Positions 1 through 64,000 of a stretch of 64,000 nt of DNA are shown in pieces; position 1 is the first letter of the stretch, and each line of letters starts with the position of its first letter. The translations under genes were made by a program, and so were the position numbers. The notes under the pieces were generated by a model. It saw nothing but the letters and a program-made list of their open reading frames with translations. It searched no databases and had not been told where the DNA came from. The stretch comes from Dehalogenimonas sp. W (GTDB lineage Bacteria; Chloroflexota; Dehalococcoidia; Dehalococcoidales; Dehalococcoidaceae). The stretch covers positions 806,001 to 870,000 of the forward strand of contig NZ_CP146612.1 in assembly GCF_037094495.1 (NCBI RefSeq), given 5' to 3'.

Positions 1-2
1 TC

Positions 3-62
3 TATTTGAACGCATTGAACAACATGAAAACATCACTTGAACGCCTGGAAAACGGTTATTGA
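3..62 (+). CDS. Possible 3' end of a truncated upstream gene
   Basis: An open frame enters from the left edge and stops at TGA 60-62, giving 19 residues that end ALNNMKTSLERLENGY. The helical, charged composition would suit the end of a coiled coil. A second frame (2-40) is also open, so the coding frame is uncertain. The strong hairpin 34 bases downstream supports the end of a transcription unit here. No function can be assigned. Confidence 0.25.
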   Translation, partial: YLNALNNMKTSLERLENGY

Positions 63-90
63 ACGCGATTTGAACAGACTATGAACAAGA
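5..90 (+). repeat. Cluster of TTGAAC motifs
   Basis: TTGAAC occurs five times within about 75 bases (near 6, 15, 38, 59 and 70), three of them extended to TTGAACGC, with further TGAAC-like words. The spacing is irregular. This may be codon repetition in the tail of a coiled-coil gene or a protein-binding cluster; the sequence alone does not decide. Confidence 0.3.
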
Positions 91-95
91 ACAAA

Positions 96-121
96 GCCCC
101 TGCTGAATCCTCAGCAGGGGC
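96..121 (+). terminator. Hairpin, probable terminator
   Basis: An 11-bp perfect stem (GCCCCTGCTGA with its complement) closes a 4-base loop. No strong T tract follows on the plus strand. It sits just after the left-edge reading frame and before the nuclease gene, so it most likely separates two transcription units. Confidence 0.5.
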
Positions 122-185
122 CTATAACGGGCTGTTCAGGTAAGGGCGAATTCTAGACTGAAAGTTCTGCCTATGGTAACCTTAG

Positions 186-285
186 CTCCACCAAAGGGGA
201 CGATACCTAGAACTCCCCGGGCATCTAAAACAGACTGTTCAGGGAGAGTCTTTTCGATCACTTTCCTGTGGCCTTTAGTCTAGGA
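186..285 (+). repeat. Imperfect direct repeat, copy A
   Basis: About 100 bases recur at 1601-1700. The best-kept core is AAAGGGGACGATACC followed by GAGAACT/TAGAACT-like sequence and CCCG, and the right end shares TTCCCTTGGCCTTTA-like sequence. The two copies flank the PD-(D/E)XK-like gene, so they may mark an inserted cassette or paired regulatory regions. Confidence 0.6.
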
Positions 286-317
286 TTTCATGTGAATATT
301 GCCGCAGCAGTGTTGGC

Positions 318-1532
318 GTGTTATCCTGTTGTGCGATGATGTGGCCAGGACCGATGTTTCAAACCTACTACCAGCAAATAAACCGTATTATTCGTGAAAA
401 CATCGACAAAGAAGAATCGAAATACCTCCTCGAGGTCGATCCCGCCGAATATTTGGACTTTCTGGTTGAACAAACAAAGTGGGAAACACTCACGTGGGAT
501 GAGTCTCGGATGACAATAGAACCATTTTCTATTAAGGCCGAAAGGCGAGACGAATTTCACAGCGGTCGCACCTATCAGTTAGAAGAACATCGATTTCGCC
601 TGAGAATTCCCTTATCGCATCATCCGCAGAGAAAAGAGTACTTCAAGTTTGGCCCCTCCACCTTCTGGGGAGCAGAACCAGCCTGGAAATTTGAAGATGA
701 CGTTCTTGTCCTCGAGGTTGAAATGAATGAACAAGCAGTCCAAAAAGGGGTTGAGCAAGTTCGCTTTTGGCTAGGCAATAGGAACAAGGAAATTGAAACC
801 GGTAACAGCCAGTTAAGAGACCGAATCAAGCCAGTCTGGGAAGCCAAGAGGAAGCAGCTAGAGGAAAAGCAGAATACGACGCAGGCATTACTTCAGAACC
901 TAAACATCCCATTACATCAGGATCTCAATGCAAGAGGAAGACCGGTAGAGATTAAGCCACGACAACTACGTACTGTCATAGAGAAGCCAAAAGCTACTAG
1001 CATACTTGAACCCACTCTGAACCGAGATGATGTCATGGCACTCGTGGACTTTATCGAACAATACACGCGTCAATTTGAGACAGCTCCGAAAAGTTACCAA
1101 AAAATGGAAGAAGAAGAACTGCGAGACCTTCTAGTAGGGATGATGAACGCCAACTACCCTAGAAGCACTACTGGGGAGACTTTCAACAAATTGGGCAAGA
1201 CAGATATCTCTCTACGAGTAGATTCGGGTCAGACTTTGGTATGCGAGTGTAAATTTTGGTCCGGTGCCAAAGCGTACAATGATGCGATAGAGCAATTATT
1301 CAACTACCTTACGTGGCGCCAGAATTATGCTGTCTTGCTCCATTTTTGCAAGCTTAAAAACATGACCACTGCAGTGGAAGAGGGTAAGAGGGCAGTGGGT
1401 GCGAACACATCTTTTACGCCCGACACGATGCAAATGCAGTCGGAGACGCGCTTCACCAGTAGGCATACTCATCCCCAAGACACGAGAAAATCGTTGGAGA
1501 TTTTTCACTTATTTGTAGATTTGAGTGTCTAG
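318..1532 (+). CDS. PD-(D/E)XK nuclease-like protein
   Basis: This encodes a protein of about 404 residues with no family I can name. The C-terminal third has a restriction-endonuclease-like pattern: GKTDISLRV, a hydrophobic strand, then VCECKFWSG, giving the spaced D and E-x-K typical of the PD-(D/E)XK fold. A charged, partly coiled middle (about residues 160-200) links it to an N-terminal region of unknown fold. GTG 318 gives the longest frame; ATG 336, 339 or 354 are also possible, and none has a strong ribosome-binding site. The gene lies alone between two direct repeats, which fits a mobile nuclease or defence cassette. Nuclease activity is inferred from the motif only. Confidence 0.55.
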   Translation: MLSCCAMMWPGPMFQTYYQQINRIIRENIDKEESKYLLEVDPAEYLDFLVEQTKWETLTWDESRMTIEPFSIKAERRDEFHSGRTYQLEEHRFRLRIPLSHHPQRKEYFKFGPSTFWGAEPAWKFEDDVLVLEVEMNEQAVQKGVEQVRFWLGNRNKEIETGNSQLRDRIKPVWEAKRKQLEEKQNTTQALLQNLNIPLHQDLNARGRPVEIKPRQLRTVIEKPKATSILEPTLNRDDVMALVDFIEQYTRQFETAPKSYQKMEEEELRDLLVGMMNANYPRSTTGETFNKLGKTDISLRVDSGQTLVCECKFWSGAKAYNDAIEQLFNYLTWRQNYAVLLHFCKLKNMTTAVEEGKRAVGANTSFTPDTMQMQSETRFTSRHTHPQDTRKSLEIFHLFVDLSV

Positions 1533-1549
1533 CTTAATCTCATCGCGAG

Positions 1550-1569
1550 GTAGTGGTCATAACCACTAC
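1550..1569 (+). other. Perfect 8-bp hairpin/palindrome
   Basis: GTAGTGGT and its complement enclose the loop CATA, 18 bases after the nuclease stop codon. There is no T tract, so it may be a weak terminator, an operator or an mRNA-stabilising structure. It also sits just before repeat copy B. Confidence 0.4.
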
Positions 1570-1600
1570 TCCCCGGACACTCCCGCGTTTTCAAGACTGC

Positions 1601-1700
1601 CAACCAAAAGGGGACGATACCGAGAACTACCCGACATTCAAAAGACCGGCCGAGCAAAGTTTTTTCAACAACCTTCCCTTGGCCTTTACAGAACTGCAAA
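1601..1700 (+). repeat. Imperfect direct repeat, copy B
   Basis: This is the second copy of the ~100-base repeat at 186-285, in the same orientation. Apart from it, the hairpin and the decayed frame at 1819, the 1533-2028 interval holds no convincing gene: the short overlapping frames there look like chance. Confidence 0.6.
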
Positions 1701-1818
1701 CCCCACTAACTTTGTATGACATTCCCCCCGTAAACAGCCAAACCCTGACTTGGAGCACTCCGACATAATAAAATGGAGACGAACCCTGAAGCTAGACACA
1801 TCGGGTTAAGAAGGTTTA

Positions 1819-2028
1819 GTGTCTACTATTGCCATCCGACCTCATGCCGAAGCAAAGGAATTGATTGAGCAATAGCGTAAGGAATACAATAGCGTGAGTG
1901 AAACCTCACAACTCACGTAATTACAAGCCACCGGCACCGGAGGCTATTATTATTACTTGTGGGAACGAGTTAAAAACTGGTATCGTCGTCGGAGGCAAGT
2001 CACTTGGGGGAATAGAATTCTAGTAGTT
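1819..2028 (+). pseudogene. Decayed small gene read into the next ORF
   Basis: One frame from GTG 1819 reads as plausible protein through TAG (1873) and TAA (1918) stops: AEAKELIEQ, stop, RKEYNSVSETSQLT, stop, LQATGTGGYYYYLWERVKNW, then a basic run RRRR. It stays in the same frame as the membrane-protein gene that follows. The peptide looks like a small DNA-associated protein with two nonsense changes. The apparent in-frame extension of the next gene (from TTG 1957) is therefore probably this remnant and not its true start. Confidence 0.35.
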
Positions 2029-2943
2029 ATGAAAATAGATAAGCAAAAACTACCCATATACATTAGCATAACTCTATCATTAATTACTTTCGGCGCAATA
2101 TTTGGATTCGGGGCAATAGCTTTATCAATTATCTACAGGATATTTTTTCCTGTAGTCTTTTTGTTGTGGATATCCTCATTTCTGCTGTCACTGTCATGGA
2201 AAGAATTAAGGGGAATTTTATCTCCAAATGCCATAAACAGTGCTTTTATTATATACTTGGGAGCTATATTCATTTCGCTTTCACGATTTAAGACAGAAAT
2301 CGCTGAAGGTAGCGTCGATATAAATATGATTGGCGTTGGATTAGCTTTAATAGCCATAGCTTTGGGATTAACAGCTCAGTTTAAGGAAAACAAGGAACAA
2401 GTGTTTGAAGCTAATAATTCGACAACAATTCTAGCACCAGAAGTATGCCAAGAAAATGATGATACCATAGATACTCAAGCATTAATGAGTATTGATGTAG
2501 TTCTAGACGAGGTGAGAAGGCGAATAGACTTTCAGTTTGAACAAATTGACGGGCTTGTTACCAAGTCGGGCATAGCTCTAGGTATTGCGGGTGTAATATT
2601 TACTCTGCTGGTTACAAACATCCTCGGTCAGTCAGACACAATTGCTAACCTATTCTTAGCCAAAATAGCCTTGATACCGCTTCTTATGTCGCTTAGTTTG
2701 TCCTTTATCCCGATATTCATAATGAAATGGGATAGGCCACCTGATTTGAACCGCTTGAGGGATTATTATATCGTAAAGGATATTGGAATCACTAAGCTCA
2801 ATATAATCGATAAATGCTTGGAAGCTATAGACAATAATAAGAAGTTAATAGACAAGCTATTTCGCCTTATAAAATACTCGTACGTTCTCCTTTTTTTTGG
2901 ATTTACATTATTAGCTGTCTGGATAGGAATTAATGTCTGGTAG
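2029..2943 (+). CDS. Multi-pass membrane protein
   Basis: The gene encodes 304 residues from ATG 2029. About six to seven hydrophobic segments are visible: two in the first 70 residues, two near 75-120, and three in the C-terminal half. Between them is a hydrophilic stretch with helical residues (LDEVRRRIDFQFEQIDGL) leading directly into a transmembrane helix. That layout resembles membrane effectors of some signalling and defence systems, but I cannot name the family. The region is AT-rich compared with the phage-like block. Two small overlapping genes follow within 17 bases and may be co-transcribed. A start at TTG 1957 is possible but extends into the decayed frame. Confidence 0.6.
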   Translation: MKIDKQKLPIYISITLSLITFGAIFGFGAIALSIIYRIFFPVVFLLWISSFLLSLSWKELRGILSPNAINSAFIIYLGAIFISLSRFKTEIAEGSVDINMIGVGLALIAIALGLTAQFKENKEQVFEANNSTTILAPEVCQENDDTIDTQALMSIDVVLDEVRRRIDFQFEQIDGLVTKSGIALGIAGVIFTLLVTNILGQSDTIANLFLAKIALIPLLMSLSLSFIPIFIMKWDRPPDLNRLRDYYIVKDIGITKLNIIDKCLEAIDNNKKLIDKLFRLIKYSYVLLFFGFTLLAVWIGINVW

Positions 2944-2959
2944 GTGAGCATGCTAAACT

Positions 2960-3112
2960 ATGAGTGAAAATAAGGAAAAAGAACATGGCAAAACAGGAAA
3001 AGAGGTCGAAGCCCCGCCAAGAAAAACAGACCCGAAATTGGCACAAAGGGTTGATTATACCGAAAAGTCCCGAAAAAAGGTTGTTATAAATATTAAAAAG
3101 GAAGACCTATGA
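2960..3112 (+). CDS. Small lysine-rich protein, 50 aa
   Basis: ATG 2960 opens a 50-residue frame rich in Lys and Glu with no hydrophobic core, ending VVINIKKEDL. It starts 16 bases after the membrane-protein stop and its own stop overlaps the next start (ATGA), which favours a real co-translated gene. It is probably unstructured or nucleic-acid binding; function unknown. Confidence 0.5.
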   Translation: MSENKEKEHGKTGKEVEAPPRKTDPKLAQRVDYTEKSRKKVVINIKKEDL

Positions 3113-3246
3113 CAAACGAATCAGCCAAACCACAAGTGCAACCAAAACCAGCCGATAGACCTGTGCCACCAAGACAGAATGACCCATATCTTGGGGCAAC
3201 TGAACAAAAGGGCGGTAAGCCGAACGGGGAAACAAGGCAAAATTAA
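3109..3246 (+). CDS. Small proline-rich protein, 45 aa
   Basis: This begins inside the stop of the preceding gene (ATGA overlap) and encodes 45 residues rich in Pro, Lys and Gln (PQVQPKPADRPVPPRQNDP). It has no membrane segment and no cysteines and is likely disordered. The overlap suggests translational coupling with the 50-aa gene. The 121 bases after it, up to the converging HNH gene, hold nothing recognisable. Confidence 0.45.
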   Translation: MTNESAKPQVQPKPADRPVPPRQNDPYLGATEQKGGKPNGETRQN

Positions 3247-3367
3247 GAACGACATATTGTCACGGACGGAATGATTTAATAGGGCTGGGCAGCACACCGA
3301 TCAGTTTACTGGATTATTTCCCAACCGCCGATCAGGATTTTCATTGTGAGCCATTGGACTTGTTTCT

Positions 3368-4168
3368 TCACCAAGTACCGTCATGGTAGTACAAACACGA
3401 CAGTTTGACACCTGTAATACATTTTTCGATATCTGGATCTGGCAAATCGCTGGATAGGCAAAGCAGCATAATATCAGTGCCAATTGAAAAGGCAAAAACC
3501 ATCCCCCCTTTTTCTCTTTTGGCCAAAGAGTAGCGATAGCATTCAATCTCTTGCCGCCCTTCAACACCATCCCACATGATTGGACCTTTGAGGTCAGTTG
3601 TTCTTCCCTCTCGCCCACAATATATCGGCCAGAGGCTCTTGGTTAAACCAAAACGGACGAAGTTCCTTATTTGGTCAAATTCGGGACTTAGTGCGAAGTT
3701 GATATCATTCAAAGCCACAAATTCAAGGCCTACTTTGCCTAAGAATCTCCCAAGTATGCTCAAATGCCAAGGAGTGAAAACCAGAATATACCGCAATTTA
3801 TCACGTAGTAGGTTTTCTTTTTGCCACCGATTGCTCACATCCATAGATGTGGAACCATCTTCATGGGCAGTGAACCCAACCCCGAATTCAGTGAAAGGAT
3901 GAAAGGATGGAATCGCTCCTCTTTTTGGCGGATCAAGGTTCACGAACGGAAGGTGATTTCTCTTGGTTCGTATTCCGAGGTAGCTTCGCCAAAATGCTAA
4001 GTTGGTTTTTTCGAGAGCCGGTCGTTCAATTTCTGTACCGAAGTAATTTTGACATTTCTCGCAAATGACATTTTCTAGAATATCGATGTCATTACCGAGG
4101 GATTCCGGAATAATATGTTCTCTGGTTCGAAATATGCCTTCTGTTTTGCAGAATAGACAAACACTCAT
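3368..4168 (-). CDS. HNH-type endonuclease domain protein
   Basis: The gene encodes 266 residues from ATG at 4168. The N-terminus has the HNH zinc-binding pattern: CLFCKTEG, then TREHIIPESLG with the H-I-I-P catalytic segment, then CEKCQNYFG. This resembles the HNH group often annotated as 'HNH endonuclease' in accessory DNA. The rest, about 210 residues, is unknown and may bind DNA or a regulatory partner. The frame stays open well upstream to 4654, but the CxxC motif begins at residue 4 from this ATG, and the upstream frame overlaps the divergent gene. It is transcribed away from the zinc-ribbon/DUF488 genes, sharing a 150-base intergenic region. Confidence 0.65.
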   Translation of the reverse strand: MSVCLFCKTEGIFRTREHIIPESLGNDIDILENVICEKCQNYFGTEIERPALEKTNLAFWRSYLGIRTKRNHLPFVNLDPPKRGAIPSFHPFTEFGVGFTAHEDGSTSMDVSNRWQKENLLRDKLRYILVFTPWHLSILGRFLGKVGLEFVALNDINFALSPEFDQIRNFVRFGLTKSLWPIYCGREGRTTDLKGPIMWDGVEGRQEIECYRYSLAKREKGGMVFAFSIGTDIMLLCLSSDLPDPDIEKCITGVKLSCLYYHDGTW

Positions 4169-4256
4169 TGAGTGTATTCTAATACAACGGTTCAAAATTA
4201 AAAAATGGTAACCACTGTGGAATAAACATGGTAAGCGATTTTCGAAAAGCAACGTC

Positions 4257-4285
4257 TTGACTGTATTACTAACAAGGTATATATT
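4257..4285 (+). promoter_or_regulatory. Sigma-70 type promoter
   Basis: TTGACT (4257-4262) and TATATT (4280-4285) are 17 bases apart, close to consensus. The following bases contain near-palindromic TAGCTA/TAATAATATA sequence that could be an operator. The promoter points at the zinc-ribbon gene starting at 4319, which has GCGGAG as a weak ribosome-binding site. Confidence 0.6.
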
Positions 4286-4318
4286 AGCTAATAATATACT
4301 ATTAGCGGAGTTTGCTTC

Positions 4319-4669
4319 ATGGGAAAAGTCCCTATCACCGTCATGGGCTTTCGTTGCGAAAGATGTGGTCACGAATGGTTGCCACGCGACACGATGCGAG
4401 AACCAAAGGTTTGCCCTAAGTGTAAAAGCCCTTATTGGAATATTCCGCGGAAACAAACACCGATGACATACGACGAGTTTAGAGATCAGATCAAAAAAGT
4501 CCTTCTTAGTCACAACAAACCCATGACATGGACCGAAATACGAACTGAGGCTAAGCTTCCTCAAAGGTTTCCGAACAATCAATGGGTGCATCGTATGGAA
4601 AAAGACATGGGTTTGTTCCGGGAAAGAGATGACCATGGTATAATCCAGTGGCAAATAAATCCTGATTAG
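4319..4669 (+). CDS. Zinc-ribbon protein with winged-helix-like tail
   Basis: A 116-residue protein. Residues ~11-40 form a zinc ribbon (FRCERCGHEW and CPKCKSPYW, two CxxC knuckles). The remainder (MTYDEFRDQIKKVLL through the TWTEIRTEA segment, then WVHRMEKDMGLF) looks like a small winged helix. Such proteins typically bind nucleic acid, but I do not recognise the exact family. It is the first gene after a good promoter and is followed after 12 bases by DUF488, so the two are likely co-expressed. Confidence 0.6.
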   Translation: MGKVPITVMGFRCERCGHEWLPRDTMREPKVCPKCKSPYWNIPRKQTPMTYDEFRDQIKKVLLSHNKPMTWTEIRTEAKLPQRFPNNQWVHRMEKDMGLFRERDDHGIIQWQINPD

Positions 4670-4681
4670 GAGAACTTCGAC

Positions 4682-5206
4682 GTGTTGGATACCACCCTCA
4701 AGCTACCGGAAAAAACAGCGTCGGAACAGCGGTTAAGTAAAGCCTACTGGAACCGAAATCATTTCTCTGCTAACCCTGAGTTTTACACTATCGGTTACTC
4801 CGGGCAAACAATCCAGAGTTTTATCACTACTCTCCAAAAAGCTGGTGTAGCAACATTGATTGACATCAGATTTACACCGGTAAGCCGGTATAAACCAGAC
4901 TTCAGTAAGACTAATCTGAAAAATGCCCTCGAAAGTAATGGCATCATCTATACTCATCGGCCCGATTGGGGTATTCCAAGAGATATAAGGGCATATGGCA
5001 TAGGAAAAGATACGAGAAACGATATTTGGCGCTGGTATGATTCTAACGTTCTACCTAATATTGTCAGTGACAATCTTAACGAATTCTTCAACTCCTTGGA
5101 ACACCCTGTGGCTTTGATGTGTGTTGAGCTAGACCCTACCGAATGCCACAGACACAGAGTGTTCTTGGAGCTTGAGCGGCGAGGATTTGGTGGGCGAGAT
5201 CTTTAG
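4682..5206 (+). CDS. DUF488 family protein
   Basis: A 174-residue protein from GTG 4682, preceded by TTAGGAGAAC as ribosome-binding site. The DUF488 hallmarks are clear: FYTIGYSGQTIQSF, LIDIRFTPVSR, and the C-terminal ELDPTECHRHRVFLEL containing the conserved C-H-R. Members of this family are often found beside helicases and nucleases in accessory loci; their biochemical role is not settled. Here it is followed after 25 bases by an uncharacterised gene and then the SNF2/R-M cluster, so a defence-accessory role is inferred from context only. Confidence 0.8.
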   Translation: MLDTTLKLPEKTASEQRLSKAYWNRNHFSANPEFYTIGYSGQTIQSFITTLQKAGVATLIDIRFTPVSRYKPDFSKTNLKNALESNGIIYTHRPDWGIPRDIRAYGIGKDTRNDIWRWYDSNVLPNIVSDNLNEFFNSLEHPVALMCVELDPTECHRHRVFLELERRGFGGRDL

Positions 5207-5231
5207 GTATAGGCCCCAGAAAGGTACGTAG

Positions 5232-6032
5232 GTGGTTACCCGCGAAGAATGGGTTAAAAAGCGGATTCTCATCACTGTTCGCACGTACCCCACACCTTCG
5301 GCAAAGGGTATTGAAGTCTCATGCACAGCCGGAATCACTGAAGACGGCCAATGGATAAGGTTATTCCCCATCCCTTTTAGGTTCCTTACTGTCGACCAAC
5401 GTTTTAAAAAATATCAACTTATTGAAGCAGAGGTCACTAAATCAAAGTCCGACCCCAGAGTAGAGAGTTACAAAGTAAATATTGATACAATTAAGATTAT
5501 CAATGATGTCATCGGTACCAACAATGACTGGCAAGCGCGAAAGTTAAAAGTCTTCCGTCTAAAGAAGAGGTCACTTTGTGACTTACAGACTGAGCGTAAT
5601 TTAAACCAAACTCCGACTCTGGGTCTATTCAAGCCAAGCCGAATCAAGCGGCTTATTATTGAACCTACTGCAATAGAATGGACTCCGGAGGAACTTGCCA
5701 AATTACGTCAATACCCGATGTTTGGAAAACTACCAAAGGAAGAACTTAAAAAAGTCCCCTACACATTCAAATATGAGTTTGAATGCGAAGGTGATGGGTG
5801 CAACTCTCACACGTTGTCATGTACCGATTGGGAGATGGGAGCTTCATATCATAGCTGGCTAGCGAAATATGGACCTGATTGGGAGAATCAATTCCGAGCC
5901 ACTTTTGAAACTGAGATGATCGAAAAAAATGATACCCATTTCTATGTTGGCACCGTACATCAGCACCCTGATGCTTGGATTATTGTAGGGTTATTCTACC
6001 CGCCTAAAACCATTCAGCCTTCGTTGTTATAA
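5232..6032 (+). CDS. Uncharacterised protein linked to DUF488
   Basis: A 266-residue protein from GTG 5232. It opens with a beta-rich segment (KRILITVRTYPTPS, then SCTAGITEDGQWIRLFPI), which could be an OB-like or small barrel domain. The middle ends in ECEGDGCNSHTLSCTDW with three cysteines and a histidine that may bind metal. The C-terminus has FYVGTVHQHPDAWIIVGLFY. I have seen similar proteins beside DUF488 genes but cannot name the family. A 211-base gap separates it from the helicase, so that gene may have its own promoter. Confidence 0.55.
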   Translation: MVTREEWVKKRILITVRTYPTPSAKGIEVSCTAGITEDGQWIRLFPIPFRFLTVDQRFKKYQLIEAEVTKSKSDPRVESYKVNIDTIKIINDVIGTNNDWQARKLKVFRLKKRSLCDLQTERNLNQTPTLGLFKPSRIKRLIIEPTAIEWTPEELAKLRQYPMFGKLPKEELKKVPYTFKYEFECEGDGCNSHTLSCTDWEMGASYHSWLAKYGPDWENQFRATFETEMIEKNDTHFYVGTVHQHPDAWIIVGLFYPPKTIQPSLL

Positions 6033-6243
6033 GCCCTCGAAAACCCATGACGCTGCCTGCTTCTATCGAAACAAGAAAATGCGCCAAATGCATTTCCCTT
6101 ACGGCACCATTTTCTTAATCCAATAAGTAATGAGAATTCAAATGGTCACAGACTACAGGATTGAACTGAACTCGTTTGAATGGTAAACTCAACCAATTTA
6201 TGTGTGCCGAAGGATACTATACAACAACCAGTGACAAACTGGG

Positions 6244-9129
6244 ATGAGTATTACCGATTATCACGCAAAACTCTATGCCCATGAACTGACTAGGCGCTGC
6301 TCTTCTGACAGTGTTGAAAAACTGACTTCAGTCCTCGCCGATGCTCAGGTTGATCTAAACCCTCATCAAGTCGAAGCGGCACTTTTTGCCTTCAGAAACC
6401 CCTTTTCTCGTGGCGCCATCCTAGCCGATGAAGTTGGCCTTGGGAAGACGATTGAAGCTGGTCTTCTTCTTTCCCAGAAGTGGGCGGAACGCAAACATCG
6501 CCTTTTAGTTATTGTCCCAGCCAACCTTCGCAAACAATGGAGCCAGGAACTTTCAGACAAATTCAATCTACCCTCAGTGATTCTGGAGAACCGCAGTTTC
6601 AACGATATGATCCGCTCCGGCAATCTCAACCCCTTCAAGCAAGAAGCCATTATTTTATGTTCATATCAGTTTGCCAAGAAGATGGAGCCTTACATTCGTC
6701 AGATACAATGGGCATTGGTAGTCATAGATGAAGCTCACCGGCTGCGCAACGTTTATAAAACCTCCAGCAAAATAGCCTCGGTTATCAAACAGGCCGTTGC
6801 CCCTTTCCCCAAAGTGTTATTGACTGCGACGCCATTGCAGAATTCCTTGCTGGAGCTATATGGACTTGTCAGCATTATCGACGATTATGCTTTTGGCGAT
6901 TTGCGCAGCTTCCGAGCTAGGTTCACTCGGCTCAGCAATGAAACGGATTTTACCGACCTCAAAGAGAGACTCAAGCCAATCTGCAAACGCACCCTGCGCC
7001 GTCAGGTGCTGGAATATATCAAATACACTAACCGCCACGCCATCGTGCAAGAGTTCGTACCGAGCGACCAGGAGCAAAAACTCTACGATTTGGTTACGGA
7101 GTATCTTCAGTGCCCGACATTATACGCACTCCCCGCCAGTCAGAGGCAACTAATGACGTTGATATTACGCAAGCTCCTCGCGTCATCGACATATGCCATC
7201 TCTGCAACCCTCGAGGGATTGGCCAACAAGCTGGAAGCGGCGGCAATCGTTGCTGAAGCTGTCGATACTATGCCGGAAGATCTGCCAGCTAATCTTGAAG
7301 AACTTGATGAACTGGCGGACGAATGGGACGAGGATGAGAATGCCTCAACACCGGGCCAAAAAAACAAATTGGCTCCTGAACAACTCGCAGAGTTGCGCCT
7401 TGAGATGGCCCAACTGCGTGAATTCCATGCGCTGGCAAAATCAATCGTCAGGAATTCTAAAGGCGAAGTACTTCTCACCGCCCTGAGAAAAGGGTTTGCG
7501 GCTGCGTCTCATGCCCAGGAAAAGCAAGGGGCTACTACATTACAACAAAAAGCTGTCATATTTACGGAGTCACGGCGCACCCAGGAGTATTTGTTTAACG
7601 TTCTGCAACAAACCGAATTCGCCGGAAAGGTCATGCTTTTTAACGGCACCAATACCGATTCCCTTTCAAAGGGAATTCTTCAGCGATGGCTGGAAAAACA
7701 TGCTGGCACCGATCGTATTAGCGGTTCACCCAGCGCCAATATGCGAGCCGCTCTAGTTGAGCATTTTCGTGACGATGCTTCCATTCTTATTGCTACGGAA
7801 GCGGCTGCTGAGGGCATCAACCTGCAGTTCTGCAACCTAGTCGTAAATTATGACTTGCCATGGAACCCGCAACGCATTGAGCAACGGATTGGTCGCTGCC
7901 ACCGCTACGGACAAAAATACGACGTCGTGGTGGTCAATTTCTTGAACAAGAGTAACGCGGCTGATCAACGTGTTTATGAACTGCTTGACGAAAAATTCCG
8001 TCTTTTCAACGGGGTGTTCGGAGCCAGTGATGAAGTTCTTGGGATTGTCGAATCTGGCGTCGATTTTGAAAAGCGCATAGCATCCATTTACCAACAATGT
8101 CGAACACAGGAGCAGATTCAGTTCGAATTCGACCAGCTTCAAAAAGAACTCGAAGTTCAAATCGTTGAGGGACAGCGGGATGCCAGGGAAAAACTCTTAG
8201 ATAATTTTGATCAGGAGGTGGTCGAAAAAGTTCGAATCCAGAGTCACGATTATCTGGATCGATTCAACGGCCTCTTATGGATGATTACCCAACACCTTCT
8301 TGGGGATTATGCCAATTTTGACGGAACGGCGCACACCTTCACCCTATTAAAAAACCCTTTCCCGAAGGAAACCATCCACCCGGGACCCTACCGAATGGGA
8401 AAAGCAGTTGATGATGTCAATACTTACCGCGTTGGCCACCCTCTGGCTCAGCGCCTGCTTAGTCGTGCTTCCTCGCTGCAAACTCCATCGGCGCATGTAG
8501 TTTTCGATTATGCCGGGAGCGGTAAGAATATTACTTGTCTGCAATCGTTTCTCGGGAAGTCTGGTTGGCTTCAATGCTGCCTATGTACCGTAACCGCATT
8601 GGAGACTGAAGACCACCTAGTGTTTGCAGGAGTAACCGATGAAGGGCAGTTACTTGATGACACACAATGCCGGCGCTTGTTTGATTTAGCAGGGCAAACT
8701 GAAAACACCTTAGCCTTGCCTGGTGAAATTTCCCAACGACTTGACCAGCAAGTTTCAGCCCGACGCCAAGAAATCCTTACGAGTATGGACAATCGAAACG
8801 GGCGATGGTTTGAAGTGGAGATGGACAAACTGGACAAATGGGCTGAAGACCGTCGCGTTTCTCTTCGTACTGAGTTAGAAGACCTTGACGATGCGCTTAA
8901 AGAAGCTCGCAAGGCAGCTAGGATGGCGCCCAATCTTCCGGACAAATTAGAACGGCAACGAGAAATACGCAAGTTTGAAACCAAGAGAGATGAAGCTTGG
9001 CGCAACTATGACCAGGCCAGCCGCGATGTTGATAGGCAGAAAGACACGTTGCTGGACGAGATCAGCCAGCGGTTACAGCAAGCAACCGAAAAGACGACGC
9101 TCTTTTCTTTGCGTTGGGTACTGACATAG
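6244..9129 (+). CDS. SNF2/RapA-type helicase
   Basis: A 961-residue superfamily 2 ATPase. Motif I is ADEVGLGKT (61-69), motif II DEAH (162-165), motif III LLTATPLQN. The C-terminal RecA lobe has EGINLQFCNLVVNYDLPWNP and QRIGRCHRYGQ, typical of RapA/SNF2 translocases. A long coiled C-terminal extension (about residues 800-961) is specific to this branch. The next gene (DUF262) starts 7 bases downstream, and the six genes to 18085 are all spaced by 17 bases or less or overlap, so this heads an operon. A role in DNA surveillance or defence is inferred from its neighbours. Confidence 0.85.
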   Translation: MSITDYHAKLYAHELTRRCSSDSVEKLTSVLADAQVDLNPHQVEAALFAFRNPFSRGAILADEVGLGKTIEAGLLLSQKWAERKHRLLVIVPANLRKQWSQELSDKFNLPSVILENRSFNDMIRSGNLNPFKQEAIILCSYQFAKKMEPYIRQIQWALVVIDEAHRLRNVYKTSSKIASVIKQAVAPFPKVLLTATPLQNSLLELYGLVSIIDDYAFGDLRSFRARFTRLSNETDFTDLKERLKPICKRTLRRQVLEYIKYTNRHAIVQEFVPSDQEQKLYDLVTEYLQCPTLYALPASQRQLMTLILRKLLASSTYAISATLEGLANKLEAAAIVAEAVDTMPEDLPANLEELDELADEWDEDENASTPGQKNKLAPEQLAELRLEMAQLREFHALAKSIVRNSKGEVLLTALRKGFAAASHAQEKQGATTLQQKAVIFTESRRTQEYLFNVLQQTEFAGKVMLFNGTNTDSLSKGILQRWLEKHAGTDRISGSPSANMRAALVEHFRDDASILIATEAAAEGINLQFCNLVVNYDLPWNPQRIEQRIGRCHRYGQKYDVVVVNFLNKSNAADQRVYELLDEKFRLFNGVFGASDEVLGIVESGVDFEKRIASIYQQCRTQEQIQFEFDQLQKELEVQIVEGQRDAREKLLDNFDQEVVEKVRIQSHDYLDRFNGLLWMITQHLLGDYANFDGTAHTFTLLKNPFPKETIHPGPYRMGKAVDDVNTYRVGHPLAQRLLSRASSLQTPSAHVVFDYAGSGKNITCLQSFLGKSGWLQCCLCTVTALETEDHLVFAGVTDEGQLLDDTQCRRLFDLAGQTENTLALPGEISQRLDQQVSARRQEILTSMDNRNGRWFEVEMDKLDKWAEDRRVSLRTELEDLDDALKEARKAARMAPNLPDKLERQREIRKFETKRDEAWRNYDQASRDVDRQKDTLLDEISQRLQQATEKTTLFSLRWVLT

Positions 9130-9136
9130 GAGGCAA

Positions 9137-10987
9137 ATGATGGATGGAATGACGACCTTCACCAGTGACAAGGAGTCTCTGCAGGATGTCTTGAAAGCGA
9201 TCTCAACCGGGAAATACCAGTTGCCAGAATTTCAACGCGGGTGGGTCTGGGATGATGCCCATATCATGAGTCTTTTAGCCAGCGTCTCTTTGTCGTACCC
9301 AATTGGCGCCGTCATGATGCTAGAGAATGGGAATAAAGACGTTAGATTCAAACCACGGCCTGTCGAAGGTGTTGAACTAGCTTTACCGGTTGAACCTGAA
9401 CGTTTCATCCTCGACGGTCAGCAGCGCCTCACCTCACTCTACCAAGCAATCATACTCAATCGGGCTGTAAAAACAAAGGACATCAGGAAGAAGGAAATCC
9501 TCCGTTGGTACTATATTGATATGGCCAAGGCTCTAAACTCAAATGGGGACAGGGAAGACGCTATCGAGAGCCTGCCGGAAGACAGGAAGATAAAGAACTT
9601 TAGGAACGAGATAGTCGAAGACTACTCTACTCCTGAAGCCGAATTCGAGCATATGTTATTCCCGCTCTCTTTGATCCTAGATTGCGCCAAATGGCGGTCC
9701 GGTTACAACAGGCATTGGGGTTATGACCCGCAGAAAACCGAATTCTTCGACACTTTCGAACGGGCAGTCGTTGATCGATTCAAACAATACCAAATCCCCG
9801 TTATCAAGTTGCTGAAAGAGACCCCGAAAGTTGCCGTTTGCCAAGTCTTCGAAAAGGTCAACACCGGTGGTGTATCGTTAACGGTATTCGAATTGGTTAC
9901 TGCCACTTTCGCCGCCGACGGCTATAACCTTCGAGAAGACTGGGAGGGAAAACACAACGAACGAGGACACAAGATTGCCACCGGTCGCAAGGACAGGATA
10001 CATAGCCAAATTGCATTGCGCTCTATAGGTGCTGATGAATTATTACAGGTCATTTCTCTTTTATCTACCTATATCCGGAAAAAGGAGGACTCAGGTGCAG
10101 CTGTTGGCTGCAAACGAGCAGATATTTTGAAACTCAAACTCGATGATTATAGAAAATGGGTAGAATTGGCCACTTCTGGATTTGAAAAAGCCGGGCGCTT
10201 CCTTTTCCAACACAAGATATTTTCCAATAGAGATCTTCCTTATGGAACGCAGATTGTCCCCTTGGCCGCTATTCTAGCGATTATTGGGGACAAAGCAGAC
10301 ACTGATGTGGTGCGTGCAAAGCTGGGCAGATGGTATTGGTGTGGCGTTTTCGGTGAATTATATGGTAGTTCCGTCGAAACACGTTTTGCCCGAGATGTTG
10401 TCGAGGTTATGAATTGGGTAAACGGCGGCCAAGAGCCATCAACAGTGTCAGAAAGTAACTTTTCCCCCGGGCGTTTCGACACTTTACGCACTCGTAATAG
10501 TGCGGCGTACAAAGGATTATACGCATTGCTTATGCAAGACGGTTGCCTGGACTTTCGCACTGGGGAACCCATTCAGGTCCAAACGTATTTTGCAGATATT
10601 ATCGACATACATCATATCTTTCCTCATGATTGGTGCGTGAAGAAACATATCGAGTCCAAATACTCAGAATCCATTGTCAATAAAACCGCACTTTCATACC
10701 GCACTAATAGAATCATTGGCGGCAACGCTCCAGGCCAGTACTTGAAAGCTCTACGCGATAAATGTAGTATCGATGAAAAGCGCCAGGACCAGATACTTGT
10801 CACCCACCTTATTGATCCGGAAACCCTCAAGAAAGATGACTTTAAAAGCTTCTATAACAAGCGCAAAGAAGCTCTATTGAACAGGATAGAACAAGCAACC
10901 GGGAAGACGATCGGCCGACAGGCGCCGCCCCAAACCGAAAACGCGGACGCAGATGGCGAACTTACCGAAGAAGAGGAACAGGAATGA
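9137..10987 (+). CDS. DUF262-DUF1524 (GmrSD-like) protein
   Basis: A 616-residue protein preceded by AGGAGGC. The N-terminal DUF262 domain shows LPEFQRGWVWDD and FILDGQQRLTSL, the nucleotide-hydrolysing motif of GmrS-type subunits. The C-terminal DUF1524 domain carries DIHHIFPHDWC, an HNH/His-Me finger nuclease motif. The fused order matches type IV (modification-dependent) restriction enzymes such as GmrSD. The stop overlaps the start of the methyltransferase gene (ATGA), so translation is likely coupled. Which modified or unmodified DNA it cuts cannot be told from the sequence. The acidic tail (TEEEEQE) is typical of linkers. Confidence 0.8.
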   Translation: MMDGMTTFTSDKESLQDVLKAISTGKYQLPEFQRGWVWDDAHIMSLLASVSLSYPIGAVMMLENGNKDVRFKPRPVEGVELALPVEPERFILDGQQRLTSLYQAIILNRAVKTKDIRKKEILRWYYIDMAKALNSNGDREDAIESLPEDRKIKNFRNEIVEDYSTPEAEFEHMLFPLSLILDCAKWRSGYNRHWGYDPQKTEFFDTFERAVVDRFKQYQIPVIKLLKETPKVAVCQVFEKVNTGGVSLTVFELVTATFAADGYNLREDWEGKHNERGHKIATGRKDRIHSQIALRSIGADELLQVISLLSTYIRKKEDSGAAVGCKRADILKLKLDDYRKWVELATSGFEKAGRFLFQHKIFSNRDLPYGTQIVPLAAILAIIGDKADTDVVRAKLGRWYWCGVFGELYGSSVETRFARDVVEVMNWVNGGQEPSTVSESNFSPGRFDTLRTRNSAAYKGLYALLMQDGCLDFRTGEPIQVQTYFADIIDIHHIFPHDWCVKKHIESKYSESIVNKTALSYRTNRIIGGNAPGQYLKALRDKCSIDEKRQDQILVTHLIDPETLKKDDFKSFYNKRKEALLNRIEQATGKTIGRQAPPQTENADADGELTEEEEQE

Positions 10988-12894
10988 CCGAACAACCAGA
11001 ACACTTTGACCTGAACTCCCACCATATAGCGGAAGAAAAACAGGAAGAACTTCTGCGCCTTTTCCCAGAGGTCCGAACCGAAGGCGGTAAAATTGACTTT
11101 GAACGCCTCAAGTTGGCATTGGGTGAGATGGTAGATGTAGGTAAAGAACGCTATGGCATGAACTGGCCGGGCAAAGCCGAATGCTTCAGAACCATCCAAC
11201 AACCAAGCATGGCGACTCTGCGCCCAGCCCCGGAAGAGAGCGTTAACTTCGATACCACCGAAAACCTGATAATCGAAGGCGACAATCTGGAGGTGCTCAA
11301 ACTTCTTCAGAAGTCATATTTGGGCAAGATTAAAATGATCTATATTGACCCGCCTTACAACACCGGAAACGACTTCATCTACCCGGATAATTATACAGAG
11401 TCACTCCAGACTTACCTTGAATACACCGGTCAGGTGGACACGGAAGGAAAGAGGTTTGGTAATAACACTGATTCTGAAGGACGTTTCCATTCGAAGTGGG
11501 TGAACATGATGTACCCGCGGTTGTTTTTAGCAAAGAATCTGCTGAGAACAGATGGCATAATTTTTATTAGTATCGATGATAATGAAGCGGTGAATCTAAG
11601 GCGCATCTGTGATGAAATCTTCGGAGAAGAGAATTGCTTTGCTCAAATTCCCTGGCAATCCAGGACATCGGTGCAGAATGACACTGACCTTAGTATTCAG
11701 CACGAATACATAGTTGCGTATGCTCGCGTCCGTCGCCAAGAGCATCGCCGCTTAAAAGAATCAAATAACAACCTTTGGCATGATCTGCCGAGTTTCGCTG
11801 CCCACCCTTTACCTGCGGATAAGACAAGGTATGATAACCCGGATAACGATCCCAGAGGACCTTGGAAAGCTGATCCTTTCGATGCCCCAAATATCAGAGA
11901 AAATTTAACATATTCAATTGTTAACCCGAATACTGGTCAAGAACATTGGCCTCCTCCCGGAAGGTGTTGGAGGACGGAACAACAAAGGTTCAATGAGCTT
12001 CTACAAGACCGTAGAATAATATTCGGCAAATCCGGAGATGCACGTCCTCAACTTAAAGTTTTCTATGAAGAAAAGAAGGAATTCGGTGAAGTTCCGACGT
12101 CTTGGTTCGATGGAGCTTCATATGGCACAGTCACTTCGGCGACACAAGAACTTCAAGACCTATTCGGTGGGAATAGTCCTTTCCCATTTCCCAAACCAAG
12201 TTCATTAATCCGTGCTCTTTTAACCATCTCGACCAAACACGATGATATTGTCATGGACTTTTTCGCCGGTGCAGGTTCTACTGCCCACGCGGTTCTCGAT
12301 GTGAACCATCGGGACGGAGTTAACCGTAAATTCGTAATGATTCAACTCCCCGAGCCGACCGCGCGTGAAGACTATCCAACAATCGCTGACATCTGCAAAG
12401 AACGCGTCCGTCGTGTCATCAAGAAACTGAACGCCCAGGATGCCGGCAAACTTGATCTTAACGGCGGCAAGAAACAAGACTGCGGCTTCCGTGTTTTCAA
12501 GTTGGCGGACTCCAACTTCAAGACTTGGAACGCCCACGGTTCTCAGGACTCGGCATCACTGGAAAAACAGCTTGAATTACATATTGACCACATCAAAGAC
12601 GGACGCGATATCGACGACCTATTGTATGAACTGCTGCTTAAGAGTGGATTCCCGTTGACTACTCCTGTCGAAAAACTGACTTTAGCCGGGAAGGATATTA
12701 TTTCCGTGGCTGAGGGGCTCATGTTCATCTGTCTGGAAAAGGAAATCAGCCTGGAACTTATCAAAGCCATGGCGGACAAGAAACCGGAGCGTGTGGTGTG
12801 CCTGGATGCCGGTTTCGTCGGCAATGACCAGTTGAAGGCCAACGCCGTCCAGATATTCAAGACCAAAGAGATCAAGAAGTTCGAGACGGTATAG
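10984..12894 (+). CDS. Type III restriction-modification methyltransferase (Mod)
   Basis: A 636-residue N6-adenine methyltransferase of the beta order: the catalytic motif IV DPPYNTGNDF comes first (about residue 121), and the AdoMet motif I FFAGAGSTAHAV follows near residue 422. The region between them should hold the target-recognition domain. The C-terminus has the usual extension of Mod subunits. Type III enzymes need Mod for both site recognition and methylation, with Res as nuclease/translocase; the Res gene follows two genes later. It overlaps the DUF262 gene by 4 bases. The target site is not predictable here. Confidence 0.85.
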   Translation: MTEQPEHFDLNSHHIAEEKQEELLRLFPEVRTEGGKIDFERLKLALGEMVDVGKERYGMNWPGKAECFRTIQQPSMATLRPAPEESVNFDTTENLIIEGDNLEVLKLLQKSYLGKIKMIYIDPPYNTGNDFIYPDNYTESLQTYLEYTGQVDTEGKRFGNNTDSEGRFHSKWVNMMYPRLFLAKNLLRTDGIIFISIDDNEAVNLRRICDEIFGEENCFAQIPWQSRTSVQNDTDLSIQHEYIVAYARVRRQEHRRLKESNNNLWHDLPSFAAHPLPADKTRYDNPDNDPRGPWKADPFDAPNIRENLTYSIVNPNTGQEHWPPPGRCWRTEQQRFNELLQDRRIIFGKSGDARPQLKVFYEEKKEFGEVPTSWFDGASYGTVTSATQELQDLFGGNSPFPFPKPSSLIRALLTISTKHDDIVMDFFAGAGSTAHAVLDVNHRDGVNRKFVMIQLPEPTAREDYPTIADICKERVRRVIKKLNAQDAGKLDLNGGKKQDCGFRVFKLADSNFKTWNAHGSQDSASLEKQLELHIDHIKDGRDIDDLLYELLLKSGFPLTTPVEKLTLAGKDIISVAEGLMFICLEKEISLELIKAMADKKPERVVCLDAGFVGNDQLKANAVQIFKTKEIKKFETV

Positions 12895-12897
12895 ATA

Positions 12898-13935
12898 GTG
12901 AGTAAAGATTTAATCCCCATGGAAAATGAAATCTTGCTGTATACCACGCCGGATGGAGTGGTGAGAGTTGAGGTATTCTATTCTGACGAGTCCTTTTGGT
13001 TAAGCCAGAAAAAGATGGCGGAATTATTTGGGGTTGAAGTCAATACAATCAATTATCACCTGAAAGAAATATACGCGTCCGGAGAACTGAGACCTGAGGC
13101 AACTATTCGAAAATTTCGAATAGTTCAAGAGGAGGGCGGGCGTCAGGTTAATCGTGAGATCGACGTTTATAATCTTGATGCCATAATCGCGGTTGGATAC
13201 CGCGTCAACAGCAAACAGGCTACTCAATTCCGTATCTGGGCCACAGAAACCCTGCGCGAATTCATTATTAAGGGTTTTGTGTTAGATGACCAGAGACTTA
13301 AACAGGGCTCGCGTTTCGGTAAAGATTATTTTGATGAATTGCTGGAACGTATCCGGGAGATACGGGCGAGTGAACGACGCTTTTACCTCAAGATAGCCGA
13401 TATCTATGAACAATGTAGCATCGACTACAATCCAAATGCTGAAATAACCCAAATATTCTTCAAAACCGTCCAGAACAAATTACATTGGGCAATCACCGGC
13501 AGAACAGCGGCAGAATTAATAGCCGAACGCGCGAAAGCTGATTCTCCTCACATGGGACTTAAAACCTGGAAGAACGCCCCGCATGGGAAAATATTAAAGT
13601 CCGACATCACAATAGCCAAGAATTACATGGGAGAACAGGAGATTAAAGCGCTAGAACGTATTGTATCCATGTACTTGGATTACGCCGAAAACCAGGCGGC
13701 TCGCCATATCCCGATGAAAATGGCCGATTGGATTGAGAAAATAGACGGATTTCTGAAATTCAATGAATACGAAATACTCACCAATGCCGGTAGTATTTCC
13801 CACGAAGTTGCTGTAAAAATCGCTCAAGGCGCTTGTGAAAAATTCAGGGTGATTCAGGACAGAGAATATATCAGCGATTTCGAAAAAGCTACTAAAAAAA
13901 TCACTACTTCCAAGCCACGTAAGAAAAAAGAATGA
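12898..13935 (+). CDS. RhuM family protein
   Basis: A 345-residue protein from GTG 12898 (ATG 12919 is an alternative). It carries the RhuM signature: FWLSQKKMAELFGV with helix-turn-helix character, NREIDVYNLDAIIAVGYRVN and FRIWATETLREFIIKGF. RhuM proteins were named as Salmonella virulence factors but are common between R-M genes; their biochemical function is unclear. It sits 3 bases after Mod and overlaps Res by 4 bases, so it belongs to the same operon. A regulatory or accessory role in the type III system is inferred. Confidence 0.8.
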   Translation: MSKDLIPMENEILLYTTPDGVVRVEVFYSDESFWLSQKKMAELFGVEVNTINYHLKEIYASGELRPEATIRKFRIVQEEGGRQVNREIDVYNLDAIIAVGYRVNSKQATQFRIWATETLREFIIKGFVLDDQRLKQGSRFGKDYFDELLERIREIRASERRFYLKIADIYEQCSIDYNPNAEITQIFFKTVQNKLHWAITGRTAAELIAERAKADSPHMGLKTWKNAPHGKILKSDITIAKNYMGEQEIKALERIVSMYLDYAENQAARHIPMKMADWIEKIDGFLKFNEYEILTNAGSISHEVAVKIAQGACEKFRVIQDREYISDFEKATKKITTSKPRKKKE

Positions 13936-16910
13936 AACTCCAATTTGACGCCAATCAGCAGTTCCAGCTTGACGCCGTAGCGGCGATTATCGATCTATTC
14001 GACGGCCAGCCACAGGGAGCGCCGGAATATGCCGTCATCAACTTGGGAAATATGGCGGGATTGTTCAGCGGGCAGGAACAGACGGAACTTGGAATCGGTA
14101 ACCGCTTGCTGGTGGCAGAGGACAAACTGCGGGAGAATACCCGGAATGTCCAGATACGCAACGACATTGAAGCACCGGAGCATGAAGCACCGCTTGAATG
14201 CTCGGAACTGTTCGACGCGCCAGCCAATATGACCCGCCTCTGCCCCCACTTCTCGGTGGAAATGGAAACAGGCACCGGTAAAACCTATGTCTATCTCCGG
14301 ACAATTTTCGAGCTATCACAAAAATACGGTTTTCAGAAATTCATTATTGTAGTGCCTTCCGTTGCTATTCGTGAAGGCGTACTGAAGAACATCGAAATAA
14401 CCAAGGATCATTTCCGTGCCCTCTACAATAATATCCCGTTCGAGCACTTCGTCTATGACGGCAAAAAGGTCAACCAACTGCGCCAGTTTGCCGTCAGCAA
14501 TACCCTCCAGATCATGATCATCAACATTGATGCTTTTCGCAAAAACTTTGCCGGCACAGAAGCGGAACAGAAGAGCAACATTATCTATAAGGAAAGTGAC
14601 AAACTATCCGGGCGGCAGCCTATTGAGTTCGTTCAGGCGGCCAGGCCGATTGTCATTATTGATGAGCCCCAGAGCGTGGATTCCACAGAGAAGTCCCAGG
14701 AGGCCATTCGGGCTTTGAATCCACTTTGCACTCTTCGCTATTCCGCCACTCACAGGAATCCTTACAACCTTGTTTATCGTCTTGATCCTGTTCGGGCATT
14801 CGAATTGAAGCTGGTAAAACAAATCGTGGTAGCCAGTGCTGTAGCTGAAAACAGTGCCAACGATGCTTTTGTAAGAGTGGAAAGCATTGAGTACAAAAAA
14901 GGTGTCAAAGCTAAGTTGCGGATTCACGTTCAAACCAAGGATGGACCGAAAGAAAAAACGGTCACCGTGACCAACGGCGCTGACCTGTTCACTCTGTCCG
15001 ATGAGCGCCCTTGTTATCAGCATGGCTTTTCTATGGCTGAAATTTGGGCTGAACCAGGTAACGAATTCATCAGGTTCAATAACGGAAAGCTGTTACGCCT
15101 GGGTGAAGAAATGGGCGGCCTTCGGGATGATGTTTGGCGGGCGCAGATAAAACACACTGTTAAAAAACATCTGGATAAAGAACTGCAATTACGTGGTCGC
15201 GGTATTAAGGTGCTTAGCCTTTTCTTCATTGACCGTGTAGCCAATTATCGTGACTACGATGAATCCGGCCAGCCGGTAGCCGGGAAATTCGCCAGGGCAT
15301 TTGAAGATGAGTTCCATTCCTTGGCCGCATTGGAACAATATAAAGATCTGGATTGTGTTAAACACGCTATTGGAAAACTCCACAACGGTTACTTTGCCCA
15401 GGACAGAAAGGGCATCTTAAAAGACACCCGTGGGGATACTCAGGCAGATGATGAAGTCTATAACCTCATCATGAAGGAGAAGGAACGCCTCCTTACGATT
15501 GACGAGCCGTTACGATTCATTTTCAGCCATTCAGCTTTGCGTGAAGGCTGGGATAGCCCGAACGTTTTTCAGATATGCACCCTCAACGAAACACAAAGCG
15601 GCATAAAGAAACGCCAGGAAATCGGCCGCGGACTACGGTTGCCGGTGGATCAAAACGGCCTGCGGGTCTTTGATGACTCCATCAACAAGCTCTATGTCAT
15701 GGCGAATGAAAGTTATGAGGATTTCGCCCGTAAGCTACAGACTGAATACGAAGAGGAGTGCGGAGTGACCTTCGGCAAGGTCCCGATAACAGCGTTTGCA
15801 AAATTGTGCCAGGTAGTTGACGGGCAAGAACAGCCGATCGGCCGGACAGCCGCCGATGTTATCAAGGCGGCTTTAGTTGATCAAAAGATGCTTGATACCG
15901 AGGGGCGTATCCAAGCGGCTTTTGATCCTAAACGGCTCGATTTCGAGCTGAAATTACCCGAAGCGCATAAAGATCTGGCTTCAGCTGTAATTGATTTACT
16001 CTCCGCGTATCAGATTGAACGGCATATCCGCAGAGACAAAGATGAACGGGTAAACCATCTTAAGGGTTTTCTGTTAGAAGAATCAGAGTTTAAAGCGTTA
16101 TGGGAACAGATCAAACCTAAAACCACCTATCGGGTGGAATTTGAGACCGACGAGTTGGTTAGCCGGGCAGTAGCGGCGATCAAGCGAATGGAGCATATCG
16201 AAAAACCCAGGATCCATGTCCGTACCGGTCAAGTAAAAGTCACCAAAGGCGGTGTTGACACCATCGATATCGGGGTTGCAGAAGAACAGGTTTCCTTTGG
16301 TGCAAGGCCGGTGCCAGACCTATTAGCGTACCTTCAGAATCAGACTGAACTCACACGCTCCACCCTTGTTCGTATATTGAAAAGTTCAGGCCGTTTGGAA
16401 GATTTCTTTAATAATCCTCAACTGTTCATGGACACCGTCGCGGCGATATTGAAGAATGAACTCCACAGGCTCTTAGTGGACGGTATCAAATACGAGAAGA
16501 TACATGGTGACGGGCCGGAAGCAGAATGGGAACAGCTCCTTTTTAAAAACGAAGAAATGATCAACTACCTGACGGCTTTGCAGGTTCAACATTCAATTTA
16601 CGAATACGTTGAATATGACTCCGAAATAGAGCGGGAATTTGCGCGGCGGTTAGACCAGCGTGAGGATATCAAGTTGTTCGTGAAATTACCCAGATGGTTT
16701 GTAATCGACACGCCTGTTGGCAAATACAACCCGGACTGGGCGATCTTGAAGCATGACGTCAAGTCTCTGTATCTGGTTCGTGAGACCAAAGGCACCAGGG
16801 ATTTTCTAAAATTGCGTAACAGCGAAGCTGACAAGGTGAGGTGCGGCGCCAGGCATTTTAATTCCATAGGTGTGCCGTTTGCGGTGGTCACGTCGGCAGA
16901 TCAGGTATAA
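13932..16910 (+). CDS. Type III restriction enzyme Res subunit
   Basis: A 992-residue protein with a superfamily 2 helicase core: METGTGKTYVYLRTI (motif I), IIDEPQSVD (motif II, DEPQ in place of DEAD/DEAH), SATH (motif III), and SALREGWDSPN followed by RQEIGRGLRLPV (motifs V-VI). The C-terminus (KYNPDWAIL then YLVRETKGT) gives the P-D and E-x-K of a PD-(D/E)XK nuclease. These are the expected Res domains, and length is normal. It starts inside the RhuM stop and needs Mod for specificity. No truncation is seen, so the system looks intact. Confidence 0.88.
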   Translation: MKLQFDANQQFQLDAVAAIIDLFDGQPQGAPEYAVINLGNMAGLFSGQEQTELGIGNRLLVAEDKLRENTRNVQIRNDIEAPEHEAPLECSELFDAPANMTRLCPHFSVEMETGTGKTYVYLRTIFELSQKYGFQKFIIVVPSVAIREGVLKNIEITKDHFRALYNNIPFEHFVYDGKKVNQLRQFAVSNTLQIMIINIDAFRKNFAGTEAEQKSNIIYKESDKLSGRQPIEFVQAARPIVIIDEPQSVDSTEKSQEAIRALNPLCTLRYSATHRNPYNLVYRLDPVRAFELKLVKQIVVASAVAENSANDAFVRVESIEYKKGVKAKLRIHVQTKDGPKEKTVTVTNGADLFTLSDERPCYQHGFSMAEIWAEPGNEFIRFNNGKLLRLGEEMGGLRDDVWRAQIKHTVKKHLDKELQLRGRGIKVLSLFFIDRVANYRDYDESGQPVAGKFARAFEDEFHSLAALEQYKDLDCVKHAIGKLHNGYFAQDRKGILKDTRGDTQADDEVYNLIMKEKERLLTIDEPLRFIFSHSALREGWDSPNVFQICTLNETQSGIKKRQEIGRGLRLPVDQNGLRVFDDSINKLYVMANESYEDFARKLQTEYEEECGVTFGKVPITAFAKLCQVVDGQEQPIGRTAADVIKAALVDQKMLDTEGRIQAAFDPKRLDFELKLPEAHKDLASAVIDLLSAYQIERHIRRDKDERVNHLKGFLLEESEFKALWEQIKPKTTYRVEFETDELVSRAVAAIKRMEHIEKPRIHVRTGQVKVTKGGVDTIDIGVAEEQVSFGARPVPDLLAYLQNQTELTRSTLVRILKSSGRLEDFFNNPQLFMDTVAAILKNELHRLLVDGIKYEKIHGDGPEAEWEQLLFKNEEMINYLTALQVQHSIYEYVEYDSEIEREFARRLDQREDIKLFVKLPRWFVIDTPVGKYNPDWAILKHDVKSLYLVRETKGTRDFLKLRNSEADKVRCGARHFNSIGVPFAVVTSADQV

Positions 16911-16927
16911 CAGGAGGCTAAATCATT

Positions 16928-18085
16928 ATGGAATATGTTCTGGTGTTTGCGTTGGGTCTTGCCGCTGGTTCGGCGATCGTATTCTTCGTTACAAAAAATC
17001 AACAGGTAAAAGGGGAGAGGCTAAAAAACGATATTGTTAATTCTTTCGACTCTATATCGCTTGCGGCTTTGAAGAGCAATTCCGAAGAATTCCTTAAACT
17101 AGCCAACGAGACGCTCTCTAAACAAACTAAAACCGGAGAAAAAGAACTCGAAACCAAAAAACAACTGATTGACCAGACCTACGATAATATGAAAAAGGAA
17201 TTTGAGAAAGTCGGCAAAATGATTACCGACTTTGACAAGGAAAGCGCCAAAAGACTAACCAGTCTGGATACTAATTTAAAGGCTGCTACCGAAAATACAC
17301 TTAAGCTTCATGAGACGACTGGGAAACTCCAAATTGCCTTGGCGAACAGTAAAGTCCGGGGCCAGTGGGGAGACCGGATAGCCGATGATATACTCAGATT
17401 GACCGGTTTTATTGAAGGAGTAAACTACGATAAACAATTAACAAACGATGGCTCCGGTACACGCCCTGATTATACGTTCCGCCTTCCCCAAGACCTAAAA
17501 CTCAATATGGACGTAAAATTCCCTTTTGATAATTATCTCGCGTACTTAGCCGCGGAAACAGATATAGAGAAGGACAAGCATAAGTCCAGCTTTTTAAAAG
17601 ATGTCCGTCAGCGGATTAATGAAGTCGCAAAAAAAGAGGACTACATTAACGTTAATAAAAATACTGTCGATTATGCACTGGTATTCATACCAAACGAGCA
17701 AGTTTATTGTTTTATAAATGAAAATGACCATAGACTACTGGATGATTCATTGAGGAATAAAGTAATTCTGTGTTCTCCTATGACGCTATACGCAATACTG
17801 GTAGTCATCAGGCAAGCGGTTGATAATTTCAACATGGAAAAAACAGCCTCAAGAATCCTAGCGCTACTTGGAACTTTCAATACCCAATGGCATAAATTCA
17901 AGGATTCCATGGATAGGATGGGTAAAAAGATCGACGACGCTCAAAATGAATTCCAGTCACTAGTTACAACACGCCAAAAAGCACTGGAACGGCCATTGGC
18001 TCAAATAGAAACTCTGCGTAAAGAGAAACAAATAGTTGAAGAGACGCTTCCTGAACCGGCGCTCGAAATTGAGGAATCAGTATAA
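16928..18085 (+). CDS. rmuC: RmuC family protein
   Basis: A 385-residue protein with an N-terminal membrane anchor (VFALGLAAGSAIVFFV), a coiled-coil region (~50-130), and the RmuC core: GQWGDRIADDILRLTGF, RPDYTFRLPQ and MDVKFPFDNYLAY, followed by VFIPNEQVYCFI. RmuC is a predicted PD-(D/E)XK nuclease linked to limiting recombination at repeats. An AGGAGGC site lies 10 bases upstream. Its place as last gene of the restriction operon suggests it was recruited as an accessory; chromosomal rmuC copies usually sit elsewhere. A strong terminator follows at 18151. Confidence 0.8.
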   Translation: MEYVLVFALGLAAGSAIVFFVTKNQQVKGERLKNDIVNSFDSISLAALKSNSEEFLKLANETLSKQTKTGEKELETKKQLIDQTYDNMKKEFEKVGKMITDFDKESAKRLTSLDTNLKAATENTLKLHETTGKLQIALANSKVRGQWGDRIADDILRLTGFIEGVNYDKQLTNDGSGTRPDYTFRLPQDLKLNMDVKFPFDNYLAYLAAETDIEKDKHKSSFLKDVRQRINEVAKKEDYINVNKNTVDYALVFIPNEQVYCFINENDHRLLDDSLRNKVILCSPMTLYAILVVIRQAVDNFNMEKTASRILALLGTFNTQWHKFKDSMDRMGKKIDDAQNEFQSLVTTRQKALERPLAQIETLRKEKQIVEETLPEPALEIEESV

Positions 18086-18150
18086 TGTAGGATTTCGCTG
18101 CGATCGGGTACCGTCATGACGAATTCGGTTAACCAGTGAACTTAGAAAAT

Positions 18151-18185
18151 AAATAGGGGTTGGGCAATTCGCCCAACCCCTATTT
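18151..18185 (+). terminator. Symmetrical bidirectional terminator
   Basis: A perfect 15-bp stem (AAATAGGGGTTGGGC and complement) closes the 5-base loop AATTC, with A runs and T runs at the two feet. It lies between the end of the plus-strand restriction operon and the end of the long minus-strand operon and can terminate both. Confidence 0.85.
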
Positions 18186-18238
18186 CATTCTCATGGTTCC
18201 GACATCAAAACACTCAAACAATGCCGGCTGCTCCTTCT

Positions 18239-18625
18239 TCATAGCTTCCCCTGGCAAGTGCTGCCTTCATTGGCTTTTTCCCTTTCTGCTCGGGCATTCA
18301 TTCGTTGCCGGTAGAGCCATGGTTTAAGACGATCCAACTTCCCCTTCTGATAATCACTGATTGAGTTGACTGCGATTTCAGGTGGAATGTCACTCACGTT
18401 CCAACGTTTATAGGCAATGGCCGCCAGACGCAAGCCTCGGCATCGGTGTCAGTATATTAGTCGTTTTTAAGGGACTCCACGTTCAGTGCCAGCTTCTCCA
18501 GTGTGACGGCCGTCTTGAGCCATTCGGGAATAGTGTCTTCCCAACCACCCGGAAACACAATGAGGATCTGTAAGGCATCCGACAAAATTTGAGATGCCCT
18601 GTTCCGCTGTGACGTTCAATTATGG
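18239..18625 (-). pseudogene. Frameshifted small phage-type gene
   Basis: On the minus strand three coding-like pieces follow one another in different frames. The first starts at a TTG near 18623 behind AAAGGAG (NVTAEQGISN). The second reads SDALQILIVFPGGWEDTIPE and ends at an in-frame TAA followed by YTDTDAEA. After a one-base shift the third reads LRLAAIAYKRWNVSDIPPEI and runs to the stop at 18239. Joined, they make one protein of about 125 residues. It is the last gene of the operon and appears to be decaying. No family recognised. The remaining bases between 18086 and 18238 hold only the terminator. Confidence 0.5.
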
Positions 18626-18634
18626 TTTCTCCTT

Positions 18635-19111
18635 TCACTTAGTCCTAAATCTGGTGATGGCCAGACAGGCATAGTGTGACCGGTAACTGTTCATCGGGCT
18701 TTGTCCGAAGCCATTCCAGAAGTCCAGCAGAAAGTGATGATAACCCGGGTATTCCTGCTCCCGAATTGCCAACAAGTCATCGGCGAATATCCTGATACAA
18801 GCCCCCTTATTGCCGAAGAGAACGATAACTCTTGGCGGACAAGATTCATCCCGCTCTGTCCTAAAGCTTTCCACTTTAAGCTTGGATAGCTTCAGGTTAT
18901 CGAGCCAGAAATGGCCACCGCCGGCACTGTATGAGCCAAGGAAAATGTCTTTACCCTCCAGTTCTTTGAGTATTTCCATGAGACGCTTTACGGCTGCCCG
19001 CTGCTTTTTCTGTAGTGGTATCTGAGCGGCTTTCCGGCTAAGTCTGACCGTAGTTCTTGGTTCCGGTTCGGCCAGCTTAACGTTCTGAAACAGATCGAGT
19101 TGACCCATCAT
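18635..19111 (-). CDS. Protein with N-terminal clamp-binding motif
   Basis: A 158-residue protein from ATG 19111, with AGGGG upstream. The first residues are MMGQLDLFQN: Q-L-D-L-F at 4-8 is an exact match to the bacterial beta-clamp binding pentapeptide. The rest has a basic segment (RKAAQIPLQKKQRAAVKRL) and a beta-rich region (SAGGGHFWLDNLKL, PPRVIVLFGNKGACIRIF). It lies in the same minus-strand run as the clamp gene at 20829-21974. An interaction with that clamp, or with the host clamp, is inferred from the motif. The enzymatic role is unknown. Confidence 0.6.
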   Translation of the reverse strand: MMGQLDLFQNVKLAEPEPRTTVRLSRKAAQIPLQKKQRAAVKRLMEILKELEGKDIFLGSYSAGGGHFWLDNLKLSKLKVESFRTERDESCPPRVIVLFGNKGACIRIFADDLLAIREQEYPGYHHFLLDFWNGFGQSPMNSYRSHYACLAITRFRTK

Positions 19112-19176
19112 GCTTGTTACCCCTTTCCTCCAGATTTTGGGCACAGGTATCCCTATGGACACTGAATTGACTGGGT

Positions 19177-19473
19177 TTAGGCCACCAGGACGAGTTGGTG
19201 GCCGCTTTCGATTCGTTTCTGCTCTTCCGCCGCGGCGCCGCTGGGTAAGGATTCACGGACGGCCTCGATTGAGCCTCGGATACTGTCGATGCGCTCTATG
19301 TTGATAATGAGACAGGCAAGGCGGCCATCGACATAGAGCGGGATGTCGGCTATCTTCCGGGCCTCGGTGGCCACTATCCTGGCCTGTTCCAGCGGCTCGG
19401 AGGCCTGTTCGATGAACCCATCAATCATGTCCATCGCCTCACTGACCTTGAGAGCACTCCACTTGATAGGCAT
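19177..19473 (-). CDS. Small helical hypothetical protein, 98 aa
   Basis: The start is taken at ATG 19473 because GGAAAGGAG sits just upstream; the open frame extends further but without such a site. The 98-residue product is helical and mixed-charge (AMDMIDGFIEQASEPLEQAR), followed by a strand pair (PLYVDGRLACLIINI). It contains no known motif. It belongs to the string of small genes after the clamp gene. Confidence 0.55.
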   Translation of the reverse strand: MPIKWSALKVSEAMDMIDGFIEQASEPLEQARIVATEARKIADIPLYVDGRLACLIINIERIDSIRGSIEAVRESLPSGAAAEEQKRIESGHQLVLVA

Positions 19474-19549
19474 AGCTTCATCTCCTTTCCAGGTACAAAC
19501 AACCCTGTTATTCCTGCGTGATAACGGATGCGCAGCCCCCGCGAAACGG

Positions 19550-19963
19550 TTAATTGCCGAAAGACTGAGCGCGTTCGGTTTTGACCAGGCCGAGATCTTT
19601 GAAGTTCTGAAAGATCTCATTGAGTAAGGCGTAGTTTTCCCCAGACAAGCTCCGGCTTGCCCCGTCATACCAGTCTAAAAACCAGTATTCGATCTCAACG
19701 GCGTCGAGATTCTCGTCCATGTAGAAGCGAAACTCATCCGCCGGACCGCCCCAGGACAATTGCCAGCGGAAATAACCCCGCTTCTGGCCTTGGAACGTCC
19801 CCCTGGCCACGTAGTCACAGCTCAAACCGTATTCCCCGAATCGTCCCAGTTCCCGATGAGACGTTTCGGGGTTTCTTTGGTATAGTCGCCAGAGCGTCCG
19901 TATATCCCGCAGCCGGTCTTGAAGTTCCGCTTCAAGCCTTGCCTGGCATGATTTCTGCCGCAT
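19550..19963 (-). CDS. Hypothetical protein, 137 aa
   Basis: ATG 19963 is preceded by TGGAGGTG. The 137-residue product has an N-terminal charged helix (ARLEAELQDRLRDIRTLW) and a central aromatic beta region (GYFRWQLSWGG, then VEIEYWFLDWYDG). The family is not recognised. It is spaced like its neighbours, each with its own Shine-Dalgarno site, which is normal for late small phage genes. Confidence 0.55.
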   Translation of the reverse strand: MRQKSCQARLEAELQDRLRDIRTLWRLYQRNPETSHRELGRFGEYGLSCDYVARGTFQGQKRGYFRWQLSWGGPADEFRFYMDENLDAVEIEYWFLDWYDGASRSLSGENYALLNEIFQNFKDLGLVKTERAQSFGN

Positions 19964-20043
19964 TTTTCACCTCCATTTGGGCAGACTTACCCCTTTGAAT
20001 TTGCCGGCTTTGATAACCCTGAGCCGGCGGACAGGGGGCTTAG

Positions 20044-20346
20044 TTAGTACTCATCAGGGAAGAGAATCGTCGTTGCCGACCGGTCAGCCTCTGTGATGAT
20101 CCAGATTTTGGGTAAACCTCCGGCCTCATAAGCGGAGAGTATTCTGAATCCTTGTTTCAGACTCAACTCATTCTCCTGTTTATCCGCCTCATCGATGTTG
20201 CCCCAGTCGCCTTTGGCATGGCGGTTCAAGGAACGGCGCATGAATTCAGCAAACTCCGGCTTCTCACCGGCTAAGGCATGAACTCCCCGGGTGGCCACCA
20301 CCTGGCCCAATGGGACAACGGGATTGATTACCAGTAACGCATCCAT
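20044..20346 (-). CDS. Hypothetical protein, 100 aa
   Basis: ATG 20346 follows GGGAGGTGACAGCT, a strong ribosome-binding site, and is preferred over the longer frame. The product (~100 residues) begins MDALLVINPVVPLGQVVATRG, contains a charged helical middle (EADKQENELSLKQGF) and ends KIWIITEADRSATTILFPDEY. This resembles small plasmid or phage 'DUF' proteins, but I cannot name one. A hairpin terminator lies upstream at 20384. Confidence 0.55.
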   Translation of the reverse strand: MDALLVINPVVPLGQVVATRGVHALAGEKPEFAEFMRRSLNRHAKGDWGNIDEADKQENELSLKQGFRILSAYEAGGLPKIWIITEADRSATTILFPDEY

Positions 20347-20383
20347 AGCTGTCACCTCCCTTCTCGTGGTGTTTTAGGCAAAA

Positions 20384-20420
20384 GTAAGGGGCCGGTGCTT
20401 GTAACTTCCCGACCCCTTAC
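20384..20420 (-). terminator. Hairpin terminator between small genes
   Basis: A 12-bp stem (GTAAGGGGCCGG against CCGACCCCTTAC, one mismatch) with a 13-base loop lies between the gene ending at 20441 and the one starting at 20346. On the minus strand the stem is followed by TTTTGCC. It is probably a partial terminator. Confidence 0.5.
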
Positions 20421-20440
20421 CCACTCGACCTTTTCCGGTT

Positions 20441-20653
20441 CTATTCAATTTTCTGAGTACGTTCCTCCCCGTGCTTGTCGGCTAAATGCCTGGCGCAACC
20501 CGACTGGATGCTATCCGCCGTCGCTCCCATCTGGCTGAAAGCGCCGAGTTCCTCATCGTCGTGAAAGAGCGCCATTATGTGGTCGTCAAGATACTCCAGC
20601 CTGAAACCACGGCGGGCATATTCGCCGAGTTCCGGCGTTTCTTCTTGTGCCAT
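20441..20653 (-). CDS. Small acidic protein, 70 aa
   Basis: ATG 20653 follows AAGGAGATTAAGA. The 70-residue product is acidic with a short beta-like segment (RRGFRLEYLDDHIMALFHDD) and one cysteine (IQSGCARHLADKHG). No family is recognised. It is the first small gene downstream of the clamp terminator, so it may use its own promoter or read-through. Confidence 0.5.
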   Translation of the reverse strand: MAQEETPELGEYARRGFRLEYLDDHIMALFHDDEELGAFSQMGATADSIQSGCARHLADKHGEERTQKIE

Positions 20654-20706
20654 TCTTAATCTCCTTTCTTCCTTGTGTCCTTGCCCATGCTTTCAGCCAA
20701 AAACGA

Positions 20707-20746
20707 AAGGGGGTATTCCCACCGCGAAGGGCAGGAATACCCCCTT
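20707..20746 (-). terminator. Rho-independent terminator after clamp gene
   Basis: A 13-bp perfect stem (AAGGGGGTATTCC with its complement) closes a 14-base loop. On the minus strand it is followed by TTTCGTTTTT. It lies 83 bases after the clamp stop codon, so it ends the sigma-like/clamp transcription unit or attenuates it. Confidence 0.75.
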
Positions 20747-20828
20747 AACAAAAATAAGCACAAAAAGGGGCTGTTACACCCCTTCAAGTGCGGCTGTTTT
20801 GCGAGTTCAAGCGTTCAGTTTTGGGCTG

Positions 20829-21974
20829 TCAGGCTACGGCTACCGGTTCTTTTACCTTGCCGTGTTTCTTGGGCTTCGGCTTGTCGGCTTTGGTAATGGC
20901 CTCGGCTTCGGCTACGGCTTGGATTTTCTCGGCTTCACCTTCGGGTACTGGCTCGGCGGGTGTCTCGACGGCTTCGGCTGGCTCTTCTGCCTTGGTTTCA
21001 TCCTGCGGCTTCTGGCTTTCAGGAGTCAGCATCGGCATGACCACCAGCTCATAGTCCGGTGCTGTGAAAAGCATCGGCGATTTGGCGTCGCTGAGTTTCA
21101 GCTCTACCATACCGCCACAGGCCCTCAAAGCGTCGGCAAGATAACCCCCGTCAAGCCTTACCTTGACCGGTTCACCGGTGGTGTCGGCGGTTATTTCGGT
21201 TTCGCCCTTGTCGTCGGTGTTCGCCATGATGACCTTGCCATCCCCGATAATGAGGTCTATGGCATAGGTTCTGGAGTCGGCGATGACCTTGAGGGAGCTT
21301 ACCGCCTTGAGCGCTTCATTGGTGTCGAAGCTGACACGGCTGGCGAAGTCGGCGGGTATGAGCTTCTCATAGTCTGGAAAGTTGCCGGCGCATCCCCGCC
21401 AGTCATAGCGGATTAGCTCCGTGTCCAGAAGTAGGCTCATGCCTTCAAGGCCGTCCCCGCTTTTCTCAAAGCCCATTCTAACCCGACGTGCCCGTCTAAG
21501 GGCACTGGTAACACCCCGAAGCTCGTCCCGATTGACAAGGACTTGACCCTCGTCCCCGTCGAAGTCCAGCTTCATTACGGCTAACCGGTAGCCGTCGGCA
21601 CCTACTAGGTATAGCTTACCGTCTTGTACCTTGAACAGGACACATTGAAGGATTGGGCGGGTGTCCTCATTGGCGGTAAACGGCAGCACCCTTGTAAGGG
21701 CGTCCGAAAGCTCCAGTGCGCCGAGGTTGGGGCTGACCGAGTTTGAAGGGCTTACCCTGATGTCGCACAGCGTAAGCGGTGTCTTTTCGCCGACCCAAGC
21801 CATGTTCTCAAGGTAGCTGGTATTGGCTCCGCATACCACCTTCAGTCGTTTATCGGCGACCCGCGACCCGCTGGCATCACCGTTAGACGGAACAATCTTG
21901 ACGATGTTCGACCCGCCTAATGACTTCAGATAGGTAAGAAAGCCTTTCCGCCCGATGGTACAGTCAAGTAACAT
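20829..21974 (-). CDS. dnaN: DNA polymerase III beta sliding clamp homologue
   Basis: A 381-residue protein. The first ~320 residues follow the DnaN three-domain pattern, including VGADGYRLAVMKLDF at the end of domain two, NFPDYEKLIPADF and, at the end of domain three, YELVVMPM, the usual C-terminus of a clamp. A further ~55-residue tail rich in Ala, Glu, Pro and Lys (ending KKHGKVKEPVAVA) has been added. Clamps tether polymerases and repair enzymes to DNA. No polymerase is visible in the element, so it may recruit host Pol III or serve transcription or recombination. It lies just after a sigma-like gene. Confidence 0.85.
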   Translation of the reverse strand: MLLDCTIGRKGFLTYLKSLGGSNIVKIVPSNGDASGSRVADKRLKVVCGANTSYLENMAWVGEKTPLTLCDIRVSPSNSVSPNLGALELSDALTRVLPFTANEDTRPILQCVLFKVQDGKLYLVGADGYRLAVMKLDFDGDEGQVLVNRDELRGVTSALRRARRVRMGFEKSGDGLEGMSLLLDTELIRYDWRGCAGNFPDYEKLIPADFASRVSFDTNEALKAVSSLKVIADSRTYAIDLIIGDGKVIMANTDDKGETEITADTTGEPVKVRLDGGYLADALRACGGMVELKLSDAKSPMLFTAPDYELVVMPMLTPESQKPQDETKAEEPAEAVETPAEPVPEGEAEKIQAVAEAEAITKADKPKPKKHGKVKEPVAVA

Positions 21975-22145
21975 CGCCCTTTCGGCGAGTGCCCTTGACA
22001 GTGCGTTTACCAGTACCGCCTTGTGCGCTAAAAAGCCCTGACCTGAACGCTTGCCCTCGATATTCAGTTGTTCTATTGTCTGACCCCCTTTTAGCTATCC
22101 GATAGTGGGCAACTCTACCGGCTTCGCTCAGTAGTAAGCTACCGG

Positions 22146-22982
22146 CTATCCGCAATTCGCTGGCATAGCCGACGCTCCTACTGTATAAGTTGCGGAATTG
22201 GGCTGATTCATAACACCCTCAAATAGTCTTTTTTGTTCCCGTTTCCGAAATCGGCAAAGATAGTTTAGTTCAACTTGTGTTAGCGGTTGCCCGTCCCGCC
22301 GCTTTTCGGCGATGGCGATTAGCCTGTCGGGACAATGTAGCAAGAAGGTGCTGGCATCAACCCATGCTTCGAGGTCCAGTGCCCTGTCATCGGCAATCAG
22401 ATCGCCGAGTTCCGTGGTATTGCCTTCATCGTCTGTGACGGGCTTATTCAGGCTTTCGAGCTTGATAGCTTTAGGACACTTACCGAAAAGCCAGTCGGCT
22501 TTACACTTGTGCCGTTGCGCCTTGCTACAGTCCCCGCAGGTTAGGCCGTTGTCTTGCCGGTATCGCTTGCGCCAGTAAAGGGCTTGGGCACGGCTGGCGA
22601 TACGATACATGGCGGCTTCGGTGAAAGGATGGTGCCCGTTGTTCCGTTCCACATCGGCAAGGGTGATGATTATATCGTGGAGCAGGTCATCCTTTTCGTC
22701 CGGCTTGGCCTTGTGGCTGAAACGGGATGCTACCTTATAGTAAGTAAGCCACTGGCCGGTAAGGTGGTCATACCGGTTGCTATTGCCGGTTTGCTTTGGC
22801 TTGACGCTTCGGCTAGACTTGAAGCTACGCAAGGCGGTTGTCTCTTTGGTCTGACAGGTGGCGACCTTTCCGCACCATCGGCAAACGCCTTGCCTTATTT
22901 TCTGCGCCCAAACCTTGTGACACTGACTACAGAAGCCCCCAGGCCGGTTGTATTCTCCGGCTACCGTTACGCTTGAACTCAT
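22146..22982 (-). CDS. Sigma-70-like protein with zinc-ribbon N-terminus
   Basis: A 278-residue protein from ATG 22982. The N-terminus has paired cysteine knuckles (CSQCHKVW, CRWCGKVA) and basic sequence. Residues ~90-140 (KDDLLHDIIITLADVERN, MYRIASRAQALYWRKRYR) resemble sigma region 2. A second cysteine group (CGDCSKAQRHKC) follows. The end (LTQVELNYLCRFRKREQKRL) could be a region-4 helix-turn-helix. This is a divergent sigma factor or a structural relative, likely for element genes. QKRLF near residue 249 loosely resembles a clamp-binding motif, and the clamp gene is next. The 171 bases between the two hold no convincing gene. Confidence 0.55.
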   Translation of the reverse strand: MSSSVTVAGEYNRPGGFCSQCHKVWAQKIRQGVCRWCGKVATCQTKETTALRSFKSSRSVKPKQTGNSNRYDHLTGQWLTYYKVASRFSHKAKPDEKDDLLHDIIITLADVERNNGHHPFTEAAMYRIASRAQALYWRKRYRQDNGLTCGDCSKAQRHKCKADWLFGKCPKAIKLESLNKPVTDDEGNTTELGDLIADDRALDLEAWVDASTFLLHCPDRLIAIAEKRRDGQPLTQVELNYLCRFRKREQKRLFEGVMNQPNSATYTVGASAMPANCG

Positions 22983-23156
22983 GGTTCCCCCTTTCAGGGC
23001 AAGCGTTCAGGTCAAGGTTTTTTCGTATTCGGTTGTTAAGGTGCTTTTGTTTGTTTTTCCAGCTTCATTGTCAAACAAAAAGTCATTTTGAACACCCTGA
23101 AGAACTAGCACTTTTTACACCCCCTCTGGGGTTCTTCCAAGGGCACCGAAAAGAAA

Positions 23157-23180
23157 AAGCCTCCCGGAATCGGGAGGCTT
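23157..23180 (-). terminator. Rho-independent terminator
   Basis: A 10-bp perfect stem (AAGCCTCCCG and complement) closes a 4-base loop; on the minus strand it is followed by TTTTTCTTTTC. It ends the cargo block that finishes at 23207. The remaining ~175 bases up to the sigma-like gene include another small CCCC/GGGG hairpin and could hold that gene's promoter. Confidence 0.85.
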
Positions 23181-23206
23181 CGCATGAAAATAGTCCCCTG
23201 GATTAA

Positions 23207-23920
23207 TTACATATGAATGTCTCTGTGTTCGAGCGGAATGAACACCTCAACGATCCTGTCACTCAGGATGTGGTTTTCCAGCAAACCGAGTTCAGTTTTC
23301 ATCAAGGTCAGATGCTTGCGCCAATCGAGTTCGGCTTCAGGTCCGCGCTGATTGATGTCACCCATGAAATAAAGAAACACCATCCATACAGGAATCTGTT
23401 GACTATTCAACCAATATAGATGAGCTAGGCGGTTGGCATATTGATAGTATTTTCCCAACCAATCGGTTTCTTTCTCCACGCCCAAAGCTTTTTTCGAAAT
23501 CTCAAGACTAGCTTTAATCAAATTCAAGCTCTTTGCTTTAGCGCCGCAGACACTGGAGTTAGTTCCTAGCTCCGTAACGTGGCTTTTGGCTTCAACCAGG
23601 ATGACCCCATGGCCATAATCCTTCCCGGGCACTGTCGCCAAGGCATCCCAGCAGGGACCAAGTCGCGGCCAAAATGATGAAAGGCATTCCCCCAATTGTG
23701 GTAGCCCCACTTGTGTTAGAAAAGCTGCGTCTCGATATTCGATGTATCCTTGGCTTTTGAGGGGAGACTTCCACTCAAATTGGCCATTCGCGTAATCTGA
23801 GAGAGATTGGCTTCGTGCCAGGATGAAATTATTCAGATCAATGCGGGGATCCCCGTTCACAAGACACTGAAGGTGAAACCGGCTACCTTTCACCGCTCTT
23901 CCGGAGTGTCTTCTTGCCAT
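23207..23920 (-). CDS. Predicted PD-(D/E)XK nuclease
   Basis: A 237-residue protein of a widespread hypothetical family. The core runs CWDALATV, then HGVILVEAKSHVTELG: the Asp and the E-A-K fit the PD-(D/E)XK active site. Next come CGAKAKSLNLIKASLEISKK and YYQYANRLAHLYWLN, also typical of this family. It starts 2 bases after the MBL-fusion stop codon, so the two are almost certainly co-translated. That pairing suggests a two-component nuclease system; activity is inferred. Confidence 0.65.
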   Translation of the reverse strand: MARRHSGRAVKGSRFHLQCLVNGDPRIDLNNFILARSQSLSDYANGQFEWKSPLKSQGYIEYRDAAFLTQVGLPQLGECLSSFWPRLGPCWDALATVPGKDYGHGVILVEAKSHVTELGTNSSVCGAKAKSLNLIKASLEISKKALGVEKETDWLGKYYQYANRLAHLYWLNSQQIPVWMVFLYFMGDINQRGPEAELDWRKHLTLMKTELGLLENHILSDRIVEVFIPLEHRDIHM

Positions 23921-23922
23921 CC

Positions 23923-26178
23923 CTAGACCTCGGGATATTCCCCTAGTGCCTTTCCGGCTTCATGCAAAGGTGTTAAACTCTGCTCCCACAATGCGAGGCC
24001 GCCGAGTCGAATCCGTATTTGATCCCTAAATGGCAACTCCATCGCTTTGCGAACCATTTTGTCCTTCCAGACGCTGTTAGGATTATAATCAACCAGATAA
24101 AGAACCATTTCGATCTTACTGATGTCTCGTACCAGCGTCAATTTCTGTAACTGCGCAAGTTGTTCTGTTGTACGTTGAATAAGCCCGAGCGCAATCTTCT
24201 GCCTCAATATGAGCTCCAACTCGTCGCAGAGTGAATTCAGGTTACCCTTGATGTAATCGTAATATCGGGCCAATTGCTTGTGGGCATCTTTAATATCGTC
24301 ATTGAGCGCGTATTTCACTTCGATTAGAGCTAGTTGGCCGACCGGCTTGTTCCCTCCACGGCGCAGCCGAGGCCACTTTAAGGCCACCAGGTCCCACCTG
24401 TCCGAACCAACGCCATATTGGTTGGCCAGAATGACATATTCGGAATTGTTGCGCTCCTCAAAGTTATTAGCCCTGATAATCATCTGCTCGTATTCGATCT
24501 CCATGCTGCTTTTCCCTCTGCTGGACACCCGATACATAAGATCAGGAACAATCGCCAAGTAAGCCTGAACATCGTCAGGGCGATTAAGGTATTTAGGCAC
24601 CACCAGGCCTTTGGAAAAGGCCTCATGGATTTCAACCTTGTGATTTGAGCGTAAACAAAGAATGCTGTTCCCCTTGAAATAGATTCCAACAGCTTCATCA
24701 ACCGGAGCGATTTCAGGCTGATGGGGATCGGCAAGCTGACCACGAAGCTCAAGATGCAGGTCTTTATTATTTTGAACCAATTCAATAAGCGGCCTAAAGA
24801 TTCCATCTGGCAAGCTGAACTTTTCAAGAAACCCTGTCGAAAGAGCCCTGCACCGCGGTTCGGTGGTCTTGATTATCGTATCGAGATCCATGTTTTCGCC
24901 ATCCTCCAATCTGACTGCATTCGAGAAAAGTTGCGTATATTTTTCAGGATGAAAAGTGTGAACTGGAATTACGCAACCTGGTTTGAGTGCATCAACCACT
25001 CTTTCCAAATCGCGCAGGTAGGCATGACCACTCGTGTGCACCTCGGTGAAACTGACCTCATTAGCCGCCAGGAAGTCTTTCAAGTTAGTCTTATCAAGGT
25101 AACCATGCCACATGGAATATATGGCTATGGCCTTGGTATGTGTCTTTAATTTTGTTGCGGCTATCCGGAAAATCCGATTGTCCTTTACCAGGAAGACTTT
25201 GTTGTCAGGCTCGGCTTGGATTTCTTCAAATTCGATCTTGGATCGTGCGTATTTGTAGAGAAGCTGTTTGTCTTCATCAGCTAACTTCTGGGCATGATAG
25301 TGGGTGAATAAGACACGTACACCATCCCAATCGAATTGGGGGATGCTTGAGGAGATTGTCCGAAGCTTGTCGAGAACGAAGGCGGTGTACAGATCGATCA
25401 CTATAGTCCGGCCGTTTTTCCTCGCTGCTCGGAATATAGACACTAAACGGTCTAGATTCTGCGAGGATGCAAAGATATAAGCAAGGCCCCGATGAGTACT
25501 AAACAGGTCGGATAGCGCCTCTTCGACAGCAACCTCGTCTGGGTACGGTCCCTCTTCCCGCCCCAGCATAGAACCTTCCATTAACAGGACATCGACTTTT
25601 CTTGGAGGTCTTTCTAAGAGCCGGTCGAGTAGGATCATTTTTCGACCGTGTCCTCTGAAATCCCCTGTATAGAATAGACGATGACCGTCAGCGCTGATTA
25701 AAAAGGCTACCGCGTCAGGTGCGGAATGATCCATAAGGTAAGGTGTTATCGTGAATTCGCCCAGCCCAATAGGGTCCCATATTTTCAAGGGCTTGATGTT
25801 GTCAGTACTGACCTGAGTATCCAGAAAGGCGTTGGATACCTCGGCCAATGCCTGCGTTCCCCGGCTCATGAAAAGCGGAATCTGAGGGTTTACGAATCGA
25901 AGAAATCCGTAATGATCAAGATGGGAGTGCGATATCAGAATGCCGTCAGGCGCAGGTTCGTTTTCATCATATAATCCGGGCACTGCCGGCAGAATACGTT
26001 TTGATATAAGATCAGATAAGGTTAATTCCCGATATTTATCCCATTCGAACGGCGACATATCGCGATTCACCAAAGGCATTCCAATATCGAGAACGATCCG
26101 GGATTTTCCAGACCTTGATTTCAGTTCAATGCAGGTTCCGCCAATCTCACGCGTACCTCGATGGATCGTTATCTGCAT
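23923..26178 (-). CDS. MBL-fold RNase J-like protein fused to a PD-(D/E)XK domain
   Basis: A 751-residue protein. Residues ~1-430 are a metallo-beta-lactamase/beta-CASP unit: ISHSHLDHYGF (H-x-H-x-D-H), MDHSAPDAVAF, YTGDFRGHGRK, and late HTSGHAYLRDLE and VIPVHTF. This resembles RNase J and related nucleases. The C-terminal third has RWDLVALKWPRL, then QLALIEVKYALNDD: the spaced D and E-V-K indicate a second, PD-(D/E)XK-type nuclease. RNase J proteins normally end in a small RNA-binding domain, so the fusion is unusual. The partner nuclease gene follows 2 bases later. Base composition looks more AT-rich than the flanking phage genes, suggesting separate acquisition. Confidence 0.7.
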   Translation of the reverse strand: MQITIHRGTREIGGTCIELKSRSGKSRIVLDIGMPLVNRDMSPFEWDKYRELTLSDLISKRILPAVPGLYDENEPAPDGILISHSHLDHYGFLRFVNPQIPLFMSRGTQALAEVSNAFLDTQVSTDNIKPLKIWDPIGLGEFTITPYLMDHSAPDAVAFLISADGHRLFYTGDFRGHGRKMILLDRLLERPPRKVDVLLMEGSMLGREEGPYPDEVAVEEALSDLFSTHRGLAYIFASSQNLDRLVSIFRAARKNGRTIVIDLYTAFVLDKLRTISSSIPQFDWDGVRVLFTHYHAQKLADEDKQLLYKYARSKIEFEEIQAEPDNKVFLVKDNRIFRIAATKLKTHTKAIAIYSMWHGYLDKTNLKDFLAANEVSFTEVHTSGHAYLRDLERVVDALKPGCVIPVHTFHPEKYTQLFSNAVRLEDGENMDLDTIIKTTEPRCRALSTGFLEKFSLPDGIFRPLIELVQNNKDLHLELRGQLADPHQPEIAPVDEAVGIYFKGNSILCLRSNHKVEIHEAFSKGLVVPKYLNRPDDVQAYLAIVPDLMYRVSSRGKSSMEIEYEQMIIRANNFEERNNSEYVILANQYGVGSDRWDLVALKWPRLRRGGNKPVGQLALIEVKYALNDDIKDAHKQLARYYDYIKGNLNSLCDELELILRQKIALGLIQRTTEQLAQLQKLTLVRDISKIEMVLYLVDYNPNSVWKDKMVRKAMELPFRDQIRIRLGGLALWEQSLTPLHEAGKALGEYPEV

Positions 26179-26214
26179 TTCAGTCGAATTTTTCGAGTTA
26201 CATTCATGGCAAAC

Positions 26215-26517
26215 TTATCCTGGTTTGTGAGATCGACGCGCCAATAAACCCTGGTTAACATAGAATGTCTCAAGATCCGAGCTATTATCGTCATCCCGCA
26301 TAGTGACAAATCCACCAAATCGGATCCGGCGCCAGCATTTTATCCCATCGATAAAGACCGGATTGTCGCCTTCTTCTGATAAGGAATCGAACTTAGCAGG
26401 CAATCCGAGTATGTTAAGAGCCCTTTGGTCGCACTGTCGGCAGACAATTCCGGGGTAATGGGTAGCCACTCTGGAATTTTGGATAGATTGGTTGCAGACA
26501 CTACATGATTCGCTCAT
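26215..26517 (-). CDS. Zinc-finger hypothetical protein, 100 aa
   Basis: A 100-residue protein. The N-terminus has CSVCNQS and CRQCDQRAL, a four-cysteine zinc knuckle pair. The rest (NPVFIDGIKCWRRIRFGGFVT, then a short acidic loop) looks like a small beta domain. No family is named. It starts upstream of the MBL-fusion gene by 36 bases and probably shares its transcript. About 174 bases of non-coding DNA precede it. Confidence 0.5.
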   Translation of the reverse strand: MSESCSVCNQSIQNSRVATHYPGIVCRQCDQRALNILGLPAKFDSLSEEGDNPVFIDGIKCWRRIRFGGFVTMRDDDNSSDLETFYVNQGLLARRSHKPG

Positions 26518-26691
26518 TTCATATCCTTCTCCAATAATATCGTCCTTGTCTTGGCGGCATAATAATACCCCAATGCTTAGAGTCTGGCTAGCAGCAGTAA
26601 ATAATGTATTCGATCACTACCGGTCGCCGTCCATACGGCTCTCTGGAGTTGGTGGCGAAATACATATGAGCCGGCCTAACAAGCCTAGAAT

Positions 26692-27474
26692 TCAATTAAC
26701 GCAAGGCTGTTTGGGAACGTAAATGTAGCCATCTTCAACTGAACCGTAACACTTATGAGGAACCGAGTGCGAAAATAGTGCAGCAATGTATACACAAATA
26801 ATCGAATCTAACACGTCTTCATTTGTTTTAAGCGCCTCTCCCGACAACGACCTAATATACGAATGATCAAGATATGTTTGAAATTCATCAATAATCGACA
26901 GAGAGATAACATTTGATCGGCCAAGCGCTTTGATATAGTTTGAAAGAATTACTTGCCCTTGTTTCTTCGCGTCCGTCGGCCCCTTCTTGTACGCTAACCG
27001 TTTCGGTAAACTGAAGATTTCTATAATCGCTGGATGGGGATAACATTCAATTTGAAATTTCCCATTATCAGCATGCCTCAGGTGTTCAAATCCAAGACTT
27101 TCGAGGTGACGTGACAATTCGACTCCTGCAGGATTGGGGTATCGCTCTAAATTCGAAGAGTGACATGAAGCACCTCGTCCTCCAAAATCAACACTCACTT
27201 GTCTCTCGCAGTGGCGTTGCCCAAAGGAATTCTGCATGACGAGCGGAGCGTCGATCGCGACTCCATATAGTTCCTCTTGAAGTAGGATAATTGATTTCAA
27301 TTCGTTTAGGCCGCTCAACGCAGGGTGAATCCCGGTGACATTGAGATGGTGTCCCGAGAGTTCTCCTATAGATACTGCAGTGGGGTTTTTCTCGTTTTTC
27401 CACGCCAGATCGATCCCTGCAAGCATCATATCAACCTTGCCTCGGTTGCTGGTTTCTATTTCCAACGACTTCAT
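26692..27474 (-). CDS. DUF429 family predicted nuclease
   Basis: A 260-residue protein. MLAGIDLAWKNEKNPT and VAIDAPLVMQN give the two acidic strands of the DUF429 RNase-H-like fold; CERQVSVDFGGRGASCH and QIECYPHPAIIEIF are family-conserved segments, and NEDVLDSIICVYIAAL completes the acidic site. DUF429 is a predicted nuclease of unknown substrate. The start overlaps the stop of the upstream DUF6236-like gene by 4 bases, so they form a coupled pair inside the cargo block. Confidence 0.75.
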   Translation of the reverse strand: MKSLEIETSNRGKVDMMLAGIDLAWKNEKNPTAVSIGELSGHHLNVTGIHPALSGLNELKSIILLQEELYGVAIDAPLVMQNSFGQRHCERQVSVDFGGRGASCHSSNLERYPNPAGVELSRHLESLGFEHLRHADNGKFQIECYPHPAIIEIFSLPKRLAYKKGPTDAKKQGQVILSNYIKALGRSNVISLSIIDEFQTYLDHSYIRSLSGEALKTNEDVLDSIICVYIAALFSHSVPHKCYGSVEDGYIYVPKQPCVN

Positions 27475-28538
27475 CTACCACGGGGCACTCGTACTATTCC
27501 ATTAGGCTGTGACATTTGGCGTCGAAGTAACGCGCCATAAGCAAGGGGATGGTTGAATAGTGAATTTCGTTGCTGCCTCCGCTCCAGATATGAATTAATG
27601 AGACGAGGTAAAGAAAACGCCCCCAGTCCAGCTGCTAGTGACTGATCGCCATGGAGATGAGTCACGATAGAACCACTAGCACCCATAATCGCCAAAACGT
27701 CTAATAACTCAACTCCAGGCCATGTCTCCTGCAGACGGCGCGAAATACACTCGATTTCGTTCTTAAGTTTATGTATGGCCATTTGCCGTTTTTCTTCGCG
27801 AAGATAACAATCACTGATCGCGGAAAGATCAATGAATAATTCTTCGACCTCGTTTCTAAAATGAGTAAGTTCAGCCCCGTATTTCTTTTTGAACTTAATG
27901 ATACCTGGGATGTCTACATCACCTTTAGGAAAAGGAAACAGATCTTCGAGGACTGTCCTTCTCTGTGAATCCAGCAATGAGTACCGTCCATATGAACCGC
28001 CCCTTAACGTTTGTAAGCAAGATTCATCATTTGTAATTGGGACGCTGTCGATTTCAGGCAAGTTACCGAGGATACACGCAAGGTAAGACATGAAAGCATT
28101 GGCTACCCAAGGCTCCATCTCATACCACGGGTAATGCGCTGGAGTGGCTGCTCCCAATTCGACAAGATCCTCCGCAATATGACCGAGTTTTTCGATATGT
28201 ATCGAAGTTTTTGAGTGTGTGGCATGTTGCCTAGGTGTTTTTCGTCGAATTCGCCTCTCGACGTAACTCAAAAATGGTAGGCCGAAGGCATCAATGTCTT
28301 CGATGAATTTGGCCGGAGTAACGGGATGGATTAGTCCCTCCTTCATGAGTATATGCATATGAGGGGGAAGCCTTTCAGGAGAATCCGCTAATTCAAATGG
28401 GACGATCGAACTCAATTGGTCCCAATACAACAACATGAGATATAGCCAGTTTCCTTCGGGCGGGCTGATATAGGGGAAATACAATGCTTTGGATCTCATT
28501 CCGGCTCTCCAATCTGAATGAGTGTTCATCGCCGGCAT
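27471..28538 (-). CDS. DUF6236-like protein
   Basis: A protein of up to 355 residues from ATG 28538; ATG 28529 or 28499 would shorten it. KALYFPYISPPEGNWLYLML and LLYWDQLSSIVPF match my memory of DUF6236 proteins, whose role is unknown. A small hydrophobic segment (ELLDVLAIMGASGSIVTH) lies near residue 300. Translationally coupled to DUF429 downstream. I treat both as cargo of the element, possibly defensive. The 73 bases before the next gene hold nothing clear. Confidence 0.5.
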   Translation of the reverse strand: MPAMNTHSDWRAGMRSKALYFPYISPPEGNWLYLMLLYWDQLSSIVPFELADSPERLPPHMHILMKEGLIHPVTPAKFIEDIDAFGLPFLSYVERRIRRKTPRQHATHSKTSIHIEKLGHIAEDLVELGAATPAHYPWYEMEPWVANAFMSYLACILGNLPEIDSVPITNDESCLQTLRGGSYGRYSLLDSQRRTVLEDLFPFPKGDVDIPGIIKFKKKYGAELTHFRNEVEELFIDLSAISDCYLREEKRQMAIHKLKNEIECISRRLQETWPGVELLDVLAIMGASGSIVTHLHGDQSLAAGLGAFSLPRLINSYLERRQQRNSLFNHPLAYGALLRRQMSQPNGIVRVPRGR

Positions 28539-28611
28539 TGTATCATAGTTGTTATTACCTACGAAGGAAGTGCATCAAAATAAGGAGGCTCTAGTATTTG
28601 GTCCGATTTGA

Positions 28612-29142
28612 CTACTTCTTCATATGGCTAGGCCCAATTTCAGGGTAGAGGGTAAAAAGCGGATTCGCCCAAGATTTATCTGCGGCAATCCGCCCAACAA
28701 CGGTAAGGCGATAAAAAAGCCGTTCAGGAGCATCTGGATAATTCTCTTGAATCGAGGAATCCTCGCTTCTACCGGTCACTTCCACCCACCCCAACCGCTT
28801 CAACACCCCGAAATACATCAGGAACGAGTGGTACCGCATGTGCGTAAACTTCCGTGACACCTTTTTAAGCTGCTTCTGGTAGATTTCTTCGGCGAATTCC
28901 TCGGTGACATCCACGCCCCGGACCACCTGCTTGCTGATGATCCGCTCCGCGCGCTCCCTGGCGGTTGCCCTGGCCAGCGCCTCTTTGTATTCATAGTTGA
29001 TGTCCGCTTGGGGAGCGCCGCGCTCCGGATCTATCCGCGGCGCACCTTCCGGCCCGTTTCCTAGAAGAAACTCCCGGATAAACCAGCCGCAGCCAAACGG
29101 CCGGAGAAAACCGCCACTTTTCGGTCTCAGTTCCATCACCAT
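28612..29142 (-). CDS. Winged-helix-like hypothetical protein
   Basis: A 176-residue protein from ATG 29142 with GAGGTAG upstream; ATG 29136 is also possible. The second half (HSFLMYFGVLKRLGWVEVTG, then LFYRLTVVGRIAADK) reads as a winged helix with a wing after the recognition helix, while the middle is a charged helix (KEALARATARERAERIIS). It follows the ArdC-like gene by 9 bases and so ends the core operon before the cargo block. DNA binding is inferred. Confidence 0.5.
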   Translation of the reverse strand: MVMELRPKSGGFLRPFGCGWFIREFLLGNGPEGAPRIDPERGAPQADINYEYKEALARATARERAERIISKQVVRGVDVTEEFAEEIYQKQLKKVSRKFTHMRYHSFLMYFGVLKRLGWVEVTGRSEDSSIQENYPDAPERLFYRLTVVGRIAADKSWANPLFTLYPEIGPSHMKK

Positions 29143-29151
29143 AAACCTACC

Positions 29152-30612
29152 TCAGGCCACCCCTACTGGCTTTTTCGCCAGGGATTCCATGCCCTCGATG
29201 ATTCTGGTGGTCACCTGGCGAATCGAGGCCAGATTTTTCTCCAGGACTTTCTTGTCTTGCGCCCATAGAGCGACATAGGGGAAGGATCTCGTTCCGGTAT
29301 CAAAACCAAAGTGAGCCCCGACAGCAAAGGCAGCACTTTCGGCAATCGTCTCGGCATCTCTCCTGGGGATGTGGAACACGCCTTCGGAGTAGTAATGCGC
29401 CACCTCATGAATCAGCGTTTTCAACTGCTGGGCGCGGGATTCTTCCGGCCGGACCCAGATTTCCTTGCCGGAAAAGTAGCCCTTGATCGCTGGATTCTGA
29501 TCCGGCCGGGAATCAAAGCCGACAGATACACCCTGAATCCTGACAAGGTGAAGAATGTTATCGAAGAGCTCCTCATTGGCTTCACCGGTAAGCACCGGCA
29601 CCTCGAATTCAGGTAGTGGTTTACCTTCGGTCTGGCTGACATCAAAAACATAGACCACCTTGAAGTAGATCGGGCGAATCATTTCGCGTTTCTCTTCCTC
29701 TTCGCGCTGTTCACCGGCTGGCTCAGTCATTTTGGCCGACTTCGACGGCATGCAAGGCGCTAGTATGGCGATCCCCTTTTCGCCCTTCTTCACCCAGCGG
29801 TAGAGGTCTTTCCAGGTGTTGAAACCGGCTACCCGGGTGGCGTCAGGCTTCTGCGCCGCGATCAGGATAAGGTTACCGATGCTGTAGTCATGGAATTTCG
29901 CCATGGTGAGCAGGAAATTTCGGAAATGCTCGCTACTCTGGATGCCTTCGACGCCTTCCTTGAGCTTCTTAAGCACCTCATCGATGCGGCGTTCCTTGGC
30001 TTCTGGTTCAATGGAGAAACTGTAATCCGGCACCGGCACGCCGACCCAGCTGACCATATCGTAGTTCCGGGGATAAACGATCTCGCATTTCGGTGACGTA
30101 ACGGCCGCCGCCGGTAAGAGTTCGGGATCAGGGTTCTCGAACACGGTGTCAGCCAGGTGTTGCGACAAGCCGACCATGACGGCGCCAGCAGCCAACAAGC
30201 CGCCGAATGACACGAACGTACTCGCCCAATCCAATTCTTGTGCCGGGATTTCCGCGATCGCCAGCCAGCTCACCGAGGCCATATCGCCCGCTTCGATACC
30301 TTCCAGCTCGCCGGAGTTGACCTCGATGAAGTAACGCGCAGGTGATGCCGAGGTCACCAGGTAGCCCTGCGGTACGTTACGGTAAATCTCGGTCACAGTG
30401 AACGATTCCGAAAGAAAGGCGATATCAAGCAAGAATAGCATCGGAGATGTGGTTACCTCAATGATTCGCGAAAAGCCGAGATCAAAAAACATCCCGGTCC
30501 GCGCCTCAAGCGCCGGCAAGCCGCCCAAGCCTTGCACCAACTCCCAAGGGGTGGCCGCCACCGTGGCGACCCACTCTTTATCTCGTATGGTAACGTACAC
30601 CTGTCCGGCCAT
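29152..30612 (-). CDS. DUF192 - membrane - ArdC-like zincin fusion
   Basis: A 486-residue fusion. Residues ~15-115 match DUF192: ARTGMFFDLGFS, SPMLFLLDIAFLSESFTVTE and FIEVNSGELEGIEAGD. A hydrophobic segment follows (SFGGLLAAGAVMVGLSQHL). Residues ~210-300 resemble the ssDNA-binding part of ArdC antirestriction proteins (KFHDYSIGNLILIAAQKP, RVAGFNTWKDLYRWVKKGEK). The C-terminus is a zincin peptidase with LIHEVAHYYSEG (HExxH). ArdC proteins protect incoming DNA from restriction; a DUF192-linked form is not one I know. The stop overlaps nothing; its start abuts the upstream gene (1 shared base). Confidence 0.7.
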   Translation of the reverse strand: MAGQVYVTIRDKEWVATVAATPWELVQGLGGLPALEARTGMFFDLGFSRIIEVTTSPMLFLLDIAFLSESFTVTEIYRNVPQGYLVTSASPARYFIEVNSGELEGIEAGDMASVSWLAIAEIPAQELDWASTFVSFGGLLAAGAVMVGLSQHLADTVFENPDPELLPAAAVTSPKCEIVYPRNYDMVSWVGVPVPDYSFSIEPEAKERRIDEVLKKLKEGVEGIQSSEHFRNFLLTMAKFHDYSIGNLILIAAQKPDATRVAGFNTWKDLYRWVKKGEKGIAILAPCMPSKSAKMTEPAGEQREEEEKREMIRPIYFKVVYVFDVSQTEGKPLPEFEVPVLTGEANEELFDNILHLVRIQGVSVGFDSRPDQNPAIKGYFSGKEIWVRPEESRAQQLKTLIHEVAHYYSEGVFHIPRRDAETIAESAAFAVGAHFGFDTGTRSFPYVALWAQDKKVLEKNLASIRQVTTRIIEGMESLAKKPVGVA

Positions 30613-30917
30613 TATCTCCTCCCCGGAATCCGTTTGATGCCGTTTCGCTTGCTTTCAAGGTCCAACTGCTTGTCCTCGAAGCCGGTGGTGCCGATGTCCG
30701 AACCGCCGAACATGGCCATGTCAAAGTTGCGATGCCACCTGGCCGAGGCCTTGAAATCGGTCTTCTCCTCGAACTTCTCGCCCCTTGTGCGCCGCGGCTT
30801 CATCCCGGGTGGGGCGATGGCTGCCAAGCCCTCAAGGTAAGACTCGCTGGTGGTGTCCTCGCGATAATTAATCGGGGCATTCACCCCAAATTCTTCATGG
30901 TTGGCATACCTGCCCAT
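30612..30917 (-). CDS. Paralogue of the 39.2-kb small gene, 101 aa
   Basis: A 101-residue protein. Its first ~40 residues (MGRYANHEEFGVNAPINY, then SESYLEGLAAIAPPGMK) align with the 70-aa product at 39034-39246 (MGKYASWSDLEKNVPVTY, then PESYRTGMNGIAPTGQK). The C-terminal half is basic and hydrophilic (RRTRGEKFEEKTDFKASARW). It overlaps the recombinase gene upstream by 23 bases. The two paralogues border the membrane/structural block. Function unknown. Confidence 0.6.
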   Translation of the reverse strand: MGRYANHEEFGVNAPINYREDTTSESYLEGLAAIAPPGMKPRRTRGEKFEEKTDFKASARWHRNFDMAMFGGSDIGTTGFEDKQLDLESKRNGIKRIPGRR

Positions 30918-31608
30918 CAGGTTTCCCTCCTTGCCATAGTTTTCGGTACCACTCCTTCTGCTCTTCTCCGGAGACTTTACGATACTTCATGGTGGTGATG
31001 ATGCTCTGATGCCCCAGGTGCTCCTGCAGTAGCCGGAGACCGTCACCCGAATCGTCATGCTTCACAGCATGCACGGCGAAAGCGTCGCGCAGCCGGTGGG
31101 GAGAGACGTTATGGGTCTTGCCGCTTTCGACGTTCACAAGGCGCGGTATTCCGGCGCGCTCGGCACAATCCCTGACGATTTGCCAGGCCCGGTTACGGCC
31201 AAGATCGAAGAGCATCTTTTCACCATTTCTGGCCACCGTGCCGCCGCGGCCGATGTATTCCTTGAGCAGACCGAGAGTGGTTTTATCCAGCGGCAGCGTC
31301 CGGAAACGGTGATGCTCCTTTTCCTGAGAAACCGCCTTCTCCACCTTCCGGCCGCACACCGGGCAAAACTTGTGCCCCTTGCCCAGCCTGGCGCCACATT
31401 CCGGACACAACAGCCGGATGCGTGACTTCAGGTGCTCGATGGTCACCGTGCCCCGACGAAAATCAAGGTCCTTCACCCTGACACCCAGCGCCTCGGATAC
31501 CCGGCAGCCCAGGTGAAAAAGCAGACGAATGAGCAGCCGGTCCCTGAGATACACAGCGGCGCCTTCCAGTCTCGCCACTTCGTCGAGTTCAAGGTAAGTC
31601 TTACCCAC
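30895..31608 (-). CDS. Xer-type tyrosine recombinase with inserted zinc ribbon
   Basis: A 237-residue catalytic domain from GTG 31608. The active-site set is present: R36 (GCRVSEAL), K61, H171 and R174 (SPHRLRDAF), H200 (LGHQS) and Y209 (TMKYRKV). Two CxxC knuckles (C68/C71 and C82/C85, CPECGARLG and CPVCGRKV) are inserted in the beta-hairpin right after K61. The N-terminal SAM-like arm-binding domain of Xer proteins is missing. It could act in multimer resolution or genome circularisation; the zinc ribbon may supply DNA binding. The start overlaps the preceding stop by one base. Confidence 0.75.
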   Translation of the reverse strand: MGKTYLELDEVARLEGAAVYLRDRLLIRLLFHLGCRVSEALGVRVKDLDFRRGTVTIEHLKSRIRLLCPECGARLGKGHKFCPVCGRKVEKAVSQEKEHHRFRTLPLDKTTLGLLKEYIGRGGTVARNGEKMLFDLGRNRAWQIVRDCAERAGIPRLVNVESGKTHNVSPHRLRDAFAVHAVKHDDSGDGLRLLQEHLGHQSIITTMKYRKVSGEEQKEWYRKLWQGGKPDGQVCQP

Positions 31609-32078
31609 TAGCTGGTCTCCTCACTCATTTGCTGCGTCATCGGCATGATGAGCCCCATCATCAAGAGCATCATCAGCATCGGCAGCATAGACGACAGCAT
31701 GTCGCCGCCTGAAGCATTGCCGGTGACGATGATGACGTTATCCTGTTCAGCCACGGCGTTAGTGTCCTCGATCCAGACCCGGAGGCCGTAGGAGCCGTTG
31801 TCGATGCCACCGCTCGACTTGGGCACCAGCAGGAAATCGACCGAGGCCGAGCCTTCGGTTGGTTCCGAACTTGCCGCAAGCGGCACATCCGCCTGGCCGA
31901 CGCAGGCGTTCACCAAGTGCTTGCCAAAGAGATTGGTCGAATAGGGTCCGGCCAGAAGCTTTACCGTTGTGTTCACGCCGATGACATATTTAAAGGCCAC
32001 CGTCACCCTGAGGGTATCCCCGGCGTTGAAAGTCCCCGGCGAAAGCGCCATCGGCGCAAAGGCGATATCGAGTACCAC
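31608..32078 (-). CDS. Beta-sandwich protein with Met-rich C-terminal membrane segment
   Basis: A 156-residue protein. The body has the GD-x-L-x-V-x-V-x-FKY pattern (NAGDTLRVTVAFKY) shared with the next two genes upstream, then strands such as GSYGLRVWIEDTNAVAE. The C-terminus is MLPMLMMLLMMGLIMPMTQQ, a short methionine-dominated hydrophobic helix, followed by an acidic end. There is no signal peptide. It is likely a membrane-anchored surface or virion component. Last of the putative structural genes before the recombinase. Confidence 0.55.
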   Translation of the reverse strand: MVLDIAFAPMALSPGTFNAGDTLRVTVAFKYVIGVNTTVKLLAGPYSTNLFGKHLVNACVGQADVPLAASSEPTEGSASVDFLLVPKSSGGIDNGSYGLRVWIEDTNAVAEQDNVIIVTGNASGGDMLSSMLPMLMMLLMMGLIMPMTQQMSEETS

Positions 32079-32087
32079 CTGCCCCTC

Positions 32088-32690
32088 CTATACCTTGGCG
32101 AAGTCCGAAATCTTGAATTCGGTGATCGTCGGCTGGCTGCCGGCGATAACGAGGGCGTTCTCGTAGCCGAAGAGATAGTTGGTCGTCGCCTGACCGCCGA
32201 TGCTCGGACTGCCGCCAAAAATCTTGACGTAGATGTCATCCCAGTTGGTGCCGACGTTGGATGGAATGGTGAAGATATAGGAATTGGTGACATTCGGGTA
32301 CGACGGCGGTGTCGTTATCTGCGGGATACTAAAGGTGGTCTGTTGCACCAATTTTTCGTCGAAACCGAACATCCCGTTCGTGCCGATGCAGTAGTACCCG
32401 GTAACGCCGGTAACCGCCGGACCGGTGTACTTGAAAGAGATGCTCACCATCAGGCGGTCCCCCGGAGCCACCGCCACCTGCTTCGGCGCCGGATTCATGT
32501 AACTGAGCGGGATATAAACGCCGCCGGCCGCGGTGAAGAATTTTCCCGCCACCGGATCATAGAAAATGTGCTGGCCGGTGGCCGGATCGACATACCAGCC
32601 GGGCGCTACCGGGTCTTCAGCCAGGGCGATAGCGCCATTACCTTGCGCCGCAAAAGGCTTGAGTTCCAGATTGAGTGTTTTGAAAGCCAT
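32088..32690 (-). CDS. Beta-sandwich structural-type protein, 200 aa
   Basis: A 200-residue protein. An N-terminal segment resembles a short Trp/Tyr/Gly/Pro repeat (GWYVDPATGQHIFYDPVAGK, FTAAGGVYIPLS). A sandwich-like middle follows (APGDRLMVSISFKYTGPA). The final 13 residues (TITEFKISDFAKV) match the end of the next protein (PIISDFRIADFIKV). The family is unknown. The composition (Gly, Thr, Ser, Tyr; no Cys clusters) suits an extracellular or virion protein. Upstream spacing is 9 bases. Confidence 0.5.
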   Translation of the reverse strand: MAFKTLNLELKPFAAQGNGAIALAEDPVAPGWYVDPATGQHIFYDPVAGKFFTAAGGVYIPLSYMNPAPKQVAVAPGDRLMVSISFKYTGPAVTGVTGYYCIGTNGMFGFDEKLVQQTTFSIPQITTPPSYPNVTNSYIFTIPSNVGTNWDDIYVKIFGGSPSIGGQATTNYLFGYENALVIAGSQPTITEFKISDFAKV

Positions 32691-32699
32691 TTGTTCCTC

Positions 32700-33086
32700 C
32701 TATACCTTGATGAAATCCGCAATGCGGAAGTCCGAAATTATGGGCTGGCCACTTGAACCCAGATTGACCGTTTTAGCCATCTCGTCGTCGGCGTACCACC
32801 CTCCGTCAGCACCGTACCAAAAACTCTTGGCGCGAACGGTCACCTTCTGGCTGGGCATGTAGAAATAACCGGAAAATGGCCAGACCGCCTGCGCGTCGAT
32901 ATTGGCCCAGTCGGTCGGAAAGATGACTCCCGGTTGCGGGGAAACGCCGTAATCGAGCGCCGCTTCGACCCTGACGCCGATGGGCGCGGAATAGGTGTTT
33001 TTGACCCGGACGGTGATGTCCACCCGGCCGCCCGAAACAGCTTCCGATGGGGCAATGATCTCAATAATATCGGCATACTGCGCCAT
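32700..33086 (-). CDS. Beta-sandwich structural-type protein, 128 aa
   Basis: A 128-residue protein. The sequence SGGRVDITVRVKNTYSAPIG followed by VEAALDYG is typical of CARDB/Ig-like sandwich domains. It is a shorter paralogue of the 200-aa protein next to it, sharing the C-terminal ending (ISDFRIADFIKV) and the GR-x-D-I-x-V motif. The stop codon region (CTCCTATACCTT on the plus strand) is identical in both genes, indicating recent duplication of the ends. No signal peptide. Confidence 0.5.
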   Translation of the reverse strand: MAQYADIIEIIAPSEAVSGGRVDITVRVKNTYSAPIGVRVEAALDYGVSPQPGVIFPTDWANIDAQAVWPFSGYFYMPSQKVTVRAKSFWYGADGGWYADDEMAKTVNLGSSGQPIISDFRIADFIKV

Positions 33087-33395
33087 CTAGCCCTCCGGGT
33101 CATCCTTTCCAGAACTCTCCGCCAACGGGAAGCTGCCGTTGCCGAAATTGCCCGCCAGGCGGTTGCCGATGACGTCCACTCCGGCACCGCCCAGGAAGGC
33201 GTAGAAGATGCTTGCGATGTTCACCTGTCCGGTTGAGTCAACGCTGAGCGACAGGATCACACTAGCCAGGACGGTGCGGATCATCGACCCGCCGAACTTG
33301 CGGATGTTAAAGGTCTCGCCGCTTTCCAGCCAGCCCAGGAGCGCGGCGATAAAACCGCCAAATAAAGCTGCTAGGGCGATGTAAATTCTTTCCAT
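33087..33395 (-). CDS. Membrane protein, 102 aa, holin-like size
   Basis: A 102-residue protein. An N-terminal transmembrane helix (IYIALAALFGGFIAALLGWL) and a second hydrophobic stretch (GSMIRTVLASVILSLSV) flank a short loop; a third weak segment (IASIFYAFLGGAGVDVIGN) follows, and the tail is charged. The size and topology resemble holins or phage 'r1t/LL-H-type' membrane proteins, but I cannot assign one. The stop is adjacent to the next start, with no spacing. Confidence 0.5.
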   Translation of the reverse strand: MERIYIALAALFGGFIAALLGWLESGETFNIRKFGGSMIRTVLASVILSLSVDSTGQVNIASIFYAFLGGAGVDVIGNRLAGNFGNGSFPLAESSGKDDPEG

Positions 33396-33400
33396 AGTGG

Positions 33401-33592
33401 TTATTCCCTCCTTCGGGTGACGCAGATGAACTTGCCCCAGATGACGCCGCCCATAGCCACCAGACAGCTACCGGTGGTGGTCACCACCAGACCGAAATCG
33501 ACTTTGGTGGCCAGTTCGATGCCGATACCTATACCGATCGTCGCAATGCCGACGAGCTCAATAACAATGGCCGCCATCATTCCCTTGTTCAT
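33401..33592 (-). CDS. Small two-helix membrane protein, 63 aa
   Basis: A 63-residue protein consisting of two transmembrane helices (AAIVIELVGIATIGIGIGIE and GLVVTTTGSCLVAMGGVIWG) and a basic C-terminus (CVTRRRE). It is immediately after the subtilase gene and 5 bases before the next membrane gene. It may be a pore, holin or virion membrane protein; function unknown. Confidence 0.5.
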   Translation of the reverse strand: MNKGMMAAIVIELVGIATIGIGIGIELATKVDFGLVVTTTGSCLVAMGGVIWGKFICVTRRRE

Positions 33593-34849
33593 TTAATTCG
33601 CTCCCATCACTCCGGCCATCAGCATCATGGCCGTCATCATTTGCATCATATCCGCCGTCTGAGTCGAAGGTGAGCTACCCGATGTCACCTGCCCGAGCAT
33701 GGCACCCATGGCCGGCAGCCCGTAGCCGTAGGCGTTGTCCTTGTTTAGGGGGGCATCCTGCGGCTTGGTGGAAAAATACGGCGCCACGTCCCTGGCCAGC
33801 GTCCAGCGGTACTGCCAAGCTTCACCATAAGCCCGGCGTCCGCTTTCCCACAGAAGCCCGGTGAGTCCCGCCAGCATTGGCGCGGCGAAGCTCGTCCCCG
33901 ATTTAACCACATACCCATCGTCATTCTTGTCCGACGCCATCTCAAGGTTCGTCCCCCAGATAACGAAATCCGGCTTGGTCTCGCCCTGTACCGTGGGCCC
34001 GCGGGAGGATTTCTCCCAGACGGCAAGCTCGCCATGCGTTTCTATGGCGCCGACAGCAACCACCTCCGGCTCGCAGGCCGGCAGCATCATCGTCGTCATT
34101 TTTGGTCCGGTATTGCCCGCCGCGGCGATCACGTCCAGTCCGTATTCGATACTGGCCGCCCGGCAGGCGGCGCGCACCGGATTGTCGGGATCGCCGTCAT
34201 CCTCACCGCCGAGCGAGAGATTTATCACGTTGGGATACAGCTCATCGGCAGGAAAAAGACCTGACGTGCGGGCCTGCTCGGCCAGATCACATACCCGGTC
34301 GATGCCGAGCACGATAGCCTCATCCGTGGCGATACCCTCGTCGCCGATGACCTTGATATTCATAATCGAAGCGCCGGGCGAAACGCCGGAGTTGCCGCCG
34401 AGGGCGTGCATGCCGCCAGCGATTACGAAAGCTACCTGGGTGCCGTGGCCGTAAACGTCCGACGCCGTGGGCGATCCGGTAAAATTGGCCTCATAGACCA
34501 CCTTGCCCTGCAGCGACTGGTGCGTCTTGCGGACACCGCTGTCCAAGACGGCTACCGTAAGACCGGTGCCCATGATCGGCGGGTTAAAATAGCTTCGGAG
34601 CAAATAGAAGACGTCGGATATACTTTCCACTACCGGAGTCTGGGTGACCACCTGGCTCGTGCTGTACTGCCTGAGAGCTTTGAGCGCAATCCCGGGAATG
34701 GCCGACAACCTGTCAACTTGCGCCTGGTCGAGTTCGCAAAACACCTGGCCGATCAGGCTGGCTTTCCGGATGTTCCGGGCGCCAATCTTCCTGGCCTCGG
34801 CTTCGAGCCGGTCGATCGATAAATCTTTAGAGATGAGGGCGTAGCGCAT
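33593..34849 (-). CDS. S8 subtilisin-like serine protease, leaderless
   Basis: A 418-residue protease. The catalytic triad is intact: D103 (VAVLDSGVRKTH), H135 (YGHGTQVA) and S320 (KSGTSFAAPM), with oxyanion N246 (AAGNTG). The first ~70 residues look like an I9-type propeptide, and there is no signal peptide, so the enzyme acts inside the cell or in an assembling particle. The C-terminus after SGSSPSTQTA is DMMQMMTAMMLMAGVMGAN, a methionine-rich tail like those of its neighbours. Prohead-type maturation is one reading; phage-block subtilases are uncommon. Its stop abuts the next start. Confidence 0.8.
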   Translation of the reverse strand: MRYALISKDLSIDRLEAEARKIGARNIRKASLIGQVFCELDQAQVDRLSAIPGIALKALRQYSTSQVVTQTPVVESISDVFYLLRSYFNPPIMGTGLTVAVLDSGVRKTHQSLQGKVVYEANFTGSPTASDVYGHGTQVAFVIAGGMHALGGNSGVSPGASIMNIKVIGDEGIATDEAIVLGIDRVCDLAEQARTSGLFPADELYPNVINLSLGGEDDGDPDNPVRAACRAASIEYGLDVIAAAGNTGPKMTTMMLPACEPEVVAVGAIETHGELAVWEKSSRGPTVQGETKPDFVIWGTNLEMASDKNDDGYVVKSGTSFAAPMLAGLTGLLWESGRRAYGEAWQYRWTLARDVAPYFSTKPQDAPLNKDNAYGYGLPAMGAMLGQVTSGSSPSTQTADMMQMMTAMMLMAGVMGAN

Positions 34850-34858
34850 ATCTTCTCC

Positions 34859-35614
34859 TTATGCAGGGTAGGCGAGCTGAATGGTATAGGTCACCTTGAG
34901 TTGACCCGTGTTGGGCACGGTGACCGTGGATGCCAGGACATCGCGCGAGAACATGACGCTACCGGTTCCGGCCGAGCTAAACTTGACTCTGCCGTACAGG
35001 GCGACCTCGTTGATCCCGATTTCAGCACCGGAGTTGTTGTTGATATAACGGATCAAGGTGTCGGTGAGCGTTTTCGTTGGCGCGTCGTAGTTCAAAGAAT
35101 GAAGGTCCGACTGGGCATAGTCCATCTGCCCAGCGCCCGAGCCATTGGGGATTTCAGCGCCCAAAACGTGGCCTTCGAAAGATTCGGGAAAAGCGTTGGT
35201 GCCAAGTATGATGCCCTTCGTGGTAACACCCGGATCGGAGAGAAAGCCTGTAGAGGCGGACCGCTCGTTAACGTTGATGGCTTCATCCCAACCGGCGACC
35301 AGTTTAAAACCCCATCCCGAGCCGTTTGGATAGATATTGCCATTGGTCCACCGAAGTGAAATCGCTCCGGCTTCGAATAAATTAGTCCCCGTGAGGCCAT
35401 AAGCGTTCATCTGGGAAAAGAGGAAGTTATAGGCATTTCGGTTCCAGGAATGGCTTCGTTGCCGGTGCGAGTGGATGATATCGCCATCTCCGTTTCGGAC
35501 CTCCATCCCCAGGAATGTCCGGAAAACCGGTAGCTTCAGCTCGGTGCCCAACTTTTCAAAGCGACGATATTTACTCTCCAGTTTTGGATCTTCGGTATAA
35601 TTCTCTTCTTGCAT
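34859..35614 (-). CDS. Putative surface/spike protein, 251 aa
   Basis: A 251-residue protein. After a charged N-terminus come RTFLGMEVRNGDGDII, Trp/Asn-rich segments (NRNAYNFLFSQMNAYG), and a C-terminal part (GINEVALYGRVKFSSAG, then RDVLASTVTVPNTGQLKVTY) that resembles the ends of many phage tail and baseplate-associated hypotheticals. No membrane helix is seen. It is likely an exposed structural protein. RBS: AGGAGAAG-type sequence just upstream. Confidence 0.45.
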   Translation of the reverse strand: MQEENYTEDPKLESKYRRFEKLGTELKLPVFRTFLGMEVRNGDGDIIHSHRQRSHSWNRNAYNFLFSQMNAYGLTGTNLFEAGAISLRWTNGNIYPNGSGWGFKLVAGWDEAINVNERSASTGFLSDPGVTTKGIILGTNAFPESFEGHVLGAEIPNGSGAGQMDYAQSDLHSLNYDAPTKTLTDTLIRYINNNSGAEIGINEVALYGRVKFSSAGTGSVMFSRDVLASTVTVPNTGQLKVTYTIQLAYPA

Positions 35615-35627
35615 CGATGTCTCCTTC

Positions 35628-36131
35628 TTATACTAGTTGTGCTGTCACTCCGATGCCGGGCATCGGAATAGTTTCCGACAAAGATTCTGCCGCGCTCGTA
35701 TCGTGCTCGACGCCTGTGGCAACAGAAATCCCCGGCGCCGAAATAGTGCGAGCCGCCCCGGTTGCAAAGCCGCCGCCAGAGTGATCTTCGGCGGTGGCGA
35801 TACCCACGGAAGGCCTCGGCATTGAAAGAAGCGGCGGGTCAGCAACCCGGTTCACCGCGCCTGTCATATAGGCGATGAGTTCCTGGATATCCAGCCAGCC
35901 CGGGCGGCCTACCCCCTGATTAAGCGCCTTGAGGACGTTGTAGCCGGTGCCGTAGTTCAAAGGCAGTCGCTCGAACACGTTCTGGCCCCGGTAAATGATG
36001 TCGCCTGGCTGCATCAAGGCATCGATTCCGCCCAGGTTACGGATACACCTGGACTGCCAGTCTTTGTCGGTATCTATCTCAATTTCCGACAGCTTGGTCG
36101 CTCCCGACTTCGCTCTTAAAAGAAGACTCAT
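35628..36131 (-). CDS. Hypothetical protein with C-terminal PxxGI repeats
   Basis: A 167-residue protein. The N-terminal ~85 residues hold phage-like sequence (LSEIEIDTDKDWQSRCIRN, GDIIYRGQNVFERLPL). The C-terminal ~65 residues repeat a P-x-x-x-G-I/V-x-x-A-T theme about every 25 residues: RPSVGIATA, SAPGISVATG, MPGIGVTAQ, separated by Gly/Ser/Thr-rich spacers. That layout suits a fibre or linker. The family is not recognised. It abuts its neighbours on both sides. Confidence 0.45.
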   Translation of the reverse strand: MSLLLRAKSGATKLSEIEIDTDKDWQSRCIRNLGGIDALMQPGDIIYRGQNVFERLPLNYGTGYNVLKALNQGVGRPGWLDIQELIAYMTGAVNRVADPPLLSMPRPSVGIATAEDHSGGGFATGAARTISAPGISVATGVEHDTSAAESLSETIPMPGIGVTAQLV

Positions 36132-36602
36132 CTACATCGCCTCCAGCATGAAGTCGTAGTCGACCGACTTGCCGTTGTCGGCCGGGTCGTTGCTCTTGAT
36201 CGTCACCCGCAGCGGATCGTGGATCGCCCAGGTGCCGTTGACCACCGGCAGGCCCGGTGGGTCCGCCGCGGCGTCAAAAGACTGCTCATAGACCTTGCGC
36301 TCGGCACCGTTGATCTTCTTATAGAGCCTGACCGTCACCTGACTGCCGGAGAGGTTGTGGACGGCGATACTAAAGTCATGCAACTTGTACCTGGCGCCGG
36401 GAGCACCGGCCATTACCAAATTGCTTTCCGCTGTCTGCCAGTCGGCAACAGCCGAACCCTCGAACGGGCTCTCACCGGACAACTTGTCGGTCTGGCCTTT
36501 TACCGCTTCCAGTCTGGATTCGAGTCCGGCAATGGCCGACTCGATCGCCGTGAGGCTGGTCCTGGCTTTACCACCTTCGACGTAGAACTCACCCGGCATC
36601 AT
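36132..36602 (-). CDS. Coiled-coil plus beta-domain protein, 156 aa
   Basis: A 156-residue protein. Residues ~14-45 form a coiled coil (LTAIESAIAGLESRLEAVKG). The rest is beta-rich (RYKLHDFSIAVHNLSGSQVT, VRLYKKINGAERKVYEQSF, and a final SVDYDFMLEAM). Coiled-coil plus sandwich suggests an oligomeric structural component. It overlaps the upstream gene by 4 bases (ATGA-type), so the translation is coupled. Confidence 0.45.
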   Translation of the reverse strand: MMPGEFYVEGGKARTSLTAIESAIAGLESRLEAVKGQTDKLSGESPFEGSAVADWQTAESNLVMAGAPGARYKLHDFSIAVHNLSGSQVTVRLYKKINGAERKVYEQSFDAAADPPGLPVVNGTWAIHDPLRVTIKSNDPADNGKSVDYDFMLEAM

Positions 36603-37165
36603 TCACCTCTCCCCACCGGCAGCTGCTTCAGAGATTTTCCTGCCGAATCGATCCGCTTGGTCTCTTCTTTTTTAGGCTTTAGAGCCGAAGCCACGATACC
36701 CACCATCAAGATCGGCAGCATCATGCCGAGAAGCAGGCTCCAGTCGAAGCCCGAAGAGCCACTGTTCCCCGGCGCGCCCGGCCAGGCCGGCGGCAGCACC
36801 GAACTGCTTGGCGCCACCAGCATGGTGGCCACCGAATCCACCACCTCACCGCTTTCTTTCTCATAAAGGAGCACCGTCAGCACCGCGTTCGTCTCGGTAA
36901 AGCGCAATGACCCTTTCAGCTGAACCAGATCCCCCGGCTTGGCTTTGAACCAGGCGTAGCCGGCAACCGGCAGCGCTTCCTCACTGATCTGTTGGCCGTC
37001 CCGCGAAAGCCGGGCGATGAGCGCGTATTCCTGCTCGCTCCCGCTGGGATTGGCCGCGTAAACAGACAGGCCAAGGTCGTAGCCGGGAGAGTAGTAAAGC
37101 CATGGCGGCAGATCCCAGAAAATGTCGCCCAGCGCGCTGCCCATCACCGACAAGGCTGGACTCAT
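36599..37165 (-). CDS. Beta-sandwich protein with C-terminal membrane anchor
   Basis: A 188-residue protein. A sandwich domain (PGYDLGLSVYAANPSGSEQE, WFKAKPGDLVQLKGSLRF) is followed by a proline/serine linker and a transmembrane segment with methionines (SLLLGMMLPILMVGIVASAL), then a basic stop-transfer tail (KPKKEETKR). The orientation suggests an exposed sandwich with a C-terminal anchor. It starts inside the stop of the 58-aa gene (ATGA). Likely surface or virion protein. Confidence 0.5.
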   Translation of the reverse strand: MSPALSVMGSALGDIFWDLPPWLYYSPGYDLGLSVYAANPSGSEQEYALIARLSRDGQQISEEALPVAGYAWFKAKPGDLVQLKGSLRFTETNAVLTVLLYEKESGEVVDSVATMLVAPSSSVLPPAWPGAPGNSGSSGFDWSLLLGMMLPILMVGIVASALKPKKEETKRIDSAGKSLKQLPVGRGE

Positions 37166-37338
37166 AGCGGGAACTCCACGTCTTCGCCCTTGAGGGCTTT
37201 TCTGACCAGTGACAGCGCCCAGGCGCTCATGGCGATCATCATGGCGAAGCCGATAATGCCCGAAAACACCGCCTGCCAGAACAGCGGCTGATAGCTTTCG
37301 GGGTAGTAACCCCGGTATTCTTCAGGGTAATGGTTCAT
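37162..37338 (-). CDS. Small single-pass membrane protein, 58 aa
   Basis: ATG 37338 to TGA 37162 encodes 58 residues: a Tyr/Glu-rich N-terminus (MNHYPEEYRGYYPESYQ) and one transmembrane helix (AVFSGIIGFAMMIAMSAWAL), then a basic end (VRKALKGEDVEF). Both its start and its stop overlap neighbouring genes by 4 bases (ATGA), which makes it a convincing gene despite its size. Function unknown; likely a structural or pore component. Confidence 0.65.
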   Translation of the reverse strand: MNHYPEEYRGYYPESYQPLFWQAVFSGIIGFAMMIAMSAWALSLVRKALKGEDVEFPL

Positions 37339-37835
37339 GGTGATGCCTCTTTAAGCTTTTTGGGCTTGTCCGGCGCGGTCAGCGGCTTCATCACCTGCAT
37401 CAGCACGAACATGACCAGTAGCATCATGCCCATGTTGAGAAGGGTGGATATAAGGCTTTTCACTTCCTCGGGTATCAGCCACCAAACAAGCGTGCCGACC
37501 AGCGGCGGCAGGGCGATAAAGCCGATGATCCCAGCGATGACCGGCAGCCAGGCCGCGCCTTTCTGCCAGGCGAGATAAACGGCAGGTTGGCCGGGATCCG
37601 CGTAAACGATGTATTCGTAACCCGGCCAGTGCTCGACGCCGGCATCCTCAAAAGCCTGCTCCAGCCGGGTAAGCGCCTCAGCCGAGGGAACTGCCTCGAA
37701 ATCTAGCCGGGTCAAGAAAAGAGCACCCTCGTCGGCGCTTTCCTCAAGCGGGGCGAAGGTGCTCATTCCCTCGATACTGTCAGTCTGGCCTACAAGGATT
37801 GCCCGGTAGCCTGGCGGCGCCATCGCATAGGGCAT
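37335..37835 (-). CDS. Two-helix membrane protein with Met-rich helix
   Basis: A 166-residue protein. A soluble N-terminal domain (SADEGALFLTRLDFEAVPS, ALTRLEQAFEDAGVEHW) precedes two transmembrane helices near residues 95-115 and 130-150; the second (LNMGMMLLVMFVLMQVM) is methionine-rich like those of neighbouring genes. A basic tail (KPKKLKEA) ends it. The stop overlaps the next start. Probably part of the same membrane-bound assembly. Confidence 0.5.
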   Translation of the reverse strand: MPYAMAPPGYRAILVGQTDSIEGMSTFAPLEESADEGALFLTRLDFEAVPSAEALTRLEQAFEDAGVEHWPGYEYIVYADPGQPAVYLAWQKGAAWLPVIAGIIGFIALPPLVGTLVWWLIPEEVKSLISTLLNMGMMLLVMFVLMQVMKPLTAPDKPKKLKEASP

Positions 37836-37852
37836 AGTTTCCCTCCCTATGC

Positions 37853-38440
37853 TTAAACCAGGCGTCGTGCCTTACGGCCGAAGGGATTCAGGGTCACCTT
37901 GCGGTCGGCTGTCGCGCCGCCAGCGGCGGTCACCGTGGCCACCAGCGTCAGCTTGTCGCCACCAACCAGCCTGAGATCGGCCCCCAGTTGCCCGGCCGCG
38001 CCCAGATCATAGTCTTCGTCGTTTCCGGCCGCCTGATCGGTGCCGAGGTACTTCTTATCGACGGTATCCGCCTTGGGGAACTTCGAGACGCGGATATTGC
38101 CTGACACCTCGGCTTCGGTTATGAGGTTGAGGCGGTTAAGGTACCATACCTCTCCCGCCGGCACTTCAAGCTCCGCGGTTTTGACCACGTCCTGGGCGCT
38201 CAGGTCGGGGATGGTAACTTCAACCTTGTCGCGCTCATCGATGCGGTCCTCGGTTTGCAGAACCTCAGCGGAAAGGAGTGCCTCTCTGAGCACCTGAAGC
38301 GGCAACCCCATCCAGTAGCCCGATTCGTTGTCGTAAACACCGAGCAGCGACAACGACTGACCGAGCGGCGGCACCCAGCCCTTCGGAGGCCGCGTACCGG
38401 GATAGCCCGGGAGTTGCTGCGGAATGATCTCTTTTGTCAT
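37853..38440 (-). CDS. Candidate major structural protein, 195 aa
   Basis: A 195-residue protein. An N-terminal Pro/Gly segment (GYPGTRPPKGWVPPLGQ) leads into a mixed domain ending with a long beta region (LEVPAGEVWYLNRLNLIT, VSGNIRVSKFPKADTVDKK, GADLRLVGGDKLTLVATVTA) and a basic tail (RKARRLV). The length, lack of cysteine and beta content would suit a capsid or coat protein, but I see no diagnostic fold. It is the first large gene after the two Met-rich small genes. The assignment is a guess from position and composition. Confidence 0.4.
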   Translation of the reverse strand: MTKEIIPQQLPGYPGTRPPKGWVPPLGQSLSLLGVYDNESGYWMGLPLQVLREALLSAEVLQTEDRIDERDKVEVTIPDLSAQDVVKTAELEVPAGEVWYLNRLNLITEAEVSGNIRVSKFPKADTVDKKYLGTDQAAGNDEDYDLGAAGQLGADLRLVGGDKLTLVATVTAAGGATADRKVTLNPFGRKARRLV

Positions 38441-38471
38441 GAGTTTTTCTCCTCCTGTTCGCTGGAATCGC

Positions 38472-38651
38472 CTAGGACTTGCCGGTGATGCCCTTCATCA
38501 TCGGCATCATGATGGCCATCATCATCACCATCATGATCATCGGCATCATCGCCGAGAACATGCTCGACATGTCGTTGGTCTGCTGCGGATAGTAGCCGCC
38601 GACGGTGCCGTACTGATACTGCTGGGGACGGGCCTGCTGTGTTACGTACAT
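38472..38651 (-). CDS. Small methionine-rich membrane protein, 59 aa
   Basis: ATG 38651 to TAG 38472 encodes 59 residues. A Gln/Tyr-rich N-terminus (YVTQQARPQQYQYGTVGGYY) is followed by MFSAMMPMIMMVMMMAIM, a transmembrane helix that is more than half methionine, and a lysine-containing end (MKGITGKS). The helix is almost identical to that of the neighbouring gene at 38688-38891 at protein and DNA level, so the two are tandem paralogues. Such composition is rare; a packed or metal-related membrane role is conceivable but unproven. Confidence 0.65.
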   Translation of the reverse strand: MYVTQQARPQQYQYGTVGGYYPQQTNDMSSMFSAMMPMIMMVMMMAIMMPMMKGITGKS

Positions 38652-38687
38652 GTTTTAATTTCCTCCTGGTTCTATTCCTTTTTTGAA

Positions 38688-38891
38688 TCAGTCTTTGGAC
38701 GTGACGCCCTTCATCATCGGCATGATGATAGCCATCATCATCACCATCATGATCATCGGCATCATGGCGCTGAACATCCCCGAAAAGGGATCTTCAGTTT
38801 GGGTCGGATAGTAGGCGCCCGGCCCGCTTACCTGCATCGGGTTATACTGCCCCGGCGCCACCGGCCCGCTGATTTGCTGTGAAGTGAACAT
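38688..38891 (-). CDS. Small methionine-rich membrane protein, 67 aa
   Basis: The start is ATG 38891, directly behind GGAGGAAACC; the longer frame has no such site. The 67-residue product has a polar N-terminus with Pro, Gly and Tyr (ISGPVAPGQYNPMQVSG) and the helix MFSAMMPMIMMVMMMAII, ending MKGVTSKD. It is a paralogue of the 59-aa gene downstream. Both have no signal peptide and would insert as single-pass or hairpin membrane proteins. Probably abundant structural membrane proteins. Confidence 0.65.
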   Translation of the reverse strand: MFTSQQISGPVAPGQYNPMQVSGPGAYYPTQTEDPFSGMFSAMMPMIMMVMMMAIIMPMMKGVTSKD

Positions 38892-39033
38892 GGTTTCCTC
38901 CAACTTACTTTCGATCGAACTTACGGTGTTTGCCTGGTGCCGTCTCTCTCGGGTTGGTTCCCCTGTCGCCGCCGCGACGGCGGCAGGGGATCTCATATCA
39001 ACCACAAGGAAAAGGCATCAGGCAGAGCAGGCG

Positions 39034-39246
39034 CTACTCGAACATGGCGCGCTTGTAGCCGCTCACCATGACCGGGCCCTTGCCGTCAACGCCGTCGCGA
39101 TAGTGGTTTACCCGGCCTTCCTTCACCTTTTGACCGGTCGGCGCGATGCCGTTCATGCCGGTGCGGTAGGATTCAGGGGTTGCCTTCTCTTGGTAGGTGA
39201 CGGGGACATTTTTCTCCAGGTCAGACCAGCTTGCGTACTTACCCAT
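39034..39246 (-). CDS. Small protein, paralogue of the 30.6-kb gene
   Basis: A 70-residue, hydrophilic protein. Residues 1-38 (MGKYASWSDLEKNVPVTY, PESYRTGMNGIAPTGQK) resemble those of the 101-aa product at 30612-30917, and the C-terminus is short and basic (VSGYKRAMFE). It is the first gene of the putative structural operon; AGGAGG-type sequence precedes it. The ~140 bases between it and the Met-rich gene contain only a small GC hairpin. Function unknown. Confidence 0.55.
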   Translation of the reverse strand: MGKYASWSDLEKNVPVTYQEKATPESYRTGMNGIAPTGQKVKEGRVNHYRDGVDGKGPVMVSGYKRAMFE

Positions 39247-39300
39247 GCGGGCACCTCCTCTTTAGTCTCGGTCCGTTCGCGGCCGGGACATTTTTGGGGG

Positions 39301-39365
39301 TGCACTCCGGGCGGAAAGGCAAAGGGGTCAGCCTGAACCTTGCCGGTCCGGAGTGCTGACCCCTT
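39301..39365. repeat. Nested inverted repeats
   Basis: TGCACTCCGG (39301) pairs with CCGGAGTGC (39347), and AAGGGGTCAGC (39322-39332) pairs with GCTGACCCCTT (39355-39365), so the two inverted repeats interlock. This is upstream of the 39034-39246 gene and may be an operator, promoter structure or terminator. Confidence 0.5.
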
Positions 39366-39398
39366 ATGCGAGCCTGTGAGCTGCCGCTGAATACAAAT

Positions 39399-39438
39399 AG
39401 CCTCGTGAGCCAACTTCAGTCGGCAAGCTCACGAGGCT
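39399..39438. terminator. 12-bp hairpin between operons
   Basis: AGCCTCGTGAGC pairs with GCTCACGAGGCT around a 16-base loop. It follows the stop of the membrane peptidase gene (minus strand, ends at 39553) and could terminate it. The rest of 39247-39552 is non-coding and turns AT-rich toward the peptidase gene. Confidence 0.55.
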
Positions 39439-39552
39439 TACGGTTTTAGATTATACAGGCTGTATCTGACGTGTCAATAGGGCGAGGGTATTTTAGCTTT
39501 GGCTAGAAGAGGAATAATATCTTAGGTTGAAGAACCACATTCACTTCAAGGA

Positions 39553-40668
39553 CTATTCGACCAGCTGGCGTTCTAGAAAGTATCGGTCAACCCACTCTTC
39601 ATAAACTTCACCAAAATCTAACCCAACAGTCCTATAAAAACCAATTAAAAAATGGTTTCCATCGGTCATATATCGAAATATGTCTGTAAACAAGTAATCC
39701 CCATAACGACTGGATAGGTATTCGACGAATTCATAGGAGGTACTATATAGTTGAGATGCTCGCATAGATTCTGATGGGCTTCCATAAACAAGGAAGTTCT
39801 TGATGTCGTGGGTGTTCACGGATGACATCATCAGGTCAAGTCGTAAAAAAATTCGCTCTGGGAACCGCTGAAACCCTTTAAGACTGTCTTTGACAGCTAA
39901 GCCTTCATAAATACCTCGTGGAAACATCTCAATAGCAGCAGCCCCGAGCGTTTCATAGATAACCAGGTGGGAGATTTCATGACTTGGGGTTGGAGTCGTT
40001 ATATTGGATTTCATCGAATCCCTTGCTTTTTCAGCAACAAGAAATAGCAAGGGTGATCCGTCATTCAACACGCTGAATGCACCATGAGCGTCGTTTTGTC
40101 CAGTATCCGATCGAAAATCAACAATGTTCGGATATAAATAAATGGTAATGCGATCATAAGTATTAGATGGTTTGTATTGTTTTCTAAGACGTTCAATTTC
40201 CTCTTGAAGAATTACTAACGTTGACCTGACACTCTCAACAGGAATTTCCCCTCTTAAAACAATCTCGAATTGTTTTTCAGCTCTTGCCAGAAGTGCTTCG
40301 GGCTTAATATGATCCTTGTAAATCCAAACCGAGGCCAGCATAAGGAGAAAAAAAGCCAAAAACACCAAAATGACTTTATTTTGCTTATTGTTGGCAGGTT
40401 TGCTAGCAGGACGATATCGAGACAAGTTTTTAAAAAAATTTTGGGTGAAAAATCCAGCCAGCACCAAAATGGCGAAGGCGGTAAAAGTTAATAAGATTGG
40501 ATTCGCAATTTGACGGGGAAATAACATTTCAAGGTAGATGGCTCCGCACAGTAGCGTCAAAATTACGCAAAAAAAGAGAAGGAGAGTGAACTTGGCGATA
40601 AAGCTAAACACGGTTTGCAAAACCGGCCAAGTAGACAATATCTGCTTCATGTCTTCTAATCTTAGCAT
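39553..40668 (-). CDS. Membrane-anchored HExxH peptidase (MA-like)
   Basis: A protein of ~371 residues from ATG 40668 (ATG 40650 is possible). Three transmembrane helices occupy the first ~130 residues. The remainder resembles 'peptidase MA-like' domains: TPSHEISHLVIYETLG (HExxH) and, ~20 residues later, RGIYEGLAVKDS with the third zinc ligand Glu. The catalytic domain should face outside. The AT-rich base composition and opposite-strand neighbour at 40772 mark this as an inserted pair (a 'moron') interrupting the structural region. Confidence 0.6.
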   Translation of the reverse strand: MLRLEDMKQILSTWPVLQTVFSFIAKFTLLLFFCVILTLLCGAIYLEMLFPRQIANPILLTFTAFAILVLAGFFTQNFFKNLSRYRPASKPANNKQNKVILVFLAFFLLMLASVWIYKDHIKPEALLARAEKQFEIVLRGEIPVESVRSTLVILQEEIERLRKQYKPSNTYDRITIYLYPNIVDFRSDTGQNDAHGAFSVLNDGSPLLFLVAEKARDSMKSNITTPTPSHEISHLVIYETLGAAAIEMFPRGIYEGLAVKDSLKGFQRFPERIFLRLDLMMSSVNTHDIKNFLVYGSPSESMRASQLYSTSYEFVEYLSSRYGDYLFTDIFRYMTDGNHFLIGFYRTVGLDFGEVYEEWVDRYFLERQLVE

Positions 40669-40771
40669 ATAAAATTGAGGGCTAACCACGTGATACGATG
40701 ACCTTGATGTTTGATACCAGGCAAATTATTATTACATCGCAACTTAATCTATCTGGCGAGGGAGTTAATTC

Positions 40772-41131
40772 GTGCAAAAACTTGCACCTGTTTTTCTGTG
40801 TGAATTCGTAATCGGGTTTGGCTTCCTTAGTGGTTTGTGGATTCATATAGGTATCAATCCAGAGACAGAAATAATTAGAGCTTTCGCAAGTGTGGCCGAT
40901 GCTATTACTCCGGAAACTGGAATCTCATGGGTGTTCTGGCTGATTCCATTAGTAACGGTGGGTATGTCGTTGTGGTTGACTTATGTACTCGGGGGTATTT
41001 TAGGGTTATTAGCAGTCGGGCTTGCTTTCATAGCGGGTTTTTCTGTTGACACGGACTTTGGCCCACCTTTATTAGTGGTTGCTCTGATAATTGGATTGAT
41101 TTCTTCAGCGATGTCTAATACCAATTCCTAA
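40772..41131 (+). CDS. Small multi-pass membrane protein, 119 aa
   Basis: Encoded from GTG 40772 with GAGGGAG upstream, in the opposite orientation to the surrounding genes. The 119-residue product has about four transmembrane helices (FVIGFGFLSGLWIHIGI, WVFWLIPLVTVGMSLWL, GLLAVGLAFIAGF, LLVVALIIGLISSAM) with short loops. No family recognised. It diverges from the peptidase gene at 40668 across 103 AT-rich bases that probably hold both promoters, and converges with the gene ending at 41142. Confidence 0.5.
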   Translation: MQKLAPVFLCEFVIGFGFLSGLWIHIGINPETEIIRAFASVADAITPETGISWVFWLIPLVTVGMSLWLTYVLGGILGLLAVGLAFIAGFSVDTDFGPPLLVVALIIGLISSAMSNTNS

Positions 41132-41141
41132 AATTTGACTC

Positions 41142-41369
41142 TTATTCTTCGAACATCGCCGCCTGCCAGTTCCGCCACTTCTTATCCTGGGCTTCAGCGT
41201 ACTTCCGAACCGCTTTTTCCGCCCATCTTTTTTGCAGCAAAGCCAAAGCCTCGCTGCTTAACTGGCGAGTATTCGCCGGAGGATTTACCTCCTCCGGCGG
41301 GTTGTGGATCTCGTAATCAGCCCTCAGAAGAGCTGCCATAGCCAACATGGCGAAATACTTATTCCACAT
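41142..41369 (-). CDS. Small hypothetical protein, 75 aa
   Basis: ATG 41369 is chosen because it overlaps the preceding stop by 11 bases; the frame extends further but loses homology-like character. The 75-residue product (MWNKYFAMLAMAALLRADYE, then a charged helix AVRKYAEAQDKKWRNWQ) has one short hydrophobic segment. No family recognised. Confidence 0.45.
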   Translation of the reverse strand: MWNKYFAMLAMAALLRADYEIHNPPEEVNPPANTRQLSSEALALLQKRWAEKAVRKYAEAQDKKWRNWQAAMFEE

Positions 41370-41604
41370 TGACGATCTTGCCCTTGATGCCGAACATGGT
41401 AGAAAAGCCCCAGGCCAGCTGATCACAAAGCTGGTCCACCGGCTCGCCCAGGTCGAGACTGTCTTTAGGGTTTAGAAGGTAAAACCTTACTTCGAGCCGG
41501 CCTTCTTTTCGGTGCTTGGTTATCTCCATGCCCATGTGTTGACCAACCTCTTGCGCCTGCTCCATTTGCTGCCGGCTGATGCCTGCCATACCCGGATTAA
41601 ACAT
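41359..41604 (-). CDS. Hypothetical protein, 81 aa
   Basis: An 81-residue protein with an N-terminal Met/Gln helix (SRQQMEQAQEVGQHMGMEI) and a C-terminal beta segment (RLEVRFYLLNPKDSLDLG). Its start (ATG 41604) shares one base with the stop of the zinc-finger gene. Function unknown; it belongs to the operon that begins at the tandem repeats near 42480. Confidence 0.5.
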   Translation of the reverse strand: MFNPGMAGISRQQMEQAQEVGQHMGMEITKHRKEGRLEVRFYLLNPKDSLDLGEPVDQLCDQLAWGFSTMFGIKGKIVNVE

Positions 41605-42389
41605 TACGCGCCTCCTTTCTTTTGCTCTGTCTCCCAGCCTTCAGGTATTTTTCCGCCGCCCCGGCCGGGAACCATCTGTTGTTCCATCATGCCCCACATC
41701 ATGTCCATCACCTTATCGACCCGCTTGGCATAGGCTTCATCGACCGTCTTCGGCGGCGGTCCCTTGGGCAACTTCTCCTCGATGTAGCCCAACACACCGC
41801 CAACCGCCTCCTGGGCCGCTTCCCTGGCCATCTCTAAACTCGCACCCCTGGCTCTTACCGCCGCGGCATCGAGTTCCTCGCGCGAAGCATTGAGCACCCT
41901 GAGTAGCGGCTCAAATCGCTTAGCCTCCGCTTCGGCTTCCGTCTTCTGGATGTTGGCCAGCTCCATTACCAGTAGCATCGATGCCCGGAGTTTCATCATA
42001 CCCCGCAGCTCGCATTGTTCTTCATAGCTGTCGCCCATGTAACGGCGTAAAACGGCCTCGGGGGAAATGACTTCGCTCTGTTTATAGGTCGCCGGCAGGC
42101 TGCTCGGTTGGGTATCGGCCGCCGGCGTCATCTTGGCTATCTCTTGCCTAACCGTCCTGTCCTTGAAGTGAAGCTGTTTTGTGAGCTGTTCAAAGCTGTA
42201 ACCCTTACCCAGATATTCCCTGATTTCGGCGGCGATGCTCTCGTCATCCTTTTCGCCTTCCGCCTGTTCAGGAACATCACCCTCAGCATTAGACGGTTCA
42301 ATATTTTTCGCCGGGTGGGCGCCCGACGTATGCCCGCCGAGCGCCTTGATCGACTTAAACTCTCTCCCGCAAATCTTGCATGTGTACAT
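41604..42389 (-). CDS. C2H2 zinc-finger protein with KALGGH motif
   Basis: A 261-residue protein. Residues 1-26 form a classical C2H2 finger (YTCKICGREF, then KALGGHTSGAH). The KALGGH core is close to the QALGGH of plant EPF-type fingers. After an acidic linker comes a region that could be a helix-turn-helix (REYLGKGYSFEQLTKQLHF), then a long charged helical part to the C-terminus (EAEAEAKRFEPLLRVLNAS). It probably binds DNA and oligomerises. Being first gene after the repeats at 42474, it may regulate its own operon. Confidence 0.65.
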   Translation of the reverse strand: MYTCKICGREFKSIKALGGHTSGAHPAKNIEPSNAEGDVPEQAEGEKDDESIAAEIREYLGKGYSFEQLTKQLHFKDRTVRQEIAKMTPAADTQPSSLPATYKQSEVISPEAVLRRYMGDSYEEQCELRGMMKLRASMLLVMELANIQKTEAEAEAKRFEPLLRVLNASREELDAAAVRARGASLEMAREAAQEAVGGVLGYIEEKLPKGPPPKTVDEAYAKRVDKVMDMMWGMMEQQMVPGRGGGKIPEGWETEQKKGGA

Positions 42390-42473
42390 TTTCTACCTCC
42401 CCGGACTCGCCTCGTTCCTGTTTAAGGATTAATCGAACAGCCTGTGGAACGTACAGGCCACGACTACAGTGTA

Positions 42474-42508
42474 AATACCCGCTGTAGATACCCGTCTGTG
42501 AATACCCG
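42474..42508. promoter_or_regulatory. Three tandem iteron-like repeats
   Basis: ATACCCG occurs three times at spacing 13-14 bases (AATACCCG 42474, GATACCCG 42487, AATACCCG 42501), each preceded by TGTA/TGTR-like bases, giving a 13-14-base unit. An inverted repeat CCTGT...ACAGG (near 42441) lies beside it. The site sits in the 180-base gap upstream of the zinc-finger operon, so it is probably a regulator or initiator binding site. Confidence 0.55.
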
Positions 42509-42569
42509 AAAAAAACTTAAACACTATTCCCCCCTTGCCTCAGGGGTCACCCCCCTCCCCGATTGACTT

Positions 42570-43487
42570 TCACCCTGATCCGATTAACAACGCGATAGCT
42601 TTTTCTACCCCAAGTTGAGGCGCAAGTCTTGCCACCCGGATGGCATCCCGGACATTCTGGGTGAGCCCGTCCAGACGGCGGGCGATTTCCCCAGCCAGCT
42701 CCTGGTCGAGGCCTTCGGAGCGCACCAACACACCTCTCACCACCGTTAGAAACTCGGCCCTCCCATAGGGATCGAGCTTTCGAATGGCAAAGCGTGACCG
42801 TAGTTCCGGCGACAGTTTTTCGCAACGGTTGGAGGCGGCGATGACTCTGAGGGGGTTGTTGATATCGAGTTCACGGCCCCTTTTAGCCCGCACCAACCGT
42901 CCGCCTTCCATCATGGTCAGCAGCGCCGCGGTATCGGCGGCGTTCATTTTGTCGATCTCGTCTATAAGCAGAATCTGCGGTTCCCGCCCGGCCACCAGGT
43001 CCCACAGCCCGGCCTTTGAAGTCGCCGAACCGACCAGCCAGATAGCCTTTTCGCCTCCGGCTCTTTCGATGTCCCACAGAAAAAGCGTTTTGGCCAGCGC
43101 CGGTGGCCCGGTCAGCAGCACATGCACCGGCTTTTCTGCCAGAAGTGCCGCCCTGAGAAGCTCTTTCACGCCGTCATGGCCGATGATGTCCCCGAAAAGA
43201 GTGTCGGATATCTCTGGTTTTAATTCCTGGCGCGTTTCAGGAGGCGTAATTTCAGCCGAAAGAACGCTTTTGCCCAGTTCGCTCAACCGGTAGCCGGTAT
43301 GGGAGTTGGATCGAAAGACATTATCAAGGTATCCATCCTTGAACAGCCGGGACAGCGTCGCCGGCCAAATCCTGACATGGCGCCATCCCCAGCCGATGCG
43401 ATAGTCGTTCTCCATATCCACCGAGTCTTCAAACCGGGCGATTTCCGAAAGCAGTTCGATGACATCATCGTTTTTCACTTTTACCAC
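42570..43487 (-). CDS. AAA+ ATPase with N-terminal winged helix
   Basis: A 305-residue protein. Residues ~1-80 look like a winged helix. The AAA+ core has LLTGPPALAKT (127-134 is GPPALAKT; MoxR/MCM-type proteins have GPPGTAKT), Walker B ILLIDEIDK (172-180), sensor-1 VIAASNRCEKL and arginine-finger region LRSRFAIRKL. The C-terminal lid follows (ARRLDGLTQNVRDAIRVAR). It belongs to the MoxR/RuvB-like group, acting as a motor or chaperone. It precedes the J-domain gene by a 7-base overlap, so they are co-translated. The exact target is unknown. Confidence 0.75.
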   Translation of the reverse strand: MVKVKNDDVIELLSEIARFEDSVDMENDYRIGWGWRHVRIWPATLSRLFKDGYLDNVFRSNSHTGYRLSELGKSVLSAEITPPETRQELKPEISDTLFGDIIGHDGVKELLRAALLAEKPVHVLLTGPPALAKTLFLWDIERAGGEKAIWLVGSATSKAGLWDLVAGREPQILLIDEIDKMNAADTAALLTMMEGGRLVRAKRGRELDINNPLRVIAASNRCEKLSPELRSRFAIRKLDPYGRAEFLTVVRGVLVRSEGLDQELAGEIARRLDGLTQNVRDAIRVARLAPQLGVEKAIALLIGSG

Positions 43488-43840
43488 CCCCTTTCCTGGC
43501 AGATCCGCCTGAAGGCTTCGGTTACTATCTGAGTCAGGTATTCGGTGCCGCTGATGCCGGCGGTATCGGGGTGAAGCTTTCGCAGGAGATCCAGATAACG
43601 CCGCCTAGCAAATTCTTTCGAAGCGGTGCGGTCGCAACCAAGAATTCGGTACGGGTCAAGAGCAGGCTGGTTTATCGGCCTGCTTCCGCCGGCACCTGAC
43701 ATATCCATGCCCAGCCGCTGGGCGAAACCGATGATGGTAGCCGGGTCAGCGGCGCTGGTAAAAAGCTCCGCCATGAAAGATTGAAGCTCGCACGCCAGGT
43801 CATGTTGCATGTGCCTGATACGGTTGAATCTGTCTTCCAT
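43481..43840 (-). CDS. J-domain (DnaJ-like) protein
   Basis: A 119-residue protein from ATG 43840. The C-terminal half is a J domain: DPYRILGCDRTASKEF, then RYLDLLRKLHPDTAG with the HPD tripeptide at 90-92, then VTEAFRRICQER. The N-terminal half is helical (QHDLACELQSFMAELF). J-domains recruit Hsp70; a phage- or plasmid-coded one usually serves particle assembly or replication. It overlaps the AAA+ gene by 7 bases. Confidence 0.75.
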   Translation of the reverse strand: MEDRFNRIRHMQHDLACELQSFMAELFTSAADPATIIGFAQRLGMDMSGAGGSRPINQPALDPYRILGCDRTASKEFARRRYLDLLRKLHPDTAGISGTEYLTQIVTEAFRRICQERGW

Positions 43841-43842
43841 GT

Positions 43843-44064
43843 TTACCACCAAAAATGACCAGCAAGAACTCCCAGGAAGAAACCGATGAGCATCAGCCAC
43901 CAGTACTTGCCGCCGAGCCTTACAAGCAAAATGCCCAGGCCGAGGAATATAAGCATGTAAATCAGAGGCGCCTTTTTCTGGTCATCCCGAATGATCTCGG
44001 TCCACGGTTTGCCCCCTGCCGTTCGCCAGAACTTTTCGTAGAGCCTGCCCAGGAAATCGATCAT
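43843..44064 (-). CDS. Small two-helix membrane protein, 73 aa
   Basis: A 73-residue protein with a hydrophilic, basic-acidic N-terminus (KPWTEIIRDDQKK) and two transmembrane helices (LIYMLIFLGLGILLVRLGG and YWWLMLIGFFLGVLAGHFWW). It starts inside the stop of the cysteine-rich gene (4-base overlap) and ends 2 bases before the J-domain gene. Probably a membrane partner of the downstream factors; function unknown. Confidence 0.55.
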   Translation of the reverse strand: MIDFLGRLYEKFWRTAGGKPWTEIIRDDQKKAPLIYMLIFLGLGILLVRLGGKYWWLMLIGFFLGVLAGHFWW

Positions 44065-44306
44065 TGCCTCACCCCTTTCTTCTTAATCCAGCCGCGTTCT
44101 TCCTGAGGGATGAGCGGCCCAAGTCTGACGAAGCAGGAACAGGCCTGGCAGATTTCGAGCGCCAGCGGTTCACCACGTGCCAGCCGGATGATGTCAATTC
44201 CACCGTTTGCGGCCTTATCGGACAACGGAAACCCTTTGCGGCAGTAGATTCTTTTGCCGTTCACCCTGGCATGGGCACATTCATAAAGTGTCCGTTTCTT
44301 CTTCAT
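44061..44306 (-). CDS. Small cysteine-containing protein, 81 aa
   Basis: An 81-residue, basic protein with well-spaced cysteines (LYECAHARVNGKRIYCRKGF, CQACSCFVRLGP) that could bind one zinc ion. It overlaps the primase-helicase gene and the next membrane gene by 4 bases each, so translation is coupled. Nucleic-acid binding is inferred from the basic, Cys-rich composition. Confidence 0.5.
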   Translation of the reverse strand: MKKKRTLYECAHARVNGKRIYCRKGFPLSDKAANGGIDIIRLARGEPLALEICQACSCFVRLGPLIPQEERGWIKKKGVRQ

Positions 44307-46603
44307 GTCACTCCCTTTGATTGATGTTCAGGAGCCGTATTCCCTACAAAACCTTTCGAACCCTTCAAACCTTTCGGGCCACGTTTGGGCTCACGATTGA
44401 AAGGTTTTTCGAAAGGTTTTTCCGCAGTTTCAACACCTTTCACCCTGTTTGAAGCTAAATCAGTTGATTTATCCGTTGTTTTTCCGAAAGGTTTTCCTGG
44501 ATCTGTAAAACCTTTCGCCGAATCCGAAGCTGTTTCGAAAGGTTCGAAAGGAATGAAAGGTTTTTCACCCGATACGGGCGGCTCAAGCCTAAGCCCATAC
44601 TGTTTAACCAGACTTTCTACCCTGACTTGATCCCAGCACACCACCCTTCGCCGGGTGGTGCTTCCCTTGTCTTTCTGAAAGCCCAGTCTCCGGGTCAGCC
44701 AGCCAGCTTTCTCCGGGTTAAGAGTAGGTGACTCCTCATCCATGGCGTCAGCTCTTACGGCGATGTTTTTGAGTGATAGTTCGTGCTTTTCCTGATGTAA
44801 TTCGATCATGGCGGCAAGTACTCTGCCGGCATCGCTTTCCCGGCGCCGGGTATAAAGCGACTCTTGCAGCCGGTGGACGAAGCCGCCAAGGGCCTCCGCC
44901 ATGGCATGGTCGCCGTTAAGCATGGCTTTCATGGGGATGAGTATCTCCTGAAGACGCGGCTGCAGGTTTGGTTCGAGCAGCTCGTTACCGAAGGTTTTAC
45001 CTTTGAGGCGGCACAGGTTTTGCAGGCGAAAGGTTAATAGTTTTGAGCGTAACGTCCCGACCTCCTTATCGAACGATGCCGGCAGCACCCTTGGGATGTC
45101 GTCACGGGTGAGGGGCATCATTTCTGAAGTCAGGCAGCGGCTTTCGAGGGCCTCGTCGGCGAAAGGGAATCTTGTTGATAAAAGCTTCGGACCAAATACC
45201 TGGTAGCCTCGCGGGAACCATTTTCCGTTTTCTTTATCCGCCCGAAGGACCGGCATCCCCGGCCGATAGCCGTTATTGAGCAGTTTTACCATCTCCGTCC
45301 AGGCGGAGGAATCCTTGAAATCGGCTTCATCAAGCACCAGCGTGCCTCTGAATTGTTCCAGGATGCGAAAGATCGGCGACGGTGTCGTGGCGCCGGAGGC
45401 GAACATCGGGCGGAAGCAGATATTTCCGACCACTTGCAACAAGCGCGTCTTGCCGGTACCCCAGTCACCGATCACCCGGAGATACGGAATCGACGGGGCA
45501 AACTCATATACCCAGCTCAGAAGCACATAGAGTGAAGCGATCTCTTCGAAGTCAGCCGGCAACTCCATGTAGCGATGAATGAAACTCTGCACTTCACCGA
45601 ATAGTTTGGCCTGTGAATCATAGGGCGCCGCGGCGGGGGCGAAATGTACCACTTGGCCGACCAACGGGTCATTCGTTGGCAGGTAAGTCACCTTCGAGGT
45701 GTCGTACTGCCACATTTTTTTGATGGCGCCGCCGGCCGAGATCATGAAATACCGGTCGTCTTCATCGACCACCATCTCGCCGACCGTGCCGTCACGAAGA
45801 ATAAAGCCGGAGACGTAACATTCGCGCTCTTCCTCCTCCAACTTGAAATCGGTGACCAGCTTTTCAGCGTCGGCAAGGCAGTGTTGCAGCAGGTAGTCGT
45901 CGATACCGGTTTTCTGCTGATTTTCCAGTTGAGGTAATTGGATGACATGTACCGCTGCTCCCTTGCGCCGGATGTGTTCGGCGACATGCGACAGTGCTTT
46001 CCGTACCGGTTCCTTGGTTACGATGTCGGAGTCAAAGGCGAGATAGACGGAACGGTCCTTGAGGGCGATGTAATCCCAGTCGGCCAGAAACGTAACGCCG
46101 CCGAACTCATTCTTCCCTTTGAAGCCCCAGACGCCGGTGACGGATATGGCGCAGGCGCCGTGGCCGGCCAGGGCGTCAGCCTTCTTCGACCCCTCGGTGA
46201 TCCATAAAGGCACCTTCGGATTGCCGAGATCTTTCTGACATCGAGGCGGGCAGTCGAGGCGATTGGCCGATCCAGCCGGAAGCTCATACTTTACCGTCTT
46301 GCCCTGGTTGTTGGTGCGGGGGTTGTCGGACCGGAGTTGAATGCCCGCGGCTGTGCCGTCGACACCCCAGAGTGGAATGAGGAGGCCGGGCACTCGCTGT
46401 TGCGCCGGGACAAAGCCGAGCCTGGCAAGCTCGGTTTTGTCTTCGACGCTCCGGTATTTCCGCTCCCGGATTATTTCAAGACCAAGGCCGCTCTGCTCAT
46501 GAAGATGTTTAAAATGACTCTCCAGAAGCTCGGGTACAGCCTTGGAAAAAACGTCTCCGACAGCGGCGGACTGGCCGCTTGAATCTTTTCTTACCATGAT
46601 CAT
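44303..46603 (-). CDS. DUF3854 primase-like / superfamily 3-type helicase protein
   Basis: A 766-residue protein. The first part matches DUF3854: LWITEGSKKADALAGHG, then GFKGKN and YLAFDSDIVTKEPVR, a Toprim-like primase domain. The middle is an ATPase: VIGDWGTGKTRLLQVVGN (Walker A), GTLVLDEADFKDSS (Walker B), ARG-finger-like PVLRADKENGKW. The final ~110 residues are a low-complexity tail with repeated KPF and KGF triplets. This is the likely replication initiator. ATG 46603 or the internal Met (MVRKDSS) could be the start. The stop overlaps the next gene by 4 bases. Confidence 0.75.
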   Translation of the reverse strand: MIMVRKDSSGQSAAVGDVFSKAVPELLESHFKHLHEQSGLGLEIIRERKYRSVEDKTELARLGFVPAQQRVPGLLIPLWGVDGTAAGIQLRSDNPRTNNQGKTVKYELPAGSANRLDCPPRCQKDLGNPKVPLWITEGSKKADALAGHGACAISVTGVWGFKGKNEFGGVTFLADWDYIALKDRSVYLAFDSDIVTKEPVRKALSHVAEHIRRKGAAVHVIQLPQLENQQKTGIDDYLLQHCLADAEKLVTDFKLEEEERECYVSGFILRDGTVGEMVVDEDDRYFMISAGGAIKKMWQYDTSKVTYLPTNDPLVGQVVHFAPAAAPYDSQAKLFGEVQSFIHRYMELPADFEEIASLYVLLSWVYEFAPSIPYLRVIGDWGTGKTRLLQVVGNICFRPMFASGATTPSPIFRILEQFRGTLVLDEADFKDSSAWTEMVKLLNNGYRPGMPVLRADKENGKWFPRGYQVFGPKLLSTRFPFADEALESRCLTSEMMPLTRDDIPRVLPASFDKEVGTLRSKLLTFRLQNLCRLKGKTFGNELLEPNLQPRLQEILIPMKAMLNGDHAMAEALGGFVHRLQESLYTRRRESDAGRVLAAMIELHQEKHELSLKNIAVRADAMDEESPTLNPEKAGWLTRRLGFQKDKGSTTRRRVVCWDQVRVESLVKQYGLRLEPPVSGEKPFIPFEPFETASDSAKGFTDPGKPFGKTTDKSTDLASNRVKGVETAEKPFEKPFNREPKRGPKGLKGSKGFVGNTAPEHQSKGVT
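44350..44563. repeat. Cluster of AACCTTTC/GAAAGGTT words
   Basis: Within about 215 bases the word AACCTTTC or its complement occurs at least eight times (near 44350, 44368, 44399, 44410, 44485, 44509, 44536 and 44555), with a looser copy at 44435. Both orientations are used. It lies inside the 3' end of the primase-helicase gene, where it encodes KPF and KGF repeats. It could be an origin-type iteron array or just peptide repetition. Confidence 0.55.
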
Positions 46604-46604
46604 C

Positions 46605-47708
46605 TTAGTAAGCGACGTCGCGTTGTACTGCCTTCAGAAAACGCTTCAGCCCCTCGGCGGAAAATTTACTTGGCGGCAAAGGCGAGTTGAAGTCGTCTAG
46701 TTCCGCTTCAATATGGCAGTGTTTCTCGAACCACCGCCTGATCTGATGGTCCCGGATGTCAAGGTGCCAGACTTTAGTCTTGGCCCTGTCCCATAACTCA
46801 ATGAGTTCATTTTCAGTGACACCATCCTCCAGCCTGGTCTTGTCTTTGCCGGTCACTTCATAGGGGAAAAGGTCGTCAGGGGCTTCACTGTCCGGCGGCG
46901 GCAGTAACAAAGACTGGCTGGGCGCCATTCGGGCTAACTTCTGAGTTTCGGCCAGGGTATAGGCGGCACTCAGAAACAGAACCCGCACCATCTTTTTCCG
47001 ACCCTCCACCTCCACTTCCTTTTCCACAAGCTTGAGGGACAGCGGAATCATCGACAGTCTTCCGCAGACGCTTTGAATGAGTTCGAGCATGGAGTTCACG
47101 TTGACGATGGAGTGGTATGAGCTGGTGTCGAGTTGATAGACGCCAAAACCCGGGCACTTGGGAATCAAAAACTGCAAGTTCATCACTCTCTTACAGCGGC
47201 CGGATTCGTAATAAGCGCACGTCTTGGGGTCGCAAGTGATCTCTCTAAGTTCGGTTTCCAAGTCCTTATGGGTGGCAATGCGACCGGTCCGGATATCCAC
47301 CCTGGCTACTGCCGTCTCGCCGTCACCGCGGCAGATGAGGCCCCGGTATGCCGAGTAACACTTTAAGTATTGGCTGGCCCACTGGTGAGGTTCTTCGGTC
47401 GGCAGCATGATTTGAAGCTCGGTCGGTTTATCGCCGAAAACCTTCCTCACTTCATCCGGACAGACGAAATAGTCGGTGGGGACGGGATAGGTGAAGCCCT
47501 CGCTGGACTCTCTCTTAAGTCCCAGCCTGATCTTCCCCAGCCTCGGTAACCTGATGACTTCGGTGACTCCCTTGATCGGCATTTCTTTCTCCTTGATTTC
47601 GATTTCCTTGGACCTGGCCATATCTTTCAGATATACCTGGGCGATCATCCGGGCCAGTATCTTCAGCCCTTGATGCATTACCTGCCGCTCAGCTTCGGTC
47701 GACATCAC
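46605..47708 (-). CDS. Gp3-like recombination directionality factor candidate
   Basis: A 367-residue protein. RLPRLGKIRLGLKRES, then YPVPTDYFVCPDEVRKVFGD, and a four-cysteine site (TCDPKTCAYYESGRCKRVM, FLIPKCPGFG) fit my memory of the phage family that includes the phiC31 Gp3 directionality factor, often labelled 'hydrolase or metal-binding'. Such factors make a large serine integrase excise, and a large serine recombinase sits at 49654-51312. The stop is one base from the primase-helicase start. Assignment rests on recalled motifs, without a search. Confidence 0.5.
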   Translation of the reverse strand: MMSTEAERQVMHQGLKILARMIAQVYLKDMARSKEIEIKEKEMPIKGVTEVIRLPRLGKIRLGLKRESSEGFTYPVPTDYFVCPDEVRKVFGDKPTELQIMLPTEEPHQWASQYLKCYSAYRGLICRGDGETAVARVDIRTGRIATHKDLETELREITCDPKTCAYYESGRCKRVMNLQFLIPKCPGFGVYQLDTSSYHSIVNVNSMLELIQSVCGRLSMIPLSLKLVEKEVEVEGRKKMVRVLFLSAAYTLAETQKLARMAPSQSLLLPPPDSEAPDDLFPYEVTGKDKTRLEDGVTENELIELWDRAKTKVWHLDIRDHQIRRWFEKHCHIEAELDDFNSPLPPSKFSAEGLKRFLKAVQRDVAY

Positions 47709-47926
47709 CGTCCCTCCTGGATAGCGAATAGATTGTCATTCCCTGGCTGATCTTCCTCAGCTTCGGCAACCTGATGAGTTGGTTGACTCCCTTGGTCGGC
47801 ATTTCTTTCCTCCTCTGTTTTGATTCTTCTCATCTGAGCCAGATCCCTTAGGTGAGCTCTTGCGATCATGCGGGCTAGTATGCGCAGCCCGTTCTCGTAA
47901 TCCTCCATATCGGCTTCAATTGACAT
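47705..47926 (-). pseudogene. Truncated, frameshifted duplicate of the next gene
   Basis: The first ~40 residues (MSIEADMEDYENGLRILARM) match the start of the 46605-47708 product (MMSTEAERQVMHQGLKILAR). The DNA alignment continues with GAAATGCCGA-CAAGGGAGTCA matching GAAATGCCGATCAAGGGAGTCA; an extra G (GAGGAGGAAAGAAATG against AAGGAGAAAGAAATG) shifts the frame, and in the +1 frame the match continues as KGVNQLIRLPKLRKI. The copy ends at an in-frame stop overlapping the next start. It starts inside the XRE gene stop (11-base overlap). Confidence 0.65.
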
Positions 47927-48152
47927 CACCGGCTCCATCTTCCTGGATAGTGAAAAAGTCATCGAACGAACAGCCTTTGAAATATTGGAGTAGAGCCTGG
48001 CGAACCGAAGCTGTCGGATTCTGTTTGCCGTTCAAGACGCGGGACAGGTAGCTTGCCGAAAGTCCGATCTCTCGGGCCAACAGTTTCCGTGACAAATTTT
48101 GGCGAAGCATTGCTCTTTCGAGGTTGTCCTTGTTCAAAATCACCTTGAACAT
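47916..48152 (-). CDS. XRE-type transcriptional regulator
   Basis: A 78-residue protein from ATG 48152, behind CAGGAGTGTCAC. The helix-turn-helix runs LARAMLRQNLSRKLLAREIG-like sequence, then LSASYLSRVLNGKQNPTASV. It is small enough to be a Cro/CI-type repressor. It faces away from the second XRE gene at 48314 across 161 bases that hold divergent promoters. It begins the long minus-strand operon and is translationally linked to the truncated duplicate after it. Confidence 0.75.
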   Translation of the reverse strand: MFKVILNKDNLERAMLRQNLSRKLLAREIGLSASYLSRVLNGKQNPTASVRQALLQYFKGCSFDDFFTIQEDGAGDVN

Positions 48153-48181
48153 GTGACACTCCTGGGGAATAAATAAGCACA

Positions 48182-48211
48182 ATAGTAAAACATCACTCCC
48201 ACTCCGGTCAA
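48182..48211 (-). promoter_or_regulatory. Promoter of the minus-strand operon
   Basis: Read on the minus strand, TTGACC (48206-48211) and TACTAT (48182-48187) are 18 bases apart. It would start transcription about 25 bases before the XRE start codon and drive the whole minus-strand operon. TGTCAC-like words on both sides could be repressor sites. Confidence 0.55.
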
Positions 48212-48266
48212 GGGCTATATGTCACTTCTATCGGAATAAACTTGCCAAATCCTTGCTTAAAAAGTG

Positions 48267-48295
48267 TTGCATTTATGACAGGTGTGTGCTATGAT
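48267..48295 (+). promoter_or_regulatory. Promoter of the XRE-ImmA-recombinase unit
   Basis: TTGCAT (48267-48272) and TATGAT (48290-48295) are 17 bases apart, followed by AAGGAGGGG and ATG 48314. This gives a compact lysogeny-type control region facing the minus promoter at 48182-48211; the two -35 elements lie about 55 bases apart. Confidence 0.6.
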
Positions 48296-48313
48296 TGTGA
48301 ACAAGGAGGGGCT

Positions 48314-48715
48314 ATGCCAGATTTCGGCACTTATGTCAGACAGCTGCGAAAAAAACAAGGGTTGTCATTGAGGACCGTATCTCAGCAGACCGGCATCTCT
48401 TACTCTTATTTGTCCCAGATTGAGCAAGGCCGGAGAAACCCGCCCGGGCCAGATCTCATGAAACGTCTCGCGTCTGTCTATCAGGTGACGCAAAAAGACC
48501 TTCTGCGGGCGGCGGGTTATCTCGAGGAAAATAACGAACCGACTCTCAGTGACGAACAGGAAGTGGAGATGGCCTTCAATTACGTCATGAACGATCCTCG
48601 CTACAAATCAGGCACCCGGATGAACGGGAAGCTGACCCCAGAGGTGAAGCGTTTCGTGGTCGAGATGTACGAGAAGGCCACCGGGAAGAAGTTGCTGCCA
48701 GGATCAGGTGCGTGA
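48314..48715 (+). CDS. XRE-family regulator with long C-terminal part
   Basis: A 133-residue protein from ATG 48314 (AAGGAGGGG upstream). The N-terminal helix-turn-helix (VRQLRKKQGLSLRTVSQQTG, SYSYLSQIEQGRRNPPG) is clear. The C-terminal part (MAFNYVMNDPRYKSGTRMNG, then EVKRFVVEMYEKATGKKL) is like that of phage repressors paired with ImmA proteases. The ImmA-like gene starts 4 bases before its stop, which supports a RstR/ImmR-style pair. Probable repressor of the minus-strand operon. Confidence 0.8.
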   Translation: MPDFGTYVRQLRKKQGLSLRTVSQQTGISYSYLSQIEQGRRNPPGPDLMKRLASVYQVTQKDLLRAAGYLEENNEPTLSDEQEVEMAFNYVMNDPRYKSGTRMNGKLTPEVKRFVVEMYEKATGKKLLPGSGA

Positions 48716-49644
48716 AGACACTCAATGATCTGAGTGGTTTTTGTGATCACCTGGTCGGAAAATTTGGCAGTCCCGGCGATTGCACTGAGGATCAGAAAGC
48801 GGATGAGTTCAGACGGATCTATTTGAGAGATCTGCCCGTTAACCTCAGGTCGCTCAGGGCAATAGCTACGTGTTTAGGCATTCAGTTGAAGGGTCTGGAA
48901 ACCATGCCACGAAATCTGAGGGGTTACCATGAAATATGCGACGACCGGAAATGTCTCTACTATCGTCATGACGACACGGCAAGCGGCATTCAGAATACCA
49001 TCCTCCATGAGTTGAGGGAGATGATGGAAACCATGTTCGTCGAAGCGTATCCTACATATAAGCCGCTGAGGACAAGCGCCCGGCATATTGCCGCCAATCG
49101 ATTTGCCTCCGCGGTACTGCTGCCGGAAGATGAATTCCGTGCCAATGTATTCAAAACCGGATTCGATGTTATCAGGCTCTCGCGAGGTTATTCCAAGAGC
49201 TGCTCCCAGGTGTTGCTTCGTATGGGTGAAGTGCTTCGCGGCAGACTGTTCTTCTATGGGTCTCTGTACGAACCGGACGATGCCGACGGGAATGACTGGG
49301 CGGTCACCTACTGGACCGGAAGCAATAACGATGACGCTGACTCGAATGTCTACGGCCTTGATGGGCTGTTCCCCAGGAGAGGAAGAAAGGCGTTGGCTGG
49401 TTCGCTGATTGGACTGACCGTAAAAACCGGACGTCCTCATCTGGTTGGGCGTATCACCCTGACGGACGAGAATGAATATTTCGATGGAGGGCTAACTGCT
49501 CTGGCTCAGCCGTTGACTGGTCGGAGTAGGCAGGTAGAGAAGGTAGCGATGGTGGCGCTGATGATTCAAGATAGCCACCTTTTCGATACTCAGATAGACA
49601 AAATTAATCCGGTTAAGCTGGAGCGTTTTCACCGGCATTTCTAA
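48712..49644 (+). CDS. ImmA/IrrE-like protein with degenerate zinc site
   Basis: A 310-residue protein from GTG 48712. ImmA/IrrE peptidases degrade the ImmR-type repressor to induce the element. Here the zinc motif reads HELRE at 99-103 (normally HExxH), and NRFASAVLLP lacks the usual Glu just before it (EANRFA-type), so two ligands seem lost. The family fold is otherwise visible (helical C-terminal half, KFGSPGDCTEDQKADEFRR). It may be catalytically dead and act as an antirepressor, or use another ligand set. Coupled to the XRE gene by a 4-base overlap. Confidence 0.65.
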   Translation: MKTLNDLSGFCDHLVGKFGSPGDCTEDQKADEFRRIYLRDLPVNLRSLRAIATCLGIQLKGLETMPRNLRGYHEICDDRKCLYYRHDDTASGIQNTILHELREMMETMFVEAYPTYKPLRTSARHIAANRFASAVLLPEDEFRANVFKTGFDVIRLSRGYSKSCSQVLLRMGEVLRGRLFFYGSLYEPDDADGNDWAVTYWTGSNNDDADSNVYGLDGLFPRRGRKALAGSLIGLTVKTGRPHLVGRITLTDENEYFDGGLTALAQPLTGRSRQVEKVAMVALMIQDSHLFDTQIDKINPVKLERFHRHF

Positions 49645-49653
49645 GGAGGGGAG

Positions 49654-51312
49654 ATGGACAATCAATCAAGGACAGTCGCTTTGTACGCACGGGTCTCATC
49701 GGACAAACAGGATACAGATCTGTCGATTTCGGCGCAGCTCCGGTCAATAAGAGAGTACGCCACCAAGACCAACTATCGGATAGTTCGTGAGTTTATCGAC
49801 GAAGCGGAAAGCGGGCGTACCGCCTTACGTCCGGCTTTCAAGGAAATGGTCGCTCTGGCACGCACTAAAACCCCACCATTTTCGGCTATCCTGGTCTGGA
49901 AGTTAAACCGCTTTGCCCGGAGCCGTGCCGACTCGATTACATACAAGACCCTGCTTCGTAATAAAGGCATTGATGTCATTTCGATTAATGAGCCGGTGGA
50001 TGACAGCCCGACCGGTCGGCTTCTTGAAGGTGTCATTGAATCCATTGATGAATTCTACAGTGCCAACCTTGGCCAGGACATCCGGCGGGGTATGCGCGAA
50101 AACGCCTCCAGGGGCTTTTTCAATGGTAGCAAGCCTGCGTATGGGTTTCACGTTGTCCATGTCAAAGACGGCGACCGGATGAGAAACAAGCTTGAGCCTG
50201 ATTCTGAAGACTCTTGCGCTGTTCAGACGGTACGGCGAATGTTCGATATGTCCGCGAAAGGCATGGGTTGTAAAGAAATTGCAAAGACTCTCAATGGTGA
50301 AGGGTTGCGCACTGAACGCGGTCAGCGCTGGGGCAGGACCACCATCTATAAGATACTCTCCAACGAGGCTTATATCGGTACGCTGGTCTGGGGGGACCGA
50401 CCGGGTTGCATGGTGCGTCGTTGCGGTGAGAAACCGGTAAGAGTGGAAAACGCGTGGCCGGGTTTAATCGAACAGAAATTGTTTAAATCGGTTCAACATA
50501 AAATGGCTCAAAATAAGCCGCAGATTACCCATCCCAGGACGGTTCCGAGTTTTTATCTATTGAGTGGTCTGTTTCATTGCCGGTGTGGCGCGGCGATGAC
50601 CGGCCATAGCGCTAAATCAGGTCGACATTTTTACTACCTTTGCTCGAAAGGAGCCAAGCAGGGCAAAGACGCTTGCGATGTGCGGATGTTGCCCAAGGAA
50701 AAACTGGAACGTCAAATCGTCCATGAACTGAGGACACGGGTGCTGACCGATGAAAATATGGAGAAAATGGCCATCCTCACCAACGAGGAGCTTCGTTCTA
50801 CCTCAAGTGCTTTAAAGGAACAGCTTGACGTTATTGATGCCGAACTGGTCGATACCAAGGCTAGGCTGGCAAGGCTGTATGATGCCTTGGAGACAGGGAA
50901 AATCGGGGTCGATGACCTCGCGCCACGAATCGGCGAGCTGCGAGGTCGGGAAGCGGATCTAGAGAAAAGTCGTCTCAAGGCCGAGGAGGAAAACGACAAA
51001 GAGGAGGTAGAGTTGGTCAATGTTGACGCAGTTAAGAGGCGTGCCCGAGATCTGCGTCAACTTTTAGTCGATTCGAGCTTGACTGAAAGGAAGTCTTTCC
51101 TCAGGTCGTTTGTCAGAGAGATAAATACTGACGGACAATTTGTAAGGGTTAAATACAAACTCCCCATCGTGGTTGGACCGGATGGTGGAGGTTATGACGC
51201 GGTTCTACCTATTGATAATCTTGGTGGAGCCGGAGGGATTCGAACCCTCTACCTTTTGACTGCCAGTCAAACGTTCTCCCAAGTGAACTACGGCCCCCAG
51301 GAACAGATATGA
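49654..51312 (+). CDS. Large serine recombinase (integrase)
   Basis: A 552-residue protein behind AAGGAGGGGAG. The catalytic domain begins VALYARVSSDKQ with the nucleophile S15, then ILVWKLNRFARSRAD and SIDEFYSANLGQDIRRGMRE. The recombinase domain follows (YGFHVVHVKDG, ...), then a zinc ribbon (LFHCRCGAAMTG, YYLCSKGAK, ACDVRM) and a coiled coil. The last ~29 residues (51222-51309) are encoded by the antisense strand of tRNA-Ala. The C-terminus is therefore set by the attachment site: after excision the frame must read into different DNA. This is the element's integrase. Confidence 0.85.
   Translation: MDNQSRTVALYARVSSDKQDTDLSISAQLRSIREYATKTNYRIVREFIDEAESGRTALRPAFKEMVALARTKTPPFSAILVWKLNRFARSRADSITYKTLLRNKGIDVISINEPVDDSPTGRLLEGVIESIDEFYSANLGQDIRRGMRENASRGFFNGSKPAYGFHVVHVKDGDRMRNKLEPDSEDSCAVQTVRRMFDMSAKGMGCKEIAKTLNGEGLRTERGQRWGRTTIYKILSNEAYIGTLVWGDRPGCMVRRCGEKPVRVENAWPGLIEQKLFKSVQHKMAQNKPQITHPRTVPSFYLLSGLFHCRCGAAMTGHSAKSGRHFYYLCSKGAKQGKDACDVRMLPKEKLERQIVHELRTRVLTDENMEKMAILTNEELRSTSSALKEQLDVIDAELVDTKARLARLYDALETGKIGVDDLAPRIGELRGREADLEKSRLKAEEENDKEEVELVNVDAVKRRARDLRQLLVDSSLTERKSFLRSFVREINTDGQFVRVKYKLPIVVGPDGGGYDAVLPIDNLGGAGGIRTLYLLTASQTFSQVNYGPQEQI
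51222..51297 (-). tRNA. tRNA-Ala (GGC), probable attB/attR
   Basis: The minus strand folds as a complete cloverleaf: 7-bp acceptor stem (GGGGCCG with CGGCTCC, one G-U), D stem GTTC/GAAC, anticodon stem TTTGA/TCAAA with loop CTGGCAG (anticodon GGC), T arm GAGGG-TTCGAAT-CCCTC, and encoded CCA. Its 3' end faces the element. The recombinase gene ends within it, so the 3' half is the likely crossover site. No second copy of the 3' half was seen in the window. Confidence 0.9.
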
Positions 51313-51360
51313 AATATATCATATCTGCCCGATATTCTGCAACTGAAAATACCGTTTCGC

Positions 51361-51675
51361 CTATTCCAGGACGACTCCGGTGCCGTAGGCGATGGTCTCG
51401 GCCGCAGACTGCATGACCATAGCTGTGCCGAAGGACATGGAGATAACCGCGTTAGCACCCTTTTTCTCCGCATCTTCAATCATGCGCTGCAAGGCGGCTT
51501 CGCGGGCTTCAGCCATCATCTGGGTATACTCACTGATTTCGCCGCCCACCAGGCCGCGAAAACCGGCCATGATGTCCTTGCCGATGTGCTTGGCCCGGAT
51601 GGTGGAGCCGCGCACCAGGCCGATGGTTTTGACGATGTTTCTCCCGGGAACGTTAGGGGTTGTTACTACGATCAA
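51361..51675 (-). CDS. YbjQ/DUF74 family protein
   Basis: A 104-residue protein matching the YbjQ (UPF0145/DUF74) family: VTTPNVPGRNIVKTIGLVRG, GKDIMAGFRGLVGGEISEY and GANAVISMSFGT. Members are small, homo-oligomeric proteins; some are called heavy-metal-binding, though the role is unsettled. It overlaps the upstream 71-aa gene by 4 bases and belongs to the SdpR/SdpI transcript. First chromosomal gene right of the tRNA. Confidence 0.85.
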   Translation of the reverse strand: MIVVTTPNVPGRNIVKTIGLVRGSTIRAKHIGKDIMAGFRGLVGGEISEYTQMMAEAREAALQRMIEDAEKKGANAVISMSFGTAMVMQSAAETIAYGTGVVLE

Positions 51676-51887
51676 TTGTCTACCTCCTCAAAATTTTCCT
51701 TTTTCTTTTGTTTCTGCCGGTCAACGATAGCCTGTGCCAGTAATAGAATCGTGCCCAGCAGGAAAGCGCCGGTGACCAGAATAACAATCCATGGTGTCTG
51801 TTCCGCTTCCGTGGCCATCAGCCAGACGAAACTGCCCAGCATGGCGATAAACGCCACGATGAACAGGCCGAAACCCAGTTGTTTCAT
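51672..51887 (-). CDS. Small two-helix membrane protein, 71 aa
   Basis: A 71-residue protein with two transmembrane helices (LGFGLFIVAFIAMLGSFVWL, WIVILVTGAFLLGTILLLAQ) and a basic/acidic tail (DRQKQKKKENFEEVDN). The ribosome-binding site AGGAGGTG is good. The start overlaps nothing, and the stop overlaps the YbjQ start. No family assigned. Confidence 0.65.
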   Translation of the reverse strand: MKQLGFGLFIVAFIAMLGSFVWLMATEAEQTPWIVILVTGAFLLGTILLLAQAIVDRQKQKKKENFEEVDN

Positions 51888-51910
51888 TGCACCTCCTTTT
51901 CCGTTGCTAA

Positions 51911-52579
51911 TTACCTGGTGAGTCCTTGACGCCGGTCAGGGTCGGATTTCCAGACAACATAAGAATAAATCACCAAATAGATAATCATGGCGAACATCAA
52001 TCCGAATACCAGATAAAAGGCCCATTCCTGTCCGATAATACCCGACGCCGCCAGCAGCAGCCCTAAAATGACGAACAACCGCCCGCCGAGCCGGTGGGTC
52101 TTGTCCCAGGAAAGGTCGCTGGTCAGCGTCCACGGGGTGCGGATGCCGACAAACCAGGTAGGCTTGAGCTTGCCGAAATAGTTGCCCAGAATGGCCAGCA
52201 ACAGTCCTACTATCACCATCACCACCAGGCTGATATCAATGCCGGAACCAAGTACGATGGCGATGATGGCACCGTGGATGGCGGCCATGAAAACAAGCAT
52301 TACTATCCGGATGATGCGGTATACGTTGGCGAAGCGCTCGTAGTTGGTGCGTTTGGGATCAATCCGGGGGATGAACAGCAGCATCAGGTAGATGCCCACG
52401 GCCAACAGGGGCAACAGCATCAAGCCCTCAAACTTACCGCCGTAGCGGTCAACCTCGCCGTTAATACCCCAGTGGACGGGAATGCTGTCCGGGGCGCTGG
52501 ACCAGCTTAACGCCGTGGCGATAAACATGCCGGCAATCAGCAGCAGACTCGGCCATTCCTGGCGCCAGTTAAGTTTCAT
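51911..52579 (-). CDS. sdpI: SdpI family immunity/membrane protein
   Basis: A 222-residue membrane protein from ATG 52579. DUF1648-type start (PVHWGINGEVDRYGGKFEGL) and six helices fit SdpI. The segment GLLLAILGNYFGKLKPTWFV ending GIRTPWTL is the SdpI-conserved motif. In Bacillus, SdpI protects against the SDP toxin and titrates SdpR. Here SdpI follows an ArsR-type regulator with an 11-base overlap, the sdpRI arrangement, but no toxin gene is in view. Confidence 0.85.
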   Translation of the reverse strand: MKLNWRQEWPSLLLIAGMFIATALSWSSAPDSIPVHWGINGEVDRYGGKFEGLMLLPLLAVGIYLMLLFIPRIDPKRTNYERFANVYRIIRIVMLVFMAAIHGAIIAIVLGSGIDISLVVMVIVGLLLAILGNYFGKLKPTWFVGIRTPWTLTSDLSWDKTHRLGGRLFVILGLLLAASGIIGQEWAFYLVFGLMFAMIIYLVIYSYVVWKSDPDRRQGLTR

Positions 52580-52868
52580 CGGTGTGTCTCTTCTCTCCTT
52601 TGTTCTCGCCGATTTTAAGCACGCCCATGATAACAGACAGCGCTTCATCAATGACTGAGGCATTAAGGCTGTAGACGATAACGGTGCCCCGACGTTCTTC
52701 CTGTATCAGGTCAGCCGCTTTGAGTACGTTGAAATGACCGGAGAGGGTGGACTTGGCCAGTTGGAAATGGTCGGCGATTTCTCCGGCGGTCATCGGCCGT
52801 TCTCCCAGCAGTTTGAGTATCTTGCGCCGGGAGACGTCAGCCAGGGCTTTGAAAATGCTTTCGGTCAT
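52569..52868 (-). CDS. sdpR: ArsR-family regulator, SdpR-like
   Basis: A 99-residue winged-helix protein (FKALADVSRRKILKLLGERP, AGEIADHFQLAKSTLSGHF, DLIQEERRGTVIVYSLN). No metal-binding cysteines are present, as in SdpR. It autoregulates with SdpI in known systems. Its stop overlaps the SdpI start, so the membrane protein may sequester it. The promoter should lie in the AT-rich 52869-52980 interval. Confidence 0.8.
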   Translation of the reverse strand: MTESIFKALADVSRRKILKLLGERPMTAGEIADHFQLAKSTLSGHFNVLKAADLIQEERRGTVIVYSLNASVIDEALSVIMGVLKIGENKGEKRHTDET

Positions 52869-53200
52869 TTTTATAATTCGTTAAATACCGAAATAATAAT
52901 ATAAGAAGCAGACCGGGATGTCAACAGGTCGTGGTGGCCAGGCCGGCTATCAGGTAATGCTAAAAATATTTTTAGGAATTGGTAAAATGAGACATAAATT
53001 GGGTAAAATATACTGTATTATATGGTATAATATGTTCTGTTAATTTGGATGGAAAATTCGTCATTGGTGCGTTGGAAATAATACTGTGGCAAACGAGGAA
53101 TTGTTTTTTGCGCTGACGAATGCGCTGAAACCGTTTTTCATTCGTAAAAAAGGATTCGTTGCCTTCGTTTTCCCGGTTGATTACCAAAAATGCTGCGGGC
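52869..53200. other. AT-rich intergenic region, possible tiny ORF
   Basis: This 332-base gap holds the sdpR promoter and, at 52970-53060, several AT-rich near-consensus words (TATAAT near 53023, TATACT near 53009). A 42-codon plus-strand frame (GTG 53086 to 53214; NEELFFALTNALKPFFIRKK) overlaps the cysS end by 14 bases and is weak evidence for a gene. No tRNA or known RNA was recognised. Confidence 0.3.
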
Positions 53201-54646
53201 TTAACCCGCTTTGAACTCCCAAACCGGGCCCGCCGGGGTGTCCTTGATGATTACGCCGGCGTCATCCAGCCGGTTACGCAGGTTGTCGGCTTCAGCGTAA
53301 TGTTTATCCCGTCGCAGTTCGGTGCGCAGCGTAAGCAGGTCTGTCATCGCCCGGGCGGTGTCGCCTTCCCAGTCAACGGCCCGGCGGCCGGCCGCCTGCC
53401 AGATTTCGGCGGCGGCCGCCAGTAAAGCGGTGTCGTCGCCGGTGGGGGCAGCGGTAGTTTCCAGACGCAGGCCCATCACCCCGCCCAGTTCCCGGAGCAG
53501 TGCCCTGGCCGGGGCGACGCTGCCGCCCACGGCCTCCAGCCGGTTTATCTCCCGGGCCAGGTCAAAAAGGGCGGCCAGGGCACGGGGGGTATTGAAGTCG
53601 TCATCCATGGCTGTCATGAACCGTTCCCGGTAGGGCTGACTGTCAAAGGAAGCGGCGCCGGTCTTGCCATGGCGGTCTTCAGCCGCCTGGGCCAGACGCC
53701 GGGCACCCTTTTCCGCCCCTTCAATGATTTCGTCGGCATAGGTCAGCGGGCTGCGGTAGTGGGAAGACAACACGAAGACCCGCAGGGCGTCGGCGGAGTA
53801 TTTGGTCAGGGCTTCTTTGATGGTGATCAGGTTGCCCAGAGATTTGCTCATTTTTTCGCCGCCCAGCTGCAGCAGGCCGTTGTGCAGCCAGTAACGCACG
53901 AAGGGCTTCCGGCCGGTGAAGCTTTCCGATTGGGCGATCTCATTCTCATGATGCGGGAAGATCAGGTCGGCCCCGCCGCCGTGGATATCAATGGTTTCAC
54001 CCAGGTACTTGCGGCCCATGGCCGAGCATTCAATATGCCAGCCGGGCCGACCTTGTCCCCACGGGGAATCCCAGGCTGGTTCGCCGGGTTTGGCAGCCTT
54101 CCACAGGACGAAGTCCATGGGATGTTCCTTGTCCTCGCCGATCTCAATGCGGGCTCCGGCTTGCATTTGTTCCAGGGTACGGTGGGACAGTTTGCCGTAG
54201 TCTTCTAATCGGGTAACGCGGAAATAGACCGAACCCTTGACTTCATACGCAAAACCCCTGGCAACCAGCCCCTCAACCAGTTCTAAAATGGCTGGAATCT
54301 CCTGAGTCACCCGGGGATAAACGTCGGCCGGCAGGATGTTAAGCGCGGCCATGTCGGTTTTGAAATCGGCGATGTTGCGGTCAGCCAACTCCAGCGGCGT
54401 CAGGCCTAACGGGACGGCCTTGGCGATGATTTTATCATCAACGTCGGTAAAGTTTTGCACATATTTGACCGGATGGCCCAGGTAACGTAAATAGCGGCGG
54501 ATAACGTCAAAATTGATATAGCTCATGGCATGGCCGATATGCGCCGCGGATTGCGGTGTGATGCCGCAGACATACATCTTGACCTGTTCAGCCTGGGGGG
54601 TAAATTCTTCTTTTGTGCCGCTGAGGGTATTGGATATTTTCATCAT
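53201..54646 (-). CDS. cysS: Cysteinyl-tRNA synthetase
   Basis: A 481-residue protein. Motifs of CysRS are complete: [20 protein letters not shown] (HIGH-type), [28 protein letters not shown] with zinc-ligand region, and [14 protein letters not shown] (KMSKS). It charges tRNA-Cys. It follows ispF by 66 bases on the same strand, an order I associate with Dehalococcoidia. Length and domains are normal. Confidence 0.95.
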
Positions 54647-54712
54647 TAATCCGTCTATGATACCAGAAATTAACCGTGGTTACTTAACGGGAGGGTTGAA
54701 GCGCCGAAGAAA

Positions 54713-55192
54713 TTATCCGGTTGAGATGAGTACGGTCGCCCAGGCGGCCATGCCTTCCTCCCGGCCGACGAAGCCGAGTTGCTCGGTGGTGGTGGCCTTG
54801 ATACTGACCGCGCCTGGTTCAAGGCCCAGCGCGTCAGCCAGATTGACCTGCATGGCCGGGATATGGGGGCTCAGCCGCGGTTGTTCCGCGGCGATGACGG
54901 CATCAATATTGCCGGTACGCCAGCCGGCCCGGGTCAGCATTTCGCCCACCTGCCGGAGCAATTCCAGGCTGGCGATGCCTTTGAATTGCGGGTCCCCCGG
55001 CGGGAAGTGCCGGCCGATGTCCCCCAGTCCCGCCGCTCCCAGCAGGGCGTCCATGACCGCATGGGTCAGGACATCGGCATCGCTCCAGCCGGTCAGACCG
55101 CTGGTAAACGGCACCGTTACCCCGCCCAGCACCAGCCGCCCGCCCGGTTCCAGGCGGTGGACATCGTAGCCGATGCCCGTTCGGAAATTCAT
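54713..55192 (-). CDS. ispF: 2-C-methyl-D-erythritol 2,4-cyclodiphosphate synthase
   Basis: A 159-residue protein from ATG 55192. IspF motifs: RTGIGYDVHRLEPGG (zinc-binding D-x-H), GWSDADVLTHAVMDALLGA, and ISIKATTTEQLGFVGREEG. It forms cyclic diphosphate in the MEP isoprenoid pathway. It begins 1 base after ispD ends, so the two are co-translated. The longer frame upstream is not needed. Confidence 0.95.
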   Translation of the reverse strand: MNFRTGIGYDVHRLEPGGRLVLGGVTVPFTSGLTGWSDADVLTHAVMDALLGAAGLGDIGRHFPPGDPQFKGIASLELLRQVGEMLTRAGWRTGNIDAVIAAEQPRLSPHIPAMQVNLADALGLEPGAVSIKATTTEQLGFVGREEGMAAWATVLISTG

Positions 55193-55193
55193 G

Positions 55194-55886
55194 TTATTCG
55201 GCGTGTCTCCGCACGATAATCTCGGCGGCGGCCAGACTTTCCGGCGTGGTAATCTTGACGTTGGCCGGCGAACCTTTATACAGTTTAACCGGCACCCCCA
55301 GCCGTTCCACCAGAATTGAATCATCGGTCACCGTGCCGGAGGCGGCATCGTAAGCCCGACGGATCAGGTCATAGCGGAAAATCTGGGGGGTTTGCGCGTT
55401 CCAGAGATGGGACCGGTCCGGAGTCTCCTGAATAAAACTGTTTTCGCCGGCCAGTTTAATGGTGTCGGTGACCGGTACGGCGCACACAGCGGCGCCGGTG
55501 GCCTGAACTGCGGTCATGCCGTCTTCTATCTGCTCAACCCGGACCAGCGGACGGGCACCATCGTGGATAATCACCCATTTGATGTCGTCGTCGGCCAGGC
55601 GGTCCAGCGCTTGTTGCACCGAATCCTGGCGGCGTTCGCCGCCGGGAATGATATCAGTGACTTTACCCCATTTTTCGGAGTCGCTCAGTGCCTCCCCGGC
55701 AGCAAGGTTGTCGGGGCTGAGGACGACGATAATGCGGTCAACGACCTCGGCACACTCAAACGGAAATACGGCACGCGCCAGCACCGGACGGTTGCCCAGG
55801 TGGGCGAAGATCTTGTCTACTCCATGCATGCGCTCACTGCTCCCCGCAGCGGCGATAATTGCGGCTACACGTTCTTTGTTATACAT
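55194..55886 (-). CDS. ispD: 2-C-methyl-D-erythritol 4-phosphate cytidylyltransferase
   Basis: A protein of ~230 residues from ATG 55886 (an upstream Met at 55904 is possible). IspD motifs: AAIIAAAGSSERMHGVDKIF (nucleotide-binding), VIIHDGARPLV, VPVTDTIKL, and AQTPQIFRYDLI, AVTDDSILVERLGVPV-type ending. It transfers CMP to MEP. Divergent from radC, with the palindrome at 55923 in between. Confidence 0.95.
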   Translation of the reverse strand: MYNKERVAAIIAAAGSSERMHGVDKIFAHLGNRPVLARAVFPFECAEVVDRIIVVLSPDNLAAGEALSDSEKWGKVTDIIPGGERRQDSVQQALDRLADDDIKWVIIHDGARPLVRVEQIEDGMTAVQATGAAVCAVPVTDTIKLAGENSFIQETPDRSHLWNAQTPQIFRYDLIRRAYDAASGTVTDDSILVERLGVPVKLYKGSPANVKITTPESLAAAEIIVRRHAE

Positions 55887-55922
55887 GGCGGCATTATAAG
55901 GCATGATGGTGGATCAGCGCTA

Positions 55923-55942
55923 GGTACTAAAGAATTAGTACC
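55923..55942. promoter_or_regulatory. 8-bp palindrome between ispD and radC
   Basis: GGTACTAA and TTAGTACC enclose AGAA. It lies in the 128-base divergent gap between ispD and radC, followed on the plus strand by CGGAGTATTTTT. Either an operator for one of the genes or a weak terminator. No other signal is clear here. Confidence 0.4.
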
Positions 55943-56014
55943 CGGAGTATTTTTGGTTTTTCTGGATGGCAGGCTTGGCGGCCGCGGCTGAAAAGTGGTA
56001 TAAACGGCGTGTTT

Positions 56015-56764
56015 ATGCCGGAAAATACTGCTAATCAGGAACATCCTTCTGCCGGCCATCGCGAGCGGCTGCGGCAACGCTTTGATAAGGGCGGGCTGAT
56101 CGCGCTGGCTGACTATGAAGCGGTGGAGTTGTTGTTGACGCTGGGCACGCCCCGGCGTGACTGCAAGCCCGCCGCCAAGGCCGCTATTAAGCGTTTTAAA
56201 ACCTTCCGCGGGGTGCTGGAGGCAACTTCGGAGGAATTGCAGGAGATTAAGGGTATCGGCCCGGCCAACTCCGTTGCTATCCGGCTGGTGGCTGAGGCGG
56301 CGCGGGAGTTTTTGAAAGAAAAGGCTAAGGCTCAGGATTGGCCGGAAAGCTGCGTTACGCCGCGCCAGGTGTTTGATTATCTCTATTCCTCAATGTCCGG
56401 CCTGAAAAAGGAAGTCTTCAAGGTGCTGTATCTGAATAGTCAGAACCGGATTCTGGATATCGCCGAGATGTCCCGGGGTACGGTCAATGCCTCGGTGGTA
56501 TGGGTCCGGGAAGTGGTGGAACAGGCATTGCGGCTGGGCGCGGCGGCGATGATCTTCGTTCACAATCACCCCTCCGGCGTCCCTTCACCGAGTCAGCAGG
56601 ATCGGGACATTACCCGTGACCTGGTGTTCGCCGCCGCGACCATGAATATCCGGTCTCTGGATCATATTATCATCGGGGATAACTGCTACCACAGTCTGGC
56701 TTCGGAGGGCCTGCTGGACAAGTACAAGACAGAGTTCCAACAGTTGCGGGAAAACAGCCGGTAA
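56015..56764 (+). CDS. radC: RadC family JAB-domain protein
   Basis: A 249-residue protein from ATG 56015. The N-terminal helix-hairpin-helix (ATSEELQEIKGIGPANSVAI) and the JAB/MPN domain (MIFVHNHPSGVPSPSQQDRD, the H-x-H...D site) are intact. RadC is linked to recombination repair, though its enzymatic role is debated. GTG 56009 adds two residues. Upstream divergent to ispD. Confidence 0.9.
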   Translation: MPENTANQEHPSAGHRERLRQRFDKGGLIALADYEAVELLLTLGTPRRDCKPAAKAAIKRFKTFRGVLEATSEELQEIKGIGPANSVAIRLVAEAAREFLKEKAKAQDWPESCVTPRQVFDYLYSSMSGLKKEVFKVLYLNSQNRILDIAEMSRGTVNASVVWVREVVEQALRLGAAAMIFVHNHPSGVPSPSQQDRDITRDLVFAAATMNIRSLDHIIIGDNCYHSLASEGLLDKYKTEFQQLRENSR

Positions 56765-56817
56765 GAGGCGGCCGCAACCAGAAGCTGGCCGGAACTCACT
56801 GATTCATCAGGCGCTGT

Positions 56818-57333
56818 TTAACCGGGTTTTTTCGGTTGTTCCATATCCAGTAGTTGCTGCTTGGCATCCAGCCCGCCGGTGAATCCGGTCAAAGACCCGT
56901 CAGCCCCAACGATCCGGTGGCAGGGAATCAGTATCGGCACGGGATTAGCGCCCAGTGCCCGGCCTACCGCGCGCGCCGCGCCGGGTTTGCCGAGCCGCCG
57001 GGCCAGTTCGCCGTAGCTGATTGTCTGGCCGTAGGGAATAGTGCAGGCAGCTTGATAGACCTGCTGCTGAAATTCGGTGGCGGCACTCAGGTCAAGTCCC
57101 TCCTTGAAGACCACCGGTTCACCGAGGAAAAAGTGCTTCAGGCGGTCGGCCAGACCGGCACCGCCGGCTTCGTGAGTGATGTCCTTTTCCTCAATGCCCA
57201 GCGCCGCCAGAGCGGATTGGCGGTTTTTAGCCGGCAATGTCAGCCGCTTGATACCCTGTTCGGTGATTTCAAGACCTGTCCAGCCGACGGCGGTTTCCAC
57301 GACATCGTATTTTGACGCACTCTTAGTGTTCAT
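56818..57333 (-). CDS. ogt: Methylated-DNA--protein-cysteine methyltransferase
   Basis: A 171-residue protein. The active site LIPCHRIVGADGSLTGFTGG contains the alkyl-acceptor Cys, and QQVYQAACTIPYGQTISYGE, ARAVGRALGANPVP complete the family pattern. It repairs O6-alkylguanine in DNA. The start overlaps the stop of the upstream membrane gene (ATGA), making it the last gene of the hpf/comF run. Confidence 0.92.
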   Translation of the reverse strand: MNTKSASKYDVVETAVGWTGLEITEQGIKRLTLPAKNRQSALAALGIEEKDITHEAGGAGLADRLKHFFLGEPVVFKEGLDLSAATEFQQQVYQAACTIPYGQTISYGELARRLGKPGAARAVGRALGANPVPILIPCHRIVGADGSLTGFTGGLDAKQQLLDMEQPKKPG

Positions 57334-57599
57334 GGCTGCCTCTTGTCATTTTGTTCATCCCGGCGCCGCTGCATGGCCGCGGCGAGAAAGATTAGACCTA
57401 TGCCGGCCAGGATGCTGAAGATGATTTTGAAAAGTTGCGGCATATCCATACTGAGGAAAAAGGCTACCGTATAGACGGCGGTGATGACGGCCAGACCGTA
57501 GGTAATATGGTGGGCCTTAACCGGCTGGCCGCGGAACCCCCTGACCGAGAGCCAGACAATGAGGCCGAATGATAGGAGAATAGCGGCGGCGGTAAGCAT
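57330..57599 (-). CDS. Small membrane protein, 89 aa
   Basis: An 89-residue protein from ATG 57599 (a longer frame begins at 57620). Three hydrophobic helices: TAAAILLSFGLIVWLSVRG, ITYGLAVITAVYTVAFFL and IIFSILAGIGLIFLAAAM, with a basic C-terminus. It starts 1 base after the 58-aa gene ends, so it is part of a membrane-gene pair in this operon. Function unknown. Confidence 0.6.
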   Translation of the reverse strand: MLTAAAILLSFGLIVWLSVRGFRGQPVKAHHITYGLAVITAVYTVAFFLSMDMPQLFKIIFSILAGIGLIFLAAAMQRRRDEQNDKRQP

Positions 57600-57600
57600 A

Positions 57601-57777
57601 TCAGTACCCCACTTCTTCAAAGTAACGGGTCAGCGAGGCAAACATGGCCACGGCCAGAATCAGGGTTGCCAGCTTGCCGGCGTCGGACATAAACCGCAGG
57701 TATTCCGCCGCCAGAAAACCGACACCGGCTAGTGACAGCAGTATGCCGAAGCCGTATAACACATAGGTGATTCTCAT
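57601..57777 (-). CDS. Small membrane protein, 58 aa
   Basis: ATG 57777 to TGA 57601 encodes 58 residues with two hydrophobic segments (VLYGFGILLSLAGVGFLAAE and LATLILAVAMFASL) and an acidic end (YFEEVGY). It is spaced 1 base from the next gene and 7 bases from the preceding one. Short but well placed; a real gene. Confidence 0.65.
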   Translation of the reverse strand: MRITYVLYGFGILLSLAGVGFLAAEYLRFMSDAGKLATLILAVAMFASLTRYFEEVGY

Positions 57778-57784
57778 CCCGGTA

Positions 57785-58279
57785 TTATCCTCCCGTAATC
57801 ACTTTCGGCGGTACCGACAGCCGGCTTACACTGAAAATAACGCGTCGTTCCAGTTCGCCGTGTCTGATAATCAGAGTGTATTCCAGCGGGGTATCACCGT
57901 CCGCCGGAGCCAGTGTGGCCGTGGCAAAGGTGAAATTGAATTCCATGACGCCGAAGGCGTCAACCGTGAAATCCACCGCCAGCAACTCTGAAATCACCTG
58001 CTGGTTGCGTTCCACGGTGATGGTGAGGTGTTCGGCATAATTTGAGAACCCGCGGTTATCAATGGTATAGGTACCGGTAACCGAGTCGCCGTCGCCGAAG
58101 TAGGCGTAATTGAATTCTGATTGCCAGTAATCCGCTTCAAATACCTGATCGTAGCTCTCGCCTGGCCGTAGTTTTAACGTGTCGTATAACCCGAGATAGC
58201 CGTCTCCTACCAGTATGGCGATGATGCCCAGGAAGAAGACCAGCGCCAGATACAGGAAACGGTTTTTTGACTTTGTCAT
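57785..58279 (-). CDS. Membrane-anchored beta-rich protein, 164 aa
   Basis: A 164-residue protein with an N-terminal transmembrane helix (RFLYLALVFFLGIIAILVG) and a secreted or periplasmic beta domain (SVTGTYTIDNRGFSNYAEHL, VDFTVDAFGVMEFNFTFATA). It resembles DUF1616-like or similar membrane-attached proteins of Chloroflexota, but no family can be confirmed. Same operon as hpf. Confidence 0.55.
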   Translation of the reverse strand: MTKSKNRFLYLALVFFLGIIAILVGDGYLGLYDTLKLRPGESYDQVFEADYWQSEFNYAYFGDGDSVTGTYTIDNRGFSNYAEHLTITVERNQQVISELLAVDFTVDAFGVMEFNFTFATATLAPADGDTPLEYTLIIRHGELERRVIFSVSRLSVPPKVITGG

Positions 58280-58297
58280 ATTTAGTTAACCACCTTC

Positions 58298-58834
58298 TCA
58301 GGCCGCTTCGCTGAGGGTGAGGATAAAGCCGCCGTCGCCGCGCCGGCGTAACAGGTTGACCTGGCCTCGTTCGTTGTGGAACAGCATCATGTCGTCCCTT
58401 GAGTCACTCAGGGCGGCTACCGCTTCATCCACTGACATCGGTTTGGTGGCGTAGCGTTCAATCTCCACGACCGGACGCGCCTTACCTCCAGTCCCGGCAG
58501 CCTCGGGGACTTCCAGACGCTGGGTGTCCCGGCTGAATTCGGCGCCTTTGGTTTTAAAATCTTGAGCCTGGCGTTCAAGGATCGCCACCAGTTGATCTAT
58601 CACACTGGGCAGACTGGCGGCGCGGCTTTCGGCGTTGATTACCGGGCCGAGGATGTCTAATGCAGCCCGGGCGATAAAGCGGTCTTTGGCGGCCTTGGTG
58701 GCCTGTTCGGTTATCTCCAGTTTCAGTTCTCTGGCCTGAGGCAGATGGCGGCCGATTTTGGCAAACTTACGCTCAATCTGCTTCCGGGTGGTTTCGGCCA
58801 AGGTCAGGTTCCTGGCGGTAATGATGATGTCCAT
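58298..58834 (-). CDS. hpf: Long-form ribosome hibernation promoting factor
   Basis: A 178-residue protein. N-terminal RaiA/HPF domain (DIIITARNLTLAETTRKQIE, then FARRHL-type basic helix with KIGRHLPQARELKLEI) and the long-form C-terminal domain (TKPMSVDEAVAALSDSRDDM, LFHNERGQVNLLRRRGDGG). Long HPF dimerises ribosomes to 100S. AGGAGG is just upstream. In the chromosome run with comF. Confidence 0.92.
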   Translation of the reverse strand: MDIIITARNLTLAETTRKQIERKFAKIGRHLPQARELKLEITEQATKAAKDRFIARAALDILGPVINAESRAASLPSVIDQLVAILERQAQDFKTKGAEFSRDTQRLEVPEAAGTGGKARPVVEIERYATKPMSVDEAVAALSDSRDDMMLFHNERGQVNLLRRRGDGGFILTLSEAA

Positions 58835-58854
58835 GCGGGCCTCCTTGAACCTAT

Positions 58855-59547
58855 TTAGATTTCGCGGGCCAGTGTCAGTGCCGTGACTCGGCCGGCTCCG
58901 GCGGCTGCCAGTACCCGGGCACAGGCGCTCAGGGTGGCGCCGGAGGTGGCGACGTCGTCAATCAGGAGGACGCTGCGCCCCGTTAATTTACTATTATAGC
59001 ACTGAAAAGCATCAACTACAGCCCGGCGACGGACATCAACCGAGGCGCTTTCGGCCTGGGGCGGTGTCGGCCGGATCTTTTTGAGGGTATCCACAAAGAC
59101 GGGGGTATCGGTCAGCCGGTGAATCATCAGTGCCAGCAGTTCCGATTGATTATAGGCGCGTTCCCGCAGCCGGGATTTGTGCAGGGGAACAGGTATCAGG
59201 GCGTCGGCCTGAAGGTCGTTATTTTTCAGGTATTCGGCCATAAAGCCGCCCAGCGGTCCCGCCAGGTCACGCAGGTTGTTGTACTTGAACTGATGCACCG
59301 CCTTCTTGACGATGCCTTCAAAACGGAAAACAGAGTGGAGTTGCGACAGTTCCGGCGCCAACTCATCACATCCGGAGTGATGATCCAGGCTCTTGCCGCA
59401 GCGGGGACAGAACGGGGGTTGTTGGAAAGGCAGATTCGGCTGACAGCGGCGGCAAATATAGGCGCCTTCGCGCCCGCAGCCCAGGCAATACCGGGGAAAG
59501 AAAAAATTCAGGAAACGGTCCTGACCTCCGAGCAGCCGGCCCAGCAT
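58855..59547 (-). CDS. comF: ComF-type phosphoribosyltransferase
   Basis: A 230-residue protein. An N-terminal zinc finger (CLGCGREGAYICRRC, CPRCGKSLDHHSGCDE) precedes a phosphoribosyltransferase domain with VLLIDDVATSGATLSACAR, the PRPP-binding site, and LIPVPLHKSRLRERAYNQSE. ComF takes part in natural DNA uptake. 20 bases before hpf. Confidence 0.92.
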   Translation of the reverse strand: MLGRLLGGQDRFLNFFFPRYCLGCGREGAYICRRCQPNLPFQQPPFCPRCGKSLDHHSGCDELAPELSQLHSVFRFEGIVKKAVHQFKYNNLRDLAGPLGGFMAEYLKNNDLQADALIPVPLHKSRLRERAYNQSELLALMIHRLTDTPVFVDTLKKIRPTPPQAESASVDVRRRAVVDAFQCYNSKLTGRSVLLIDDVATSGATLSACARVLAAAGAGRVTALTLAREI

Positions 59548-59568
59548 GGTCAGCGCCGGGCTTCCGGA

Positions 59569-59793
59569 CTAGTAATTGCCGGAATTGCGCTGACGCAGGT
59601 TGTTGGCGCCACTGCCGATGGGTTCGTTGATATAAACATCTCCATTGCGGATTTTTAAATTATAACCGCATTCGGGATTTGTGCAAACCCATGCTTTGTA
59701 ATGGATAGCGGCTCCCTGGTTGCCAAAGTCGGAGAGGGGTACCAGGTCGCCGGTTTTACATACCTGACACCTGGGAAATCTGGTTTCGTCCAC
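59569..59793 (-). CDS. Small zinc-ribbon protein, 74 aa
   Basis: A 74-residue protein with CQVCKTGDLVPLSDFGNQ and CTNPECGYNLKIRNGD, a two-knuckle zinc ribbon. It leads the comF-hpf operon (21 bases before comF). Zinc ribbons of this size usually bind nucleic acid or proteins. The 90 bases before it form its promoter region. Confidence 0.6.
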   Translation of the reverse strand: MDETRFPRCQVCKTGDLVPLSDFGNQGAAIHYKAWVCTNPECGYNLKIRNGDVYINEPIGSGANNLRQRNSGNY

Positions 59794-60025
59794 TGAGACT
59801 ACCTCCCAACCGGGTTCTACCCGCTTGTTTCACTGAGATGGTAGTATATCTTATGTACTAATACCTTAGCAAGAATTTCCAGATGAGTCCATTGTGGTGC
59901 GGTAATTCGGTTCAAGTACAGGAACCCGGCGGACACAAGATGGCTGCCGGTGTTATAATTTTGACGATAAACGCCAATATGCAGGGGCATATTGGACTCT
60001 GGTCGTTATCCGAAGGAGGTGGCTC

Positions 60026-60667
60026 ATGCCCCGCAAGGAATTTGAACTGGAAGGTTTTACGGCGGTTGAAGCGCGCAATGCCATGCAGGTGGAGATCAGC
60101 CGGGGTACCGGATACAGTGTGGCGGTTGAAGCCGACGATGAAATCATCAGGGAAATTGAAGTGGCAGTATCCGGCGGTGTGCTGAAGGCTAAATTTCGGA
60201 CCAGACTGGGACATATCGGACTGCTGTTCAAACAGGTACCGTCGCCTAAACTCAAAATCACCATGCCGGAGCTGGCGGCTATTAAATTTACTGCAGCCAC
60301 CCGGGGCAAGATAACCGGATTCACTGGCGTGGACAGTTTCACCGCGGAACTGTCCGGTGCCGGCAAGCTGACTGGCGACATGGACTGCCGTCACCTGAAG
60401 CTGGTGGGCGGAGCTGCCTCATTCTTTGAGCTAGCCGGTCGGACGGACACTTTGGATCTGTCGCTGATGGCGACCTCACATGCCAGTATGGAACAGTTGA
60501 AGGTGACTGATGCCCGGATAACACTGGGAGGGGCGTCCACTGTAACGCTGGATATTTCCGGGCGTTTGGATGCCGAGGTCACCGGGGCGTCCAGTCTCCG
60601 TTGGACAGGAACGCCATCGATGGGAGACATCAAGGTTACCGGGGCTTCCAGCCTCAGTCGAAAATGA
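60026..60667 (+). CDS. DUF2807 (GIN-like) beta-helix protein, 213 aa
   Basis: A 213-residue protein of the DUF2807 family, mostly a beta helix (FELEGFTAVEARNAMQVEIS, TGYSVAVEADDEIIREIEV, then SGAGKLTGDMDCRHLKLVG). It lacks a signal peptide, unlike the next gene, so it may be cytoplasmic. DUF2807 proteins are surface or periplasmic adhesin-like in other bacteria. AAGGAGG-type site at 60015. Paralogue of the following gene. Confidence 0.75.
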   Translation: MPRKEFELEGFTAVEARNAMQVEISRGTGYSVAVEADDEIIREIEVAVSGGVLKAKFRTRLGHIGLLFKQVPSPKLKITMPELAAIKFTAATRGKITGFTGVDSFTAELSGAGKLTGDMDCRHLKLVGGAASFFELAGRTDTLDLSLMATSHASMEQLKVTDARITLGGASTVTLDISGRLDAEVTGASSLRWTGTPSMGDIKVTGASSLSRK

Positions 60668-60802
60668 AGACAGGCTGTTCTAAAGGACGGTCAAAATCTA
60701 GCCATTTGCCGGGTATCTGAAAACCCTTAGCGCTTTATAATGCTGGTATGTCCGGCATCGGAGATATAAAAGAGTGGGGTACTGGTACAAGGAGCCTTCA
60801 AT

Positions 60803-61591
60803 ATGCATAAAAAATTATTGGTCTTGTTATTGATTACCGGGTTGATGGTTTCGGTCACAGGTTGTTTTTCCATAAGTTGTTCCATCGGCAGTATCGTCGG
60901 CCGGGGTCCGGTGGAGACTCAAACCTTTGATTTTTCCGGCTTTACCCGGGTACAGGCGGCTACCGCATTTGAAGTGAATATTGTCCGGTCTGATGAATTC
61001 AGCGTCAGTGTGACCACTAATGAGAATATTTTTGACTATCTGGCGCTGGAACGCACCGGTGACACTCTTTACGTTCAATTGAAGGCCGGCAGCTATACTC
61101 TGGCCTCACTTAAAGCTACCATTACCATGCCGGATCTGTTCAGTGTTGACGTTTCCGGGGCGTCCAGTGCGACCGTGTCCGGCTTTAGTTACAGTCATGC
61201 CCTGACCTTAAAAGCCTCCGGCGCCAGCAGTGTTGAGCTGGCGGATATGCAGTCGGGTGAGCTGGAATTGCTGATTTCCGGTGCCTCCAGGATTACAGGG
61301 AGCATCAATTCCGGTAATGGTTCGTTCAATATCAGCGGGGTTTCAACTCTGGAAATTTCCGGTTCCGGCGGTAATCTGGTGGTGACCGGTTCGAGCGTTT
61401 CCAGCGTTATCCTGCGGGAATTTATCGCCGGCAACATTAGTGTCAGTTATTCCGGGGCGACTTCCGGTTCAGTTAATGCCAACGGCGAACTTGACGTTCT
61501 ACTATCCGGGGCATCATCACTGCGGTACTTCGGCAACCCGACGCTGGGGGACGTCAATGTCAGCGGTGGTTCGTCCATCAACCAGGGCTGA
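60803..61591 (+). CDS. DUF2807 lipoprotein, 262 aa
   Basis: A 262-residue protein with a lipoprotein signal: hydrophobic LLVLLLITGLMVSVTGC with Cys at the lipobox, then the same DUF2807 beta-helix (FSGFTRVQAATAFEVNIV, LTLKASGASSVELADMQS, SGASRITGSINSGNGSF). Predicted to be anchored at the cell surface. Followed closely by folC (7-base gap). Probably duplicated from the 60026 gene or the reverse, with the signal gained or lost. Confidence 0.82.
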   Translation: MHKKLLVLLLITGLMVSVTGCFSISCSIGSIVGRGPVETQTFDFSGFTRVQAATAFEVNIVRSDEFSVSVTTNENIFDYLALERTGDTLYVQLKAGSYTLASLKATITMPDLFSVDVSGASSATVSGFSYSHALTLKASGASSVELADMQSGELELLISGASRITGSINSGNGSFNISGVSTLEISGSGGNLVVTGSSVSSVILREFIAGNISVSYSGATSGSVNANGELDVLLSGASSLRYFGNPTLGDVNVSGGSSINQG

Positions 61592-61598
61592 GGACATA

Positions 61599-62930
61599 AT
61601 GATAAATTCTGACTACCAGGCCGCTCTTGATTGGCTGTATGGCTTTGTGGATTTTGAGGTGGTGTCCCGGTCTCGGGACCCGGGCCGTTTTGACTTGCGC
61701 CGGGTGGCCTTGTTGCTGGATAAAACCGGTAACCCGCATCTGAATGCCCGGACGGTCCATATCGCCGGCAGCAAGGGCAAGGGCTCCACGGCTGCAATGA
61801 TATACGCGGTTTTGTGTCGCGCCGGTTATAAAACCGGACTATACACCTCGCCGCATCTGGTGGAGACCACCGAACGTTTTAAGTTCAATGGCACTGATAT
61901 TACACCGGCTGAGTTTGCCGGTTTGTCGGCACTGTTAGTCTCGCCGGTTGCCGCGATAAACGCTGAAGCCCGTTTTGGCAAACTGACTACTTTTGAAATC
62001 ATGACCGTGCTGGCCTTCATGTTTTTTGCCGGTAAGGGGGCGGAATGGCAGGTAATTGAAACCGGTTTGGGCGGGCGGCTGGATGCCACCAATGTGGTGT
62101 CGCCGGTACTGTCGGTCATCACTCCCGTCAGTCTGGAGCATACTGAGGTGCTGGGTAGCACCCTGACTGAAATAGCCCGTGAAAAGGCTGGCATTATCAA
62201 GCCGGGCGTGCCGGTGGTTTGCGCGCCTCAGCAGCCTGAAGCGATGGCGGTCATTACTGCGGTGGCCGCCGACCGCAACGCTTCATTGGTTGAAGTTGAC
62301 CCCGATGATTTGACGTCTTCAAATTATGCTTCAGGAGGGCAAAACTTTCGGCTGAAGGGCCGGCTGGCCGCTTATGACATTCGTTTGCCGCTATTGGGCT
62401 CCTATCAGCGAGTTAACGCCGCAACGGCGGTTACAGCGCTGGAGGTACTGGTGGCGCAAGCGCTGGTTTTGACCGGACGGGATATTGAACAAGGTTTGAC
62501 GGCGGTGGACTGGCCGGGGCGCTTTCAGGTGGTGGGGCAGCAGCCGTGGCTGATTCTTGACGGAGCCCATTCACCCGCGGCTGCTGAAGAACTGAAACAG
62601 TCACTTCAGGCTTTTTTCTCAGAGCGGCCCCGCCCGGCGGTGCTGGTTGTGGGTGTTTCCTCAGATAAGGATATTGACGGTATGGCGGAGATACTGGGCC
62701 CGGAATTTGATAATATCGTAATTGTTCGGGCTGACCATCCGCGGGCAATGGAACTGGGCCGGCTGAGAGATGCCTTTGGAAACTGCAATCGGGTGATTTA
62801 TCAGGCTGATAATGTTGGAGATGCGCTGCAACTTGGCCGGAGTCTGGCCGGAGCCGACGGTCTGGTCTGTGTCACCGGGTCTTTGTTTGTCGTGGGGGCG
62901 GCCATGCGGGTGCTGAAGCCGGTTGCTTGA
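61599..62930 (+). CDS. folC: Folylpolyglutamate/dihydrofolate synthase
   Basis: A 443-residue protein from ATG 61599 (GAGGACATA upstream). HIAGSKGKGSTAAMIYAVLC is the ATP P-loop, GLYTSPHLVETTERFKFNG the family motif, and LDGAHSPAAAEELKQSL the C-terminal Mur ligase region. It adds glutamate to folates. The frame is open upstream but this start fits the family. Confidence 0.95.
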   Translation: MINSDYQAALDWLYGFVDFEVVSRSRDPGRFDLRRVALLLDKTGNPHLNARTVHIAGSKGKGSTAAMIYAVLCRAGYKTGLYTSPHLVETTERFKFNGTDITPAEFAGLSALLVSPVAAINAEARFGKLTTFEIMTVLAFMFFAGKGAEWQVIETGLGGRLDATNVVSPVLSVITPVSLEHTEVLGSTLTEIAREKAGIIKPGVPVVCAPQQPEAMAVITAVAADRNASLVEVDPDDLTSSNYASGGQNFRLKGRLAAYDIRLPLLGSYQRVNAATAVTALEVLVAQALVLTGRDIEQGLTAVDWPGRFQVVGQQPWLILDGAHSPAAAEELKQSLQAFFSERPRPAVLVVGVSSDKDIDGMAEILGPEFDNIVIVRADHPRAMELGRLRDAFGNCNRVIYQADNVGDALQLGRSLAGADGLVCVTGSLFVVGAAMRVLKPVA

Positions 62931-63034
62931 GCTATTGATTCTGCCCCCGATGCTGTCTTTATTTACAGTTCTGACGTTATAAACATCGTTGAGGCATAGT
63001 CAACAATTAAGGGGTGAGTGCGTGATGGTGGCTG

Positions 63035-63880
63035 ATGAAGATTAAGCCGGCGGTTTACAGTTTTTTAGCCATGGTCTTAAGCGGTATTCTGGCGATAACC
63101 GTTGCTTCGCGGCAATTACGTTTCATAGATGACGAGGGTATCGGCTTGCCACAGGTTTCCGCCGGCTGGCCGCTGGTGTATTTTTTTGGTGCAGTGGCGT
63201 TTATGAGCCTGACGCTGGCTTTTTTGCCGCTCAGCCTGCTGCGGTTGGCGGCTAAAGCGTTGTTTTTGGTGCTGTTTGGTTGGGGCGTTTTCGTGGTACT
63301 GGGACTGGCACTGCCGGTATATGCGGCAGGTGCCATTGCCGCCGTTGCGGCATTGGCGTGGCTGCGCTGGAGCCGTTTGTGGCTGCATGACTTGCTTTTG
63401 GGAATTGCACTGGCCGGTTATGGCGCGGTTTTCGGGATATTATTGTCACCGGTGGCTGCTTTGCTCATTATGGCGTCGCTTTCGGTTTATGACCTGATCT
63501 CGGTACGCTCCGGGCATATGATGTGGATGGTGAGCAAGTTAACCGGCGTGGAAGTAGTGCCGGCCTTCGTTTTTCCCGGTAATGCTGCTGATTGGCATCT
63601 GGCCGTGGGTGACATCCATCTGGACGATAAAGACACCCGAGATGTTTCATTACTGGGCGGTGGGGACGTAGGTTTTTCGCTGATAATGGTAGTGTCGGTG
63701 CTGGCCGCCGGGGGCGTTGCTGCTGCGGTTTTTATGGGCTTATGCCTGCTTTTAGGACTACGATCAGTTTATTGGGTGCAAAAGATATTCTTTAAGGGTG
63801 GCCCGACACCGGCCTTGCCGCCGCTGACAGTGGCTGCTACCCTGGGTTGGGGGATATTGGTGCTGCTCTCGGTCATCTAG
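63035..63880 (+). CDS. Presenilin/SPP-type intramembrane aspartyl protease
   Basis: A 281-residue, multi-pass membrane protein. The presenilin/SPP catalytic pair is present: SVYDLIS (first Asp) and GGGDVGFSL (GxGD), with PALPPL (PAL motif) near the C-terminus. About nine helices are visible. Such proteases cleave transmembrane helices of partner proteins. Bacterial members are uncommon. Start ATG 63035. Confidence 0.85.
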   Translation: MKIKPAVYSFLAMVLSGILAITVASRQLRFIDDEGIGLPQVSAGWPLVYFFGAVAFMSLTLAFLPLSLLRLAAKALFLVLFGWGVFVVLGLALPVYAAGAIAAVAALAWLRWSRLWLHDLLLGIALAGYGAVFGILLSPVAALLIMASLSVYDLISVRSGHMMWMVSKLTGVEVVPAFVFPGNAADWHLAVGDIHLDDKDTRDVSLLGGGDVGFSLIMVVSVLAAGGVAAAVFMGLCLLLGLRSVYWVQKIFFKGGPTPALPPLTVAATLGWGILVLLSVI

Positions 63881-63885
63881 CGGCC

Positions 63886-64000
63886 TCAGGCGGCTAGTTC
63901 TACCGTGACCGGGGCCCGTTCAAAACTTTCAGTCGCTAGTAACGGCCGGGGGACAAAACCGGCAATCCGCCCCAACCAGCGGTCAGGGATGACCTCCAAT
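63886..64000 (-). CDS. C-terminal end of an unknown gene
   Basis: A minus-strand frame entering from the right edge ends at TGA 63886-63888. The visible ~37 residues read LEVIPDRWLGRIAGFVPRP, then TESFERAPVTVELAA. The sequence is protein-like, but no family can be told from this piece. Confidence 0.5.
   Translation of the reverse strand, partial: LEVIPDRWLGRIAGFVPRPLLATESFERAPVTVELAA

Follow-up and report, generated by a model that had tools for sequence, protein, structure and literature searches.

Why should several different proteins of one bacterial locus end in a hydrophobic segment built largely from a single residue? In the window, the 64,000-nucleotide stretch of Dehalogenimonas sp. 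W DNA analysed here, six proteins encoded between 31608 and 38891, all on the minus strand, carry such a segment at their C-terminus, dominated by methionine. Our best explanation, to which we give a probability of about one half, is that they serve in the virion, or in the membrane on which it is assembled, of a temperate virus that lacks a tail and contains a membrane, in which the Met-rich tail would be a shared anchor or sorting signal.

Two small proteins, sp1 and sp2, have 10-11 Met per 19 residues in their tails and share MFSAMMPMIMMVMMMAI(I/M)MPMMKG. The C-terminal stretches of the 31608, 36599 and 37335 proteins include MLSSMLPMLMMLLMMGLIMPM, LLLGMMLPILMVGIV and LLNMGMMLLVMFVLMQVM, respectively, and the subtilase ends in ADMMQMMTAMMLMAGVMGAN. 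Met-richness is moderate only in the 36599 (3 Met per 19 residues) and 37335 (5 per 19) proteins. By comparison, transmembrane (TM)-like segments of the host in the window contain 3.5% Met, with a maximum of 2 per 21 residues, and those of the flanking loci 3.0%. At the Met frequency of host TM segments, 10 or more Met in 21 residues have p < 1e-9; the Met content of the tails exceeds chance.

A sequence-only reading of this DNA had reported the six proteins and an ATG/ATC repeat, both of which we recovered (TRF repeat at 38486-38538), and had named two outcomes that would refute it: that the segments are ordinary leader peptides, or that all related elements lack them. Neither was encountered. 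The segments are C-terminal in all six proteins and are therefore not leader or signal peptides, and the tails are kept in every related element copy examined, distant relatives included. A simple ATG repeat, or slippage, was also rejected, since orthologues retain the protein despite changed synonymous sites; sp1 and sp2 moreover use different Ser and Ala codons within the segment.

In the small proteins, M59 and K61 are present in 30/30 sequences, and Met columns are 83% conserved versus 65% for I/L/V/F columns. Between diverged copies, dN is 0.03 in the tail versus about 0.2 (~0.22) in the N-terminal part, with dS of 0.3-0.5; the tails are under purifying selection. Because Met is replaced by conservative hydrophobic residues in the distant members L137 and L138, it is preferred in the tails and not essential. 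The sp1 reading frame was listed from GTG 39005, and ATG 38891, conserved among orthologues, is most likely the true start.

The Met-tail genes lie in the late operon of an element of ~22 kb that is integrated at about 28.6-51.3 kb (Table 1). A serine recombinase, a directionality factor and a tRNA junction mark it as a temperate integrating mobile element. The 3' end of the recombinase gene overlaps tRNA-Ala, and two genomes without the element become homologous to the window precisely from the 3' end of this tRNA (51222). A second junction was not found: the window contains no 16-base repeat of the tRNA region, and within 84 kb there was no usable match to the left flank of the element-free genomes. 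Syntenic copies occur across the Dehalococcoidia, at most three per genome and near different tRNAs, and they keep the order of the late module.

Table 1. Features of the integrated element (positions in the window)
Feature	Position	Strand	Description
Conserved 176 aa protein	28612-29142	-	common to most copies
DUF192-TM-ArdC protein	29152-30612	-	common to most copies
Tyrosine recombinase-family protein	30895-31608	-	zinc-ribbon insertion
31608 protein	31608-32078	-	156 aa; soluble N-domain, then Met-rich C-terminal segment
32088 late protein	32088-32690	-	200 aa; highly conserved
32700 late protein	32700-33086	-	128 aa; kept in most copies
33087 membrane protein	33087-33395	-	102 aa
33401 protein	33401-33592	-	63 aa; two predicted TM segments; holin-like by shape only
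Subtilase (Peptidase_S8)	33593-34849	-	Met-rich C-terminal tail; no evident signal peptide
34859 late protein	34859-35614	-	251 aa; 41% identity to protein in phage-like contig L022
35628 late protein	35628-36131	-	167 aa; homologue of part of 676 aa phage protein in L022
36132 late protein	36132-36602	-	156 aa
36599 protein	36599-37165	-	188 aa; predicted Ig-like sandwich joined by Pro-rich linker to Met-rich helix (142-161); basic tail
37335 protein	37335-37835	-	166 aa; two C-terminal hydrophobic helices, second Met-rich; basic tail
37853 late protein	37853-38440	-	195 aa; lacks TM segments; residues 60-195 predicted as one jelly-roll-like sandwich
sp2	38471-38651	-	59 aa; tandem paralogue of sp1, near-identical Met-rich segment
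sp1	38688-38891	-	67 aa; N-part rich in Pro/Gln/Tyr, then Met-rich C-terminal segment with basic tail; strong upstream Shine-Dalgarno
70 aa hydrophilic protein	39034-39246	-	78-91% identity in most copies; paralogue at 30612-30917
Conserved block	41142-43900	-	94 aa, 81 aa, C2H2 zinc-finger (41604), AAA ATPase (42570), DnaJ-domain (43481)
DUF3854 primase-like protein	44303-46603	-	Walker A motif
Gp3-like recombination directionality factor	46605-47708	-	E 1.2e-50
HTH regulator + ImmA/IrrE-like M78 peptidase	48242-49644	+	
Large serine recombinase	49654-51312	+	Resolvase, Recombinase, Zn ribbon (Pfam E 5e-33, 1e-22, 4e-13)
tRNA-Ala	51222-51297	-	integration boundary at its 3' end (51222)

A tailed prophage (Caudoviricetes) was rejected for its missing hallmark genes, as neither terminase large subunit, portal nor HK97-type capsid was found among the element proteins with Pfam and PHROGs. 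The element might also be non-viral and modify the host envelope, as a surface appendage, an exclusion system or a DNA-transfer apparatus, with the Met-rich anchors holding its machinery in the cytoplasmic membrane. Such a role would agree with capsid and packaging genes going unrecognised by sequence and with the ArdC domain, common in conjugative elements. The nearest curated model of the subtilase, far below cut-off, is mycosin (MycP), the membrane-anchored protease of type VII secretion, in which a subtilase fold is likewise followed by a hydrophobic segment at the C-terminus. Mycosins carry signal peptides. Unlike them, the element subtilase has no evident one, its tail is short and Met-rich, and no type VII secretion genes were seen in the element. 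Furthermore, a Pfam scan of element proteins showed no relaxase and no type IV coupling or secretion protein, the regulation is of the lysogeny type, and attachment-like proteins are held in common with a phage-like IMG/VR contig (L022), which contains relatives of 34859, a possible host-attachment protein, and of 35628. We consider a non-viral element unlikely.

What, then, speaks for a tailless virus with a membrane? Except for the subtilase, sp1, sp2 and the late proteins gave no convincing match in PHROGs, Pfam or NCBIfam, a PDB sequence search with the sp proteins and 37853 gave none, and 34859 and 37853, the two late proteins tested, had no match among INPHARED phages. No element protein matched a capsid protein by sequence. 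The 37853 model, moderate with a mean pLDDT of 69.5, only suggests a single jelly-roll-like sandwich, with structural matches at Z <= 7.6. Among its top matches are capsid and cement proteins of viruses, including some with an internal membrane (HHIV-2, HCIV-1), and we regard it as a candidate capsid or cement protein; sphaerolipovirus chains scored Z 5.5-6.4 against this sole jelly-roll candidate compared, with no sequence match, and non-viral sandwiches, PHM among them, reach such Z scores too. In the 36599 model, an Ig-like domain (pLDDT > 90) is predicted to be joined by a linker to the Met-rich helix. At positions homologous to 36132, two relatives (L136, L089) encode coiled-coil, fibre-like proteins.

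In genome size the element is similar to the Singelaviria-type internal-membrane viruses (Sphaerolipoviridae, Simuloviridae, Matsushitaviridae; HHIV-2, HCIV-1, P23-77), of which temperate Simuloviridae have 16-19 kb (PMC12642351). Like the single jelly-roll internal-membrane viruses, it is tailless by gene content and encodes several small membrane proteins next to a protein predicted to be jelly-roll-like. Unlike them, it offers only one jelly-roll candidate and no capsid sequence match, and it integrates by a serine recombinase. An FtsK/A32-type packaging ATPase was also not recognised among its proteins: the one canonical Walker A motif lies in the primase-like protein, and the AAA ATPase resembles RuvB/MCM.

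Scored on the octanol scale, the Met-rich segments of five proteins come out as transmembrane, with -9.7 to -11.9 kcal/mol for 19 residues, and the subtilase tail, short and marginal, falls below the cut-off. The family of Met-rich membrane segments first proposed for this locus thus holds in that different proteins share the segment and five score as transmembrane, with the subtilase a marginal member. Its tail would also fit with the segments being not membrane anchors but helices for hydrophobic packing or cargo loading inside a protein shell, the subtilase and others being loaded by the common tail, and tailed phages, which have no membrane, have Met-rich C-terminal tails as well. Nevertheless, each of the other five segments scores as a strongly hydrophobic helix of 19 residues flanked by charges, and the late operon encodes two more proteins of an ordinary membrane type, which makes cargo loading very improbable. 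The phage proteins in question are uncharacterised proteins of large T4-like phages (L052, L053, L064 with its Vibrio phage phiKT1024 relative, and L088) and probable tape measures (L043, L083, L084), with runs, for example MMPMVMMMNMMKG, at the C-terminus or inside the protein. They differ in their N-terminal domains and tailed-phage setting, and are alike in composition, not homologous. Met-rich composition alone is therefore not unique, and the sequence-only reading, which knew of no virion or secretion protein of this kind, implied too much.

The anchored proteins might instead belong to an enveloped or pleomorphic virus, or a virus-encoded DNA vesicle, which lacks a capsid shell and leaves the cell by budding, as plasmaviruses, pleolipoviruses and spindle-shaped viruses do. 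Here sp1 and sp2 would be the main membrane matrix proteins and the Ig-like proteins the spikes. The two small tandem single-TM paralogues are likely major membrane proteins, 36599 and others would be anchored C-terminally, no packaging ATPase was recognised among the element proteins, and Dehalococcoides is known to have no peptidoglycan. Spindle-shaped and pleomorphic archaeal viruses and Plasmaviridae likewise have small tandem hydrophobic paralogues as likely main structural components, and integrate into the host. Unlike these viruses, among which no homologue was found, the element has a bacterial host, an intracellular-type subtilase and, within the operon, a protein predicted to be jelly-roll-like. 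Spikes on the outside would also need export, yet the candidate spikes have no obvious N-terminal signal. Budding without a capsid seems improbable to us.

In the tailless membrane virus that we favour, the element would integrate at tRNA genes via the serine recombinase, be kept silent by the HTH/ImmA pair and be excised with the Gp3-like factor. Upon induction the late operon would be expressed, and sp1 and sp2, probably abundant, would gather with 36599, 31608, 37335 and the subtilase on one patch of the cytoplasmic membrane, the shared Met-rich helix acting as anchor and sorting signal, possibly with a role for Met itself. Signal peptides are not evident in the Met-tail proteins, whose soluble domains would hence remain on the cytoplasmic side; topology from flank charges is ambiguous, several C-flanks being basic and others acidic. 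There the putative jelly-roll protein, 37853, could build the shell or close it off, and the anchored subtilase may process the particle to maturity or take part in host entry.

In favour of this virus we count the integration and lysogeny genes, the tRNA-Ala boundary, the copies near different tRNAs, the syntenic late module, the conserved and selected tails, their presence in relatives on proteins unmatched in the window, the five TM scores, the 37853 and 36599 models, the relatives in the phage-like contig and a viral listing in IMG/VR. Against it count the missing capsid match, the moderate 37853 model, the unrecognised packaging ATPase, the unclear subtilase tail, the replaceable Met of L137 and L138 and the ambiguous topology. 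The mobile element, its conserved operon and the conservation and selection of the tails are shown here; that there is a particle, that it holds a membrane, that the tail sorts proteins and that Met as such is important are inferred. At least five different proteins that appear to be fixed to a membrane by a common Met-packed tail suggest an undescribed membrane-containing tailless virus. More tentatively, and with some doubt, we propose that the elements form a family, perhaps even a deeper lineage, of temperate tailless membrane viruses of Dehalococcoidia that has not been described and whose virion proteins would be sorted by a Met-rich C-terminal helix. We know of no other virus with such a sorting code.

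Dehalococcoidia include organohalide-respiring, pollutant-dechlorinating bacteria used for groundwater clean-up. The phage of this class that Waller and colleagues are said to have described in 2012 (cited in PMC3462421) is reportedly Siphoviridae-like. In the literature searched, largely without subscription papers, nothing relevant was found on Met-rich transmembrane virion proteins or on tailless proviruses of Dehalococcoidia. If our reading is true, they have a second type of virus, tailless and spread across the class, which would alter how gene transfer is seen in these slow-growing bacteria with their streamlined genomes.

The Met-rich anchor would also offer a clean marker by which to detect viruses of this kind in metagenomic data. 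A search of IMG/VR for the Met pattern returned 47 stretches, nearly all chance or unrelated, among which the element is represented only by UViG_2540341061, listed there as viral. As an anchor rich in one residue and common to unrelated proteins, the tail is a testable candidate for a virion-membrane sorting signal. Among the relatives, proteins without BLAST match to those of the window also carry Met-rich tails (L136:18945-19373 and L137:9187-9657).

In the interval 31608-38891, six minus-strand genes encode proteins that end in hydrophobic segments dominated by methionine, a family already proposed by the sequence-only reading. Host-side transmembrane-like segments of the window contain 3.5% Met, with a maximum of two per 21 residues. 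Five of the six score clearly as membrane-type helices on the octanol hydropathy scale; the subtilase tail lies below that level. That the tails instead serve packing or cargo-loading inside a protein shell is very improbable. All six segments are C-terminal, which rules out ordinary leader peptides.

Features of the window and of comparison loci
Feature	Position	Strand	Remarks
sp1, small protein	38688-38891	-	67 aa; 10 Met per 19-residue stretch
sp2, small protein	38471-38651	-	59 aa; 11 Met per 19-residue stretch; tandem with sp1
Met-tail protein	31608-32078	-	8 Met in 19
Met-tail protein	37335-37835	-	5 Met in 19
Met-tail protein	36599-37165	-	3 Met in 19
Subtilase	33593-34849	-	short C-terminal tail ADMMQMMTAMMLMAGVMGAN
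Gp3-like recombination directionality factor	46605-47708
HTH regulator and ImmA/IrrE-like peptidase	48242-49644
Large serine recombinase	49654-51312		overlaps tRNA-Ala
tRNA-Ala	51222-51297
Type III methyltransferase	10984-12894	+
Type III restriction enzyme	13932-16910	+
DrmD-like SNF2 helicase	6244-9129	+	in 5232-18085 locus
Uncharacterised proteins of large T4-like phages	L052:137-1084, L053:6922-7641, L064:8652-9353, L088:3314-4030

The tails are conserved and under selection. Orthologous syntenic operons occur within the genus, namely in the window's genome and in four more of eight genomes searched, and beyond it in a second genus of the same family and in several further families across the order and class; all named carrier records are Dehalococcoidia, Dehalococcoidales or Chloroflexi. 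Among 30 small proteins from across the class, Met-majority columns are on average 83% conserved, compared with 65% for I/L/V/F columns, and M59 and K61 are kept in 30/30. Every related element examined has the segments, which answers the earlier concern that such elements might lack them. In pairwise comparisons, the Met tail of sp1 has a dN of 0.03 and a dS of 0.3-0.5, while its N-terminal part shows a dN of 0.22-0.24 in the four copies that have diverged further and of 0.05 in the nearest one. Two distant relatives (L137 and L138) have other hydrophobic residues in place of some Met, so methionine is preferred, not essential. The anchor is also modular: in relatives, tails of this kind sit on proteins that BLAST does not match to any window protein (L136:18945-19373, L137:9187-9657), and a DUF192 protein of L138 ends in a hydrophobic tail with moderate Met content. 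A 142 aa ORF (L038:7848-8276, minus strand), outside any recognisable element and adjoining toxin-antitoxin-like genes, ends in GMFNAMMPMVMMVLVFSILTPMLKGM, is ~45% identical to the C-terminal part of sp1, and is perhaps a remnant or captured anchor.

The late operon, the gene block carrying the Met-tail proteins, belongs to an integrated mobile element. In two same-genus genomes without a detected copy, nucleotide homology to the window spans the neighbouring genes and ends exactly at 51222, the tRNA 3' end. Copies elsewhere sit close to tRNA-Ile, -Val, -Asp or a Phe-Leu-Gln-Asn cluster. The far junction was looked for and not found; in most copies conserved gene content extends to 28612. Between integration and late genes are encoded a DUF3854 primase-like protein, a DnaJ-domain protein, a RuvB/MCM-like AAA ATPase and a C2H2 zinc-finger protein.

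Several further minus-strand genes accompany the operon. One protein (29152-30612) joins a DUF192 domain, a predicted transmembrane segment and an ArdC anti-restriction domain, its L138 homologue having only DUF192 and the C-terminal hydrophobic tail. Speculatively, ArdC carried on a viral membrane could enter along with the DNA. Besides its serine recombinase, the element has, at the end of the operon, a tyrosine recombinase-family protein (30895-31608) into which a zinc ribbon is inserted. Paralogous small hydrophilic proteins (30612-30917 and 39034-39246) lie on either side; the latter ranks with the element's most conserved proteins, and a family search gave no convincing match. A membrane protein (39553-40689) with a weak Peptidase_MA_2 match, found only in the window and one other copy (L026), is probably cargo.

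No terminase, portal or HK97 capsid was found among the element proteins with Pfam and PHROGs, which argues against a tailed phage. Some kind of particle is favoured by an IMG/VR contig with relatives of proteins 34859 and 35628, the 35628 relative being part of a 676 aa protein read as tail-hub-like, and by coiled-coil proteins at the positions homologous to 36132 in relatives. IMG/VR also classes a 76.5 kb contig with the element as viral. A non-viral element modifying the envelope is unlikely in our estimation. AlphaFold2 models residues 60-195 of 37853 as a sandwich (pLDDT mostly 70-90 within this domain, mean 69.5 for the whole protein). Its top structural match is the satellite panicum mosaic virus capsid (Z 7.6, rmsd 3.3 A, 117 aligned), followed among viral proteins by the KHP30/KHP40 phage cement proteins (7.2), HHIV-2 (6.4), SPV1 (5.9) and HCIV-1 (5.5); PHM (7.5) and other sandwiches match as well, and since Z < 8 denotes a common arrangement, the model only suggests a capsid protein. 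No packaging ATPase of the Singelaviria type was recognised among the element proteins, which sets the element apart from that group; the capsid comparison decides neither way. In protein 36599 an Ig-like domain predicted with confidence (Z 11.9 to Spo0M) is followed by a Pro-rich linker and then by the Met-rich helix, which is modelled with low confidence.

The Met-tail proteins have no obvious N-terminal signal in their sequences, so their large soluble domains (~395 residues ahead of the tail in the subtilase) would be expected to stay cytoplasmic. Assembly would then take place on the cytoplasmic side of a membrane later enclosed by a shell. In internal-membrane viruses, the membrane ends up inside the shell. 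Phages of this kind have been reviewed (PMC6356626). We favour, at a probability of about 0.5, a temperate tailless membrane-containing virus with the Met-rich tail as common anchor or sorting signal, because cytoplasmic domains would suit internal-membrane assembly more than budding preceded by the export of spikes. The data establish the element, its conserved operon, and the conservation, selection and hydrophobicity of the tails; a particle, its lipid, the part played by 37853 and a specific reason for Met are inferred. An enveloped or pleomorphic virus, or a DNA vesicle, for which such spikes would be expected to carry a signal, is therefore a doubtful alternative. Serine-recombinase prophages and membrane-containing tailless viruses are already known kinds, and none of the virus families tested matches the element.

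Met-rich composition alone is not unique, because Met-rich segments also occur in probable tape-measure proteins and at the C-termini of uncharacterised proteins from unrelated large T4-like phages. The latter proteins have a conserved N-domain followed by long Met-rich runs and matched no PHROG; related proteins are encoded by phages of Vibrio and Rhizobium with genomes of ~150-207 kb. What remains unusual in a signature first described as unlike any known virion or secretion protein is that five or six late proteins encoded by a single operon reuse one tail throughout a bacterial class. The flexible, polarizable Met side chains may let helices of different proteins pack together; metal binding and fine-tuned hydrophobicity are also possible. 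We speculatively favour helix-helix contacts, because certain tail positions are strongly conserved.

Elsewhere in the window, a plus-strand Type III restriction-modification locus (5232-18085) also holds PDC-type candidate defence proteins.
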